Below, piece after piece: positions 1-64,000 of a stretch of 64,000 nt of DNA (the first letter of the stretch is position 1; every line of letters begins with the position of its first letter). Made by a program: the position numbers and the translations under genes. The stretch is from Auricularia sp. M13. Its lineage: Eukaryota; Basidiomycota; Agaricomycetes; Auriculariales; Auriculariaceae. Location: positions 372,001 through 436,000 of the forward strand of contig CM073200.1 in NCBI GenBank assembly GCA_037042915.1, written 5' to 3'. Under the pieces are notes generated by a model, which saw only the letters and a list, made by a program, of their open reading frames with translations, was not told the origin of the DNA and searched no databases.

Positions 1-804
1 GAAGAAGATGTTGGACGACACGAAGATCAGGGCCGACCCGAAGGCGCAGAGCAGGCCAAGCATGTTGGAGGCCGAAACGTCGAATGAGCAGGCGAGCATG
101 ACGCCGAACGTAAGGGGGAGCAGCGAGAGGTAGGTCTTCGCTGAATAGCTGACGCCAAATAACATGGCGTAGGCGCCGACGGTAAATAACGGCGACAGTG
201 CCTAGAACAACTGTCAGCATGAGGCGGAGCGCGCAAAAAGGGTGCGCGTTACCTTGATGGTGTGCACGGTGCTGACGGGGATGCGCGAGATGGCCATGCT
301 GGAGAAGATATGGCCAAAAACCTGGAACAGAGCCATAGGCAGCGTGCTGCGGATTATTGCTTCTGTAGGTTGCCGGATGTGCGTGAAGCGCAGCACGGGG
401 CTGGCGAAGACGAGACAGTAGCCCGAGACAAAGCCGAACTGCACGAACGTCAAGGTAACGGGGTACTTGAACCGGGTCATGATGGCCTTGCCGGTGTTGG
501 ACGAGAGCGCAGACGACATGTACCACAGGGAGCAGAGCAGCACGAATCGTATCGTGGCCAGCGACGGCATGGGTATCGGGGCAGGGGCTCCCGCTGCCCG
601 CGGTCTCGAGCCCAGCAGCCTGCTGGCGCTCTCCCGCCAGCTAGCAACGTCTAAGTTTCGTAGCGACGGCAGCGCCTGCGTCCAGCCGGCCAGCCAGCCG
701 TCGCCTTTGCGCCATTTGTCGTCGTTGTCGTCGTATGCCGTCCAGCCACGTTTCTCCGACACGGGCTGGTACTGGTGGCCGTTAGGCACGGTCGTGGGCA
801 GCAT
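1..804 (-). CDS. TPT-family (SLY41-like) membrane transporter, C-terminal part outside the window
   Basis: Likely a drug/metabolite-superfamily carrier of the triose-phosphate/nucleotide-sugar type, acting in an internal membrane. The ATG is at 804. About 90 hydrophilic residues come first, then membrane segments beginning near FVLLCSLWYMSSALSSNTGK. The stretch YPVTLTFVQFGFVSGYC and the later STVHTIK/ALSPLFTV pair are typical of TPT proteins; yeast SLY41 is the nearest named relative I recognise. A phase-0 intron at 252-202 (GTAACG...TTCTAG) joins HTIK to ALSPLFTV, and the frame stays open to base 1 through GVMLACSFDVSASNML. The protein is therefore cut by the window edge. The substrate cannot be told from sequence. 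Family assignment is firm; the SLY41 orthology is inference. Confidence 0.85.
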
Positions 805-1846
805 GCTGGCAGCCTAGAGAGCGGGGTCGTAGTGTAATCCCTGCAGCTGCACTCGCTGCAACTGGACAAGGTATAAAGCGGTGCGAGACTGACGGCTCCA
901 AGGATCCAAACGCCGGGATTTTATCACTGCGCCGTCAATGGCCGAGTTCGAGATCGGCCCGCTCTGCAGACTCAAACGCGAACAACAGCCGATTAACCCG
1001 TCCAGCCCGTTTCAAACCAGAGCGCGCCGCAGAAATCTCACGGGGAAATGACTCAGAATTTTCATTTCGAGGCGCGGGGAAAGGCTGAAATACCACCTCG
1101 GAGCGGAACGCTCTTGCCACTGCCGCCTGCTGCAAGCAAGCTCAATTCCACTGACAGACGTCATCTTGGCAGGTCACCTGCAAAGGGGAGCAAGTCTAAT
1201 TTTGGGACATACTAACGCTAGGCTATAGCTACTTGTGTTCGAGGCTTTCAAGTTCAGCACTTCGGCCCTTGGTCAACTTGAAGACGATACTAATCAGTGT
1301 CGTTTGGAAGCAGAAACAATAGTCTCTCCTCAATTCCGCAGGCACAGTGACATTGCATGAATATAGGGATGCCGAAGGCACAATATGTAGGAGACTATCA
1401 ATGTCAGAGACAGGACGGAAGCGTCTCACCGCGGTCCAACTCGGACAGAGATGACGCTCCGGGCCGCCTCAAGGGTGTCCTCCGCATCGCAAGAGGAGGC
1501 TTGACATTTCCATAACCTGTGTACCCGAGGTTGACCAGGACTGTACCCTCTTCCAGTCGCACTATCTTGCAGGAGGGATATGACCAGCAATACTTAGCCA
1601 CGGTTACTCAGGATGCCCTGACGTGGGCCAAGTTTGCGGGGCACCCCGCGGATGATACCCCATTCTTGACGTTTATTTCCGACTAAGGTGCCTGCAAGAG
1701 CACGCGGGGTTTGGGGAAAAGGTTAAGTAAATATTCACAAAATGAAAGAACGTGGGGTTTTAAACGAGTGGAATGGCAGACGCTGCGGCGCGTATCTCAA
1801 TATTCCGCAGCCCAACGCTGAGTTCATGCTCGAATCATGCTGCCCA
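805..1846. other. Intergenic stretch without a supported gene
   Basis: Upstream of the transporter and downstream of the membrane-protein gene. Short open frames on both strands show no recognisable domain, no convincing splice-linked continuation and no codon pattern like that of the neighbours. It probably holds the transporter promoter and the 3' UTR of the next gene. Confidence 0.5.
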
Positions 1847-3390
1847 TTAGAACTTGTTACGGCTGAATGGGATGTCACCGCCGGCGGTTGCTGGGGAATA
1901 CGTCGGCGGCGGGTCTCGGGAATTCTCGTGGGCGACGGTTGGCAGCAGGTGCGCCACCTCAAGACTTGTCGTGCTGGACTGGAGCGGCCCGGAGATTGGA
2001 AGAGGCGTAATGTGAGAGGAACGACGGCGGCGGCGGCGAATGCAACACGCCAGCAAGATAAACACCGCGATGACCACAACGCCGCTCGCGGCCGCCACAG
2101 CAGTGAGCACCCGCTTCGAAAAGGTGGCAATGGGGTAGCTCGGACCAGGTCCGGTAGTGAGACGCGATGCTGGAGGATTCGTCCCGGAGACCGAGTCAGA
2201 GGGCCCGCTGAACGGTGCGCTGGGTTCGACCTGGGATGAGATGATCGTGTAACTTCCATTTTTCGTCGTTGCACTTTGAGGCATCACCAATTGAGTAGAT
2301 GATGTGGATTCTGCGACAGTTGTCGTAGGTGTGCGCTACGTATCTTTGCATCAGCTTGCAGACATAGATGCGAGCGTAAACTCTTGAGTACAGCTAACTA
2401 ACCGTGGTGGCAGCATCCGTCGCGGGTGTACTGGTATTCTTGGTCACCGATGGCGGTGAAGGGGTTTTCGTGACGCCGACGGCAAGTATCTTGGCCCTTG
2501 CAGGATTCCACTGCCCCCCGTCAGGATTAGGCGTTTGCGCCCACCTAGGGAAAGTTCGACCTAGGTCTCTACTCGGCCTTCACACAGATACGTGAGCAGT
2601 CGATATAGTACTATATATAACCTTCGCTAACCACGAACCTGACTGGATGCCCAAACGCTCCGCAGTTCTGAAACCAAGCTTCAGAGAGTCAGTATATGAA
2701 GTACGTCCAGGTGGGAGGAATTTGGCATACCGTTTTCCGTGATCCAATTCGAGTTGAAATCATTGTAGAGGCACCTATGGAATGATTGGTGAGTCAACCA
2801 GTGTGCCGGAAGTCAAGCTGATATGTTATGCTTACCATGAGCAAGCAGCCATCAGGTTGTAGGTGAGTACGCTGCAAGCGCATTGGTCGTTCGGATCGTC
2901 TGGTGCAGTATAGGTTTGCCTGCGGATGTTGCCCAGACTGTCGCCTCAGCGGGAGAGGACACGAACGCACTGCGGGTCATTCGGGAGGTCCAGCAGCATT
3001 GGAAGTAGCCAACCAGCTATCAAAAATATCAGGAACTGCTTGCAGTCTACGGTTGCGAACGCACGATAACATAGCCCCTCTTTGAACAGGTCAGTATGAG
3101 TTAGAGCGTAATCAGGACATGAACGCACCTAAATAATGCCACATTTCGCATGGCGACTCCCCGACACTACTATACGACCTGTCAATGTGGTACGCATTCA
3201 GCCACTGGGATATGTATCTTGATCAGTTCAGGGGGAACTTGCCAGGCGGTCTCACTAAATTTCCCATGTCAGAAACCAGGCGCAACGCGGGGGATTTACA
3301 TACGTACTTGCGAGAGCGATTGCAAGTAGTCATGTCCTGCGCCCTCACGAGGGTGAGGCTGAGAAGCAAAGCTTGGGCAGGAACCCGCAT
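1847..3390 (-). CDS. Single-pass membrane protein with secreted Cys-containing ectodomain (multi-exon)
   Basis: I rebuilt this gene from splice sites. Exon 1 (3390-3308) encodes a signal peptide (MRVPAQALLLSLTLVRAQ). Exon 2 (3178-3129) joins in phase and gives SYSSVGESPCEMWHYL, matching the N-S-x-G-Q-S-P-C pattern of a common Agaricomycete family of unknown function. Later exons, from about 2949 down to 2836, then 2774-2731, 2678-2639, 2544-2403 and 2335-1847, give DQCACSVLTYNLMAACSWC, FQNCGAF and WAQTPNPDGGQWNPA, the usual order of Cys and Trp motifs. A Ser/Thr/Pro stretch, one membrane segment (VLTAVAAASGVVVIAVFILL), an Arg cluster and a tail with PPPTYSP (a PPxY motif) follow. The join between exon 2 and exon 3 is uncertain. 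Role unknown; surface location is inferred. Confidence 0.7.
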
Positions 3391-3991
3391 TAGACCTCGC
3401 ACGAAGTGGGGGAAGAAAGGCAACAGATCTATTGCCGGTAGACTACATGATCAATGGTCATGGACCCTCGCAAGGGACCTGGCGGTGTCGGAGACTGTAC
3501 CATCATCTCTGCTGCTATCAACGCATGATGCACAGTGACATTCGTTTGCGCATCCTGTACGCAAGCAGAAAACATACTGGTCGCTGCAAGTCCTTCCGGT
3601 AGAACTTCAGTGCAATCAAAGCGGCGGTGCGAAGACGCAAAGATCGGTGCTCAGCGCTGTCAGCGGTCAGCAGTGGCCGTCCGACAAATGAAACTGATGG
3701 GCAATGGGTTCTAATAGTACCAGTTTACACTGCACGGGCCCCGCGGCAAAGAACGCGTTGACACTTCGGAAGATTCGTACGACGATTGAAGCTTGAAGTC
3801 CGAAGAAAAACGCAGAGGCGCCGTCGGAGTGTGCCGCAACGTCGGATTCTATTTTCTGTTCGGCGGGTTTCTTCCCTGGAGTCTGCCCAACTTGGCCATT
3901 GCAACAACCCGGTTTCCGGGTGCTCAGTTCATACGCGTATACCTTTTGCTATGGATTCGTTTATACAAGCGTTAAACACCGTCACCTACTC
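3391..3991. other. Intergenic stretch, nothing supported
   Basis: Lies between the start of the membrane-protein gene and the 3' end of the broken patatin gene. Overlapping short open frames at 3786-4076 have no recognisable motif. Presumed promoter of the membrane protein. Confidence 0.5.
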
Positions 3992-6385
3992 TCATTCACC
4001 GGACCTTCCGGCGTCATGCATGGGGAGCTGTACGAAGGGGCTGGTGGATCTCCGGCTCGCAGACCTCAGCTGCTGAGGCGGAGTTAAACCAGTAGGCGCT
4101 GTGGTAAGCGAAACTTCGGGCGAGATAATGCTATCGATCTGCCCGAACTTGAACGCAGGAATTGACTGCGCTTCGCCTGCGTCTGCACGCGCGCTCGCAG
4201 GATCCGTGGGACTTGGTGGTCGTGTTGCTGGTCCTACGCTGCGCGCTCTCGGCCGCGAATGACTCGGGCGCATCGGCACTGGACTGTTGGGGCGTGACCG
4301 CGACATCGGATGTCGTAGAACGCTGCCACTGCCGAAGGAGTGCGTGGTCTGGTGGCCCTCGGCTCGGCCATCTGAAGTCGAGCCTTCGACGATGGGCACA
4401 AGACGCACACCACCAAAGCACCAGCCCGCAATGTAATTCTGAGCGGGCTGGCTTATGTAGAAGCCAACGGCGCCGGGCTGCGTGAGTTTGAGCGTACGCG
4501 ACTTTGCATGGATCTCCGTCCAGCCGCGACCACGCTCGATCTGCCAGTCGCGCTCGGAAACACTATGCTTGACTGCGCCGCCGCGGAAGAGTCCAAGGTC
4601 GGCCAAGGTCGCGGGATCTGCCTGGCCTGTCTTAATTTTGTGGTACTGGAAATCGATGTCCTCGCGAGGGCTACCTGCAATGAGGAATAGATCTGGATGC
4701 GCGTATAGCCCTGCGCCGTCAAGGTCGTCGTAGTCGGGTGGCTCTGAACCGGTTGCATGCTTGGGACACTCGTCGTCGGACTGGCTCGGGCGCTGCTTTC
4801 CGGGTAACTCCCCGAAGAAGCATAGTATCCATATCACGGCGTACTCTCCAGCCGGAACGTTGTGGTCGAAGAGACGCAGGCTGACGTTCAGAGGGTTGCG
4901 AGCACACACCACGTGATTGCCAATCGGTTTGACGTCGACGAGCGAGTCGGCTGTATGCTCAACGTCTGGCGGATAAGGGACTGAGGCAGTCACGGTTTCG
5001 AGGTACCAAGGACGGCGGTGCAGTTCCCTGTTCCAGTGCGACTTCGGGATGCTGCCCTTATCGTGCGGCACAAGAAATGCGCCGAAGTCCAAAGGCTGGC
5101 TTCTCCAGCGCTCTTCGAACACTGCCTGAGCGCAACGATCCAGCGACCTGCGTGCGTCGACGCCGTCAAGATACCGGTTTGTCGCAATATACACGTCGTC
5201 GAGCAACTCATAGCGGTCGAGGCGGATATGGGACAGATCGAGATCGACGTTAAAGCGGAAGTACCGGCCTTCGGGAAGTTGGGACGCAAGGTTGGCATGC
5301 ACGGTTGCAGTCGACGTGGCTAGATGCGCCAGTGCCCGAGCAAGTCGTAGAATATATAGGATGCGCAGGCTCCACCCGTGAGAACTAATGGATTTCTTGT
5401 CCGAGAGGCCAGCTGTACAGTACCAGCTTGGTAAGCTAAAAGATTTGAGGCAAGGTAGCGCATTGTACTCACTACCAACTTAGACACGATGAGGGGTTAG
5501 CCGACCATGACTCTATGTCGCACCAGCTCATCCCGTGCCAACTCCGCGGGGTTGTTGTAACCAGGCCCTCCGTCCACTGTATAATCATAATATGCGCGCG
5601 CGGACTCGTGAGCTGGGAACAAAGCGGCCCGTTCTCTGTGACTTACCAAACTCTACCAATGGTGCACCTCTCTCGATTTGAAGTCTGGGAGGCTTAAAAA
5701 ACGTAGGAGCCGCAGCGGTTGCCCATGCAGCGTCGGTAATGAAGCACTTGGCCGCGGCGTGAGCAGGACCAGAGCTATATGAACGAAGCAATCGCGATCG
5801 TCCGTTGATATCCTTCGCCACGAGAGTCACGACAAACACCTTGGTGGCCTCTTCAGCGTCGTGGCGATGCATCTCATGCTCGTCGTTCGATGTTGAGTCC
5901 TTGGGGGAACCGAGACGTCTCTCAACAACCGAGTTGACAGCCTTTCTCAGACGGCGAGCGTCGAAGAGATACCGACTGAACAATCTGTTTCGCTTTCTGA
6001 ACACGGAAGCAGAGAGGCTCAAGTACTCGGTAACTCATTCGTCGACAGTCATGTCAAGCCGACCAAGCACTTCGTATGCCATCTCCGTGTCAACTTGAAG
6101 GAGGAGGTTAAGACCGCACGGCTTACTGATGCATGTGGCTATGAGCCCGCCCGTGCTGGTCCCACAGATAAGTTCGAAGTAGTCTCGCCGTAGGGCCTCT
6201 CCTTCTGGGGCTATCGTGTGAGGAGGGAGACCTGTGCGCGCTGCTACTGTGCACGACCGCTGTACTTCATGGACGTAGATGCGTCTCATGAGGCGCTGCA
6301 AGATTAAGAGCGCGGATAACCCGCGAACTCCCCCGCCGTCAAAAGAGAGGATCTCAGACCTTGAGGAGGTGGGTAAACGGACCAC
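3992..6385 (-). pseudogene. Patatin-like phospholipase, copy A, broken by two in-frame stops
   Basis: Tandem paralogue of the gene at 6756-9079. It keeps the patatin oxyanion motif GGGVRG, the nucleophile motif GTSTGG and the DGG of the catalytic dyad (VDGGPGYNNP), so the N-terminal half was an acyl hydrolase. Exon borders match copy B. Compared with B, a TGC Cys codon has become TGA at 6037-6035, just after the first intron, and a CAA Gln codon has become TAA at 5499-5497, next to a 6-base deletion. The C-terminal half (5302-3992) is a long open frame of about 436 codons and looks little decayed. No ATG is found in frame at the expected start; the frame opens at a GTG. Either the gene is a recent pseudogene, or only the 3' part is still made. 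Confidence 0.8.
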
Positions 6386-6755
6386 TGAGACGAGGAGTGG
6401 GATGACTGATGTATATGCCCGGCTTTCGGCTCATCGAGTGGTTATTTGGAATGCAGCGTACCGCCCAGGCCGCTCAAGATTCGCTTTCCGATCTCAAACG
6501 AGTTGCATAGCACCGCCGTCAAACATTGGTTATGAAGGGGATGCGAGGTAAATTTCCCGCTAAAACTGTGTCGATCTAGAGTGTTTCCCGCCGAACTGCG
6601 GCCACTCAGAATCGCGCGATCTGAGCGAATGAGAACCAACGGTATGGCCGGAAAACGGCTCAAAACCGCCATCGTGAAACCCCCTAATATTCTGTCGATA
6701 CACGGAAATTTGCTATAGAATTTTGTTCATACGGCGGGATACACGCGGCCTTCGA

Positions 6756-9079
6756 CTACTCTCGTTCACCAGACCTTCCGGCGCCATGCATGGGGAACTG
6801 TACGAGGGGGCTGGTGGATCTCCGTCTCGTAGCCCTCAGCTGTCGACTCGAACTTGAAACAGTAGAAGTTGTGGCCGGCGAATCGAACTGCCTAGTAAAC
6901 TGGTGCGCAGGGATTACCGGGAATGCGCTTGTGTCAGCGCGCGCGCTCTCCGGATCCGTGGGATTTGAAAGCCACGTTGGGCCTCCAGTATAGGAACTCG
7001 GCCGTGAAAGATTCAGTCGCGGAGGCACGGGGCCTTCCGCGCCCAACGTCGCAGTGCTCGCACTGGCAAAGGGGAGCGTAGCCTGGTGCAAAGGGCCCGG
7101 TCGGCCGCGGCCGTCTGAAGTAGGATCTTCCGGCTCGAGACGTACGCCGCCGAAACACCAGCCCGCGATATAATTCTGAGCGGGCTGGGAAATGTAGAAG
7201 CCGACGGCGCCGGGCACCATGACTATGAGCCTACGCGACGCCTTAATCTCCACCCAACCGCGACCACGCGCTCTCGACCAGTCGTCCTCGAAGAAACCGT
7301 GCTTTACTGAGCCGCTGCGAAAGAGTAACAAGTCGGCGTCGGTCATGGGGTTCGCGTGGCCCATTTTCACTGGGCAGTGCCGGAAGTTGATGTCTTCGCG
7401 AGGGCTACCTGCGATGACGAACAGGTCTGGGTGTGCATGCAGCCCTGCACCGTCGAGGTCGTAATGCGGCCGTGAACCGGATGTGGGCAGCTCGCCGAAG
7501 AAGCACAATATCCACACCACGCTGTACTCTCCGGCCGGTACGTTGGGGTCGAACAGTCGCAGGCTGACGTTCAGCGGGTTACGACTGCAAACCACGTGAT
7601 TGCCAATGGGTCTGACTTCGCTGCGCTTGACGCCGCTGGGCGGGTCGGGCCCGGACTTGGAATGCTCGACGTCGGGAGGATAGGGGTTCGACGCCGTCAC
7701 TGTTGTAAGGTACCAAGCAGGGCGGGTCAGGTTCATGTTCATGTCCCCGCCAGTGTGCGCGTGCGACTTCGGAATGCTGTGCGGCACAAGAAATGCGCCG
7801 AACTCCAAAGGCCTGCCTCTCCAGCGTTCCTCGAATACTGCCTGAGCACATTGATCGAGCGATGGGACCACGTCTTCTCGCATGAGATATTGCCGGGTGA
7901 CGTCATAAATGTCATCGAGCTTTTCATGGCGATCGAGGCGGATATTAGCCAGGCCATGATCGACGTTGAAGCGGAAGTATCGGCCTTTGGCAAGGTGGGA
8001 CGATAGGTTGACATCGACTTGTGCAGTCGTCGTGGTCAGCTCCGCGAGTGCGCGACCAACTCCTATTTTATATAGGATTGGCAGAGTCCATCGACGAGTA
8101 CCAATGGATTGCGTGTTCGAGAGGCCAGCTGACGCGCGGTAAGCTCGAGAACTTGAAAACTAGCCAATCATTCTGTGTACTCACTTCCAATGGAAACGAT
8201 GAGGGGTTGCCATCCGCCAGACATGGCTTTGTGCCGCTTCAGCTCATTCCATGCCAATTGCGCAGGGTTGTTGTAGCCAAGCCCTCCATCCACTGCATAA
8301 AATGCTAGCGTGAGCACTGGGGTCAGATAGTTCGTCATGATTGTTTTCTCACCATATTCAACGAAGGGTGCATCCGTCTCGATTTGAAGTCTGGGAGACT
8401 TGAAGAAAGTGGGGGCTGCAGCTGTTGCCCATGCAGCGTCGGCAATGGAGCATATGCATATCCCCGCAGCGTCATCAGGGCGAGAGCTGTAGGAACGAAG
8501 CAGTTGGGGCCGTCCGTCGAGATTCTCCGCCGCGAGAGTCACCACGAATACGTTCGTCCCCTCTTGAGTATTGGGGCGATGCATTATGTGCTCGGTGAGC
8601 GGCGGCGCCGGAGTGCCCAGGCGCTCTCGGACAACCGAATTGATTGCCTCTCTCAGGCGGCGAGCATCGTAGAGATACCGGCTGAAGAACCAGTTGCGCT
8701 TGCCGAATACGGAAGAGGAGAGCTTCACGTAGGCGGCTATGCATTCTGCGGCGGTCATATTCAGCCGCGCTAGCACTTCACAAATCAGCTTCAACTACAA
8801 GACAAAGTCGCGTGGCTTACTAATTGCTATGAGGCCACCAGTGCTGGTGCCACATACTAGCTCAAAGTAGTCTCGCGGGAGAACCTCTACCTCCGGATTC
8901 TTCTTCAGAGGACGAAGGCCGGTGCGTGCTGCGACTGTGTTAGACCGCTCCGCCTCAAGGTCCCTTATACGATCCATGAGGCTCTTGAGGATCAAGACCG
9001 CGGACAACCCGCGCACTCCCCCACCGTCGAACGATAGGATTGTGTTTGTGGGTGAAGGGGAGAACGGGGCACTCGCCAT
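6756..9079 (-). CDS. Patatin-like phospholipase with a long C-terminal domain, copy B (intact)
   Basis: Predicted Ser-Asp lipid acyl hydrolase. The ATG near 9079 begins MASAPFSPSP. The patatin signature follows: SFDGGGVRGLSA (oxyanion loop), CGTSTGGLIA (nucleophile Ser) and VDGGLGYNNP (catalytic Asp). Introns were placed at conserved points: after GGLIAI (GTAAGC...GTGAAG), after FVEY (GTGAGA...ATGCAG) and after SIG (GTGAGT...AAATAG). They give an uninterrupted reading frame. The last exon encodes a domain of about 400 residues with GEYSVVWILCFFGELP, GWVEIKAS and GFYISQPAQNYIAGWCFGG, which I do not recognise, ending in a Ser/Pro-rich tail. No signal peptide is seen, so it is probably cytosolic. 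Copy A lies directly downstream in the same direction. Patatin assignment is firm; substrate unknown. Confidence 0.85.
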
Positions 9080-9218
9080 GAGCAAATTCTGAGGGTGTGG
9101 TGAAACGATCACGTCGTGCAAGTGCCCGGCTTTCGGACGACGTTATATGATCTATCGGGAAAACGGCCTACCGCCCAGGCCGCTCAAAAATCGCTTGTTG
9201 AGATCAAACGGTTACAGT

Positions 9219-9532
9219 GGCCAAACATAGGCATCGGAAGAGGCACTTTGCCTTGTCAAACCCTGGCAATGGATCGAGATGCTCGCCACAGCCCGGAATC
9301 CCGGGATAGCGATATCGGACCGGCATTATGATGGGTGACTTCACTGTACCGACTCTTGGTACAGGAGAGGACGGCGGCCAAACACAGGCGTCAGAAGGGG
9401 CACTTTGCCTTGTCAAACCCTGGTAATGGACCGAGATTCTAGCCACAGCCCGAGATCCCGGGACAGCGATGTCGAGCCGGCATTATGATGAGTGACTTCA
9501 CTTTTGGCGACACTTGGTACAGGACAGGGATG
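9219..9532. repeat. Tandem duplication of a 157-base noncoding unit
   Basis: Two adjacent copies begin with 'ggccaaaca' at 9219 and 9376. Both carry 'ggcactttgccttgtcaaac', 'ccgggatagcgat'/'ccgggacagcgat' and 'ggcattatgatg'. They differ at scattered bases. No open frame of note. It lies upstream of patatin copy B and downstream of the methyltransferase gene. Confidence 0.8.
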
Positions 9533-9954
9533 CAGCAATGACGATTGTGAGTACTTAAGAAAGACTTCAAAAGATAGGTGAGAACCTCCGACCGCTGCTG
9601 CTGGCAACCGCTCCCAGTATGCAGGACACATGTCAGACTAAACCTGCAGCGAATGGCTAGTCGTTACACATGCGATGTGAATAGCGAATTAATTGATCGG
9701 CAGAACGGGGCAGATAATAGGACCGTACGGCCGGGAGAGGAGACGCCACTGAGAACCGTGAACGGCTTAGCACAAGGAGCGTGGGAGCCCGCAAGATTGA
9801 CAAGTGCCCAGCGCTGGCTGCGTCCAGCTTCCGGTCAAGGTAGGCCGTAGTTTCGGGCCCAGTAGGTTCTTCATCATTGTCCTACAACCAGTGCCTAGAA
9901 CATGGTGGGTTGGATGACTCAGAGCGTAACTAACTAATCCTCGGAATAAACACG

Positions 9955-11059
9955 TCATTTGCGGACAACGAATAGGTAGTAATGGAACATATCTCCCAGT
10001 TGCTTGATTTCAAGTGTTGTTTCGGGTTGTTGAAGATACTGTCTTCTAAAGTGCGGCTGCGCGAAGGTGAGATAGATGAACGTTCCTCCATTCGGACGCA
10101 GGACCCTGTGATTTGTTTATAGTAAGCAGTTAAACGTCTTGCTACGCTTATGGCCACCTTATGGCCTCTTGAACCTCGGCATTACAATTATCCACGATGT
10201 CCTGCGGTGGGTTCTGTGTAATATTAGCAAATTCGTTGGCAGCGCTGATTGAGATACTCGCCCAGACATCCTTCACTCCAGCTAGCATTGCATCCATGGC
10301 TATCGAATGGAAAATGTCATGGGATAACCGCTTGAAAGATCTGGACAGAAAGTGGCCACGACTCACTGCCTTTGTCAATGACGACGTCGAATGTCCCTTC
10401 CTCAAATTTGAGGTGGCGGATGTCCATTTCCAACCCTGAGATAGTTGAAAACGAGTAGCGTGGACAGCCGCAAGTACCGACATGTCATGCCTTCCATGCC
10501 GCTGTGAGCTGCACGCATGTGCTCAATCACAACCGGAGAGTACTACCAATATCCAGCATAATCAGTCCCTGGCAAGGGGCGGGTACGCGAGATACTGACG
10601 TCAATGTTCACGATGTTCTGGTAGCCAGCCTCCCACATCTATTTTTCGTAATCGATGAGGTTGGACACATGCGTGAGGCGGCTAAATGACACACGTCCTT
10701 GGACAGTGCAGAATTTCCACAGCCTACATAATTCGAGAGTTAGCTGTCGCGCGGCCAGCAACGCGATGCCGAACACATACCCAGCATCAGGATCCTTGCA
10801 GTGCGATCAGGTACCAATTCGTCAAGCACGGACTTCAGTTCAGAATATCCTTTAAACCAGTCGTGGAACCCTCCATCCCTGAAGTAGAAAGCACCCTATT
10901 CATGCGGAGATGACAGACTTTCATGTTGTACGCACTTTGCATATCGTTCGTCCTGAAGCCAGATCAGTACACCCATCGCATCATCGTGCGTATAGAACGC
11001 GCCCAATAGTCCTTATCCTGATAGCGGCGGTTGTTCTGAGGTGTCAGATCACTATCCAT
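9955..11059 (-). CDS. METTL13/EEF1AKMT4-like SAM-dependent methyltransferase, ten exons
   Basis: Rebuilt from splice sites; the ten exons sum to 615 nt, or 204 residues. Exons: 11059-11003, 10952-10936 (17 nt), 10878-10781, 10723-10695, 10638-10600, 10542-10482, 10435-10367, 10299-10262, 10213-10158, 10105-9955. All phases agree. The product starts MDSDLTPQNNRRYQDKDYWD, has motif I ILMLGCGNSALS, then NIVNIDYSPVVIEHM, FDVVIDKGTMDAML, NPPQDIVDNC and RVLRPNGGTFIYLTF, and ends FHYYLFVVRK. This is the order seen in the small eukaryotic methyltransferases related to METTL13 and EEF1AKMT4, which modify translation factor eEF1A; that target is inferred from the family. Two introns begin with GC (after exons 1 and 8). 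It lies head-to-tail behind MMS19, about 140 bases away. Confidence 0.85.
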
Positions 11060-11197
11060 GCCGCGACGTGCAGAGACGGAAGGTCGGATCGGCGCCAACA
11101 GCGGAGTCTGTTTTCGCGTTACGCTACAAACATCGGATACATTGGGCATGTCTGGAATTGCGGTGTTCTACATGATTTTGCAGTGCTCTGATAGCAT

Positions 11198-14100
11198 TCA
11201 TCCGGTGTACAGGTACCACTTTTCCCTGAGCAATTTGAGAACAGGAAATTCCGGCGCAGCGGTATTTGCCACGGAACGCACCTTGCATCTACAGCATCTT
11301 TGCGTATGGAACGCTTCGGGTCATCCAGCAGCTTGCCGAGCTCACGAATGACGCGCGCTTTCAAAGGGTGCAGAAACTCATATCGCACAATGCCGGGCAG
11401 CGTGCCCAAATAACGAAGTGCGGCCAGTCGCACAGGCTTTGGGCGAATGAGTACACCTATTGCATCTCCCGCGCAGAGGACACTCACCACATCTGTGGCA
11501 TCTCGAGACGCTGCGATCTTCAACATAGTTTCCGCCAGGGTGGTAGCACGCTCCGACAGAACGCCAGACTCAGTCGATTCGTCGAGGGGACTGGCGAGAA
11601 GAGTCTCAATGACGTTCAACCGTAACTTGGAGTCGGGCAGATCCAATCCCCGGATGAGCAAAGGCATCAGCTGCAATGCATATGAGTTAGCTATGGTGGG
11701 AACGGAGGCGAATGAAGAGCACGGACACGCGACATTTCTCCCTTGTAAACAACTTGTGGCATTGTCTTGATCATCGAGGTCAACGCGACCAAGTATGCCG
11801 TGCGATGGGATTGTTCTGAATATCATCGTGTCAGCAAAACGCTCGAGCGCCTTTCCGCCAGAACACACCAGATGCAGATTTTGCACCAGTAAGAATGCGT
11901 GGCAAAATCGCATTGAAGAATCGCTGAGCATGCAAAATCTAGCGTCGCATCCTGGAGTTAGATATCGCAAAAAGTGGTGCTCCAGGGACTGCTTACCCTG
12001 ACAACAGCATGGTTCTTCTTGTTGAGCACGTCGGGCTGCCCACCAACGTTGCCAAGCGCTTTCGCAGCATCCCAGCCAACTTCTGCATCGGTAAACAGCT
12101 CGAAAAGTCGCTCGACGTTGACCATCCCCTGGTCGTGATTCCGGACTATCAAAGCCTTCGTTATCTGTAACGTTTGGATCGTTGTTGAGTTCGTGGCAAC
12201 TGCTTTCCAGTTTGACGCACCCAGGTCCAGGTCGCAACAGCACGCGTCCGCGAGGTTTGTGGTGCAGACGCAGCGACAAATCGTGACCAAATTTCTGACA
12301 GCCGCGACTGCAAGAATCCTTCGAGACCTGCTACTCGTTAAACCATAGTTGAATACGGAGACAGCGCGACTTGCCATCGACGTGTTTGTTGATAATGGAC
12401 GCTAGGACTCTGCACGCGGCCAAGCGCTGAATCTCATCCGCCTCGCTCTCGATGGACCACAAAATCAGTCGTTCCAAGAACGCTGGAAGGTCTTCAGAGG
12501 GTAGTGCAACCTGGAGTTGAATTTCTGAGTCTCCAACCTGTTGGCACGCTGATTGCTAACGCACCTCTGGCCGCAGAGGAATGATCGCAGCTGAAAACAT
12601 GATTACCAGGTCGCGCGATTCCGCGGTCGACGCATCCTACAGTATAATCAGTATTAGCCAGAAATTTCCATGATGTTTCTCACCGCAAATGGCGTCGTCA
12701 AACCAGACGGAAGCCCGAGCTGTTTACCATTCCCACGGATGAACGCATCCCATACTGCAGCTACCAGCGTCCGTTGCCGCCTAAGAACGAGACATTAGCC
12801 CACACCGCGAGTAAAGTAGTAAAACTCACTCGGCCGTTAAAGTCCGCACAACGAGCGTCACGACAGCAGCAGCAGTTTCGAGCATGCGCGTAGTCCACCT
12901 CATCCTCCCATGTGCGGCCGAGAGTGCATAAAGCCGCGGCACGAGGCTGTCGACGTACTTGGGCACGTCAGCGTGGCCCGCGTCGATCTTCGCCTCAACC
13001 ACGGCCTGCAGCGTGGCGAGCATGGACAGCGCATAGAGCACGTCCTCAGCAAGTTCCAGCCGGACGAGCAGCCGCACGACGAGCGTCTCAAAGAGCACGG
13101 GGGCGACGCACAGAGTGCGCAGCGTCGCCAGGGCGCGCGCGGCTTTCGTCCGCGCCGCATCGTCTACCGGCGCGCGGTCGGGCAGGAGCCCGAAGAGCAG
13201 GGGCAGCGTCGTCTCTTCCACATGCTTCGGCCCGATCTTGGCGGTCGCCAGGAAGAGGTCCAGCATCGCAGTCCTAGGCCGAGCTGAGAACACGATACGC
13301 TCGGCCAGTGAGATCCTCACCTGGTTTCGCCTTCAACGCCATCCGAGAGCAGGATTTCGTTCAAGTTATGGACGACGAAGCCGAGCTCCTCGTCGCTCAA
13401 TAGGCCTGGTATCCGTACAATTTGATGCAGGCCGTCGAGCGCGGCGGACGTCGATTCGGGGTTCTTCAGCTCGATCGTAAAGGCGCCCAGCAGCTGGTCT
13501 TTGAATGCCTCCAGCAGTTTTTCGTCGGCGTAGCTCCGCGTCGAACCCTCCGAGTAAAGCTTGCGCACGGTGGCGCAGAGACCGGCGAGGGATGCGAGCA
13601 CTGCTGGGCGATTGGGAGCCTCGTCGGGGCTAAGGAATAAACCCATGAGGTGAGTGATAGACGCAGACACGACGGCGCGGCCGACGGGAACTGTGCAAAA
13701 GTCAAGTTAGTTGACTGAGAGGTTAACAAAAAAAACCATACTGACGGGTCGTTTCGATGAGAGCCGAGAGCGTGAGCGTAGCAGGCGTAGCCTGGTTTTT
13801 CTCGGGCTCTCGCAGAATCCGAAGACACTCGTCAGTGATAGTCCGCGCGATGCCCGTTACAGCGACATCCGGGGCGTCCTGAGAGTATATAGTGCGCACG
13901 AGTGCTTGCGTCGCTTTCAATGCGAGTGATTGGGTCTCAATGTCGATCGGTTGGAAGATCTGCAAGCTTGATATTAGGATCGCCCAAAGGATTGAAACGG
14001 GAGGGCTTACTTCGATTTTGAGGGTGTCCCAGACTTGCTTTGCCACGTCCTGTGCGAGCCGAGGGCCGTACACGGGTAAACAGACAGACATCGTATTCAT

Positions 14101-15298
14101 GGTTTCCCTCTGCAAATCTGTTGAGCGGTAGACAGAACATGGATCATCGCGCTTACCTTCGTAGCAGGAGAGCCAGCGGTCAGCTTTTCAAGGAATAACG
14201 GAATGGCGAGAGGTCCGAAACGTGAGGTGCCGGACAGGCACATGCTGAGGCATTTCAACACGCAGTTATGGGGCACAGCAGGCCAAAAGAATAACGTACC
14301 GTAGTGAAGTTTTCAAATCATCCGCACTGATGGCGTATGGATCGTCAGGCGGGGGAGTAAACGTGATCGGGAAGTAGCAGAACGTTATATCGAAGAGGTT
14401 CTATAATCGTCGAGTCAACGTCAACGTGTTCATCCTGTGCAAAAGGGAACTGCTTACATCTACGTGTCTCTCGATGTCGAATTCTACAAGGATGACGCGC
14501 AGCATGGCAAAGGACAGGATGAGGTTCCGAGGGTCCTTTTCTCCGTCTGCCAAATTTATGTAGCCCGCGAGGAATGCATCTCCCATGCTCTTCAGTGCTA
14601 TGAGATACGTCAGAGTATACCAATTTATACAAAGGGATGCCTCACTGTCTCGATGCTTTGCTATGAACGCGTCCATTATAGAATAAACGATGAAGCGTGC
14701 TGACTGCACGAGAGCTTTCATTTTCACGTGCGCAAATATCCTGCTTGGGGTAAGAAAATGATTCAGTGAGGCCATGAGACGCACGATTTGCAAGTGGGCT
14801 CCACATCGGATGACAGGAAGGTAGGGAGGGCAGTGAGCTTGAGAATGCCATCCAAAGCTGGGATCATCGTCTCCGTGTCTTCGAGCTTCTGCACGAAGAA
14901 AGCAAGCATCGTCCGAGCTGTTGTTCACGTGATATTGAGACGAGCATACCGCCAAAAGGAACTGAACGCACTTGCATGCCTGTTCATCTGAGCCGGTGGC
15001 AGACGGCCGACGATGGACGCCAGGAGCTTCACACCTGGCCATATGATGAGCGTGGGACGCGTTAAACACCATAAAGGCGTGCCTTTGCCGCGCAGAGAGT
15101 CGTCTTCTGAAGTAAGGAAGCTGCCTAAAGCCTTGACCACGTCGAGGAGCGTGGTCGACGCGTTGGTAATCGCTGTAAGGAAATCTGAATACCAAGCGCG
15201 ACGGTCCCAGGGCATATCCCACCGTTGACAAGCGCATCCAGGTCGCCCTCATCGCCCGCCGCGATGTAGGCTTGCACGCGCAGCTCGGTTTCAGACAT
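11198..15298 (-). CDS. MMS19: MMS19, cytosolic iron-sulfur protein assembly targeting factor
   Basis: HEAT-repeat scaffold of the CIA targeting complex. It hands 4Fe-4S clusters to DNA polymerases, helicases such as XPD/Rad3 and other nuclear enzymes; its loss gives DNA-repair and transcription defects. The ATG at 15298 opens MSETELRVQAYIAAGDEGDL. After the first intron comes TLLDVVKALGSFLTSEDDSL, the conserved N-terminal block of MMS19. Further blocks include FFVQKLEDTETMIPALDGI near 14.9 kb. The C-terminus reads LPGIVRYEFLHPLKARVIRE and LDDPKRSIRKDAVDA. A final intron joins this to a tiny last exon ending EKWYLYTG, stop at 11200-11198. Many introns interrupt the gene and I have not placed every border. 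The start codon overlaps the first possible ATG of the divergent NDUFAF7 gene. Confidence 0.88.
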
Positions 15299-15356
15299 GG
15301 CGTCCGGCAAGAGCGTTCGGATCGGATACTCCGACCGTGACGCTCAGCTCTTGAGC
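15299..15356. promoter_or_regulatory. Very short divergent promoter, MMS19 / NDUFAF7
   Basis: Only 58 bases separate the MMS19 ATG (minus strand, 15298) from the preferred NDUFAF7 ATG (plus strand, 15357). An earlier plus-strand ATG at 15297 overlaps the MMS19 ATG. The 5' UTRs must therefore overlap the opposite coding region or be very short. Confidence 0.5.
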
Positions 15357-16969
15357 ATGACCTCCATGCTCAGAGCCGCACGGACGCGCGCCTGGACCGC
15401 CGTTCGTGGCCTCAAGACCTCCGTACGAATATCTAGCGGCGGCAAACGCGTGGCGGACAGGCTCTTCGACGACGACGTCGCGGACGACGAGCTTGCAGCG
15501 CTCCCGCTCGTCACCGCCGCCGACCTCGCGCGCGAGCCCGCGCTGCCGACCGGCGTCCGCATGCTCGCGCGCGACTTCATCGACAACTCGCTGTACAACC
15601 CCCATTATGGCTATTTCGCGAAGCGCGCCGTCATCTTCACCACCGGCGACGACGCGAGCACCGGCTTCGACTTTGGCAGCATAAAGAACGCGCTGCGGTT
15701 CGATGGTGCCGTTGCGCAGCGCTATGCGGACTATGGCGAGGACCCCAGCACGGGACCTGGGCGGCAGATCTGGCACACGCCCACGGAGCTGTTCAAGGTG
15801 CGCGTCTCGAGCTCGCTTCGAACAACCTATTGACCATGGTCTCAGCCGTGGTACGGCCAGGCTATTGCGCAGTGTCTGGTCTCCGAATATCTCCTCAAGT
15901 ATTTTCCTTACGAGGACTTTATTGTGTACGAGGTCGGCGCTGGGAACGGCACCCTCGCGGTCAACATTCTCGACTATTTGCGCGACAGCCACCCCGATGT
16001 CTACGAGCGCACACGCTACCGTATTATTGAGATAAGCGCAGGGCTTGCGGAGAACCAGCGGCGCGCGTTGAGACACCATCCCTGTGCGGAGGTTATCAAC
16101 AAGAGCGTGTTCGAATGGTCGGAACGCGAGTGGGGGCCGTGTTTCTTCCTCGCGCTGGAAGTCATCGTGCGTCCACGGGCTGTCGAATATTATGTACTGA
16201 TGATGTCCAGGATAATTTCCCACACGACATAGTTCGCTACCATCGAGAAACAGGGCGCCCGTACCAAACGCTCGTCGCGATCGACAACAGCGGGCAGTTT
16301 CATGAACTCTTCCAGCCCGTGCACGACCCCCTCATCTCCTCCTACCTCACCATTCGCAACGCCACGACGCAACCTCGGCCATTCTCGTCACCCTGGTATC
16401 GTCTTCGCGCCGCGCTCCCATTCTCCGCGAACCTCTCCCCGCCGCACTTCGTGCCCACGCGTATGTACGATCTCCTCTCGCGCCTGCGCAATTTCTTCCC
16501 GCGGCACCGTCTCCTCCTCTCCGATTTCTCCTCCCTACCCGAGGCGATACCGGGACACGACGCGCCGGTGGTGCAGACGCGGTACCGCGGGCAGATGATC
16601 CCGGTGACGACGTACCTCGTCGCGCCGGGCTTCTTCGACATCTTCTTCCCGACGGACTTCGCGCTCCTGCGCGACGTCTACGAGCGCGTCATGGTGCAGG
16701 CGCACTCCGCCGACGGCGGGCGCGCGTCGCCGCTCACCGGCACCGCGACGAGCGTCGAGCTCGGCGCGCAGTACTTCTTCTTCCGCGGCCGCCGCGCGCC
16801 CGTCGACGGCGTCTACTCCGCCAGCGGCCTCCCCGTCGGCCCGCGCTTCTCCAGCGTGTTCACCCACAAGGAGTTCATGCAGACCTACGCGGACTTGAGC
16901 AGGACGCGCTTGCGCAGCGGGGAGAACCCCATGCTCGATCTGTACCAGAATGTCAAATTCTTGTTTTGA
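15357..16969 (+). CDS. NDUFAF7: NDUFAF7-type mitochondrial protein arginine methyltransferase
   Basis: SAM-dependent methyltransferase that modifies an arginine of the NDUFS2 subunit during early assembly of respiratory complex I. I chose the ATG at 15357 because it begins a mitochondrial presequence, MTSMLRAARTRAWTAVRGLK, rich in Arg and free of acidic residues; an ATG at 15297 is in frame but adds nothing typical. Three exons, 15357-15797, 15846-16166 and 16211-16969, give 506 residues. Motifs: LARDFIDNSLYNPHYGYF near the N-terminus, the SAM motif VYEVGAGNGTLAVNI, then RYRIIEISAGLAENQ, NFPHDIVRY and the C-terminal VELGAQYFF. Length and order fit the family (formerly DUF185). Both introns are short (48 and 44 nt) and phase 0. 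Confidence 0.9.
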
Positions 16970-17353
16970 GCGGCACATCTGGCCGGTGAAGCCCCACTGG
17001 CGGGCGTATCTGCCCAAGACGCGTCAAGAGTCCCACTGCAAATTGCAGCCTTCGAGTGACGGTCCCTAGAGTCGATGGTGACCCAATACGACACGTAGGC
17101 GCACCAGCAGAGAGTAGGTTATTTTCAACGACGCGCAAGTGGGAGAACGGCGCGCTGGCCGTCAGCGACATCATTCGAGCCGAAGACAAGGCGATGAGCA
17201 ACACATTCAAAAAAAGTGCCGGAATGATGAAGGAGCAGTTAGAGCAGCCTCCACCTCCCGAGAAATAAAATTGACCCAGTGTGAAGTCCCAGGAATTGTA
17301 TCAGACTATTATGGATACAGCTAGGCATCGATACATCTTACAAGGAAGAGTGT
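16970..17353. other. Convergent 3' region of NDUFAF7 and NBP35
   Basis: Tail-to-tail spacer of about 380 bases, presumably two 3' UTRs. An open frame at 17056-17268 (+) ends in EQPPPPEK but has no match that I recognise and no supporting context. Confidence 0.5.
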
Positions 17354-18420
17354 TCATTCCTTGTCAACCAGCGATTTTATTCCTGCACACAGGTCAGAAC
17401 AGAATCAACTTCGGGTAGACAACACAACGTACTCGAGATGATCTCGACAAAGGCTTTGCTGGCCGGGCTATCGGGGTACTCGTCCAGGAAGTTCTCGCCA
17501 TAATCGGCACAGCGGCCGATGCGGGGGTCCAGGGGCACACGGCCCAGGAGGGGCACACCCGTCTCCTCGGCGAGGCGCGCGGCGCCGCCGGTGGTGGGCT
17601 TGAAGATGACGCTCTCGCCTTTGCAGCTCGGGCAGACGAAGCCGGCCATGTTCTCGACGATGCCGAGCATGCGCACGCCGACCTTCCTGCAGAAGTCGAT
17701 CTCGCGCCGCACGTCCTGCAGCGCGACCTCCTGCGGCGTCGTGACGAGCACGGCGCCGTCGATTCCGGCGTCCTTGAGCAGCGAGACGACGGAGAGGTGC
17801 TCGTCGCTCGTGCCGGGCGGCGTGTCGACGAGCAGGTAGTCCAGGTCGCCCCAGTCGACGTCCTTGAGGAACTGCGCGACCAACCCATTCTTGCGCGGCC
17901 CGCGCCACATGACGGCGTCGCTGGGCGACGCGAGCATGCACCCGACGGAGATGGCGCACAAGTTGTCGGTGACGGCGATGGGCGACCAGCCGGCGCCGCT
18001 CGCGTGCACGGTCTCGCGCTGGATGCCGAGCATCGTGGGCATCGACGGCCCGCAGATGTCGATGTCCATGATGCCCGCCTGGACGTCCGCGTCGCCCGCG
18101 AGCGCCCAGCCGAGCTGCGCGGTGAACGTGCTCTTGCCGACGCCGCCCTTGCCGCTCAGCACGAGGATCTTGTGCCGCACGCTCGCCATCCGCGCCGAGA
18201 CCAGGGGTATCGCCGGGTCGGGCCCCTTGGGCGCCGTCGCGCATATTTGCTGGTTCGGGCAGCCCGCGCAGGCGTCTGCTTTGCCTGCTTGCTCGGATTC
18301 GGTGCCCTGCTGCGAGTTAGCACGAGGGCGCGTGCGGTGATATAAGTTGCTCACTGGACAGTGTTCGGGCGCGTTGGATGGGACGAGCTTCGTTGCCTCT
18401 GGGGGATGTATTGCGATCAT
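17354..18420 (-). CDS. NBP35: NBP35, cytosolic iron-sulfur cluster scaffold P-loop NTPase
   Basis: Early-acting CIA scaffold that, usually with Cfd1, assembles a 4Fe-4S cluster for transfer to apoproteins. Three exons, 18420-18355, 18306-17433 and 17382-17354, give 322 residues. The ATG at 18420 begins [20 protein letters not shown]. The four N-terminal cluster cysteines are present (EHCP, then [12 protein letters not shown]), followed by Walker [12 protein letters not shown], switch [25 protein letters not shown], and the C-terminal bridging CPSC. The first intron splits the EHCP/GTESEQ junction. The last intron is followed by a 29-nt exon encoding RIKSLVDKE. An in-frame upstream ATG would add 26 non-conserved residues. 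It lies 2 kb from MMS19, which acts late in the same pathway. Confidence 0.95.
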
Positions 18421-18766
18421 GGTGGTGGTAGAAAGCAGACTGACCAAGCGCGTTTCGGCTCTGAGCCGATGCACGCCGCTCATATCAAGGGTCCCCATTT
18501 ACGAACCACGACAATCTCACAAAAATCTTGAATCACCAGCTGCAGACGGCTCAGAGTCTAGTTTCAAGCCAGAGAATGAGCCTGACAATCTCAAGACGGC
18601 GACTCTGGGCGCGTTTTGCGCAATAGGTATTTCATATTCGGGCATTGTCTCACAGGACGACTGGATGTTGTGGCAAGACTCTCAGGCATGCTGACATTAT
18701 ATTCCGTAATGGAGCATGAATGGTAGGAAGGACATGCAGCAATGCGCGACAGCAAGGCGGACAAGT

Positions 18767-19169
18767 TTAGTCGAAGAGACCGAAGCCCATGTCGTCGTCG
18801 GACTCCTCCTGCAATAAAAATCTGGTCAACGAAATCCAACATCCAAAACAGCATAGCGAGCAGACGGACCTTCTCCTCCTCCTTCTTCTCTTCCTTCTTC
18901 TCCTCGGCCGGCGCAGCACCGCCAGCAGCAGCGGCAGCACCCGACGAGGCAGCGGCGCCGCCGCCACCAGACGGGACGGAGGCGAGCTTCGACGAGCCCT
19001 CAGCGATGAGGGCGTTGATGTCCTTGCCGTCGAGCTCGGAGATGAGCTTCTCGAGGCGGTCCTCGTCGGCCTCGATGCCGACGGCGCCGAGGACCTTCTT
19101 GATGTCCGCGGCCGACGGGGACGCGGTGCCGCCGATCTGGAGGAGGAGGTATGCAGCAAGATGACGCAT
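18767..19169 (-). CDS. RPP2: 60S acidic ribosomal protein P2
   Basis: Stalk protein of the large ribosomal subunit that recruits translation GTPases. Two exons, 19169-18870 and 18808-18767, give 113 residues. The start [20 protein letters not shown] and [20 protein letters not shown] are typical of P2. An Ala/Gly hinge and an acidic Lys/Glu run come next. The intron (60 nt) sits just before the universal C-terminus [12 protein letters not shown]. It shares its upstream region with the divergent RPS15 gene. Confidence 0.96.
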
Positions 19170-19551
19170 CTACCGCGGCCGTCAGCGTTCTGCGCGCGAC
19201 GCCAGGCAAGAAATGATTAAAGCGCACTTTGACTGGGTGTTTTTGGGGACTAGGTTTTTACGTGAAGTCTGGGCAGCCTCAAATCACTGGGCGCCGCTGT
19301 TCAGTACGACGAGCAAAGACAGGGCGCTGACGAACGTTTAATCCCTAGGGACGACTTGACGGTCTGGCAGGCAAGGAGGAGGAAGGGCTGGAGAAACGGC
19401 GCAAAGGGAATTGCCGCGCTCTTGACCGGCCGCGCGCAAACTTTGTTTTTCTGCTGTACAATCTACGGAACGCGGCGGAGCCCCAAGTTACGCTTTACTT
19501 CCGTCCTCCTCCCTTCCCGCCCGCCCTCCTCAAGACCCGCCACCGCCCAAA
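19170..19551. promoter_or_regulatory. Shared divergent promoter of RPP2 and RPS15
   Basis: About 380 bases between two ribosomal protein genes transcribed away from each other. On the RPS15 side a pyrimidine-rich run lies at about 19500-19531, just ahead of the ATG, as is common in fungal ribosomal protein leaders. I could not identify a specific factor site. Confidence 0.55.
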
Positions 19552-20232
19552 ATGGTGCGCTCGACGTCTGGGCGCCTTGAGTTTGGGACTACGCTGACCG
19601 TTGACTACCATGCAGGCTGACGCTGATATCACGGACCCCGCTGTGGCTGCTGAGCTCAAGAAGAAGCGCACGTTCCGCACCTTCTCGTACCGCGGCATCG
19701 AGCTCGACAAGCTGCTCGACCTCTCCAACGAAGATGTGCGTGTTCAGTCCCTCCCGCGGGCATCATATATTATTTCCTTCATTCCCCTGCCTTTTTGTCA
19801 GCTATTATATATTCCAGCCATGCTGACACCCACTCCCACAGTTCGTCGAACTCGTCCACGCCCGCGCGCGCAGGCGGTTCCAGCGCGGGCTGAAGCGCAA
19901 GCCCATGGGCCTGATCAAGAAGCTGCGCAAGGCGAAGAAGGAGGCGCCGCCGAACGAGAAGCCCGCCGTGGTCAAGACGCACCTGCGCGACATGATCATC
20001 GTGCCCGAGATGATCGGCTCCGTCGTCGGCATCTACAACGGCAAGGTCTTCAACTCGGTCGAGATCAAGCCCGAGATGACCGGCCACTACCTCGCCGAAT
20101 TCTCCATCTCCTACAAGCCCGTCAAGCACGGTCGCCCGGGTATCGGCGCCACACACTGTCAGTCCTCTGCTTTCCCCTCCATGCTCCTTACTTACCTGAT
20201 GAACAGCGTCGCGTTTCATTCCTCTCAAGTAA
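19552..20232 (+). CDS. RPS15: 40S ribosomal protein S15 (uS19)
   Basis: Small-subunit head protein near the A site. Four exons, 19552-19554, 19616-19735, 19842-20157 and 20207-20232, total 154 residues with consistent phases. Exon 1 is the ATG alone; the first intron starts directly after it (GTGCGC...ATGCAG). The product reads [20 protein letters not shown], then [54 protein letters not shown], and ends SSRFIPLK. This is the full-length family pattern. Confidence 0.95.
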
Positions 20233-20989
20233 ACCACCCGCTTTGCTTGTTGCATCCCTCGCGCCTTCCTCCCTTGCATGCCTTCCATCAAAAATATATG
20301 TCGCTAGGTTGTATGAGAGCAATCGTAACGCACGCACGACACCCGGAAGTTGAGCACTGTGGTTGAACGACTGCTTTGGCTGTTTGACAAGAGGCCCTGA
20401 GGGCAAATGAACTCTATTTCACATCGTCGTTCGTCGAATAACGTGAAGTAAGTAGCCTTAGCCTACTCTCCTCCGGGGTGCCTGCGCGCCGTTCCTTCTC
20501 GCCAAATTCGGTGTCTGTGGTCCAGTCGCATCGAGCCGAGAGTTGTTTCCGCTGCGTACATGTCCTCTTGAACAGCAGACTCTAACTTACTCGTGACGAG
20601 TCTTGCGCAACAGTGCAAGCCGAGGATGGTCCCGCGCACAACGGCTCGACCGCGCCGACGTCTGAGCGAACAGTGGCGTCAGAGGTCAGGCCTTCAGGCA
20701 TTGAAGCAAGTTCTCAATCTCCTGTGTGCGAAGTTCATTGCTTCCTTTGTCGTCTCGCCTCAGCGTTGCCCTCAGCACGCGCCGACTTCACTTGAGCTTG
20801 TTTCATTTCGAACTATGAGTATGTAGCTCAGCCCGCTCACGCCGCTCAGAGTCAGATCGTCACCGCACGGAAACGCCAAATTCATTCCCGAAATGGCTTA
20901 CATCGAGGACTTGAAGGATGGTTCATCCAGCACCGGAAGACAACTTGGGATGAGGTTTTAAGACTACGGCCACGAAGTGCGCGGCGGCG
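20233..20989. other. Intergenic stretch, nothing supported
   Basis: 3' flank of RPS15 followed by sequence without recognisable coding, tRNA or repeat content. Short frames at 20593-20826 are unsupported. Confidence 0.5.
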
Positions 20990-21545
20990 CCGCTGTCGCG
21001 CGCAGCCCCAGAGAGGATGGCGGTCGTCTACCGGTCGCCCGTGCCCCTTTTGCCAGAGCCGCCGCGGCCGCAGTACAAGGAGCGCGAGACGATCGCGGCT
21101 ACGGAGTCGGACCCGCCGACCGCGCCCTACGCAGGTGCCACGTGAGGCGCTTGTCGCAGCACGTCGTGCAGCAGCACGAGTTCCCGTACGCAGAAAGGGC
21201 GGGCATTCCGTCAAGCCCAGCCGCAGGGGAGCGCGCGGAGCCTATATTGCCCACGCTGGTGGCCATGTCCATCAAGGAGTGCGCGACGGCAGCCGAGCTT
21301 GCCAACATCCGTCTGGCATCACGAAGGAGCAGACAGCCGGCGCACCTCTGTGCCAAATCCCGCTGGAGTTCAGGACGAAGGCTGACCGCGAGCACGAGGC
21401 CAAGGAGAAGGTCGCGGCAGTCGCTACCCAGAGACTAGGATAGAGATAAAAGCGTCTCGCCCGTTGACGGGCAGAGGGCTGCGCAGGCGTCCGAATTGGC
21501 GGTCAAGGATACCACGCAGGCTCTGGCGCAAGGATGTGACTTATA
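20990..21545 (+). pseudogene. Decayed fragment of the MAP kinase C-terminal tail (copy 1)
   Basis: Reading across three frames recovers the C-terminal extension of the kinase at 50989-53501. At about 21015-21090 comes MAVVYRSPVPLLPEP (parent TAVVHESPVQLPPDS), then VVQQHEFPYAE (parent AVQQYEFPSTE), ILPTLVAMSIKECATAAELA (parent MLRTLSTVSVKERGTAAALA), IPLEFRTKADREHEAKEK, and near 21465 PVDGQRAAQASELA (parent PVDGQKAAQTAGLA). Frameshifts and stops break it and the kinase domain is absent. It lies tail to tail with the type I gene at 21649-25023, as the real kinase does with a type I copy at 47.5-50.8 kb. Confidence 0.85.
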
Positions 21546-21648
21546 TGCGCTTAAACATGCAGTCAAGTTTCCGTATCTTCAGACGGGTAGGAACGAGTGG
21601 TCCGTCGATTCTCCTTGCACGATCTCGATTAAAACTTGTACAGGATAT

Positions 21649-24600
21649 CTATCGTCGATTCTCATCCCTCTCCCAAAAGGAAGGGTCGTCCGATTCCAAA
21701 ACAATGCGCTGCTCCTCGGCCGTCCAACCAGACTTGGGATCGTCGTCTTGCAGTTTGCGTCTCATCAACTCCATCCGCTCAGGCTCCATCAAGAGCGCAG
21801 CGAGCCGCGCCGCGTGCTGCGTACGGACCCATAGCACAAACGTCGAGTAATTCAGGGCCCCTGTTGGCGTGGAGATGTCGTACGCTCTGCAGTTCAACTC
21901 CAGTATGTGAACCTAGCACGGCAGTCAGCGTGCGAACGCCGGAATCGACGAGTCTTGCCTTATCCTGAGCGCCATCGGTGCCTTTATCTGCCCACGACAT
22001 GACGACTACCCCAACAGTCCCCTCTGTCAAAAGACCGAAGACAGGGAAATCGAAGATTCCCATGAAGGCCAAATACTTCACAGCCGCAACCAAGCATACA
22101 CGAAGCCGGTTGCTATCCGCAATCTTGAATGGCTCGTGCTTGGTGCCGTATACGGTGACAAGCAGAGGAAATGAGCACCACGGGGGATCCTGGTGCGCTG
22201 ATCGATTCGAGGCCGATTCTTGACGCGTCTTGGTTTCTTGAGTAGCAACGTCGACTATAAAATGGTTAGCAAAGCGGGCAGCTATCTGAGGTCACTTAGT
22301 ACCATGCGTACTCCTCATATTCTCCGATGGAGCCATGTGATCAGGGTAGTCGTGATGGCAGGTTCGAATCATGTCGAAGGTGTCGTAGGCGAGCTGCGCC
22401 CGCGGCTCAACATCGTCAGAATCCCAGTCTGTTTCGCCGTGAACATAACGGTCTCCAGAGTCTCTGAACCCCGCAATCAAACAGCGCTTCGAGATTGCAG
22501 ATGATAGAGGGTGATCGCGAATAGCGAGCGCGATAAAATTATCGCAGTGAGCGGTCAATGGCCCGTGCATAGCACGCAGTTGTGTATCCTCCGTTTCAGA
22601 CTGCCAAAGGCTGCAGTCAGAGATAAACCTATTTTTCGCCGCGCAAATCTTGCTGATTACAGCTGCGTCGCCGTCACGGTCTAATAGTGCGCGAACGGAG
22701 TCGAAATCGATTGTGTGTTCACTGTAGAAGTTCCACGCGCTGAGCCAAGCTTCTCTCGAAGAATCATGATCGGGTATAGTATCCATGTAGTCGTTCCTTG
22801 GTAGCCGAAAGACAGTATCACCACTGGCAAGCCATGAGCAGACAAAAAACAGTCTAAGTCGTGCAACATACGTTTGATGAATGGAAAATGCAGCGGTGGC
22901 AGGCACATCGAGCCACGAAAGCGTATCCCAAAGCGCCCTTCGCGTGGAATAGTTGATGAGCGGTTTGTCCATCGAATTTTTTGCCAGAGCGGCCATTTCG
23001 AGAATTATGCCGAGATGCCTATCCAGAGCGGTACTAACGACGTCGTCAGGGTCGCGAGCAGAGTCCAGGATCATGCTGCTCGTGCTCGTGCTAGCGAGAA
23101 TCAACCTTTCTCTCGCAGTATTATGGCGAGGCGGAACTTGAGGGACACATGCCTGCGAGGGCATCAGATGATGCAAGCTGATTCCCGAGTTCATACCGAG
23201 GTCCGCCATTGGCACGGCCAATGATACCGCGTAGCCAAGTGGTAATGCTTAAAGAGCGCCAGATATTCGCGAGAAACGGCTTCGCTCAACGACTCGGTGT
23301 TGTCGTGCAACTTGGCTTTAGGGGGAAGCACGTCGTACACAGCAAATCGGTCGAGAAGCCAGGCCGCGACCGCCGTTGGATGACGATTTCTTTTCTCTCG
23401 CATGGCCAAGAACCTGGACGGCGTCAGGGATGTGACATTGAGCATCGAAACTTACATATGCAAATTTCGTTCGCAAAAGTCGGTGCTGGCTCAAGGATTT
23501 AGTTACGTATCAGCGACTGAGCTTGAGTGCGTCAGCCTTCGCCTCCAAGTGTGCAAAAGCATAAGACTCACCGAAATAACGGTGCTCACAGGCTCCGCTC
23601 GCTCCATTGTTCCAGTGAACTGCATGATCAGTATACGTAATAGCCTCCACAAAATACACCTACTAGAGCCTATTGTCAGGATGCGAAGGGTTGACCATCT
23701 CACTGCAGGACAGTAAGCGTTGCGACAAGTAGCATAGATAGACTGGTACCGACCAACGATACTGGTCAATATTATGGACCCATGCGCTTACATCTTTCAA
23801 GCAGTTTTCCGGCGGCTCGCATTCCTGATCAGCGCGCCAACATACGAGCTCATCATCCTGAATGGGCTGAGCGGCACTGAGATCTGGAATGATCAAGGGT
23901 TCAAGTGATAGCAAAAGCTGCGCAAGGCAGAGCGCTGCCACGGGATTCGTAAGAGAGAATATTCCGTTTGCGGAGCCGCCATCCATGGACAGTGGTGCGT
24001 GTAGGACGTGCATCTCTGGCTGGTCGCAAATTAATAATACACAGCACATCTCAGCTGAAATAACGCACCAACTGCCCATCTAGCGTCTCATCGTCGTCTA
24101 GCCAGGCAACAATGGTTTGGACAGAACTAGTATGGGCCATGTAGCTCAAGCCCAGCACAGGCGTGCGTATGCGCCAAGCTAGCCGTTGATAAAGAACGCT
24201 GGACAGCACGTCATAAATGGCGTTCTGAGTTGCCAGGGCAAGAACTGCTATCGAGGGGGTGGATACGTTGGCAGCGTATAAATGATACTGCTGGGAGCGC
24301 GCAAGTGGCGCGGGTGCAGCATTTAGAGTCTCATATGACGGGGGAGGGATCCGAACGGCTGGGGTGCGCCGTAGCCATTCGGAAAGGTAGTAGAAGCTTG
24401 CATATGAGGCGTCGGCATCGTCCATGGGAGTAGATGATGCGCTGGGATGCACGCTAGGCATCGTTGCGGCGCGAGGCACATCACAAAACGTCTGCCATGC
24501 GTACGGTAAGGAGATTGCGGCAATGCAAGCGGCGGACGCGTGCATGGGATGAAGATTGCTGAAAGAGGACAACGCGGCAGGGTACTTTCGGAGAGCATAT

Positions 24601-25023
24601 CGAACATTGTCCCTGGCAAATGGTATTAGCCACGTAAGCCGCCTCCAACTCCATAACGTACTGGACGACGATCTTCGTTTCATACCGAGCCAACACGACT
24701 TCAATAAAGAGAGTCAATATCGAGTTTGCAGAACCGAAGGGATTCGAGGCTTGGATATCGATGCTACCGGTCTCGCGAACAATCCATAATACGCCATCAA
24801 GAATATCCAGCAGCTGTCGACCAATTCCAGAGAGTGAAGCGTAACGCTCTTGGAGCTCGCTCGAACTTCTGGCTGCGTCAATCGTTTCCGCGATGTCGAA
24901 CGGTAAAGGCTTTGTATAGAGGCTGACAAGATGCTGAACCGTATCAGGAATCGAGTATGTCGCGTCGCCCAACCAGTGTTTCCGAATGTACGGATGGTCT
25001 GGCACGACGGAGAGGAGCGGCAT
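21649..25023 (-). CDS. Type I unrecognised large multi-exon protein, copy I-A
   Basis: I do not recognise this family. Four copies occur in the window. The ATG at 25023 begins MPLLSVVPDHPYIRKHWLGD, and short introns separate the blocks. Conserved across copies: SSVLYQRLAWRIRTPVLGLS near 24.2 kb; CWRADQE near 23.85 kb; WLLDRFAVYDVLPP near 23.35 kb; YHWPCQWRTS; and a C-terminal domain with FPLLVTVYGTK, IADSNRLRVCLVAAVKYLA, GIFDFPVFGLLTEGTVGVVV (22.1-22.2 kb) and ELNCRAYDISTPTGALNYST. Its N-terminal part differs from the other copies and may be more complete or mis-modelled. No signal peptide or membrane segment is evident. The C-terminal domain is shared with the type II genes but lacks their E-x-K and Q-x3-Y residues. 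Most exon borders were not checked base by base. Confidence 0.6.
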
Positions 25024-25539
25024 GGTGAGTTGGACCGGAAACTACCGGCTGCCGTGAACTTAGCCTATCAGTTGAGGTGTTACTCGCGCGCCTCGTCCGC
25101 TCGTCCTCTTGCATCACGTGCAAAATTAACGACAGTGGTCCAATAGCGTAAGCTTGAATGCAGTATTGTGTCTGCTTTCTGCCGTCGCTGACAGTTTCTA
25201 CCTGGTACCATTGTCCGCGACCTTCTGCATTAAGCACATCTCAACGTGTGTTCTTCGGGAGGGGGCCATCGCTTCCAGACTCTGCGATGTTGCTTATTCG
25301 CAGTGTAAAACCCATCGATTGCGACAGCTTCTCTTATTGTCTCCTCTTCATCGGGAAGCAATCTTCAACCTTGTGCTCGTGCCCAGCCCATCGATTCCGC
25401 ACGGGCGCCGCAAACTTCGCTCGCACATGCCATATCCAGCCCTTCTTGGGCGCCTGATACACACCATCGTTTACCACATATAAGGACGTGTTCTCGCAAC
25501 GGGCTCCCTGGAGACGCCGAGTCCTGGACCGTTCTCGCC
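25024..25539. other. Divergent spacer between type I copy I-A and type II gene II-A
   Basis: About 520 bases between two start codons pointing away from each other. Presumed shared promoter region. Open frames at 25154-25483 show no recognisable product. Confidence 0.45.
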
Positions 25540-27841
25540 ATGTCCAATTCCAATGCAGGATCCAGGTGCGCTTTCGAAAGGCTGACCTTTGATATAACTG
25601 ATACCAATTCAGTTATCTATCCGTGCCTACCATTTCTGGAGGAAAGGTTGGCAGCCACGAAGCTACACGGTACGTCGACCTGACACTTTGCGACATCACA
25701 CTGTGACCTGATCTCGACGCAAAGTTTCTCAAAGTTAGTCCTTGACTCCCTCGAGTCTGAAGGGATTCTGTGCTCATCATATATTCCTAGTTGGTGTGGA
25801 GCTAAGGAGGGCACCACATCCGGCGTCGACGACCCTCCCAGTCTCAGATTGTACACGGAGGCAGCCTACCGCCTCACACAGATCCCGACCGTACTCTGGG
25901 CCGACGAAGAAGCATTGAAGAAATTATTCGCGCTCAATCTTGAATTTCGGCAACATGAGAAACATTATCGCATGCTACGGGAAGCCACACGCTTTCGCTG
26001 GAGCGATAAGCTCCAGGTAATCCCTCTATTGGCACTCTCCGGCTTCGCGTATTTATTCTTATGCAGGCAGTCCTCTCATCGTGTTTGGAAGGTCCCGGCG
26101 CTGACACTATCGCGAGTGACATTCAGATGTTCGCCTTCAAGCTCCAAACCGCTGTTCGTGGGCGCGCTGAACATCGAGAGATTCACAACCATCCATCCGA
26201 TTTCGCCGATCTTGGTCCTGCTGGTCCAGCCATTGAAACGTTGCTGGCTCGGAAGCTTCGCCGATTGCTCATCTACGTCGTATCGGCCGCTGGTTTCCAG
26301 ACTATCATGAGATTCGGTGCATATGACATAGTCGAGGCCGAAGTGCGAACGAACATCGATTCCATTATACGGTACTTCCTGAATGATGATAAAGGCAACA
26401 TTGTTACCCTGTGAGTGCTCATGCGGTCAATTCATGGTCCCAGGATTTGGGCTCATTCTTCATCGCAGTCAGGAGCGTACGTTGAACCTTCCTCGGTTTT
26501 CCTACTTCGACGCTGTTTCGAAGGGGAAGGCCCCTCGAGACGTCGACAACGCGCTTCAGACGCAATGCGATGGGCATCTGGCTATCCAGAGGGCAGCTTT
26601 CGCTGAATGGACTGTCGCTCGGCTCCAGAAAATCTACGGCGTTTCCGATGCTCTCATTAAGGCGTACGCGGACGAACTCAAGCGGGGTCTTCCCAGTTTA
26701 CTCGAGGCGCAGTTTAAGCGGTCGGAAGCGACTATCACTTCATGGGAGGACGCGAGCAGTAACTATCACAAGTACATGCAGGAATCTCCTCGGGTTGCTC
26801 GATGCGATTCTGCCACGTGCCTGAGGATCACCCCGAATTTCTTCACCAGTCGCCAAGTCAAAGAGAGCCTCACAGCAGTCTTCGCAGACAAAGAGCTCAA
26901 AGATCGACTCACACGCGAATTTGCCCTTGTACGCCTGACCCAGGCGGAAGCCGAGCGTAGCTTCTCAACTGGCAAAGTCGACGACGCGGCGCCGAACTCG
27001 AAGATGAAGCGGAGTGACTTCCTTGGCCGTATCGTCGATACGTCAGAGGGGCAAGACATTATAGGAACGGCGGTGTTTGATGCGGGTGAGTGATTCAACT
27101 CCTACCTTACCAAACGAGGCTAATAAGTTTTCAAGAGCGGCGTAACGCTGCGGATGCACAGACCTCTGACCAAGAATACCGTAGCGAGCAAGTTACCCAG
27201 GTAGGTTGATTACGTTCAACCTTTTGGCAATGTCTGCTCACGTCAGTGAAGGGTCAAGGCCAGACGGGCGCACCTCCTCTCGACGACGTCGACGCCTATA
27301 ACGGCGAGAACACTGCTACCAACGATGCGCTCCTCATTCCAATCTTGATGGGCGAGAACAAACGCCTCAAGTTGTCGTCCTCTTTTGATGTCAGGGGTCC
27401 CAACCAGGAGAGGATGTACGTATTCGGCGGCGTTCGATTTTTGAGGCTTTTCGGCATCCACAATATGCCCGTGTTTGGCTACGTCAGCGAGGGCAACACC
27501 ATAGCGATTTCATACGCTTGGTCAACCGTCAGCCCTGATCGGAAAGCTGCAGTCCCACACTCGGTAAGTCACCGATTTCTGGACACTCAAATACTCACTT
27601 TCTGTAGACCTGGATCATTGAGCGCAAAACCGTCGTTTATCAGCTCAACGTCCCCGCAGACGCTCTTAACTTCGCTACTTTCCTTGCATGGATCAAGCAC
27701 AAGCATATTCCGGAGCTTCGCGAGGCTATCAAGGCGAATGAACTCGAGTTCCTCAAGTTCGTGAACGCAGCTTTGTCAAAGGACCCCGGAGAAACGCACT
27801 GGACTCAGTCGCACCAGCACCCGCCAAAGAAAGCAAGTTGA
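25540..27841 (+). CDS. Type II unrecognised protein with RecB-nuclease-like C-terminal domain, copy II-A
   Basis: Family not recognised; paralogous to the gene at 60244-62615. The ATG at 25540 begins MSNSNAGSRCAFERLTF. Later exons give YTEAAYRLTQIPTVLWADEE, then from 26065 a block ending DDKGNIVTL, joined by a GTGAGT intron to QERTLNLPRFSYFDAV. A long exon to about 27089 holds LTQAEAERSFS. The C-terminal domain has LIPILMGENKRL, then NQERMYVFGGVRFLRLFGI, MPVFGYVSEGNTIAISYAW, and after one intron TWIIERKTVVYQLNVPADAL, stop at 27841. E-x-K followed by Q-x3-Y resembles motifs II and III of RecB-type PD-(D/E)XK nucleases; nuclease activity is only inferred. Borders near 25.67-25.73 kb and 27.18-27.25 kb are uncertain. 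Confidence 0.6.
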
Positions 27842-28438
27842 AGACGACCGACGTATTGCGCTCCGACCATGGTGTCCTCGATGCGAGATGATGTATCGTG
27901 TATAATATGTAACAATCCCATTTTGTTTCATTATCGAGCGATGCGGGGACTGTGCCGAGAATAGACCGTTTGAGAGCTGTCATATTGAGGCTGGCAAGCA
28001 GATGCTGGTGCTGCGGCCCGGGCAGCAACAAACGACCCATATGCTATCATGCCGCCATAACTGCAGTCGCGTCCTGGGACAACAAGAAACTCGTTGTACC
28101 CTCAAGACAGACGGAAAGCAAGGAGTTTGTGGGGGTGTCCTAGCTTCGACAGTTTTGTGGGGTCTGCTATTCGTCTGCTGGGATGGCGATTCTGTCTTTC
28201 AAACTTCAAAGTTTGTTTAGTTTGTGGATGCTCATAGGTCTCTTTTTTCAATTCAGGCAAGCGTCGACCAATAGGCAGGGTACCGGTAATGGTTGGGTAA
28301 TGGTCATTCTCAGACGAGGCGCGGAGTGGGACTTTGACATGCGACTTTACTGTAACCTCGTATCCGCAAAAAGGTTTACCTCCAAGTTCACAGTGTTTCT
28401 CGTCGTCTAACTATTGCCGTGCAGCTACGTTTGCCGTT
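27842..28438. other. Intergenic stretch between two gene 3' ends
   Basis: Convergent region of about 600 bases. Contains short A/T-richer segments but no gene I can support. Confidence 0.5.
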
Positions 28439-29305
28439 CTACTTGGTAGCCAAGAGGACGTAGGCCTCAAACTTGATGCCCCCGAACTGCTCGATCTCTT
28501 CCTTGACAGACTGGTCGACAGCCTCAGCCCACCTGGCCTCCTCCTCGGCCGTGTACCCCGCCCGCGCCTTGGCCACCATCGGGCCCACCATGAGCGTAGT
28601 CAGCCCAGCAATGTTCTCCTCGTCGTTGACAATCAGGACCTTTTCCTCCACGGAGATCTTGGCGCTGCTGAATCCGCCCTTCTCGATGGTCTTCTGCAGG
28701 ACGGCCTCCTCGAAAAACTCGGCGCCCGGCGAGGGAATGGGCGGCAGGTCCGGGCGGACCCTCTTCTGCGCGGCGTGGACGATGCACAGCGGCGCAAAGC
28801 GGCGCCAGCACGTGACGACGGCGAGGCCGCCCCCGCGCAGGGTGCGGTGCGTCTCGCGGACGGCGTCGATGGGGCGCAGGAAGGTGAAGATGCTGAAGTT
28901 GCTGATGGAGTGCGTGAAGTAGCCGTCGGGCACCGACGCCAGGTCCTGCGAGTCGAGCTCCTTGCAGTCGACGCGGGGCAGCGCGGTGGAGACGAGCGAC
29001 TCGCGCGCAGCCGCCACCATCATCGGGACGTTGTCCGACACCAGTATCTCCTTGGGCAGCTGCTCCTTGGGGATGGTGGCGACGAGGGCGGCGGCGCCTA
29101 TCCCAGGGCCCGCCGCCGTGTCGTGGACGACCGAGTCCGGACCGATTGGGTTGGCGGACGTTTGTATGCTGTCGGTGACAACATCGGCCAGTATATTGAG
29201 GGTCACCTGGCCCGTCTGGCGGATGTAGACATTCGCAAACTTGGAGAAGTAGTCGGGGGGAGTTGCGGGTGCTGAGGAGACATCTTGAAGACGTAGAGTG
29301 ACCAC
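28439..29305 (-). CDS. Class I SAM-dependent methyltransferase (start doubtful)
   Basis: An uninterrupted frame of about 288 codons. The N-terminal region APATPPDYFSKFANVYIRQT is followed by a SAM-binding fold: VVHDTAAGPGIGAAALVAT (motif I, with DTAAGPG for the usual D/E-x-G-x-G), ILVSDNVPMMVAAARE, SISNFSIFTFLRPIDAVRE (motif IV region) and GGGLAVVTCWRR. It resembles small-molecule methyltransferases of fungal secondary metabolism, but no substrate can be named. No in-frame ATG precedes the first conserved residues; the frame opens at a GTG. An ATG lies at about 29284 in another frame, just before the conserved block, separated by an apparent extra TC dinucleotide. Either an upstream exon is missing from the model, or the gene is frameshifted at its start. 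Confidence 0.7.
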   Translation of the reverse strand: MVTLRLQDVSSAPATPPDYFSKFANVYIRQTGQVTLNILADVVTDSIQTSANPIGPDSVVHDTAAGPGIGAAALVATIPKEQLPKEILVSDNVPMMVAAARESLVSTALPRVDCKELDSQDLASVPDGYFTHSISNFSIFTFLRPIDAVRETHRTLRGGGLAVVTCWRRFAPLCIVHAAQKRVRPDLPPIPSPGAEFFEEAVLQKTIEKGGFSSAKISVEEKVLIVNDEENIAGLTTLMVGPMVAKARAGYTAEEEARWAEAVDQSVKEEIEQFGGIKFEAYVLLATK

Positions 29306-29942
29306 TGAGTACTGAGTACTGAGATCTGAGAGACTATCCAGGGATCAACTTCCTATATCGATTCTCAAAGATCCATTTGAGACTTTTCGACGCCCTCCCT
29401 TACCCCTCCTTGGAGAAAACACCGGACTGCGTGATACGGCCGTATCGATATAAACGGTGTCTCCCTAGCGGCAAGCAACTCCGGACGCAGGACAGAAACG
29501 GTGTTCTCGAACCGGTGAGGACTATCCCCAAGTCTCATTGGCCATCGGGGGTCGCAGCGCAGCCAAGTCGTAGACGGCGCCAGGGGCGCGCGCGGTGCAT
29601 CACGGCGTGTGACCATAGAGTATACACGCCATGCGAACGAAGAGCCCAAACCAGATTCAGAACCAAAGGGAGAAAAAGCAAGGAAGGCACATCGCAGAAC
29701 GGCAACCAAGGGGTGAAAGAAAGAAAGATGGTATGTAACCGGGTCGGGTTCGTAAGCGCTGTGGGGGGAGAGCGACTGGGGACTGGGGACTGAGCGAGCG
29801 TGCAGGGACATGCGGAGCGGGGCACTATAATGCGGTGGGGCGATGATACTACACAATATATGGGCAGGCAGGCCAAGGGCGTCATGATAGAGTACGTGAG
29901 CGTTTGGAAAGCGAGATAGTATGAGCGGAGAGGCTGGCTGCT
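29306..29942. other. Spacer: methyltransferase promoter and 3' flank of the Ubc2-like gene
   Basis: Open frames on both strands here have no recognisable domain. A short direct repeat 'actgagtactgagtactgag' lies at about 29303-29322. Confidence 0.45.
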
Positions 29943-32174
29943 TTAGATGAAGCCGGCCGTTCGGGGCGCCTGCGCGGCGTGCGGGAACGCGGGCGAGAGC
30001 GGCGACTCGACGCTCGACCCTGCGTACCGGAGTTCGGTGTCTAGGAGAGTCGTAGCGGCAGCGGTGGACGCGTTGACGTTCGTGTTGATGGTCGGGCCAG
30101 CCGTCGGGGTGTACGGCACACCGGCCGAGGAACTCGACGAGGACGCTTTGCCGATGAACCAGGATGGTACCCATCCACGGTCGCCCCCGTTCTCCTTGAC
30201 GGCCTGCGAAAGCGTGGTCAGCAAAGGATAAATAAGGCATGTGTGCGCAGGTTGCTCACATAGGACCAGTGGTTGTACCGCTTGAACACGCGCAGAGAGT
30301 CGTCCTTGGCCAACTCGAGCTCCTCGTCGCCCTTCTTGTGGTAGTCCATGAGCGCGACGCCAGGGAAGCTCGTGGAGATGATGCTGAGCGGCAAAATGGG
30401 GTTCTTGCCTGCCACGGAGCTTGGGCTGGCAGTGCCGGCCGCCTCGGCGACAGCTGTCGCGACTGGCACACGCGTCTCGAGCAGACACCCTGCAGGGACC
30501 CAGCCCGATCGCCCGTTGTCCGGGTCGACGACGCCAGTGCCCTGCGGGTCGCACTGCACATTCCACCAGCCGCGGGCGCGGTGGAGAATGATGTAATAGT
30601 CGCCGACGACAACGTCCAGCTCGTCGTCCTGCTCCGCCATGTACGGGTAGATGGACACGGCGTATGAGATGCCCGACGGCGTGAGAACCCAGTCCTCGTC
30701 CGAGTTGCTGTTGCCCGTCTGCGTGCGCGCCTTGCCCGCGGCCGCCTGGGCGCCGGCCTCTTCGGTGGGAACCTCCGCGTTCGCCTTGGACACCCCGGGA
30801 GGGTCGACGCCACCAGGGGACATGACGTCTGGCCACGGTGCCGCGCCGACTTGCGGTGCATTCGTCTTGATGGCAGGCGGGTGCAGCGTCGGGCGGGCGG
30901 CGTTGTTCTGACCCGAGACGTCGCCTGCCTGCTTCTGCCGCTGCGCCTGTTTCTGCTTTGCCACCGCAATAGGGGAGCGAATGTCCTTGATGTGCTTGAG
31001 CATGAACACCGGATTCTTCTTGGCCTCCTTGAGCTTCTGGAACAGCAGCAGCGGTTTCTCGTCGTAGCTGAGGCAGCGCTCGGTGTTGCCGTAGCAGATG
31101 AACATGGCGTAGTTCTGCCAGTCGTCGTTGTTGATCTTGTACTTCTTCAGGGCGGCCGGAAGGACCTTCCACGCAGGGTCGTCGAGCGAGACTTTGAAGC
31201 TCTTTAGGGTGTCTGAGCTGGCAGCCGCAGCCGCCGAGCTCGACTCGGCTGTGGGTTGCTGCTGCTGGGTGTTGACCGGCGCGGGCTGCGGTCGCGCGTG
31301 CTGACTGGCTCCGTTCGGGCGCAGTGTGTTCGAGCCTGAGGCGGACGGCGGGGTCGCATTCTGTTGTCGGTATGCGCTGTGTTTGTTGGCCGGGATCGGC
31401 TGTAGGCGTCGACCGTCAGAATAGCGTGCATCGCCGGGACGTGCGCACATACGGGCACATCATGCTCCATGGCCTGCGGCGAAGAGCGGGGCGAGTCCGA
31501 GATGTTGGGGTCCAGCGAAGACTTGGTGGGAGACTTTGCGGGCTTGACATAGGTGGCCCATTTGAATGACGGCTGGCGGGACAGGGTGTGGTCCTGCTGC
31601 TGTACCTGCTGTTGCTGTGAGTGCTGCGGCTTCTTGCTCGAGTCCGTCTGTTCGAGGTGTATAAACCGATCAACGAGACGCTGGTTCTCGAGTTCCAGTG
31701 TGCGCAGGCGCTCGCCTGAGAGCTGATAAGCGTAATGAAAGAAATCAGGCCTGACCCTGACCTTGCTCGCGGACGATTTCGTTCAGTCTTTCGAGCGAAA
31801 TGGTCTCCTGGCCGTCCTTTGCCTCGGCTGCGGGGGCGTGAGCGGGGCCTCTAAGCGCAGGCAACGGCGCTCACAGGGCGGGACGTAGTGATCCGGCTCA
31901 ATGGGAACGTTGTGCGCGATCTTGACGTGGTACACGGCCTTGAGGATCGCCAGGCGCTGGCCAATGGTCCCAATGCCGGCCTCCTTGAGCCCTTCCGAGT
32001 CCAGCGTGGCCAGAACGTCGCCGGTGATGGACTGCTCTGCGGGCGGGCGTCAGCGTCGCGCGTGCGCCGTGGGCGGGAGCACCGACCCTGTATCTGAGCG
32101 TCGAAGTCAAAGCCCAGAGAGTGCATCCAGTTGCAGACGGCCTGCTCATCCCAGTCCATGATGGTGTCGCCCAT
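29943..32174 (-). CDS. ubc2: Ste50/Ubc2-type MAPK adaptor: SAM, RA and two SH3 domains
   Basis: Adaptor that links small GTPases and MAPK kinase kinases in pheromone and morphogenesis signalling. The ATG at 32174 opens MGDTIMDWDEQAVCNWMHSL, a SAM domain that continues across an intron as EQSITGDVLATLDSEGLKEA and IGQRLAILKAVYHVKI. A coiled-coil/Gln-rich linker follows. The RA domain (about 31.2-30.95 kb) reads SFKVSLDDPAWKVLPAALKK and YDEKPLLLFQKLKEAKKNPV. Two SH3 domains close the protein: SIYPYMAEQDDELDVVVGDY with SGWVPAGCL, and ALMDYHKKGDEELELAKDD with RGWVPSWFIG; an intron splits the second. The extra SH3 pair is known for Ubc2 of Ustilago and other basidiomycetes and absent from yeast Ste50. 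Exact intron borders in the linker were not all placed. Divergent from IPI3. Confidence 0.9.
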
Positions 32175-32258
32175 GTTGCCGGTCGCTGCGAGCCTGCTGA
32201 ACGATGACCGGTTCAAGTCCAAGCGCGGAGTGCCAAGTCGTCTGCCCGCCGCTCTCAG
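32175..32258. promoter_or_regulatory. Short divergent promoter, Ubc2-like / IPI3
   Basis: 84 bases separate the two opposed start codons (32174 and 32259). No specific element identified. Confidence 0.45.
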
Positions 32259-34035
32259 ATGCACCCGCAAGTCATTTTCATCGCCTCAGCACCGTCGCTC
32301 TCGCTCATAGACTATAATACTGGCACTATCCTAGCATCATGGAAGCCCACCAGTGCCGCAGAGCACTGTACGGCCATAACTACCACCCGCAACGGCCTCG
32401 GAGGCCTCATTCTGTCTGTGCAGCCCGACAAACCGCTCTTGCATGCCTTTGCCTTTCAAAAAGTCGGCACTTTCTTTGGTCGTAGCATGTGCCAGTTCGA
32501 ATATAACAAGTTTTCCGTCTAGGACCAAATGCTGCATAAGATGGTTCTGCCGGAAAAGTTGACTGCACTGGCCCTGGACTCGTCGGCGTCTTATTGCGCT
32601 GGCGGCACTCAGACCGGCCGAATATACCTTTGGGAGGCGAGCACTGCGTCTAAGACGCGTTAATATCAAAATTGAACACGCCTGGCTATTCAGGTTGCAT
32701 CGGGTCTGCTGCTCAACACATTCGATGCGCATTACCGCCAAGTGACCGTCCTCCGCTTCAGTCCCGACGGCGCTGCTCTGTTCACCGGGTCTGAAGACTC
32801 TGGAATTGCTGTCTGGTCGATGTCCAGGTGGGACGTTTCCCGTGAACGCGATTGCACGTTCGTGCTGAACAATTGCCAGATTGCTCGACAACGCAACGCA
32901 GAACGACGCACCGACGCCTTACAGCACGTTCACAGACCATACGCTTGCCATATCAGACTTGATATGCGGCGTGGGCAGCTTTCCTGCCTACCGTCTGTTT
33001 TCTTCCTCGCTCGACGGCTCGGTCAAGGTGAGCATTCTCCAGCTTGAACACACATGAAAGATCTGACATATGCATCTCATTCCAGATGTGGGATGTCGCA
33101 TCCCGCGAACTCCTGGGCACCTTCGCATTTCCGACCCCTCTGGCACATCTCGCCGTCGATCCCGCGGAGCGCGCCATATACGCTGCAGCGTCCGGCGACC
33201 GCGGCGTGGTCTACCAGATCGATCTGTACTCCCGCGGGCAAGGCCACACTGCGCGCGCCATGGTCGGCGCGGGCGAGACCATACACATGGGCGCCGAGAA
33301 GGACGGCGAGCGCTCCCGCCTCTTTTCCGTCGGGTATGTCCATCCTCAGCCCTCTATCTCAACACACAACTCACCAATTGCACGACTCGCAGAAAACCCG
33401 TGACGAGCCTCGCGCTCGACCTGCCCGGGACGCAGCTCCTCGCGGGCGGGCAGGACGGCGGGATTAGCATCTTGGACGTCGCGTCGCACCAGCTGCTGCG
33501 CACCGTCGCGCCGCCGTCGCACGGGAGCCCCGGGCCCGCCACCTTCCTCCAGACGCTCCTGCGCCCCGCGGACCTTATAGGGCCGGCGTCGGCGGGGAGC
33601 GCAAAGGACGCCGTGCCGCTGCGCCCGCTGGCCTTGTTCCACCGCATCCGCGACCGCGCGGCGCGCGACGCGCACGAGGTGCCGCTCGTCCTGCCCCGCT
33701 CGGTGCGTTTCTTTACCGGTTCTGAACGACAAAACAGCGGCTCACGATATTTTTCTATTTCTATATAGCCGCCCATCGCGCCAGCGTACACCACGGCGGG
33801 CATATGGCGCGACCACGCGGCGTTCGTGCAGCAACAGTCGCAGCAGACGCAGCAAGAAGACACGAGCGCGCTCGTCGCCGAAGTCGCGCGGCTGAAGGAA
33901 CAGCTAGCGCAGGCCAAGGGCATCAACGATGCGATGTGGGAGGCCGCCGTGCATGCGGCGCTTGTACCCGCCGATGGTGGCGCTCCTCCCGCGAGCCAAG
34001 GGAAGAGTGCGAAGCGGCAACGAGTTGGCCAGTGA
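32259..34035 (+). CDS. IPI3: IPI3/WDR18 WD40 protein of the Rix1 pre-60S complex
   Basis: Component of the Rix1-Ipi1-Ipi3 complex needed for ITS2 processing and late pre-60S maturation in the nucleus. The ATG at 32259 opens MHPQVIFIASAPSLSLIDYN. WD repeats include LTALALDSSASYCAGGTQTG with IYLWE, VTVLRFSPDGAALFTGSED with AVWS, LFSSSLDGSVKMWDVASREL, and VTSLALDLPGTQLLAGGQDG. The C-terminus has a helix rich in Gln, Glu and Leu, then a basic end KRQRVGQ. Introns after FAFQK (32463-32522), LWE (32637-32693), SMSR, SVK, FSVG and PRS keep the frame. The second begins with GC (GCGAGC). Conservation of WD18/Ipi3 order supports the assignment. Confidence 0.87.
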
Positions 34036-34169
34036 AGGTGCTAGAGAAAAAGTAATTTACATATGAGGTTCGATGGATATTTGAACGTGGTTACATTGCA
34101 GTTGCATTTCATTGTCTAAATTTCAATCGGCGACAACACGTCTTGTCCCGCGACGCGCCGTCACGCGAC

Positions 34170-35762
34170 ATGTCGTTTGACCCGCTCGATCCTAACCGCT
34201 ACGCCAGTGGCGCAGAAGCCGCATCTGTCCTTGCGCGCGTGCAAATCGAGCAGGCCGATGTCGACGTTGCGACCAAGCGCAGGCAGCACGCCCGCGAGTC
34301 GCTGCAGACGGCCGAGCAGCGCTTCCTGGAAGCCGAGGTCGCCTACAAGTTGTGCCAGGCGGCCAGGGAGCAGGCTATTGAATATGACCGCCAGGCTGCT
34401 GAGCAGCTTGAGATATCCGCTGGCCGGCTGGCGCTGGCGAAAGCGCCGCTTCACCCGGTCAGAAAGGCGCCTCTGGAAATACTGGGCCTCATATTTGACT
34501 GGTGCATCGAGCTCTGCTGGCCGTCTGCATCTGGCTCGCCCTCAGACAAGCCTCGCGATGTCCTCAACCGCCAGCGCCAGCCGTTTCTGCTGGCGGCCGT
34601 CTGTCGCCGCTGGAGGCACGCGTGCCATTCGTATGCACCCATGTGGCGCACGCTCGACCTTCGACTGGACGACATCCTGCTGGATAATGTGCATTCATGG
34701 ATACGCTATTCCACCTCCGTTATCAGCCTTTCTGCGCGCGTCCCCATGCATCTGCGCATATTCCGCGCGCGCCCGTCTATTGTCGCAGTCGACGCCCAGC
34801 TCGTCGAGGCACTGCTACCCATGATGCGCAGATGCAAGTACTTGGTATTCTGCGCGGCGACGCTCAACGAGCCCGACGACCCGCTCTCCATCGTGCTGCG
34901 CTGTGCGACGCCTCTGTTACGCGGGCTCTACATCCGCGTCGGCCGCACCACGCCTGGGCCGGTGCCGCTCCTGCCCGACGCCCCGAAGCTGCACACCATC
35001 GACGCCAACTACCCCTTCACGAAAGTCAGCACGACCTTCCCCGGCGCGGAGATCGTCTCGCTCGCCTCGTCCATCACGACGCACGACCTCCGCCGCGACG
35101 ACATCGCCGCGCTCCAAGCCGCCTGCCCGAACCTCGACGACCTGACCCTTCTCTACCCCGCCGTGGGGCCCGCGGTGCGCACGAGCCCGGTGGTGCTCAA
35201 GATGCCCGTCCTGCGGATCAAGTACTCCAAACCAGCAGCCTCGGGCGACCTGCTCGCCTTCGCCGACCAGTTCTCGCTCCCGCGCATCCGCTCGCTGCGG
35301 CTGTACGGCGACCCCGAGGGCAGCGGCGCCCGCGTCGCCTTCCTCGCGGCCGTCTTCCCGCAGTGGCGCACGCTCAGCAAGCTCACCATCAGCACCATCG
35401 CCGGCGCGGACATCGACGCCTTCTGCACCGCGCTGGCAGACGCGCCCAACCTCGGCGCCCTCGTCCTGCGCAAGGTCGCCTTCACGCACGCCACCCTGCA
35501 CCGGCTCTGCGACGCCTTCGGCCGGCCGACGTCGGACGCCGCGGGCACCTGGCTCTGCCCGCTGCTCAAGAACCTCGATCTCTTCGCCTGCACGCTCTCC
35601 CCGGACTGCGCCACGGACGATCTCGTCGTCCTGGTCGCGCGCAGACTCCGCGCGGCCGACAGTCCCGACGACGACCAGCGCCCGACGCGGCTGCGCAGGT
35701 TGTATCTCCCGCAGGGATTTGACGACCAGATCAGTGCTCGCATTAACGAACTGTTTTCTTGA
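34170..35762 (+). CDS. F-box protein with N-terminal coiled coil and leucine-rich C-terminus
   Basis: Single-exon gene of 530 residues, probably a substrate receptor of an SCF ubiquitin ligase. I take the ATG at 34170 (MSFDPLDPNRYASG). Residues about 20-95 are Ala/Glu/Gln-rich and helical. The F-box-like motif follows: PVRKAPLEILGLIFDWCIE, then AVCRRWRHACHSYAPMWRTL, typical of the large Agaricomycete F-box expansion. The rest contains irregular leucine-rich repeats such as LDDLTLLYPA, IRSLRLYGDPEG and LGALVLRKVAF, ending DQISARINELFS. The substrate cannot be predicted. Strong GC bias gives long false frames on both strands. Confidence 0.85.
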   Translation: MSFDPLDPNRYASGAEAASVLARVQIEQADVDVATKRRQHARESLQTAEQRFLEAEVAYKLCQAAREQAIEYDRQAAEQLEISAGRLALAKAPLHPVRKAPLEILGLIFDWCIELCWPSASGSPSDKPRDVLNRQRQPFLLAAVCRRWRHACHSYAPMWRTLDLRLDDILLDNVHSWIRYSTSVISLSARVPMHLRIFRARPSIVAVDAQLVEALLPMMRRCKYLVFCAATLNEPDDPLSIVLRCATPLLRGLYIRVGRTTPGPVPLLPDAPKLHTIDANYPFTKVSTTFPGAEIVSLASSITTHDLRRDDIAALQAACPNLDDLTLLYPAVGPAVRTSPVVLKMPVLRIKYSKPAASGDLLAFADQFSLPRIRSLRLYGDPEGSGARVAFLAAVFPQWRTLSKLTISTIAGADIDAFCTALADAPNLGALVLRKVAFTHATLHRLCDAFGRPTSDAAGTWLCPLLKNLDLFACTLSPDCATDDLVVLVARRLRAADSPDDDQRPTRLRRLYLPQGFDDQISARINELFS

Positions 35763-36035
35763 ATCGTGTTCTGAATAATGTACTGTACTATTTTCGAGCT
35801 AGCGTCCTCGTCCACACTGGTGACTATATTGAGACAAGAACATAGGATTCTACATATGCGCACGCTGGAGCTACACCATGAGGGAACATCGAGCCAAATT
35901 TCTATCTACACGGTTCAGTTGGCACGGTGGCACAACCGTTGTTACAGACGAGGGTACAAGATGCAAGAGACGAGGGCGAAAGCGAAGAGTAGAGAGCAGC
36001 GCGAATAACAAGAGAGCGATGAAACCGCTTCCTTC

Positions 36036-36065
36036 TTTCCTTTCCTTTCCTTTCCTTTCCTTTGG
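36036..36065. repeat. CTTTC microsatellite
   Basis: About five to six copies of a cctttc/ctttc pentamer in the spacer between the F-box gene and the J-domain gene, close to the 3' end of the latter. Confidence 0.85.
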
Positions 36066-36112
36066 TCGAGTTTCCAGAACTGGACCCAATGACGACAGCC
36101 GCACCGAGCAAT

Positions 36113-37792
36113 TTACCTCCTCCACGGCCTGCTCCAAAACGGCTTCTTCTCAGGCCGCTCATCCGCGTACTGTGGGGGCGCAGATGTGTATGGAGGCGGC
36201 GGCGCGCGAGGGTCGGGCACGGCAGGCGGGTACGGAGGCCGGGCGTGGCGGGCGTAGTCGGGGTAGTACGGGTAGGACTGCTGTGGAGGCGGCAGCGACG
36301 AGCGGTGGCGAGAGGATTGAGGAGGAGGCGGAGGCGGGGGAGGCTGGGCGAGCGAATGCGAGCGGTGGCGCGAGCCTGGAGGGACGGGTGGAGGCGGGGG
36401 CGCGACTGGAGGAGAGCGGTGGCGGGTTGGCGGCGGGATGGGCGGCGGCGGCGGGCCTGGGATAACTGGCGGTCCCCGTTCACGGTGGTGCGAGGTAGGA
36501 GGAGGCGGCACTGAAGTTGGGTGCGCGGGCTGGCGTTGGCTACGAGTAGCCGGAGGCGGCGGCGGAGGAGGATGGGTCGGGTATGGGGTCGAACCAGGGG
36601 CAGCGATGGTGGTCGGATATGGGGTCGAACCCGGCGCTGCAACCGGCGGCGGAGCCTTCGCATGCGGCGCTTCCAGTTCTGGCTGCTCCTTGCCGTTCAC
36701 CCAGTGCCTCGTCTTTCCGTCCGGTGTGGTGCGCGTCACGTAGTGGTTTCCCTGGACGCAATCAGTCGCGCCGTAAAGCAGAATTGAACATCTAGCACCC
36801 ACCCTATCATCGCGGCGCTCGTGCAAAGTTTCGATGCGGCCATTCAGCATCGTCTTCTGGAAGCTTTCACTCGTCGTGCGCCCACCGCCCGACGCGTACG
36901 AGCGAGCCTGCGCACGCGCGAAGACGACGTCGGTGCCGCCCTGAGCGGCGAATGCATCATTGAATGCATTCTGGAAGATTCTGTCGGCACGCGTGAACGG
37001 GTCCTCAAACAAACTGCTCCCCGGCGGAACGAAGAACGGCTCGCGCGAGAACACGGGATCGCTGGCGAAGGCAGCGTGCACGTCGCCGAAGATGCGGCGG
37101 AAGAGGTCGTACGGGTCTGTGAAGGCGAAGGGGAAGTCGCGGTGGTAGCCTCCGGCGGCTGGATGGTCCCAGAAACCCGCAAATGGGTCGTGAGTGGGAG
37201 GTTCTGGCTGTGTTTGGCGGCGGCTCCTGCTGCTGCGGTGGGCTGAGCTCCCACCGAAGCTCTGGTGGCGCTGGCGCTGAGACGGCTGGGCAGTTGCGGC
37301 CGGGTCAGGTGGGGGCCAGACGCCATGGCGGTCGTAGAGCTGCATTATAAGCGCCGGTCAGTCGATCGCCACGGAATGCATTGCATGCCATTATTCGAAT
37401 GCGCACGTTTCTGTTCTCAGGGTCGTTCAGAACTTCATACGCAGCATTGACTGCAGATAATGAATGTCAGAGCCTGGACAAAGCAGCAGCAGCGCAGACG
37501 GTGGCTCGCCTTTGCGGAAACGGTCTTCGGCCTGCTGCTTCTGCTCCGCGGTCGGATTGGGTCCTAGGCGGTCGGGGTGCGTCTGCAGGGCGCGTCCTGG
37601 GGGCGCTGTCAGGCACGCGCGTGGGCGGCGGGCGCGGGGAGCTCACGTCTGTAGGCCTTGCGGACTGTGGCGGGCGCATGAAGTAAGCCTCGTGTGCTAC
37701 GCGAGCCGGCGCTGTGCCACCGTGGCGCACTCACTTTCCTCTGGCGTCGCAGTGGCCGGGACGCCCAGGACGTCGTACAGCGAGACGGGCAT
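36113..37792 (-). CDS. Class B J-domain (DnaJ/Hsp40) protein with proline-rich tail
   Basis: Hsp70 co-chaperone. The ATG at 37792 opens MPVSLYDVLGVPATATPEE. Three short introns inside the J domain join RKAYRR, ALQTHPDRLGPNPTAEQKQQ (HPD motif) and FRKVNAAYEVLNDPENRN. From about 37.35 kb the frame reads LYDRHGVWPPPDP, then a Gly/Phe/Asp-rich region (FAFTDPYDLFRRIFGDVHAA) resembling DNAJB6-like proteins. A final intron joins ETLHERRDDR to GNHYVTRTTPDGKTRHWVNG. The last 190 residues are Pro/Ser/His/Arg-rich and end KKPFWSRPWRR. There is no zinc-finger domain. One intron (37509-37451) has a GC 5' border (GCGAGC). Client unknown. Confidence 0.87.
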
Positions 37793-39422
37793 CGGAGACG
37801 CTGGTGCTGGCTGGGAGCGAGCCAGTGTGCCGAGTGGTGGGTGGTGGTGAATGCAGAGAAAGGGGCGGAATCGGATGTGTCCGGCGGTCCCTCGGGCTCT
37901 TGTTCGACTCTTGGATTATGTCAGTCCGCGGCGATCGTGCCTCCGATCCCGCGCCCGCTGCTCACCTTGACTCTGCTTGCAGCGGTCAACATAGGACATG
38001 TCCCGGCACCTGGAAGCCCTTTATAACCTCCTGCGCTGCTGCTGATCGCCCGAATCGGCTGCCAGTGGACACGCGTGTGCAGCAGCTCCATACCGGCCGT
38101 GGCCACCCTAGCATCGCGAGGCATCTTCTGCAAAAAGAAAGAAGGGCCCGGCTTGGCCAATTCGTTTCAAGATGCGCCTGATAACGCTCGTTCTCGCTCG
38201 TCGTGCCTTTGGACCTCGCACACGACCAAAATTCGCGTCTTCGTACTCAGCTCGACCCTGACCCCCGCAGCAAATCATGACCGAGGAGCGCACCCATAAC
38301 CGTTCTGTCATCATTGTGTGCCGTGGTAGGAAGCTGCAATTGCCAGACTTCTTCTCCTTCGACGTTACCATCTTGCCCTGTTCCTTCGAGTCGGCAGCCT
38401 GCCTTTTGGCACCACGTCTCTTCCTTGCCGTACTAGACTGTCTTCACCATGCCGGTCCATTGATTACCCACGAAGTACTGTATAGCACGTAGCGTCTATC
38501 TGGGGGTTGCTCGGTCTGCGTCCTAGGAATCAGCTAGTCCGGCTACCTTGTCTATACACCGTGCAGCACATAATCGCAGGGCCTCACAATTCCATCGATC
38601 TGCAGGCATCTCGGCTACGAGATAGACGTCGACGCCAGCGCCCCTGAGCCTGGCTGCTCCCGTTTACCATGCATCGACAAAACCTCTTCGACTTCACGCT
38701 TCACACCAGTGTGCCAGCCCCTGCACGCTCATCTCACCCTTGCCCGCGTCGTGATAAGTACCCGGCCCGGGATGTCACCCTGAACATCTTTTTGAGGGGT
38801 CAGCCACATTGGACTCGATGGCTGGATTTGTGCGCGATTTACTGTGCTCTATGACGACGCGTTCCTTTACGTCTGGCACGTTCACTGCTGCCGACCCACG
38901 GCTCGCGAGCGGCGAACGCAAACACGCACGCTTCACATCGGGAGACTGCATTACGACCGGCAGTCCCGGCGTGAGATCTGAAGATTGCAGCTGAGCCGGG
39001 TTCCACCTCTTCTCAGTCTGCACGTACAACAAGTACTTACATCCCATGGCGGGAGAAACTTAGGAGCGATGTCGCCATACACTTGCCGGTCCATGGTCCT
39101 GCGCGTTTTACTGTACTTGTCAAGCTCAATTCGCAACTTCATTCACTACTTGGGACTACACGCGCTCCGCGCCCAACACTTCATGGCTTCGCGTTCAAGT
39201 TCACGGCCACTGTAAGTATAACGCTTGAAGCTCCTGCATAAGCTGTTTGCAGGTACTTACAAGCCGCTGATTATCTGGTGCCTGAGATGGGTATCGTGGA
39301 AGCGCCGCTATAATAGGGGCAAGAGTTTTTGCCTTGACGAAAATCCGAATGCGGGAGCGGTCACGGTGGCGCGAAAGAGCAGATGGACGGCGGCACAGGC
39401 AGCTCAAGTTAGATTATTTGTC
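37793..39422. other. 1.6 kb without a supported gene
   Basis: Short frames on both strands (for example 38277-38492 and 38809-38994) show no recognisable motif, and I could not link them by splicing. A Lys/Arg-rich frame on the minus strand at about 38340-38440 may be a remnant. The region borders the unstable block that begins with the V-ATPase G pseudogene. Confidence 0.45.
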
Positions 39423-39768
39423 AAGTGAGGATGCAGCACCTTCTTGACGACGGTGTCCTTACGCTGCCTGAATCGGAACCAGCTTGGCTTCTGTGTCCTC
39501 GTGGACGACGTCTGCGTGCTCAGCGATACAATGCATGGGTAGCGCAGCCTGCGTAGCGGCCCAACTCTTCGACCTCCGGGCGGGCGCCCTTGAGCTTCTG
39601 CGAACGGTGTGACAGCGATTGTTCATGTATGACTGTGGCAGGCAACTTGGCGGCGGGTACGAACAACGGCGGGCCTGCTAGACGAGGCCGCCTTCTCTGC
39701 CTCGAGCAGCGTATGGATGGCCTGGGACTGGTGTGCGGCCCCTGAAACCCGTGAACTCATCTTAGCAA
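39423..39768 (-). pseudogene. Decayed copy of V-ATPase subunit G (VMA10), intron sequence included
   Basis: Starts MSSRVSGAAHQSQAIHTLLE against MSSLVTKAAQQSQGIQTLLE in the intact gene at 58529. Similarity continues on the DNA level through the first intron region, the exon-2 piece 'cagaagctcaagg', and the exon-3 piece 'gacacagaagccaagctgg' and 'gtcgtcaagaag'. Frameshifts, deletions and loss of the C-terminus make it non-functional. Because intron sequence is kept, it arose by DNA duplication, not by reverse transcription. It lies immediately upstream of type I copy I-B, on the other strand. Confidence 0.85.
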
Positions 39769-39843
39769 TGAATGGTATCGGACGAAAGACGCGGCGGAGT
39801 TGAGAGACCGTGACCGAGTCGCGCTCTGCTCTCGCCATACGCC

Positions 39844-41157
39844 ATGGCCATCCTGCACCCGCCACATCCTCATGTCGTGACCCACCGCTGGGACGATGCA
39901 TACCTTTCGGATATTGCTTCCGTCATATCCTCTCTGTGTCGCCGTCCACTTCCTGACCGAGCCTCCGAGGATGTGGAGCTTCCTGCAGTACCCCCCAAAA
40001 CACCTTTGACGCTGCGCGGACCCAGAGCTCGTGTTGACATGCCTGTTGATGATACGAACACGCTCTCTGACTCGGATTTCCGGAACACTATCTCTGCTCT
40101 TGCTACGAAGCTGTCTCGTTATAGGAGGACGACCGGCTCCCTCAGTGAACATTTGCGGCGCGGAACGGACGCTTTCCTACCATATTTCGTTAGCACATGC
40201 ATTTCAAGGTGCTTTAGCAACGCCATTTCATAGTATGTCGTCGTTTCTGTGCTGTTATGACAGCTCAATATCTTTTGCACACTGGCAGTGATAATATATG
40301 GATCGCGCTTCGTAAACTTCCACCCCATCTCTCTGAATACGCAGGCCTGGCAGAGAAATATCTTCGTGTTCCGCTGCTTGTCGTGCTTCCCCTACCTCAT
40401 ATGGGCGATGTGGCTCGTCTCCCTGCGCTTGTCGACTCGGATGGCTCGGATTCTGAGCCATCAGAGCGACGTTCGGGTCCATACATCACTGTCTCCAAAT
40501 TGCTCGAACATCAGACTACGTGGAAGAAGCCCGTCGAACGCTTCGAATGGAAAGACCTTCCAGTTGCACCCACGGGACTCGCTATGCATCGTGTGCTCTC
40601 CGCTGCCGAGTCGCCCATCCACTCGCTGTGTTATCGTAGTTGCAGACTGCGAGAGCATATGCGATTGCATGTCTAGCGCTTTGTATCATCGCCTTGAATG
40701 GAATGTTCGCAGCCCTCTTGTTGGCTTGTCCTTTTCCCGTGATTCCACTGTTGTCGACCTACACGTCGGGTGGCTCGAAGATACAGCCGAGCGTGTAGGC
40801 GATCTTGTTTGTGATGTCCATCTTCCCCCTTGGCCCTTGCTAATACCTGCGGAAAGCCACGGGTTCATATCCTTCAAGCAAAATCTCGTGCTGCCGAATG
40901 CTCATTCCGCCTCGACGATGCAGAAGACGCCTTGATCTTAGCGCGAGTCTTACTCTCGTTGAAGGATCAGATTGAAGATGACTATAGGAGAGCGGAGCTA
41001 GTCAGGGAAGACGCGATTATTCCGTGGCGAGCTGATCAAGAATCCCCGCAGATTCCAACCTGTTCAAATCGATGGTCATACGATTCGACAACTAGAGCAA
41101 GAAGACCCAACGTTCAACGACATAGTCGGCCTCGATGATGACACGGAAGATGGCGAA
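39844..41157 (+). pseudogene. Type I family, copy I-B: truncated and frameshifted
   Basis: Begins MAILHPPHPHVVTHRWDDAY, parallel to VVTHDWDYEGRP of copy I-D. After the first intron it reads DNIWIALRKLPPHLSEYAGL and VERFEWKDLPVAPTGLAMHR. Between about 40600 and 40635 the frame shifts: upstream AAESPIHSL is in one frame, and the conserved VIVVADCESICDCMSSALYH is in another. A normal intron then leads to PRVHILQAKSRAAECSFRL and EDAIIPWRADQE. The whole C-terminal half of the family is missing; similarity ends near 41050. The last bases contain an alternative open frame ending in an acidic stretch (NDIVGLDDDTEDGE) whose origin I cannot name. Confidence 0.75.
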
Positions 41158-41254
41158 TGAACTTTCCTCTTCATTGCAGTTGCCGTTGAGTCGTCGGAAT
41201 AGGATTGCGCGATGCACGAAATTTGGACACGGTTTCATATCAGCTCAGCGAACT

Positions 41255-41735
41255 AATTTTATATTACTCTTATTTCTCAAGCAAGCAAGGCAATCCAAGC
41301 AAAAGCGTCTGAGGGCCTACGATAAAAGGAATCAAGAAACTTCACATCCAGGCGGCGCATCCTTGTAGTCCGCCAGAACATGCGGGACGTCCTTGAGCTC
41401 TGCGAGGCCCGATGTCTGCGCGGACTTCTACCTGTCAGTGGGCGCGACGGCATTCTTCCCACTTTCGACAGCTTGAGCGCCGTTCTCCGCCTGATCAGCC
41501 TCGGCGGCGGCGGCCATCTTCTTCTCCTTAACCTCGCGCTCGCGGTCGGCCTTTGTTCTGAACACTAGCGGGATCTCGCTCGGCGGCGCGTCGGGCGTCT
41601 GGTCCTTCGCGAGCTCAAAGCGGACGTCGGCGAGCGCGGCCGCCGTCCCGCGCTCCTCGGTCGCAGCGTGGGCTCCGGCGCGCTCCCGCTCCCGGCGCGC
41701 TTGCGGCTCGGCCTGAACATGTACTCCGGCCACGC
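41255..41735 (-). pseudogene. Fragment of the MAP kinase 3' end (copy 2)
   Basis: Matches the C-terminal extension and 3' flank of the kinase gene at 50989-53501: ERGTAAALADVRFELAKDQT, PPSEIPLVFRTKADREREVK, and ADYKDAPPGCEVS with the same stop. Similarity continues into the 3' UTR ('tttctcaagcaa'). A TAG interrupts the frame where the parent has Gln in VDGQK. Similarity stops abruptly at about 41735, where the P-loop-kinase segment begins. It lies tail to tail with copy I-B. Confidence 0.88.
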
Positions 41736-41736
41736 T

Positions 41737-42390
41737 GCCTATCCGACTTACAAAGACATGTGAATCAAGAGACAGTATCATTAGGAGCTTGCCTATCAAA
41801 GCGGTTAAACAGAAAATTAAGCCCTCACCAGACTGTGTCCCGCATGCGGCGGAAAAACCCAATGCAGCCTTTGAGATTGTGAACCCGACGGTACTGTGAA
41901 TGGCGCCTGCGCGACATTGGAAGTTCGCGGAATTGCGAAGAGCGGCCGGCCTAATTACTCTCACGCAGCGCCCGGACGACGAAATCCGCGCCGTAGAGAG
42001 TCCGGTTCCCGCGCATACGCCGTGAGCTGTGCGCGCGTCGTGCGAGAGGTGCCAGCCGTGGAGCCCGACGACCGCTGCAACATCTCCGCCTTCGCTGAGC
42101 GCATTCACTGATTTCGTCGATTTGCCGCTCGCCGGTCCGCCTGAGATACCACGAGCAGTCGCCTACCCGGCCCAGCGCGCGCAGGCTTCTTCGCGTCTAG
42201 CTCGCGCGCCAGGGCGCGATCGTAAGAGTCGAGTGTGTATCGGTCCGGTAGTCTCGCAGGCTCGCCCTATCGCACTCTATCGCACTTGTGTCTCTATATC
42301 CCTCGTGAGCACCAAGAAAGACTTCAAAAGGGCTGCATGGACAACAGATGCACAAGGCATTGAACCTGTGAAGAGCACAACGGACGGCAT
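41737..42390. repeat. Segmental duplication R, copy 1 (upstream region of I-C)
   Basis: Direct repeat with 45977-47320. Long near-identical runs include 'gcttgcctatcaaagcggtt', 'gaacccgacggtactgtgaa', 'cgtggagcccgacgaccgc' and 'ctctatcgcacttgtgt'. The repeat ends near 'gcattgaacctgtga', just ahead of the I-C start. It includes the P-loop kinase fragment. This copy lacks the two inserted elements found in copy 2. Confidence 0.9.
41880..42240 (-). pseudogene. Fragment of a P-loop (uridine-kinase/YFH7-like) kinase, copy 1
   Basis: On the minus strand LARELDAKKPARAGPG leads into a Walker A region that copy 2 preserves as VGISGGPASGKST. Copy 1 has lost one base inside it. VAAVVGLHGWHLS follows, a motif typical of the YFH7/uridine-kinase-like P-loop family. 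Only the N-terminal part is present and the frame is broken. Confidence 0.65.
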
Positions 42391-42451
42391 AATAAAGCTT
42401 GACAGCCTCACCGGGCGTTGCCGATCGCTCGCGTTGGCTCTTACCCCCACC

Positions 42452-45400
42452 ATGTCTGGTCTCGTCCCAAATTACCAAGACGTCGTCCTCCACAACTTCG
42501 CCGACGTGGGGCTTCCCCCACTTGCATGCCATGTCTTTGCAATCTGCGCGCTACCGCTTCCAGACGCTGCTGTGCAACGGGTCAAGCACTTTGCTCGTCG
42601 TTTCTCTGTGCCTCCGTCAGGGCGAGTGGCTAGCTCTCTGGATTCCGTTGTGCACGCTGATTATGCCGGAAGTCCTCGCCAAGCCCAGCCCACTTCTCGT
42701 TCCAGCACCGAAAGGCTCGACGCGCGACTCTTTGATATCGTTGATGCCGTGTTACTCGTTGCCGTCAGAGTCAACGAACTGGCCGAGGAGGACGTTTCAC
42801 ACCGCCGTGTGTTGCCATTCCTGAAATTTCTCGTGGCTACATGTCTTATGTCCGCTGTCGATGGGGCTGTTTTGAGGTACGCTTTTCACGCTCGAACGTT
42901 CTCCGTTGTGCTCACTTGGACATCAGTGATGATACGTGGATCGCAGCGCCCAAGCTACCGCCTGCGATGGCTGAATTTTCTCGGTTCGCGCAGAAATATT
43001 CGCAGACCCCCTTGCTTGTTGCGCTCCCCCTTGAGCACCCCGAGCTCTCGCACGTGATCCCAGGGAACCCCGCCCGTCCTGTCTCCGACGAAGGCTCGAA
43101 TCTGGATGCCAGCAGTACGACCAGCAGTACTCCGTCAAATTCAGACCTCGCTAAGTGGCTTGCCAAGCATCAGGCGAAGCCGCCCACGATCCAGTTTGAG
43201 TGTGACGATGGGCCGCCGGCGCCGTTGCATGACGGGATGCATCGAAGTATCTTTGCTGCCGCGCCGCCAGCGCACCTGCTTGCAGCCCTCGTCGTTGACC
43301 ATTGCGATAGGATCTACAGCAGCATGAGCAGCGCGTTGTATCAGCGCCGGGCCTGGAACATCCTGACGCCGGTAGTCGGCATATCGTTCTCGTATGATTC
43401 GACCATGGTCCGCGTTCTAGTGGGTTGGTTGGGTGGCCGAGCGACAGACGATGGGCATCTTGTTCGTGGTGTCCTCGTTCTTGATGACTAGTTGCTGACC
43501 CGCCATAACAGCCTCAGGTCCACATTCTGCACGCGCCGACATCGACCAGTCCGGATTCGGAGGCCCGTGTCGCGCAAGGACTCTTCTGCCTTGCTGACCC
43601 TGTGCACGCACTATGCTTGGCGCGCGTGCTAATCTCTTTCAAGGATTCTTTTGAAGAAGACCGACGGAAGTCGCAAGTCATCGAGCAGACACCTGGCCTC
43701 CGTTGGCGTGCTGATCAGGAGCCTGACGTGAAAGGGACAAACTCGATTTGGTCTTTGGAAGCTGTCCGTCGGTGGTGCTCAGGCGTGGACACGCAACAGA
43801 GGTTTGTCTATCAGTTGCCCCCTCCCCATGGCTAATTGTCTTTCTCGTCAGCCCGTTTCCTTCGAGTCCGACTGCGTCTTCCGAAAGGTAGGCATGCGTT
43901 AATTTATGGTTGTTCAAGTGCAACACTTACTGTAGCGCAGGAACCAAGAAGACAGGTGTGCCATGTCGTGAATGTCCAGGCCTGAATGTGTTAAATATTC
44001 TCGCAGCGGGTCTAGCGTTCCTTCAGAGGCGTTTACGACATACTCGTTTGAACAGTACGTAATGTATCGCAAGTTGAACCTTTCATGACACCTTGAAGGT
44101 ATATTGGCTTGAAAGAAACCAGAGCACTGGCGTCACCACGAATAGCATTTTGGCTGCTGGACCGTGACGTGGGGTTCCATTCGCTTCCTCCCGTCTCTGC
44201 GTACTCGGACCCCGCAGCGCAGCCACTGATTACGTCCGATTGTCTTCGTCCACACCTGCCGCTCTTCGACACCTACAGGCGTGCAACCCGTTTTCGCTGG
44301 CCGCATTTATGGGACTCCTCGGTAAGCGACTTTCTGTACCCTCGGCACCATCCTGAATGGTAATCGTAGGATCGCCTACCCGTCGTTCCCTCTTTCCTCC
44401 ACAATCTCAAACAAGAGCTGTTCATGGCGTATCGAGCCCAATGCCAGTCTGCCGAGCCGCACGAACAGATCATCGACCCGGAAGCTCTCGTGAACGCGGA
44501 AGTAACGTCTGCACTTGAACAGTGCTTGCCGACAATTCTGCAGGTTTGTGCTTTGGCACGGTCGTTGAACGCGTCCTCTATCTCTCAACGGTATCGATAC
44601 TGTTATGATATGCTCTTCGGGATCTCTGCGGCGCAGAATGGAGTGCGCTATATGTGAGAACACAGACTACGTCTGCGTTTTCTGAGTCTGATTTTTGATT
44701 CTCTACAGTCCCAACGCAAGCCTGCGCCTTTCGCGCAGCAACCTCATGGACAATCTCGTTGGGCTTCCCGGAAAGGCGACGGTCTCGCATTCATCAACCA
44801 TGCGCTGCCGGCAAATGCAATCGCAAGATGCCGAACGACAACTATTCGCAAGCAGGGACGAAGAATTCCGTAGGCGTATCCACGCAGTACACAGTAATCA
44901 TATGACGGATGTTATCGAAAGGAAGACGACTATTAGAGAAGCTCTACGACGCGCTTGCGAGGCCCCGGTCATCGGCACTTGCGACCACGTGATGGTGACA
45001 TGTCAACCTCTTGGGTCCGCGAGTGGACGAGGACAGTGCCCATCTATTCTGACAGGCACCCTGAGCTCAGGTAACCCTGATTTTCCGGTCCCTCTCCTTC
45101 CGTCGTGGACCACATTGGATATTAACCACGACTACCTTCTGCGGAGCTATAATATCCTGGCTACTGTGCAGCACGAATATCCTATTATGACCGATACCTG
45201 TCGCGTTGCAGGCAATGATGTAGCAGGCAAGTGCCATCGCCCTGTCAGCTGCGGACTGTTCATTAACGTTGACTTTCTCTTCAGCCAATTTTCATCAACC
45301 GCCACTGCATCGCAGGCCAGAAATTGGCGAGGCCGTCGGAGACTTGAAAATTCCATTGCTCGTCGTCGTCCACGGGATTCGAAGAATCCGGTTCAACGTC

Positions 45401-45892
45401 GCAGACAGCAACAGACTTCGCATGTGTCTCATGTCCTCCGTTGATTTTCTGGCGTCCCTACAGGTGTTTGACTTTCCCGTATTCGGCATTCTGACTGAGG
45501 CATCGATTTGCGCCGTGGTGATGGCATGGGCAACGAGAATCGACGGCCAGACTGAAGTGCGCTCGCTCCCAACGCTGCGTATTTCAAACTAATCTCAATT
45601 TCATGCCTAGCTCCAAAGGATGGAATTAAATTGCAATGCATACGACATTTCCGCCCCGGCAGGCGCTTTCAACCTTGCTACATTCCTTTTCTGGCTGGAG
45701 TTTGAGCATGCGCCGAGGCTTTCGGAAGTTCTGAACAGCACAAAAGGTCTTGCTTCCCTTCGGCACGATTCAAAGGCGCGAGATTTCCCTTCGGGTTGGG
45801 CGATGGAAGACCAACTGCTGGATCTCAAGCGGCAACGGGATGCCATATCCAAGCAAATGAAGATCGAAGATGATCAGGATGTCGACGACTAA
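42452..45892 (+). CDS. Type I unrecognised large multi-exon protein, copy I-C (apparently complete)
   Basis: Best-preserved member of the family on the plus strand. The ATG at 42452 opens MSGLVPNYQDVVLHNFADVG. Splicing GTACGC...CATCAG gives SDDTWIAAPKLPP. Next come MSSALYQRRAWNILTPVVGI, PQVHILHAPTSTSP after a 46-nt intron, LRWRADQEPD, YIGLKETRALASPRIAFWLL, RVCALARSLN-like LQVCALARSLNAS, RYRYCYDMLFGIS, PNASLRLSRSNLMDNLVGLP, and a C-terminal domain IPLLVVVHGIRRIRFNVADS, RMCLMSSVDFLASLQVFDFP, ICAVVMAWATR. After the last intron it ends with ELNCNAYDISAPAGAFNLAT and an acidic tail, stop at 45892. An intron at 45227-45284 starts GCAAGT. I found no clear frameshift, but not every junction was checked. 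No function can be assigned. Confidence 0.65.
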
Positions 45893-46119
45893 ATCTTAGA
45901 TAGATGGCTTATGCAGTCAGTACTTGCTGCCTTGTCCGTTCCGGCGTGCTTCCTTGCGACAATCACGAATATCCACGCTGTCTATCCGACGTGCAGAGAC
46001 ATGTGAATCAACAGAAGGTATCATTACGAGCTTGCCTATCAAAGCGGTTGAGCAGAAAATTAAGCCATCACCAGACTGAGTCCCGCATGCGGCGGAACAA
46101 CCTAATGCGGCCTTTGAGA

Positions 46120-46470
46120 TTGTAAACCCGACGGTACTGTGAATGGCACCTGCGCGACATTGGAAGTTCGCGGAATTGCGAAGAGCGGCCAGCTCAATTA
46201 CTCTCACGCAGCGCCCGGACGACGAATTCGGCGCTGTAGAGAATCTAATTCCCGCGCATGCGCCGTGAGCTGTGCGCGTCGCGCGAGAGGTGCCAGCCGT
46301 GGAGCCCGACGACCGCTGCAACATCTCCGCCTTCGCTGACCGCGTTCACTGATTCGGTCGATTTGCCGCTCGCCGGTCCGCCTGAGATGCCCACGAGCAG
46401 CCGCATACCCGGGTCCATCGCGTGCGGGCTTTTTTGCGTCTAGCTCGCGCGCCAGGGCGCGATCGCAAGA
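46120..46470 (-). pseudogene. Fragment of a P-loop (uridine-kinase/YFH7-like) kinase, copy 2
   Basis: Minus-strand frame MDPGMRLLVGISGGPASGKS, with Walker A GPASGKST, then AAVVGLHGWHLSR. A later out-of-frame piece YSAEFVVRALRE resembles the conserved helix after the substrate loop. Frame breaks and lack of the C-terminal part show that it is a remnant. It is the partner of the fragment at 41880-42240. Confidence 0.65.
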
Positions 46471-46530
46471 GTCGCGTGTGTATCGGTCCGGTACTCTGGC
46501 TCGCCCTATCGCACTCTATCGCACTTGTGT

Positions 46531-46694
46531 TGTCAGAATCTCGGTCGACGGGTGCAGGGACAGATGGTAGTATTCCGTTTGTCTACGCATACAGACACGG
46601 TTGCGGACAAACGGATACCGGAATCAGGGGCAACTCCGATGCCCATATGAACGGAGCACGGACACAACCCGAAAGATAAGATAGAATTCTCACA
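46531..46694. mobile_element. 164-bp MITE-like element with short inverted repeats
   Basis: The ends are TGTCAGAAT (left) and ATTCTCACA (right); the second is the reverse complement of TGTGAGAAT, 8 of 9 matching. The element is flanked by TGTGT on both sides (46526-46530 and 46695-46699). The paralogous segment at about 42285-42300 has a single TGTGT and no insert, so the 5-base target duplication is directly visible. No coding capacity. Confidence 0.85.
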
Positions 46695-46770
46695 TGTGTC
46701 ACTATCTCTCTCGTGAGCACCAAGAAAGTCTCCACAAGGGCTGCACGGACGACAGATGCACAAGCCATTA

Positions 46771-47298
46771 CAGCGGCTCTTCTTTTTCTTGGCCGCATCA
46801 ACTTTTTGTGAAACGCGAAAAGAGTCGTCCCAATTGGGACACCAAACACCGTTTTGCACCGTCTAACACGCCAAGAATAGCTCCCAAGCCAGGTTTTCCT
46901 GGCGGAGGCTCAGAACACACCTTTGGGTGACCCTAAGTCCGTAGAACTTCTCAATATGACCGAAGGACGTATCCCGAACGCTCAGATGCTGCCCGTTGTC
47001 TCGACATGGGATTCAACCAGGCCCGTTCAGTGTCCAGTGCATTCCGCTCACTCTGCTCACGTCTCACTCGCAATTTTCGGTGAGGATTACTTATAATGCT
47101 GAAATATGAACATTTCACATGCTTGGCATGCACATGGACGCGCAGGACCATCGAAAGTACATCTGGACGCTGCTGGACGGTCTGCCGGTGCATCCGCCGG
47201 GCTCCAGTTTGCATCGCCGGTGTTTGGCGTCCCAATTGGGACGACTCTTTTCGCGTTTCACAAAAAGTTGATGCGGCCAAGAAAAAGAAGAGCCGCTG
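46771..47298. mobile_element. 528-bp element with 81-bp inverted repeats and TA target duplication
   Basis: Left repeat 46771-46851 and right repeat 47218-47298 are inverted copies with one mismatch, both beginning CAGCGGCTCTTC. TA flanks each side (46769-46770 and 47299-47300). The empty paralogous site near 42358 reads catt-gaacctgtga where the filled one reads catta...taaacctgtga. Long inverted repeats plus a TA duplication fit a non-autonomous Tc1/mariner-type element. No transposase frame is present in the 366-base interior. Confidence 0.87.
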
Positions 47299-47505
47299 TA
47301 AACCTGTGACATGGTCTGTTGTTTCCCCGTATCAATTGCCTCTTCGGCGTTCAATCAAATTCCATCTCAGGGCGCACGCGAGGCTAATCCGATGACATGT
47401 ACACGTTGCTCCATCAGCATGCGGACGATCCCGCCCGGATGTCACTCCGAGCTTGATTCCGGACGGCGGTGTACCTACCCCCAGCTCCTGGTCTACCTCC
47501 TCGTC

Positions 47506-50500
47506 ATGTCGCTCCTGCCCCTACCACAGTCCCAAGTTGTAACCCACGACTGGGACTACGAAGGCCGCCCGCAGCTAGCCAATTTTATCTTGACTATCAA
47601 AGGACAACCTCTCCCAGACGTCGCTACCGAAAATACAAGGCCATTCACAGTACCAGCTAAAACGCCGCGTTCTTGCCCTTCATATCTGTCTAACATCGGC
47701 CAAACCGTGACTCTCGTGGATATGGTCTCTGCTGGCGATGCTCTCTTTGATTTGGAGTTTCAAGACCTCGTCCTAGCCTTCGCGGCGAAGTTGAAGAAAA
47801 CACTGACCTTGACCGAGGACTTCGGTCGCGGAATGCACTCGTTTCTTCCATATTTTGTGAGCGCATGCGTTTCACGATGTTTTCGCAAAGCCACCTGCCA
47901 GTAAGTTTCCTGGTTCAAGCTCTTCATATGGCTTAATGCTTTCGCGCAGTGATAACACATGGATCGCGCTTCATAAATATTCCGCCCGTATTCCCGACTG
48001 TGCTCAGTTGGTGGATGATTATATTCGCGTTGCTCTGGTCGTGACAACACCGCTACCCCATCTAAATCATCTGGACCAGCTGCTCCCCGCGCCGCATGAC
48101 GTCGAACTCTCGGACTCGCAGTCTGAACAGGAGGAAACGGTGTACAGCCGTATTCCACCCTGTCGGAAATGCTCGCCCAGGAGATTTGGGTAGAGGACCG
48201 CGTTGAACGTTACGATTGGAAGTACAGTCCAGTCGCGCCGAAGAATCCAGCCATGCACCGTGTCGTCTTTGCCGCCGACCTGCCAGCTCCCGCACTTTGC
48301 GTCGTGGTGGTTGCGGAACGTGAAGTCATCGGTCATGCAATGTCGAGCGCACTATATCATCGTCTCGCTTGGGGCGTCCGAACCCCGCTTCTTGGTCTAT
48401 CTTTCTATCACGATTCAAGCCTGGTCAATCTTCACGTTGGGTGGCTTGAAGGTGCGACTGAAATTCTTAACGGTATTGTTCGTGTTCTTTTATCCCCTCA
48501 GGGTTATTATTCACGCCTTACGATAGCCGCGAGTGCATATTCTTGGATCTGGGTCAAACTCGCCGCGACATGGGACGGGATGGAAGACTTCAGACTTATC
48601 TTTCTACATCGACGACCCAAACGACGTTCTCGTCCTTTCGCGCATCTTGCTCTCGTTGCATCGGTTTATCGAAGACGACTGTCAAGCGGCTCATGTCGTT
48701 CAGCCAGATGCGATCATTCCCTGGCGAGCCGACCAGGAACCTCTGCCTAAAGAATCTACGCACACTTGGTCGCACGAAACCATATCTAACTGGAGCAAAT
48801 CAATCATTGCTGGCGATCCGTTTGTGACTTACAATAATCTCGAATTACACTAACAACATCGCAGCAATGCTCTGTCCGCCTCCTGTGATGACGACTCGGA
48901 CGGTGGCTTGTTTCTTGAGCATCCTACGGCATACTCCTTCGATCAGTAAGTACTTTCTGCTTCGTCAGCAAAATGCGAGTGGAATGACACCAGTCCTCAG
49001 GTTTGTGGCCCTGAAAGAGAGGAATGGATTCTCGCCGACGGCGGTTTCACTCTGGCTCATGGACCGTTTCGTGGTCTTCCATCCGCTTCCTCCCATTGCG
49101 ACATCCTACGACTTGAAGACATTTGGCTCCCTTATGAATCGGTTCCAGGCCCAGGTTCCAGTTTTCGATCTTTATCGCACCGCAACCTGTTTCAAGTGGC
49201 CTCGCGCATGGCAAACCCTGGTGAGTCAGCTGACTCGGAACACGACCGGCATTAACATCGCCCAGGGTGATCTGCCAGCTCTTCCCCGTTCACTATTCCG
49301 GCCTGAAACATGAGCTTTTTTGCGCAATTCAGTTGGCTGCAAGCCAGCCCTCATACGGCGCGCGCGTGGCACCGTTACCCCAGGAGGCGGACTTGAACCT
49401 GGAGCAGGAACTCAGCATGGTCCTCCGAGTCTGTGCGTTGGCACGGTCGCTCAAGGAGGCTTCGAGCACCCAGCCGTATAGCTACTGCTACGACATGCTG
49501 TTCAGCATCCTCCCTCCTTGTGACGCGGTACAACTGCTGTGAGAAGTCTATTGTTGCTTCCAGCCACATTGCGATGCTCATCGTCCTGCTAGACCGGGCG
49601 TCACCATTCGGTTGTCAAGGAGTAGTTTTCTTGACAAGATTGCGAAGGGCCCCGCAGGCTCCGTTCTCTCCGAGGTCACTACTATCTACAACAAGCACTG
49701 CTTGTTGCAAACGGTGGAAGTTCAGCTTTTGCAACAGGCTGACCGGCGGCGATATTATCTTTTGCGACGCGCACTGCAACGCTTTGGGAACGACAATTCC
49801 GACTGGCCCGCGAATTGTACTAAGGGCCAGCAGCGTGTTCTCCAGGCGCCGACCTCAGGAACGTGCGACTCCGCCATCGCGGCGCGCTTTCACGCTAGGG
49901 GACGTCCAGACACGGAGGAGATGCCAGCGCCAGCCATAGTCATCGGCCAGTCACCAGGCTATACTTGCCCTGCATACCCTATTCCCCACTGGCCCGCGCC
50001 GGAGATATTCTCTGCATATACCGCGGAACAACGGACTATGACTTACGACATCATGGCCACCGCCCATCACGATTACCCTTCCTCGTCGGGAATGGACATG
50101 GAGGACAACTGCACCTACCGTCAGTACCTGCGAGCTCTGTTCTTGTGCACTCATTCAGACCGCGCAGCTACGGCAGATGACAGCGCAGACGACAGCTTGA
50201 TGTGGACACCCCAGGAACCGACCCCGCTTCCCCAGCACGATCTCGATGTTCCGGTTCTTTTCGTGGTCCACAGCGCACAGCGGGCCCGCTTCCATATCGC
50301 GGACAGTAACCGCCTACGCGTGTGCCTGACATCTGCCGTCCACTTCCTGGCATCGCTGCAAATCCTAGATTTTCCACTGTTCGGCCTCTTGACGGAGGGA
50401 ACGCTTTGTGCTGTCGTCATGGCGTGGTGTTCCCAGTACGACGGAGAAGAACCACTCGTGCGTGCATCCCATGGCCTCTTGACAAGGAGTGCCGCTCACG

Positions 50501-50790
50501 ATCCGATACGCACGCAGGTTCATTTCCTCGAACTAAACTGCACCTCGTACGACATCTCCGTTCCCGCGGGCGCGCTCAATCTTGCGACATTTCTCCACTG
50601 GCTTTACTACGTGCACGTTCCGCAACTATTGACGCGCCTGGATGAAGTCCATGCCCGGGGCGACTTCTCTGCGAAGCATGGGAACAACGACGGTTCTATG
50701 TGGTCGGCGGAAGATCAGCTTCGCCAGCTATCGCAAGGCATCTCGCCTTTCGATCAGGTTGACCATCTGAGCGCTGAAGCTTCTGAGTGA
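47506..50790 (+). pseudogene. Type I family, copy I-D: full length but frameshifted
   Basis: The ATG at 47506 begins MSLLPLPQSQVVTHDWDYEG. Nearly all family blocks are present: HSFLPYFVSACVSRCFRKAT, DNTWIALHKYSARIPDC, YDWKYSPVAPKNPAMHRVVF, MSSALYHRLAWGVRTPLLGL, PRVHILGSGSN after an intron ending CGATAG, AIIPWRADQE, FVALKERNGFSPTAVSLWLM, RVCALARSLKEA, YSYCYDMLFSI, and the C-terminal VPVLFVVHSAQRARFHIADS, LQILDFPLFGLLTEGTLCAV and ELNCTSYDISVPAGALNLAT. At about 48153 one T is missing compared with the family pattern (VYSRI continuing to STLSEMLAQE only in the next frame). This frameshift would stop translation early. A sequencing error cannot be excluded. It lies tail to tail with the MAP kinase gene. 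Confidence 0.65.
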
Positions 50791-50988
50791 CCGATAGAGG
50801 GATGAACAGAGTCGTGCTATATATGCAATATATGGCCATGCAGCCAGCGGGAGATGGTGCGAGTTCCGTCGCAGAACAGTGTCAGCCTGAGGGATAGCTC
50901 GTTGAAATATTGTATTATACTCTAATTTCTCAAGCAAACAGGGAAAGTCCAAGCAACAGCGCGTCTAAGGACCAACGATCAAAAGGAA

Positions 50989-53501
<2,513 letters not shown>

Positions 53502-54058
53502 GTGGCGGGCAGAGGCAGGAAGCGGGCTCACCCATGCACGCGAACGCGTGATAGCCTGCCGGCGGTCTGCGGCAGCGACGGCCCAATCCAGTGAGCCCAG
53601 CGTATACGTACTACTACCACCAACGGCCTACTTCTTGTCGCGCCCGTTCCCAACGCCAGCAGCTTGACCCTGCGCGCCCCGGGCTCCGCGCGAGTCGCCG
53701 CGCGCGCGCGTCCGGCCGCGCTCGGGCTCGCCACCGGTGCCCGTGCCGTCCGCAGCAGTCCCAGCCGCCGCCGGCGACGACGACGACGACGACTGCGCCG
53801 CGCGCGCCGACACGGGCGCGTCCGGTTCTCGCTCGCGTGCTTGCATGCCCTCACAGTCAGTCGGCGGCTCCAGGGACCAGGAGGACAAGCGCCAGCTCCC
53901 AGCTTCCGCCCGGCGAAGTCACGCGCCCGCCCGCGACGGCGGACGTAACGGCCGGACGCGGGTGTCACAGTATTAAGGGGGTTTATGCATGCCATTTCTC
54001 CTATTCTGTACAAATATATAACACGAAATCTCGAATCCCATGCATGCATGCTCCCTGT
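53502..54058. other. Spacer: MAP kinase 5' region and symplekin 3' flank
   Basis: GC-rich stretch with Arg/Ala-rich open frames on both strands that look like composition effects. A first noncoding or coding exon of the kinase may lie here. A repeated 'gcatgcatgc' run is at about 54041. Confidence 0.45.
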
Positions 54059-57000
54059 CTACGAGCCCACCGCCGTCGTCTGCGGCTGCGGCGCCGGCGA
54101 GTCGCCCCCCGCCGCGCTGGCAGAGTCCGGCGCGTTGTCGTCCCCAAACACCTCCAGGAACTGCGCCACGCGCGCCCGGTTGCCCGCTTTGCGAATCACA
54201 TACTCGCGCAGCCCCGATTTCAGCGCGGGCTGCTTGTCCGCCAGGTCGCGCAGCTGCTCCTTGGGCAGCTGCAGCAGCGCGTTGTAACTCGACGGCGCAA
54301 TGAGCCTCGCACACCGAATAAAGCCGTCCCATAATATAGGAGTCTGCCATATCTTCTTTGTAATAAGGCGCGACAGGAGCGTCGTCGATACAAAGCGAAT
54401 GAGAGACGAGTATGTCTGCACCGCGAGGATGACCTGTGCGCGCCAATATAGTTGAGTGCCTTGAATCGTAGCGCGAGCAAGTAAACGTACCGTGCGCAGG
54501 AACAGTACGGGTACCGTCGGCTCGTCCAGAATCTGCTGCATGACGACCGCGAGCACCTCCTGACTGAACACATCGGACATGGAGAAGCAGATGCTCACAG
54601 CTAAACACAAGTCAGTGCTCGTAAAACCAAAAAACGCGGCGAAGCGACGCACCCTCCATAGTCTGCTTGACACCGATCTCCATCTCCTGCTTGTGAAGCA
54701 AAACCATGAGTTCCGCCGGGGTGAGCATATCGCTGTGTCGGATCCGCGGTTGGTTCGACGTCCCGCTCGTAGACGGCGGCGCAGCGACGACGGTCGTGAG
54801 CACCGAGCGCACGATGGCCTGCTCTTCCGGCTTGCCGTTCAGCATCGACACAATACGCGGCAAGTGCTTGACGACGTCGGCCTGCAGAGATTCTCAGAAG
54901 TCAAAAAGCAGCCCGGATGCCCAACTTATCCCCCACGCACCTTGTCCATCTCCGACATAATAGGGATCAAGAACTTCGCATCGAGGTCGCGCTCGGACAC
55001 CAGGCCCTTAACGACCGCCACAAGCGGCGCCGTGGGCTTCGCGTTCTCCGTGAAGATATTAAGCACGCGCAGCGCAAGCGTCTCCGCGCCCGGCGGGAAC
55101 GTCCTGAGCAGCGTGAGCAGCTTGCCATGGTTCGGCCCGAGACTCTTGATGAGCGGCGTCATGAGGTCCTGCAGCGCCTCCTGGACGGACGGCTCCATGC
55201 GCCCATACGCAGCGAACACGTCCTCCAGGAAGTCCGGCACCTTGACGCACAGCGCGAACACCAGCTCGACGTGCTGCAGCACCGTCGCGCGCTCCACGGG
55301 CATCTCCAGCGCCGCGGGCAGGTACGCCGGGACGTGCTGCTCCTCGTCGCCCGCCTGGTCCGCCGGCAGCTGCCCGTCCTCGTCTTCCTCCTCGGCCGCC
55401 GGCGCGGGTTTCGGCGGCGCGGGCAGCGTCTGCAGGCGCCGCAGCATCTGCAGCGCGAAGCGCTGCACGAGCCGCGACATGGGGTTAACGTCGGGCACCC
55501 AGCGCTTGACGGTGATGATGGCCGCGTTCCGCGTTATTCGTTCTGCACGAGGAGACTCAGCCAATCCGCCGCGTGGGAGGGGGCGGCAGGAGGCGCACCA
55601 GGGTGTGTAGTCAAGTCGAGTAACATCGTCATCGCGGCCTTCCGTGTGGGAAGCCGCAACGAAACGAGCTCGCGCAGCGTCGTGAACCCGACTTGCATCC
55701 TGCACATCGCGGTCAGCTCACCGGCATTTACGCATCTAGCAGAGCAGAGCAAGACGCACCGCTCAGCATCCAGACTCAAATTCCGCACAAACTCGAGGAT
55801 ATCGTCCGAGAGGCCGGGCAAGTCCAGCAAGAACCGCGCAAAGGTGCGATCCTTGCCGTCCAACCGCGGGCGGTACCCATCCAATATTCTCCGCAACCAT
55901 TTATCGTAATTCTGTGGCTGGAGAACACCATACCATGATCAGCCCAGCGCAAGAACGACGATGCGAAAGAGAACGTACGGCATCTGGCGACAGCTCGCGC
56001 CGCGTCTTGTCGTTATACCATTCCTCGTTCATCCATGTCGTCGCGAGCCGTACTCTGCGACACCATGGTCAGCCAACGCAAAAACTAAATAGAAAGGGTG
56101 AGCTGAGCCGAAGAACGCACCTGGAGGGCAAATCCTGCAACACATAATGGCACAACTTTTCCCGGAGGACATCAGGTTTCTCAACCTCCATCTCCTCCCC
56201 TCCCGCCTCCGCCTCCGCCTCCTCCTCCCCATCTCCCTCCTCCTTCTTCGCAGTATCCTTCTCCCTCGCAGAGCTAGAAATATGCCCCACAGACCGCGTA
56301 ATACTCCTCACGAGCAAAATCGCCTGCAACTCCGCGCCGCGACTCATCCTCGCAGCCCCCATCCCACCCGCACCCCCCTCCCCCGCCGCAGCATACGCGC
56401 GCCGCTCGACCGCCGCAAGCGCCTTCCTGCGCTGCGCGTCGTCGAGGCGCACGGCGGGCGGCGGCACGAACTCCGCGAGGTGCAGGACCTGCTCCTCGGG
56501 CTCCGCAACGGCGGGCGCGACGCGCCGGTTCACCTGGTCCGAGTCGAACTCGATCTCCTCGTCCATCTCCATCTTCAGCGGGTCCAGCGGCTCCGTCTTC
56601 ACGACTACTGCAGGTGCTGGTGCCGGTGCCGATGTGTCTGTCGCTGCTGGCGGTGCGGGCGCTGGTGCTGGTGCGGACGCTGATGCTGCTGGTGGTGGTG
56701 CCGCACGTCCCTGACTTTCGCGATATCTCTGCAGCAGTGTTATGAGGTATTAAATCTAAATCTAATCTCGCCCGCGGGCAGAAAGCGCACCTGGACGGCA
56801 GCCAGCAACGTCGCCTCGGGCACGATCTGCAAATCGGCGATAATAAACTCCACAACAAGCTGCTGCGGCAACACGCTGAAATCAAAGTCCTGCAGCGAGA
56901 TCATCGACACATTCGCCTGTGCGGTGGGAGGGGCGGGGGGGTCGAGTTTCGGCCGTTTCGCATCGGGCATCTGATCCTCCGACGCCGCGCGTTTGCGCGC

Positions 57001-58428
57001 ATGCCGCGCCTGCTCCTCGGCGGCCTTCATGCGCGCGTCCTGATTCTGCAGGGCCCCGCCGATCTGCTCCTGGAAGGGCGCGCCGTGCGGCGCGCGCAGG
57101 AGGTGGATGAGCAGGATGCGCACGGCCTTCTCTACCGAGCGGACGTCGCGCGCGGAGACCGATGCGGCTGACAGCGCCGCGGGCGTCCAGGCGCCCAGCG
57201 CGGTGACGACGATGTGCGTCAGCGCCGGCCGGTGTTTTGTGATGGGCGCCCAGGAGTTGACCAGCGCGCTGACGAGGTCTGGGTTTCTATGGACGCGGAT
57301 GAGTACAGCGAGCAAAACGACAGGTGCAAGACGATGGTAGGGTCCTAGCATGCCGTCCCAGCAACATTTGGAGGAGGCGAATGTCTGTCGCGGTCGAGCA
57401 ATGTCACTGTCCTGCGACCGACGCCTGCCCGCGTTTGGCGACATAGCTTGACCGCAACAGACATTCTTGTCGCGTCAAGCAGAGTGCGTTGGTAATAACG
57501 AGCTCCATTGCAGATACCGACGCCGCCATTGATTGCGATACAACGAGGAACGAGATTTGAACATGAATATAGTAAAAGTACGCACTGTGATGTGAAGAAA
57601 ATGGTGACAATCATCTCGATGAGCTGGTTGCCCTCTGCCTCGAGCGCAGGCGAGGAGATGAAGGGGTGGTTGCCGGGGATGGAGGTGAGGTTCGGGTCCG
57701 CGGTGTTTTGCAGCTAGACGCCGCGTGAGTCGACACAGTCATAATACAATGCAATGGTGCCCACTCACGCGGGGGTCCGATATTCCACGCGTCTGGACTT
57801 GGATGACGCGCTGCACGAACTTGAGGGCGGCCTCCTTGACGCCCAGCGACGCGGTGGACGCGGGGTTCTTCAGAACGTCGATTATGCGCGCCTTGACGCG
57901 GGTCAGCGTCTCCCACTGGCTGACGGGATTGCGGTTGATACAGCTGGGGAATAATTCGTTATTTAAGACAGGCTGCGTGGGTCGTGCGGACGGCCACTTA
58001 CAGCGTGCGAAACAGCAGCGGGTACACGCTCGCAAAGCACTGCACGGCGACCTTGACCGTGCGCGTGCTCGGGTCGTTCACGAGGCTTGCCAGGACGTCG
58101 AGACACTGCGCGGCGACTGCGAAAAATGATAATAACGATAATTTATTTAATTGAGCGTAATACAAGACGGCGACGGGCACGCACGCTGGGCCTTTGCGTC
58201 CACGGGCAGCGGCGAGCGCGAGAGGGCATAGTGCAGCAGGTCGAGGACCCAGGCCTTCATGAGCGAGTCGGCGGAGGTGGCGACGGTGGGGATGAGCGTC
58301 ATGCAGAGCGGGTGGATCAGGCCCGGCTGCAGCTCCAGGCGCTGCCGCAGCGTCGCGAGCACGTCGCGCTGCTCGTCGGAGCCGGGCACGGCGGACAGCG
58401 CCTGCTTGAGCACTTCCAGAGGGTCCAT
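54059..58428 (-). CDS. PTA1: Symplekin/Pta1, scaffold of the mRNA 3'-end processing complex
   Basis: HEAT-repeat scaffold of the cleavage and polyadenylation machinery. The ATG at 58428 opens MDPLEVLKQALSAVPGSDEQ. N-terminal symplekin/Pta1 blocks include CLDVLASLVNDPSTRTVKVA, VKEAALKFVQRVIQVQTRGI and LVNSWAPITKHRPALTHIV. A charged linker with KMEMDEEIEFDSDQVNRR follows, and RAASEDQMPDAKRPKLD holds a basic stretch. The middle part reads LPLDARFLLDLPGLSDD-like FARFLLDLPGLSDDI and FALQMLRRLQTLP. The C-terminal domain has PLIKSLGPNHGKLLTLLRTF, DMLTPAELMVLLHKQE, VPVLFLRTVRLL, TKKIWQTPILWDGFIRCARL and ALLQLPKEQLRDL, the usual symplekin pattern. Many short introns occur; not all were placed. Divergent from VMA10. 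Confidence 0.87.
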
Positions 58429-58528
58429 TGTCGGGCTGAGAGTCGCACTGAAATAAATGCCAACTCCGCCGCGTCACTCCGAGTATTACCGCCATGGTTA
58501 GTGCCCTTCAAGTTTATCCGTTACCACC
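58429..58528. promoter_or_regulatory. Short divergent promoter, symplekin / VMA10
   Basis: 100 bases between opposed start codons at 58428 and 58529. No specific site recognised. Confidence 0.45.
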
Positions 58529-59002
58529 ATGAGCTCACTCGTCACCAAGGCCGCACAGCAGTCCCAGGGCATCCAGACGCTGCTCGAGGCAGAGAAGGAG
58601 GCCGCAAAGGTCGTCCAGCAGGCCCGTGCTTGTCCGTCCCCGCCCGCCACGCCGTCCATATTACAGCTGACGGCCGTTCTTCAGACCGTCTGCAGAAGCT
58701 CAAGGACGCCCGCACCGAGGCCGAGAAGGAGATTGCAGAGTACAAGGCCCAGAAGGAGAAGGAATTCCAGGCATTCTCCACAGAGGTCCGTAGCTCCATA
58801 CCACTGTCCATCGCATCGCTGAGCCATACTGCAGCGCTCCGGCAGCACCCAGACGTCGCAGTCGGCCGTCGACAAGGACACGGAAGCCAAGCTGGCCCAG
58901 ATCCAAGCTGTCTACGCACAGCGCAAGGACGCCGTCGTCAAGAAGCTGCTCGACCGCGCCGTCCTCATCGAGCCCTCCCTGCACCCCAACTTCAAGAAGT
59001 AA
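58529..59002 (+). CDS. VMA10: V-type proton ATPase subunit G
   Basis: Peripheral-stalk subunit of the vacuolar proton pump, pairing with subunit E to tether V1 to V0. Three exons, 58529-58625, 58685-58785 and 58835-59002, give 121 residues, the usual size. The start MSSLVTKAAQQSQGIQTLLE is the conserved N-terminus. Next come RLQKLKDARTEAEKEIAEYK, KEFQAFSTE and, after the second intron, TQTSQSAVDKDTEAKLAQI, ending PSLHPNFKK. The protein is almost wholly helical. The 3' border of the first intron has alternatives, so one residue at that junction is uncertain. A decayed copy lies at 39423-39768. Confidence 0.93.
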
Positions 59003-60243
59003 TCGGACTCTGTCGTACATCCGCATCTGTTTCTCTAATGAACTTCATGACTTTCCTGCCCACATCCTGCGGTGCCTTCGGTCAAGTTGGCGAACACTGC
59101 GAGTCGCACATGGTTCCTGGAAGACACTACGTGGTCTTTCTGCGTCTGCGTTGATATATGTTATCTCAGCTAAAGCTCAATCCAGCGAGCTTGAGCTGGA
59201 GCGATGTGCAGCAACGCCCGATGACGTGGGTATCATATACAGTACGCCTTCTGCCTCAGCGATTCCCAGCCTTGCCTCGACGGCACACTCGACGATTGAA
59301 CGAGCTGGGTACGTCTGAATTATTTGACCGTTCAAAATTTGCTGATGCACCACTACCGTTGCAGCTTTAATCCTTCCCCAAGTCCTGAGTACTGAGTTCG
59401 CGCTTCAGTTAGCTCGGCGCGGCTTCGTCTCGCGAACGCCATCCAGGCTCGCTCAAGTCGCACAATAAAATCTAAATGGCGCATTTGTCCAGAGAATTGA
59501 CGGTCTATTATTTCAGCTGCCAGCCGAGCATCCTGGTGTGATGTAAAGTGAACAAGTACGATCCACCACTCGATCGATAGTTCTACTTACAGTAGCTGTA
59601 GAACAATGGGGTGCTCGCCATGCTGTTCTCGAGCCGCTGGACGTTAGGACTCTACATAGGTGCGGCCTCACTGTGCGTTGCTGTAGCAGTGAGCTCACGC
59701 GATTGGATCTGCGCGCGCAGTAATTCTGAATAATGCGCACACGAACCACACGCCCGCCCTCTTCGTTTACTCTTTGAGGCAGGTGCAGCTGTCACTGTCG
59801 CCGTGCGCAGCGCTTCCGCCGTTCTAGCCGGCATGCTTGCACGCCCATCATGGGCGGGAGCGCGCCCGTCCCGTTCGACGGAGCCTCTCCAGTTCCATCC
59901 TACCGGACATTATCCTAGCCTTCTACCAATGAAAGGACGAGGCCGACCAGAGTACGCCGCGACAGCACGCCTGCGGACTCCGGCACGCTCGCTCGCACAT
60001 AGACTTTGACCGTCGTTCGAAGATGAGCGTTTCGAAGTACAGCTCTCGCAGAACACACGGCAGATAGAGTATTGGTGTCGCGCGAAGGGCGATCGATGAG
60101 GCGGCGATCTCATGTCCTGGTCATTGGAAACTGGAAAACTGGTACTGAGAATATATTCATGAGGCGGAGTCACGTGCAATACATTGCGGGCATTGTCCTG
60201 ACTCAATCTACCTACTAACCATAGCCGACTCCTGCGCCGACGT
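59003..60243. other. 1.2 kb without a supported gene
   Basis: VMA10 3' flank followed by unassigned sequence up to the 3' end of type II gene II-B. Short frames at 59513-59834 (-) and 59803-60009 (+) carry no recognisable motif. Confidence 0.5.
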
Positions 60244-62615
60244 CTAATTCGCGATGGTTCTGGTGCCTGCCTTCGCGCGTGGATTCTGGTGAGCGACAGT
60301 CCAATCAGCATTGCCGTCGTTCACGCGCTGGACAAATGCCTGAATCCTGTTGCTAGCATGAGGGTCAAGTTTCTCCTCCATCTGTTGGCGATGCACCACG
60401 TGCACCCAAGCGACGAAGCACGCGAACTGGTAAGCGTCCTTGGTCTTGGTGAGATCGTACTTGACGGTGTTGTGGTTGATGATAAAGGTCTAACAGGCAA
60501 TGATCGTCAACAAGTTGCAGGAGGAATATCGATTTTACTGATACTCACCGGTGTCACCTCGCCGACATCGGAGTTGTCCGACGGTCCTGCTTTCCACGCC
60601 GCAATGACCGCCACGTTGCTCCCCTCGACGATAATCCCGTAAACCATGAAGTCGTGGACATTGAACTCGTCGAGGAAGTGGCAGGCGGCGTTGAGGTACA
60701 TCATAGCTTGATTCACGCCGGTGCTTTGGAATTCCGTCATCGGGCGCTTATACTCGTGGATGAGCAGCGGCAGGAGGATGGGCGTCGCGGTATCGAGCTG
60801 CAGTTCCTGTCGAACAGTGCCCTTGCGGATCAAAGAGCTTCGGGTGTTTATGTCCAACTCGTCCTCTATAGCCGGGTTCTTCGTGGATGAGCTGGACTGG
60901 CCGAGCTTGCGCCGCTCCAGCTCTTGGGGTGGTCATTAGATGATGAATTTCATGGGCATATTATTGAAAAGTACTTGCCTGGGACTATCGCAGCGGATCC
61001 CAAGACGTCGTTGGCCTTGTTGATACCAGTTCTGCGGCCCAAGTCTTGGCAAAACAGGAAGGTGCTCCAGTCGACTGGCTTCGTCTCAGATGTCGATTCG
61101 GAGATTTCGTCTTGCGTGAGCTGGATAAAGGCACACGTCTTCAGCAATTTGGTGCGAAGATCGGCGTCCGTTGCAGTTTTGGGTATGAACGACCTAGCTT
61201 CGGCACGATGGAAGGTAATGGCATCGCATTTCCCATCACGAGGGAGTAGTGTGACTCGGGTATCGTAGTCTGACTTGAGCGTGCTCCATCTGGCTGTATT
61301 CTCCTTGTGCTCGTGGAGAGTAAAAGGAGAAACCTTGCGGAAAATGTTGAGGTGGCGCTGATCGTTATCGTATTGTATGTTGCGAGATATCCAGCCTTTG
61401 TTGGCCTTCTTGTTGTGTATATCGCGGTAAATAGGATCTGTCTGCCGCAATGGATGCTGTTCGGACCACCTGAATGCTTCTTCGAGGTAGTATGAATGCT
61501 GGGAATGGAGCTTTCTCAACCGCTCGGCATGCTTCGCGGCCGCCTCAGCATCGATCGGGTTTTTCAAAAGATCCGCATATCTGTTCCTCGGGAAATTGAG
61601 GGTGCGTTCGATACTATTCGCAGTCAGAATGGTTATCACCAGAAAGAAATAGCTCACATGGTGAAGCGCTGCTGATCATCGTCAAGAAACTCGTGGAAGA
61701 ATCTGTCAAACACCAGTCTGAATTCCTGCTCGAGTCGGGGGGACATGAATTTGTCCTGGTACTGCGTCTTGAGTTCCCTGGCTTGCTGAATCGCCCGGAC
61801 GATCGCGCCAATCCTGCTGACCATAAATTTCGCGATCGGGGGCTCGAGTTCCTCGGTTTCTGGGGCGATAATCACATCTCCCTTCAGCTCATTATACAGA
61901 TCGGGAGACTCCGATGAAGCATTCTGGGAGTTCTGTCGTAATGCAAGGTGAGTGACTGACATGTCAAGCTACATACAGCTCTATGCCTCACCTCATCAAA
62001 TGAATTGCTCCATGCACGATGTTTCGTCGCATCACAGAAGTGCTGAAAGAATGGCAGGTGTTTGGCACGTTGTTCCACGCTCGCCTGCTTGACGATATCC
62101 CATTCACCGCCCTGTCTTACAAGGGAGAGGCTGAATGCGGCGTATTCAAGCAGAATATTTCCTGTGGTGACGTCGCTGCCTGCGGCCCTGGGTCATCATG
62201 TCAATGGCGCAAAATGACGGAAGCAACAGGAATACTGACTTGGAACATGCATTACTCATGATAGTACCTGTTTTATCTGTACCCTCTCGCACAGGAGCTC
62301 TGTTAATGTGGGTCAAATCCATAAATATTGCGTCAGACGTTCGACTCACAACTTTCCGCGATCCATTGGGACCGGTGCCTCATGAGAGTTGTCAACACTA
62401 GGACGGCCGACAGACACCTGAAAACTGAAGGGCATTTTCAGTGTGAAGAATGAGACAATTGTATGCTGAAGCAGGTGTGCTTACAGTGGCTTCGACGAAT
62501 GTGACGCATCGTCTTTAGTCGAAGGCCTCGATGTCTTGCTCGATTTCCGGGAGTCCGAGGATTTACTTGCGTTCCCACCGCGTGGATTGCCGCCAGGGAC
62601 TGAAGAGGACGACAT
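60244..62615 (-). CDS. Type II unrecognised protein with RecB-nuclease-like C-terminal domain, copy II-B
   Basis: Paralogue of II-A. I take the ATG at 62615 (MSSSSVPGGNPRGG), followed by a Ser/Lys-rich low-complexity start. Conserved blocks: QRAKHLPFFQHFCDATKHRA, IAKFMVSRIGAIVRAIQQAR, FHEFLDDDQQRFTM spliced to IERTLNFPRNRYADLL, FIQLTQDEISES, and DWSTFLFCQDLGRRTGINKA. The C-terminal domain reads ILLPLLIHEYKRPM, NQAMMYLNAACHFLDEFNVH, MVYGIIVEGSNVAVIAAW, and after a last intron TFIINHNTVKYDLTKTKDAY, then VHVVHRQQMEEKL, with a stop at 60244. E-x-K is followed by Q-x3-Y as in RecB-type nucleases. No aspartate upstream could be assigned with confidence. Activity is inferred only; intron borders around 61.7-62.5 kb are approximate. 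Confidence 0.6.
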
Positions 62616-63192
62616 CGAGGATACTTGAGTTTGAGATGGGGAGAAAGCTGAGCGGCGGGCGATGGCATTATATAGTTGGTCGCAGCAGAGCCTATGACAA
62701 ACAGCAGCGGTCAAAACACAAAGCGCATGGGAACATGATGCACAAGCCGGAACTTCGACGCACAACGGTAGAGGCACTGGGTGCTGAGGGTACAGCCTAA
62801 ACAAAGGGATTGACTATCTATGTGTTGTGAGTGAGGCTAATCGTCCAAACATGTACAAAACACAGGACAGTCGATCCATCAAAATCCTTCAGGAATGACT
62901 GCGCACCCATCTGCAAGTTCTTTGGTCCTTGGGAGGAAGTCTAGGCTCGTGAGTAATACGGCACGAACGTTCGATCACAAAATCGTGCCGCAGACGACAC
63001 CGAGAATTACTCGAAAGGTCAACACGATGGATACGCCAGCGGTCAATATGATAGTGATAATTCGTATCGCACACCAGGGTGAACTGGAAGCGGCCCGCAT
63101 CAACATGTGTAGATAAAGCTACAGTAAAGCAGGCGAAAGCCCTAACTTGGATCATGTCGGGAGACGAGATCGTTCACGCGATCATCAACTGA
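62616..63192. other. Upstream region of II-B, no other gene seen
   Basis: Presumed promoter of II-B. Weak frames at 62889-63155 lack recognisable content. Confidence 0.45.
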
Positions 63193-63268
63193 GTCTGGAC
63201 GCGCGGGATAGGGACGAACACCGGAGAAGCGTCTGGACGCGCGGGATAGGGACCAATACCGGAGAAGC
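63193..63268. repeat. Two tandem copies of a 38-base unit
   Basis: Units start 'gtctggacgcgcgggatagg' at 63193 and 63231 and end 'ccggagaagc'. They differ at two positions. Confidence 0.9.
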
Positions 63269-64000
63269 TGTGGCTTTGAAGACGCCACTGGCAGGGAAAT
63301 GAAAAATAAACTATGTTGTCAACCTTGTGCAACTTCCAAGCAGCTGGTGAGGGTTATGCATGCCTTCGACACAAGCGCCATAATGAGAGCAGTAAGACCC
63401 TTAACCTGTGCATGACACTTGTGCAATATTAGGACGCGCTCGCCCTTGGACCTTCTGGGCGTGGCTGTTTGACTGTTGCTGGACAAAGGCTCGGCGGCCC
63501 CACGGCGAGGGAAACAACGACCTTTCTATTTGCGTCGCGAGAGGCACTTTGTGCCAGAATCCATATCAATGGTCTCAACATTGTCATTTCTCTGGGTTCG
63601 ACACACCTTGCCGTCAAGAAACCTGCAAGATCCCCGTCACTCGAAACGTACCCACAATACTGCGGGCGACCTGAAGCACGAGGTACTTCTAGCACAGTGG
63701 CATGGTAGCGAGAAGGTGGAGACGCTACAAAAGCCTGGCTAGTGACAGGCTGGGTCGAGGTGCAGTCGAGGACTGATCTGCCGCCGTGAAGTGCGCAGCG
63801 CGAGCTGGCGCAGAGCCGGCCAACAGATGGCGGTAACCTAGCACCACAGCTGTCCTTGCGCACAAGTCGCCACAGAGCGAGTCGCCCGAGTCGCCCGCGC
63901 CTACGATGCAACCCGGGTTTGAGTTACGCTGTCGTCGACGGACTCGATGGATTCGATAGCTCTCCAAGAGGGCGCGCGGCGCTCGTTGCGGCAGGCCGCG
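63269..64000. other. Right end of window, no supported gene
   Basis: A 160-codon frame at 63429-63911 (-) and shorter ones show no motif that I recognise. A gene entering from the right edge cannot be excluded. Confidence 0.45.

Follow-up and report, generated by a model that had tools for sequence, protein, structure and literature searches.

Two types of gene in a tandem cluster of Auricularia sp. M13 and a RecB-like E-x-K ... Q-x3-Y pattern kept in one of them: possible divergent nucleases and pseudonucleases

A cluster of related genes on contig CM073200.1 (C8) of Auricularia sp. M13 falls into two types, and the question that it raises is whether the C-terminal part of one type (type II), in which an E-x-K is followed by Q-x3-Y, could be a nuclease domain, and what the other type (type I), in which this pattern is replaced, would then be. 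A Q-x3-Y placed a short way after (D/E)-x-K is a mark of RecB-type nucleases. The window, that is, the whole stretch of DNA analysed, comprises 64,000 nucleotides (C8 bases 372001–436000) of a genome of 52.1 Mb that is made up of 14 contigs; positions are those of the window unless marked C8. Its gene content and short GT-AG introns suggest a filamentous fungus, probably a basidiomycete.

The first type II gene, II-A (25540–27841, forward strand), is a single open frame from ATG to stop that encodes 659 residues in seven exons (25540–25669, 25739–26016, 26067–26410, 26469–27085, 27136–27200, 27252–27563 and 27608–27841), separated by GT-AG introns of 44–69 bases, the fifth of which (27201–27251) was placed by hand. 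As the original prediction stated, it reads MGENKR (27348–27365), a candidate E-x-K (E513, K515), and then NQERMY (27402–27419), a candidate Q-x3-Y (Q530, Y534). II-B lies on the reverse strand (60247–62200); its last four exons were modelled (61658–61734, 60975–61613, 60549–60891 and 60268–60489), and its 5′ part is homologous to II-C to at least about 62190. Its own candidates, HEYKRP (60741–60758) and NQAMMY (60696–60713), are likewise read in the sequence, and the pattern F-x-V-[FY]-G-x-x-x-E-G...AW follows the motifs in both genes, just as had been described. A third type II gene, II-C, found about 83 kb past the window end (C8:519442–521284), carries E-Y-K and Q-L-R-I-Y; the models of II-B and II-C are incomplete at their 5′ ends. 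Upstream of these motifs, a C-D pair (26803–26808 in II-A; 61223–61228, reverse strand, in II-B) is identical in all nine aligned genes and offers a candidate metal-binding aspartate, which in II-A would be the motif II Asp (codon 26806–26808).

Within the sensitivity of the searches, the family occupies a single locus. Protein searches of the own genome returned 9, 12, 9 and 3 matches for four shared-region queries and 9 for one type I N-terminal query; all but one lie at 393.7–521.0 kb of C8, the exception being a match of the N-terminal query (E 0.069) elsewhere on C8. Because this search scores the best candidates only, far-diverged copies may be missed. When the nine modelled proteins were compared by tblastn with C8:352–536 kb, 11 places were found between 393694 and 521284, within 128 kb, corresponding to eight type I genes (I-A, I-0, I-B, I-C, I-D, I-E, I-F and I-G) and the three type II genes. 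Every type II gene has a type I gene as its nearest neighbour in the family: between the head-to-head genes II-A and I-A there are at most about 570 bases; I-D is followed by II-B on the same strand after a gap of about 2.4–2.7 kb, which holds a kinase-gene fragment and a 164-residue open reading frame; and I-G is followed by II-C on the same strand after about 1.5 kb or less. Such pairing is not improbable inside a local cluster.

In the window, type I is represented by I-A (21694–24969, reverse strand, 5′ end not fixed), I-B (42452–45889, forward) and I-C (47302–50787, forward), together with I-0 (39844–41096, forward), which holds only the N-terminal part of a type I gene and is truncated before the core. 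The last exon of I-C (49593–50787) contains the shared region from L-x-L-x-R onwards; at about 48140–48180 the same gene has a 41-base intron or else a frameshift. Type I proteins measure 834–962 residues as modelled, with some ends missing, and their N-terminus is about 340 residues longer than that of type II. A stretch of this N-terminal part (for example 42928–43461) resembles the C-terminal core, with the pattern SALYQRxAW...TPVxGxSF..DS..V...V.WL. We do not claim an internal repeat, since the hhalign comparison of this stretch with the core was not significant: 21 of 100 permutations scored as high with the type I core, 19 of 100 with type II and 6 of 100 with both.

The part shared by the two types had been taken to be a C-terminal domain, which proved too short a description: the common region runs over about 480–540 residues, from Y-R...F-[RK]-W on. 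Identity in it is 17–21% between the types and 26–35% within type II. A tree built from this region has types I and II as the two sides of one branch, with a support of 100/100; the tool warns that II-A is a long branch in it. Three type I genes, I-B (42452–45832), I-D and I-E (both within C8:436624–446087), are close copies of one another. Their dS is 0.10–0.22 at the 5′ end and 0.7–1.5 in the middle; at the 3′ end I-B/I-E falls back to 0.25, and the two remaining pairs have 1.07 and 0.99. This variation along the gene suggests patchy gene conversion among the three.

Other features of the locus are also repeated. A protein-kinase gene, which we take to be MAP-kinase-like, is represented by its 3′ part at 50909–51786; two of its exons match Pfam Pkinase with E-values of 6.3e-6 and 9.5e-4, both under the cut-off. 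Partial copies with 67–82% DNA identity (41256–41734, 20870–21536, and from 63927 to C8:436202, beyond the window end) are interleaved with type I genes and may have travelled with them in local duplications. Between I-B and I-C lies an 84-bp inverted repeat, 98.8% identical (46768–46851 and 47218–47301); an 82-bp stretch beside it (46688–46769) recurs at 42280–42361 and upstream of I-D. Nearer the start of the window, two neighbouring paralogous frames (3995–5479 and 6759–8159, reverse strand) are 56% identical over 496 aligned positions and adjoin a patatin-like phospholipase exon (8171–8794). The FunK1 kinase family (PF17667) has four matches in the own genome, three over the cut-off.

Whether the candidate residues mean anything depends first on their conservation. 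All three type II genes, which are paralogues from one genome, agree in D, E, K, Q and Y. The original prediction had turned on conservation of E, K, Q and Y among orthologues; among these paralogues, all four are kept in every type II gene, although overall identity is only as given above. Columns identical in all three make up 70 of 383 aligned columns, and 35 of 144 in the core, so that the chance of all five named columns falling among them is P ~1.8e-4, and that of E, K, Q and Y within the core P ~3e-3. These values count all columns as equal, and they are generous, since E, K, Q and Y were named beforehand from two of the three genes and D was picked after alignment. The Q-x3-Y follows the (D/E)-x-K in all three, at a K-to-Q spacing of 13–15. 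On the alignment, conservation of the residue pattern in type II is greater than chance would give.

A quite different explanation is that the region is an unrelated alpha/beta fold in which the pattern is coincidentally conserved among three paralogues, both types being structural or interaction proteins. The joint conservation just described speaks against it. In its favour, the bare motif pattern appears in 3–6% of shuffled sequences (127 of 2000 for II-A, 111 of 2000 for II-B and 66 of 2000 for II-C), and one unrelated match is found in I-B; as the bare pattern is not rare within a single protein, it is conservation that counts. The spacing between D and E, 128–149 residues in type II, is unusually long and again favours an unrelated fold. 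Besides C-D, a P-x-L, a G, an E, a W and other residues are kept in all nine genes.

Six type I genes have the whole core (I-0, without a core, and I-F, a fragment, were left out), and they differ from type II at the motif positions. The prediction that the motif is kept only in type II stands for E, Q and Y, absent from all six; for K it depends on the alignment, since K is missing from six of six in the MAFFT alignment and from five of six when a one-residue shift is applied to the strand, in which case I-A, reading Y-G-T-K-H, has it. By MAFFT, all six show one residue type at each position, E being replaced by V, Q by R and Y by C, while the K column is S or G; under the shift the E column becomes S or G and the K column Q, R or K. 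As sequence, then, (D/E)-x-K is present in 3/3 type II and 0/6 type I genes, its placement on a strand being read across from a type I model, in which the aligned strand is short and its prediction weak. This joint loss of E, Q and Y counts against coincidental conservation in an unrelated fold. Type I has a conserved stretch of its own, [VT]-[VY]... F-x-[IV]-A-D-[SG]-[NS]-R-L-R-x-C-L, so that the replacements do not resemble decay.

Rates of substitution agree with this. By NG86, dN/dS is 0.32 for I-B/I-D, 0.32 for I-B/I-E and 0.30 for I-D/I-E, and 0.31 for II-B/II-C at a dS of 2.3, near saturation; these are averages between paralogues, and values near 0.3 argue for working genes. Since type I lost E, Q and Y at such values, the family can work without them. 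This is what would be expected if the fold were PD-(D/E)XK-like with no active member left: both types would bind protein or nucleic acid, and type II would have E, K, Q and Y as leftovers or for binding; the distance of the candidate D points the same way. The presence of all four residues in every type II gene at 26–35% identity speaks against that explanation, which we regard as unlikely.

A partial AlphaFold model bears on the fold itself. It covers the I-C core (168 residues; alignment of nine rows, all from the window) with a pLDDT of 62 and a pTM of 0.59, and shows a short strand (V-V-H), a helix, three strands and a long helix. Its first helix spans the position of Q-x3-Y, and it is this model that places the type II Q-x3-Y on a helix. 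Mean pLDDT is 63–87 in the blocks that hold the helices and later strands; at the E-x-K position the strand is only three residues long, in a block that averages ~52, a weakness that favours an unrelated fold. The element order after E-x-K counts against one: it would fit a PD-(D/E)XK domain in its latter half, an order that many folds share. The other four I-C core models average pLDDT 43–50, and a longer model that included C-D (pLDDT 46.5, pTM 0.25) was unusable. Foldseek with the I-C core model against PDB and BFVD gave no match at E <= 0.001.

The type II core, aligned by hhalign with 14 RecB sequences, mostly close relatives of E. coli, showed no profile similarity to RecB nuclease domains beyond chance: its score of 12.7 was reached by 54 of 100 column permutations of RecB, as compared with 57 of 100 for type I and 98 of 100 for both types pooled. 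The best local segment placed QAMMYLNAACHFLD over QYQLYTLALHRYLR, at the Q-x3-Y helix, with a score that was not significant. With RecB similarity at chance, it is conservation in three paralogues that carries the motif argument. Relatives of lambda exonuclease (80 loci, 98–99% identical to lambda) were too alike to serve as a comparison and were left out. Families of this superfamily usually share little sequence similarity (PMC1913061), and profile likeness is not strictly defining.

Pfam, PHROGs, NCBIfam and PADLOC yielded no convincing match (in PADLOC none whatever), the Pfam cut-off being unreached in the pieces searched, and neither did PDB searched by sequence, where a single II-B exon had a best E-value of 0.83. 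A PDB match of the nine-core profile to insect odorant co-receptors (E 7.5e-4) was judged a chance match to a membrane protein through hydrophobic composition. We also attribute to chance the matches, each in one of nine members, to DUF3258 (E 0.0052, 17.3 of the 25 bits needed), DUF4286 (E 0.0056), DUF7087 (E 0.09), NF005787 UbiH-like of NCBIfam (0.0049) and phrog_12897 of PHROGs (0.38), as well as the Pfam matches to PIP49_N (E 0.22) and DUF4048 (E 0.07); DUF3258 and DUF4286 each gave 0.028 in another Pfam search. IMG/VR gave no relative when searched with two single family proteins. In the own genome PF20516 (PDDEXK_12) had no match, and its control had none anywhere either, so that this search carries no weight. 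In the literature, no title among the matches listed concerned the present gene family, and the available part of a paper on fungal NLR effectors (PMC9815663) makes no mention of 'nuclease' or 'PDDEXK'.

The reading of type II as RecB-type nucleases is supported in part, by the E-x-K and Q-x3-Y of all three genes, the invariant upstream D and the fitting element order; it is weakened by the lack of a significant fold or convincing family match, the RecB profile score at its null and the D-to-E distance. These last points favour an unrelated fold, to which we give somewhat less than an even chance. The same holds for type II as divergent PD-(D/E)XK-like nucleases with type I as conserved pseudonucleases; the two are about equally likely, and we prefer the nuclease reading as the more specific and testable.

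If the nuclease reading is right, the type II C-terminus would most likely be a very divergent PD-(D/E)XK-like (restriction-endonuclease-like) domain, from which we infer catalysis and metal use: metal binding and the activation of water would fall to E and K on one strand and to the D upstream of them; the site would be supported, as it is in RecB-type nucleases, by Q-x3-Y on the helix that follows, and the protein would cut nucleic acid. Type I, with E, Q and Y uniformly replaced, would comprise conserved pseudonucleases with a binding or regulatory role. Local duplication at one locus presumably expanded the family. Against the nuclease reading stands the small sample of only three type II sequences from a single genome.

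Known systems offer partial likenesses. As in E. coli RecB, D ... (D/E)-x-K would be followed by Q-x3-Y on the next helix and by further strands; unlike type II, RecB has its acids 13 residues apart (G-F-I-D...L-D-Y-K). The REase domains of eukaryotic Crinkler/CR effectors, likened here by description only, are also eukaryotic, multi-copy, nuclease-like and C-terminal, and in many cases a P-loop NTPase or kinase domain accompanies them (PMC5289972); neither was found in the family pieces searched with Pfam. Fungal Dis3/RNase II pseudonucleases (PMC8097288) are inactive nuclease relatives kept in fungi; they belong to a different nuclease family and are a precedent for dead nucleases only.

Were the fold wrong, the cluster would be an orphan tandem family, a kind common in fungi. 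A cooperation of the two types may also be imagined: a divergent type II nuclease with catalytic activity and a conserved type I pseudonuclease partner encoded nearby would form a fungal module of two genes, copied and diversified at one locus, that would act in self/non-self recognition or in the control of invading or mobile DNA; we hold this improbable as a whole, and a role in defence, allorecognition or element control is speculation. If the fold is true, the locus would represent a family of eukaryotic nucleases for which Pfam has no model (in the pieces searched), in which live-looking and dead-looking paralogues adjoin one another in one genome, and it would provide a natural test of how pseudonucleases originate and act.
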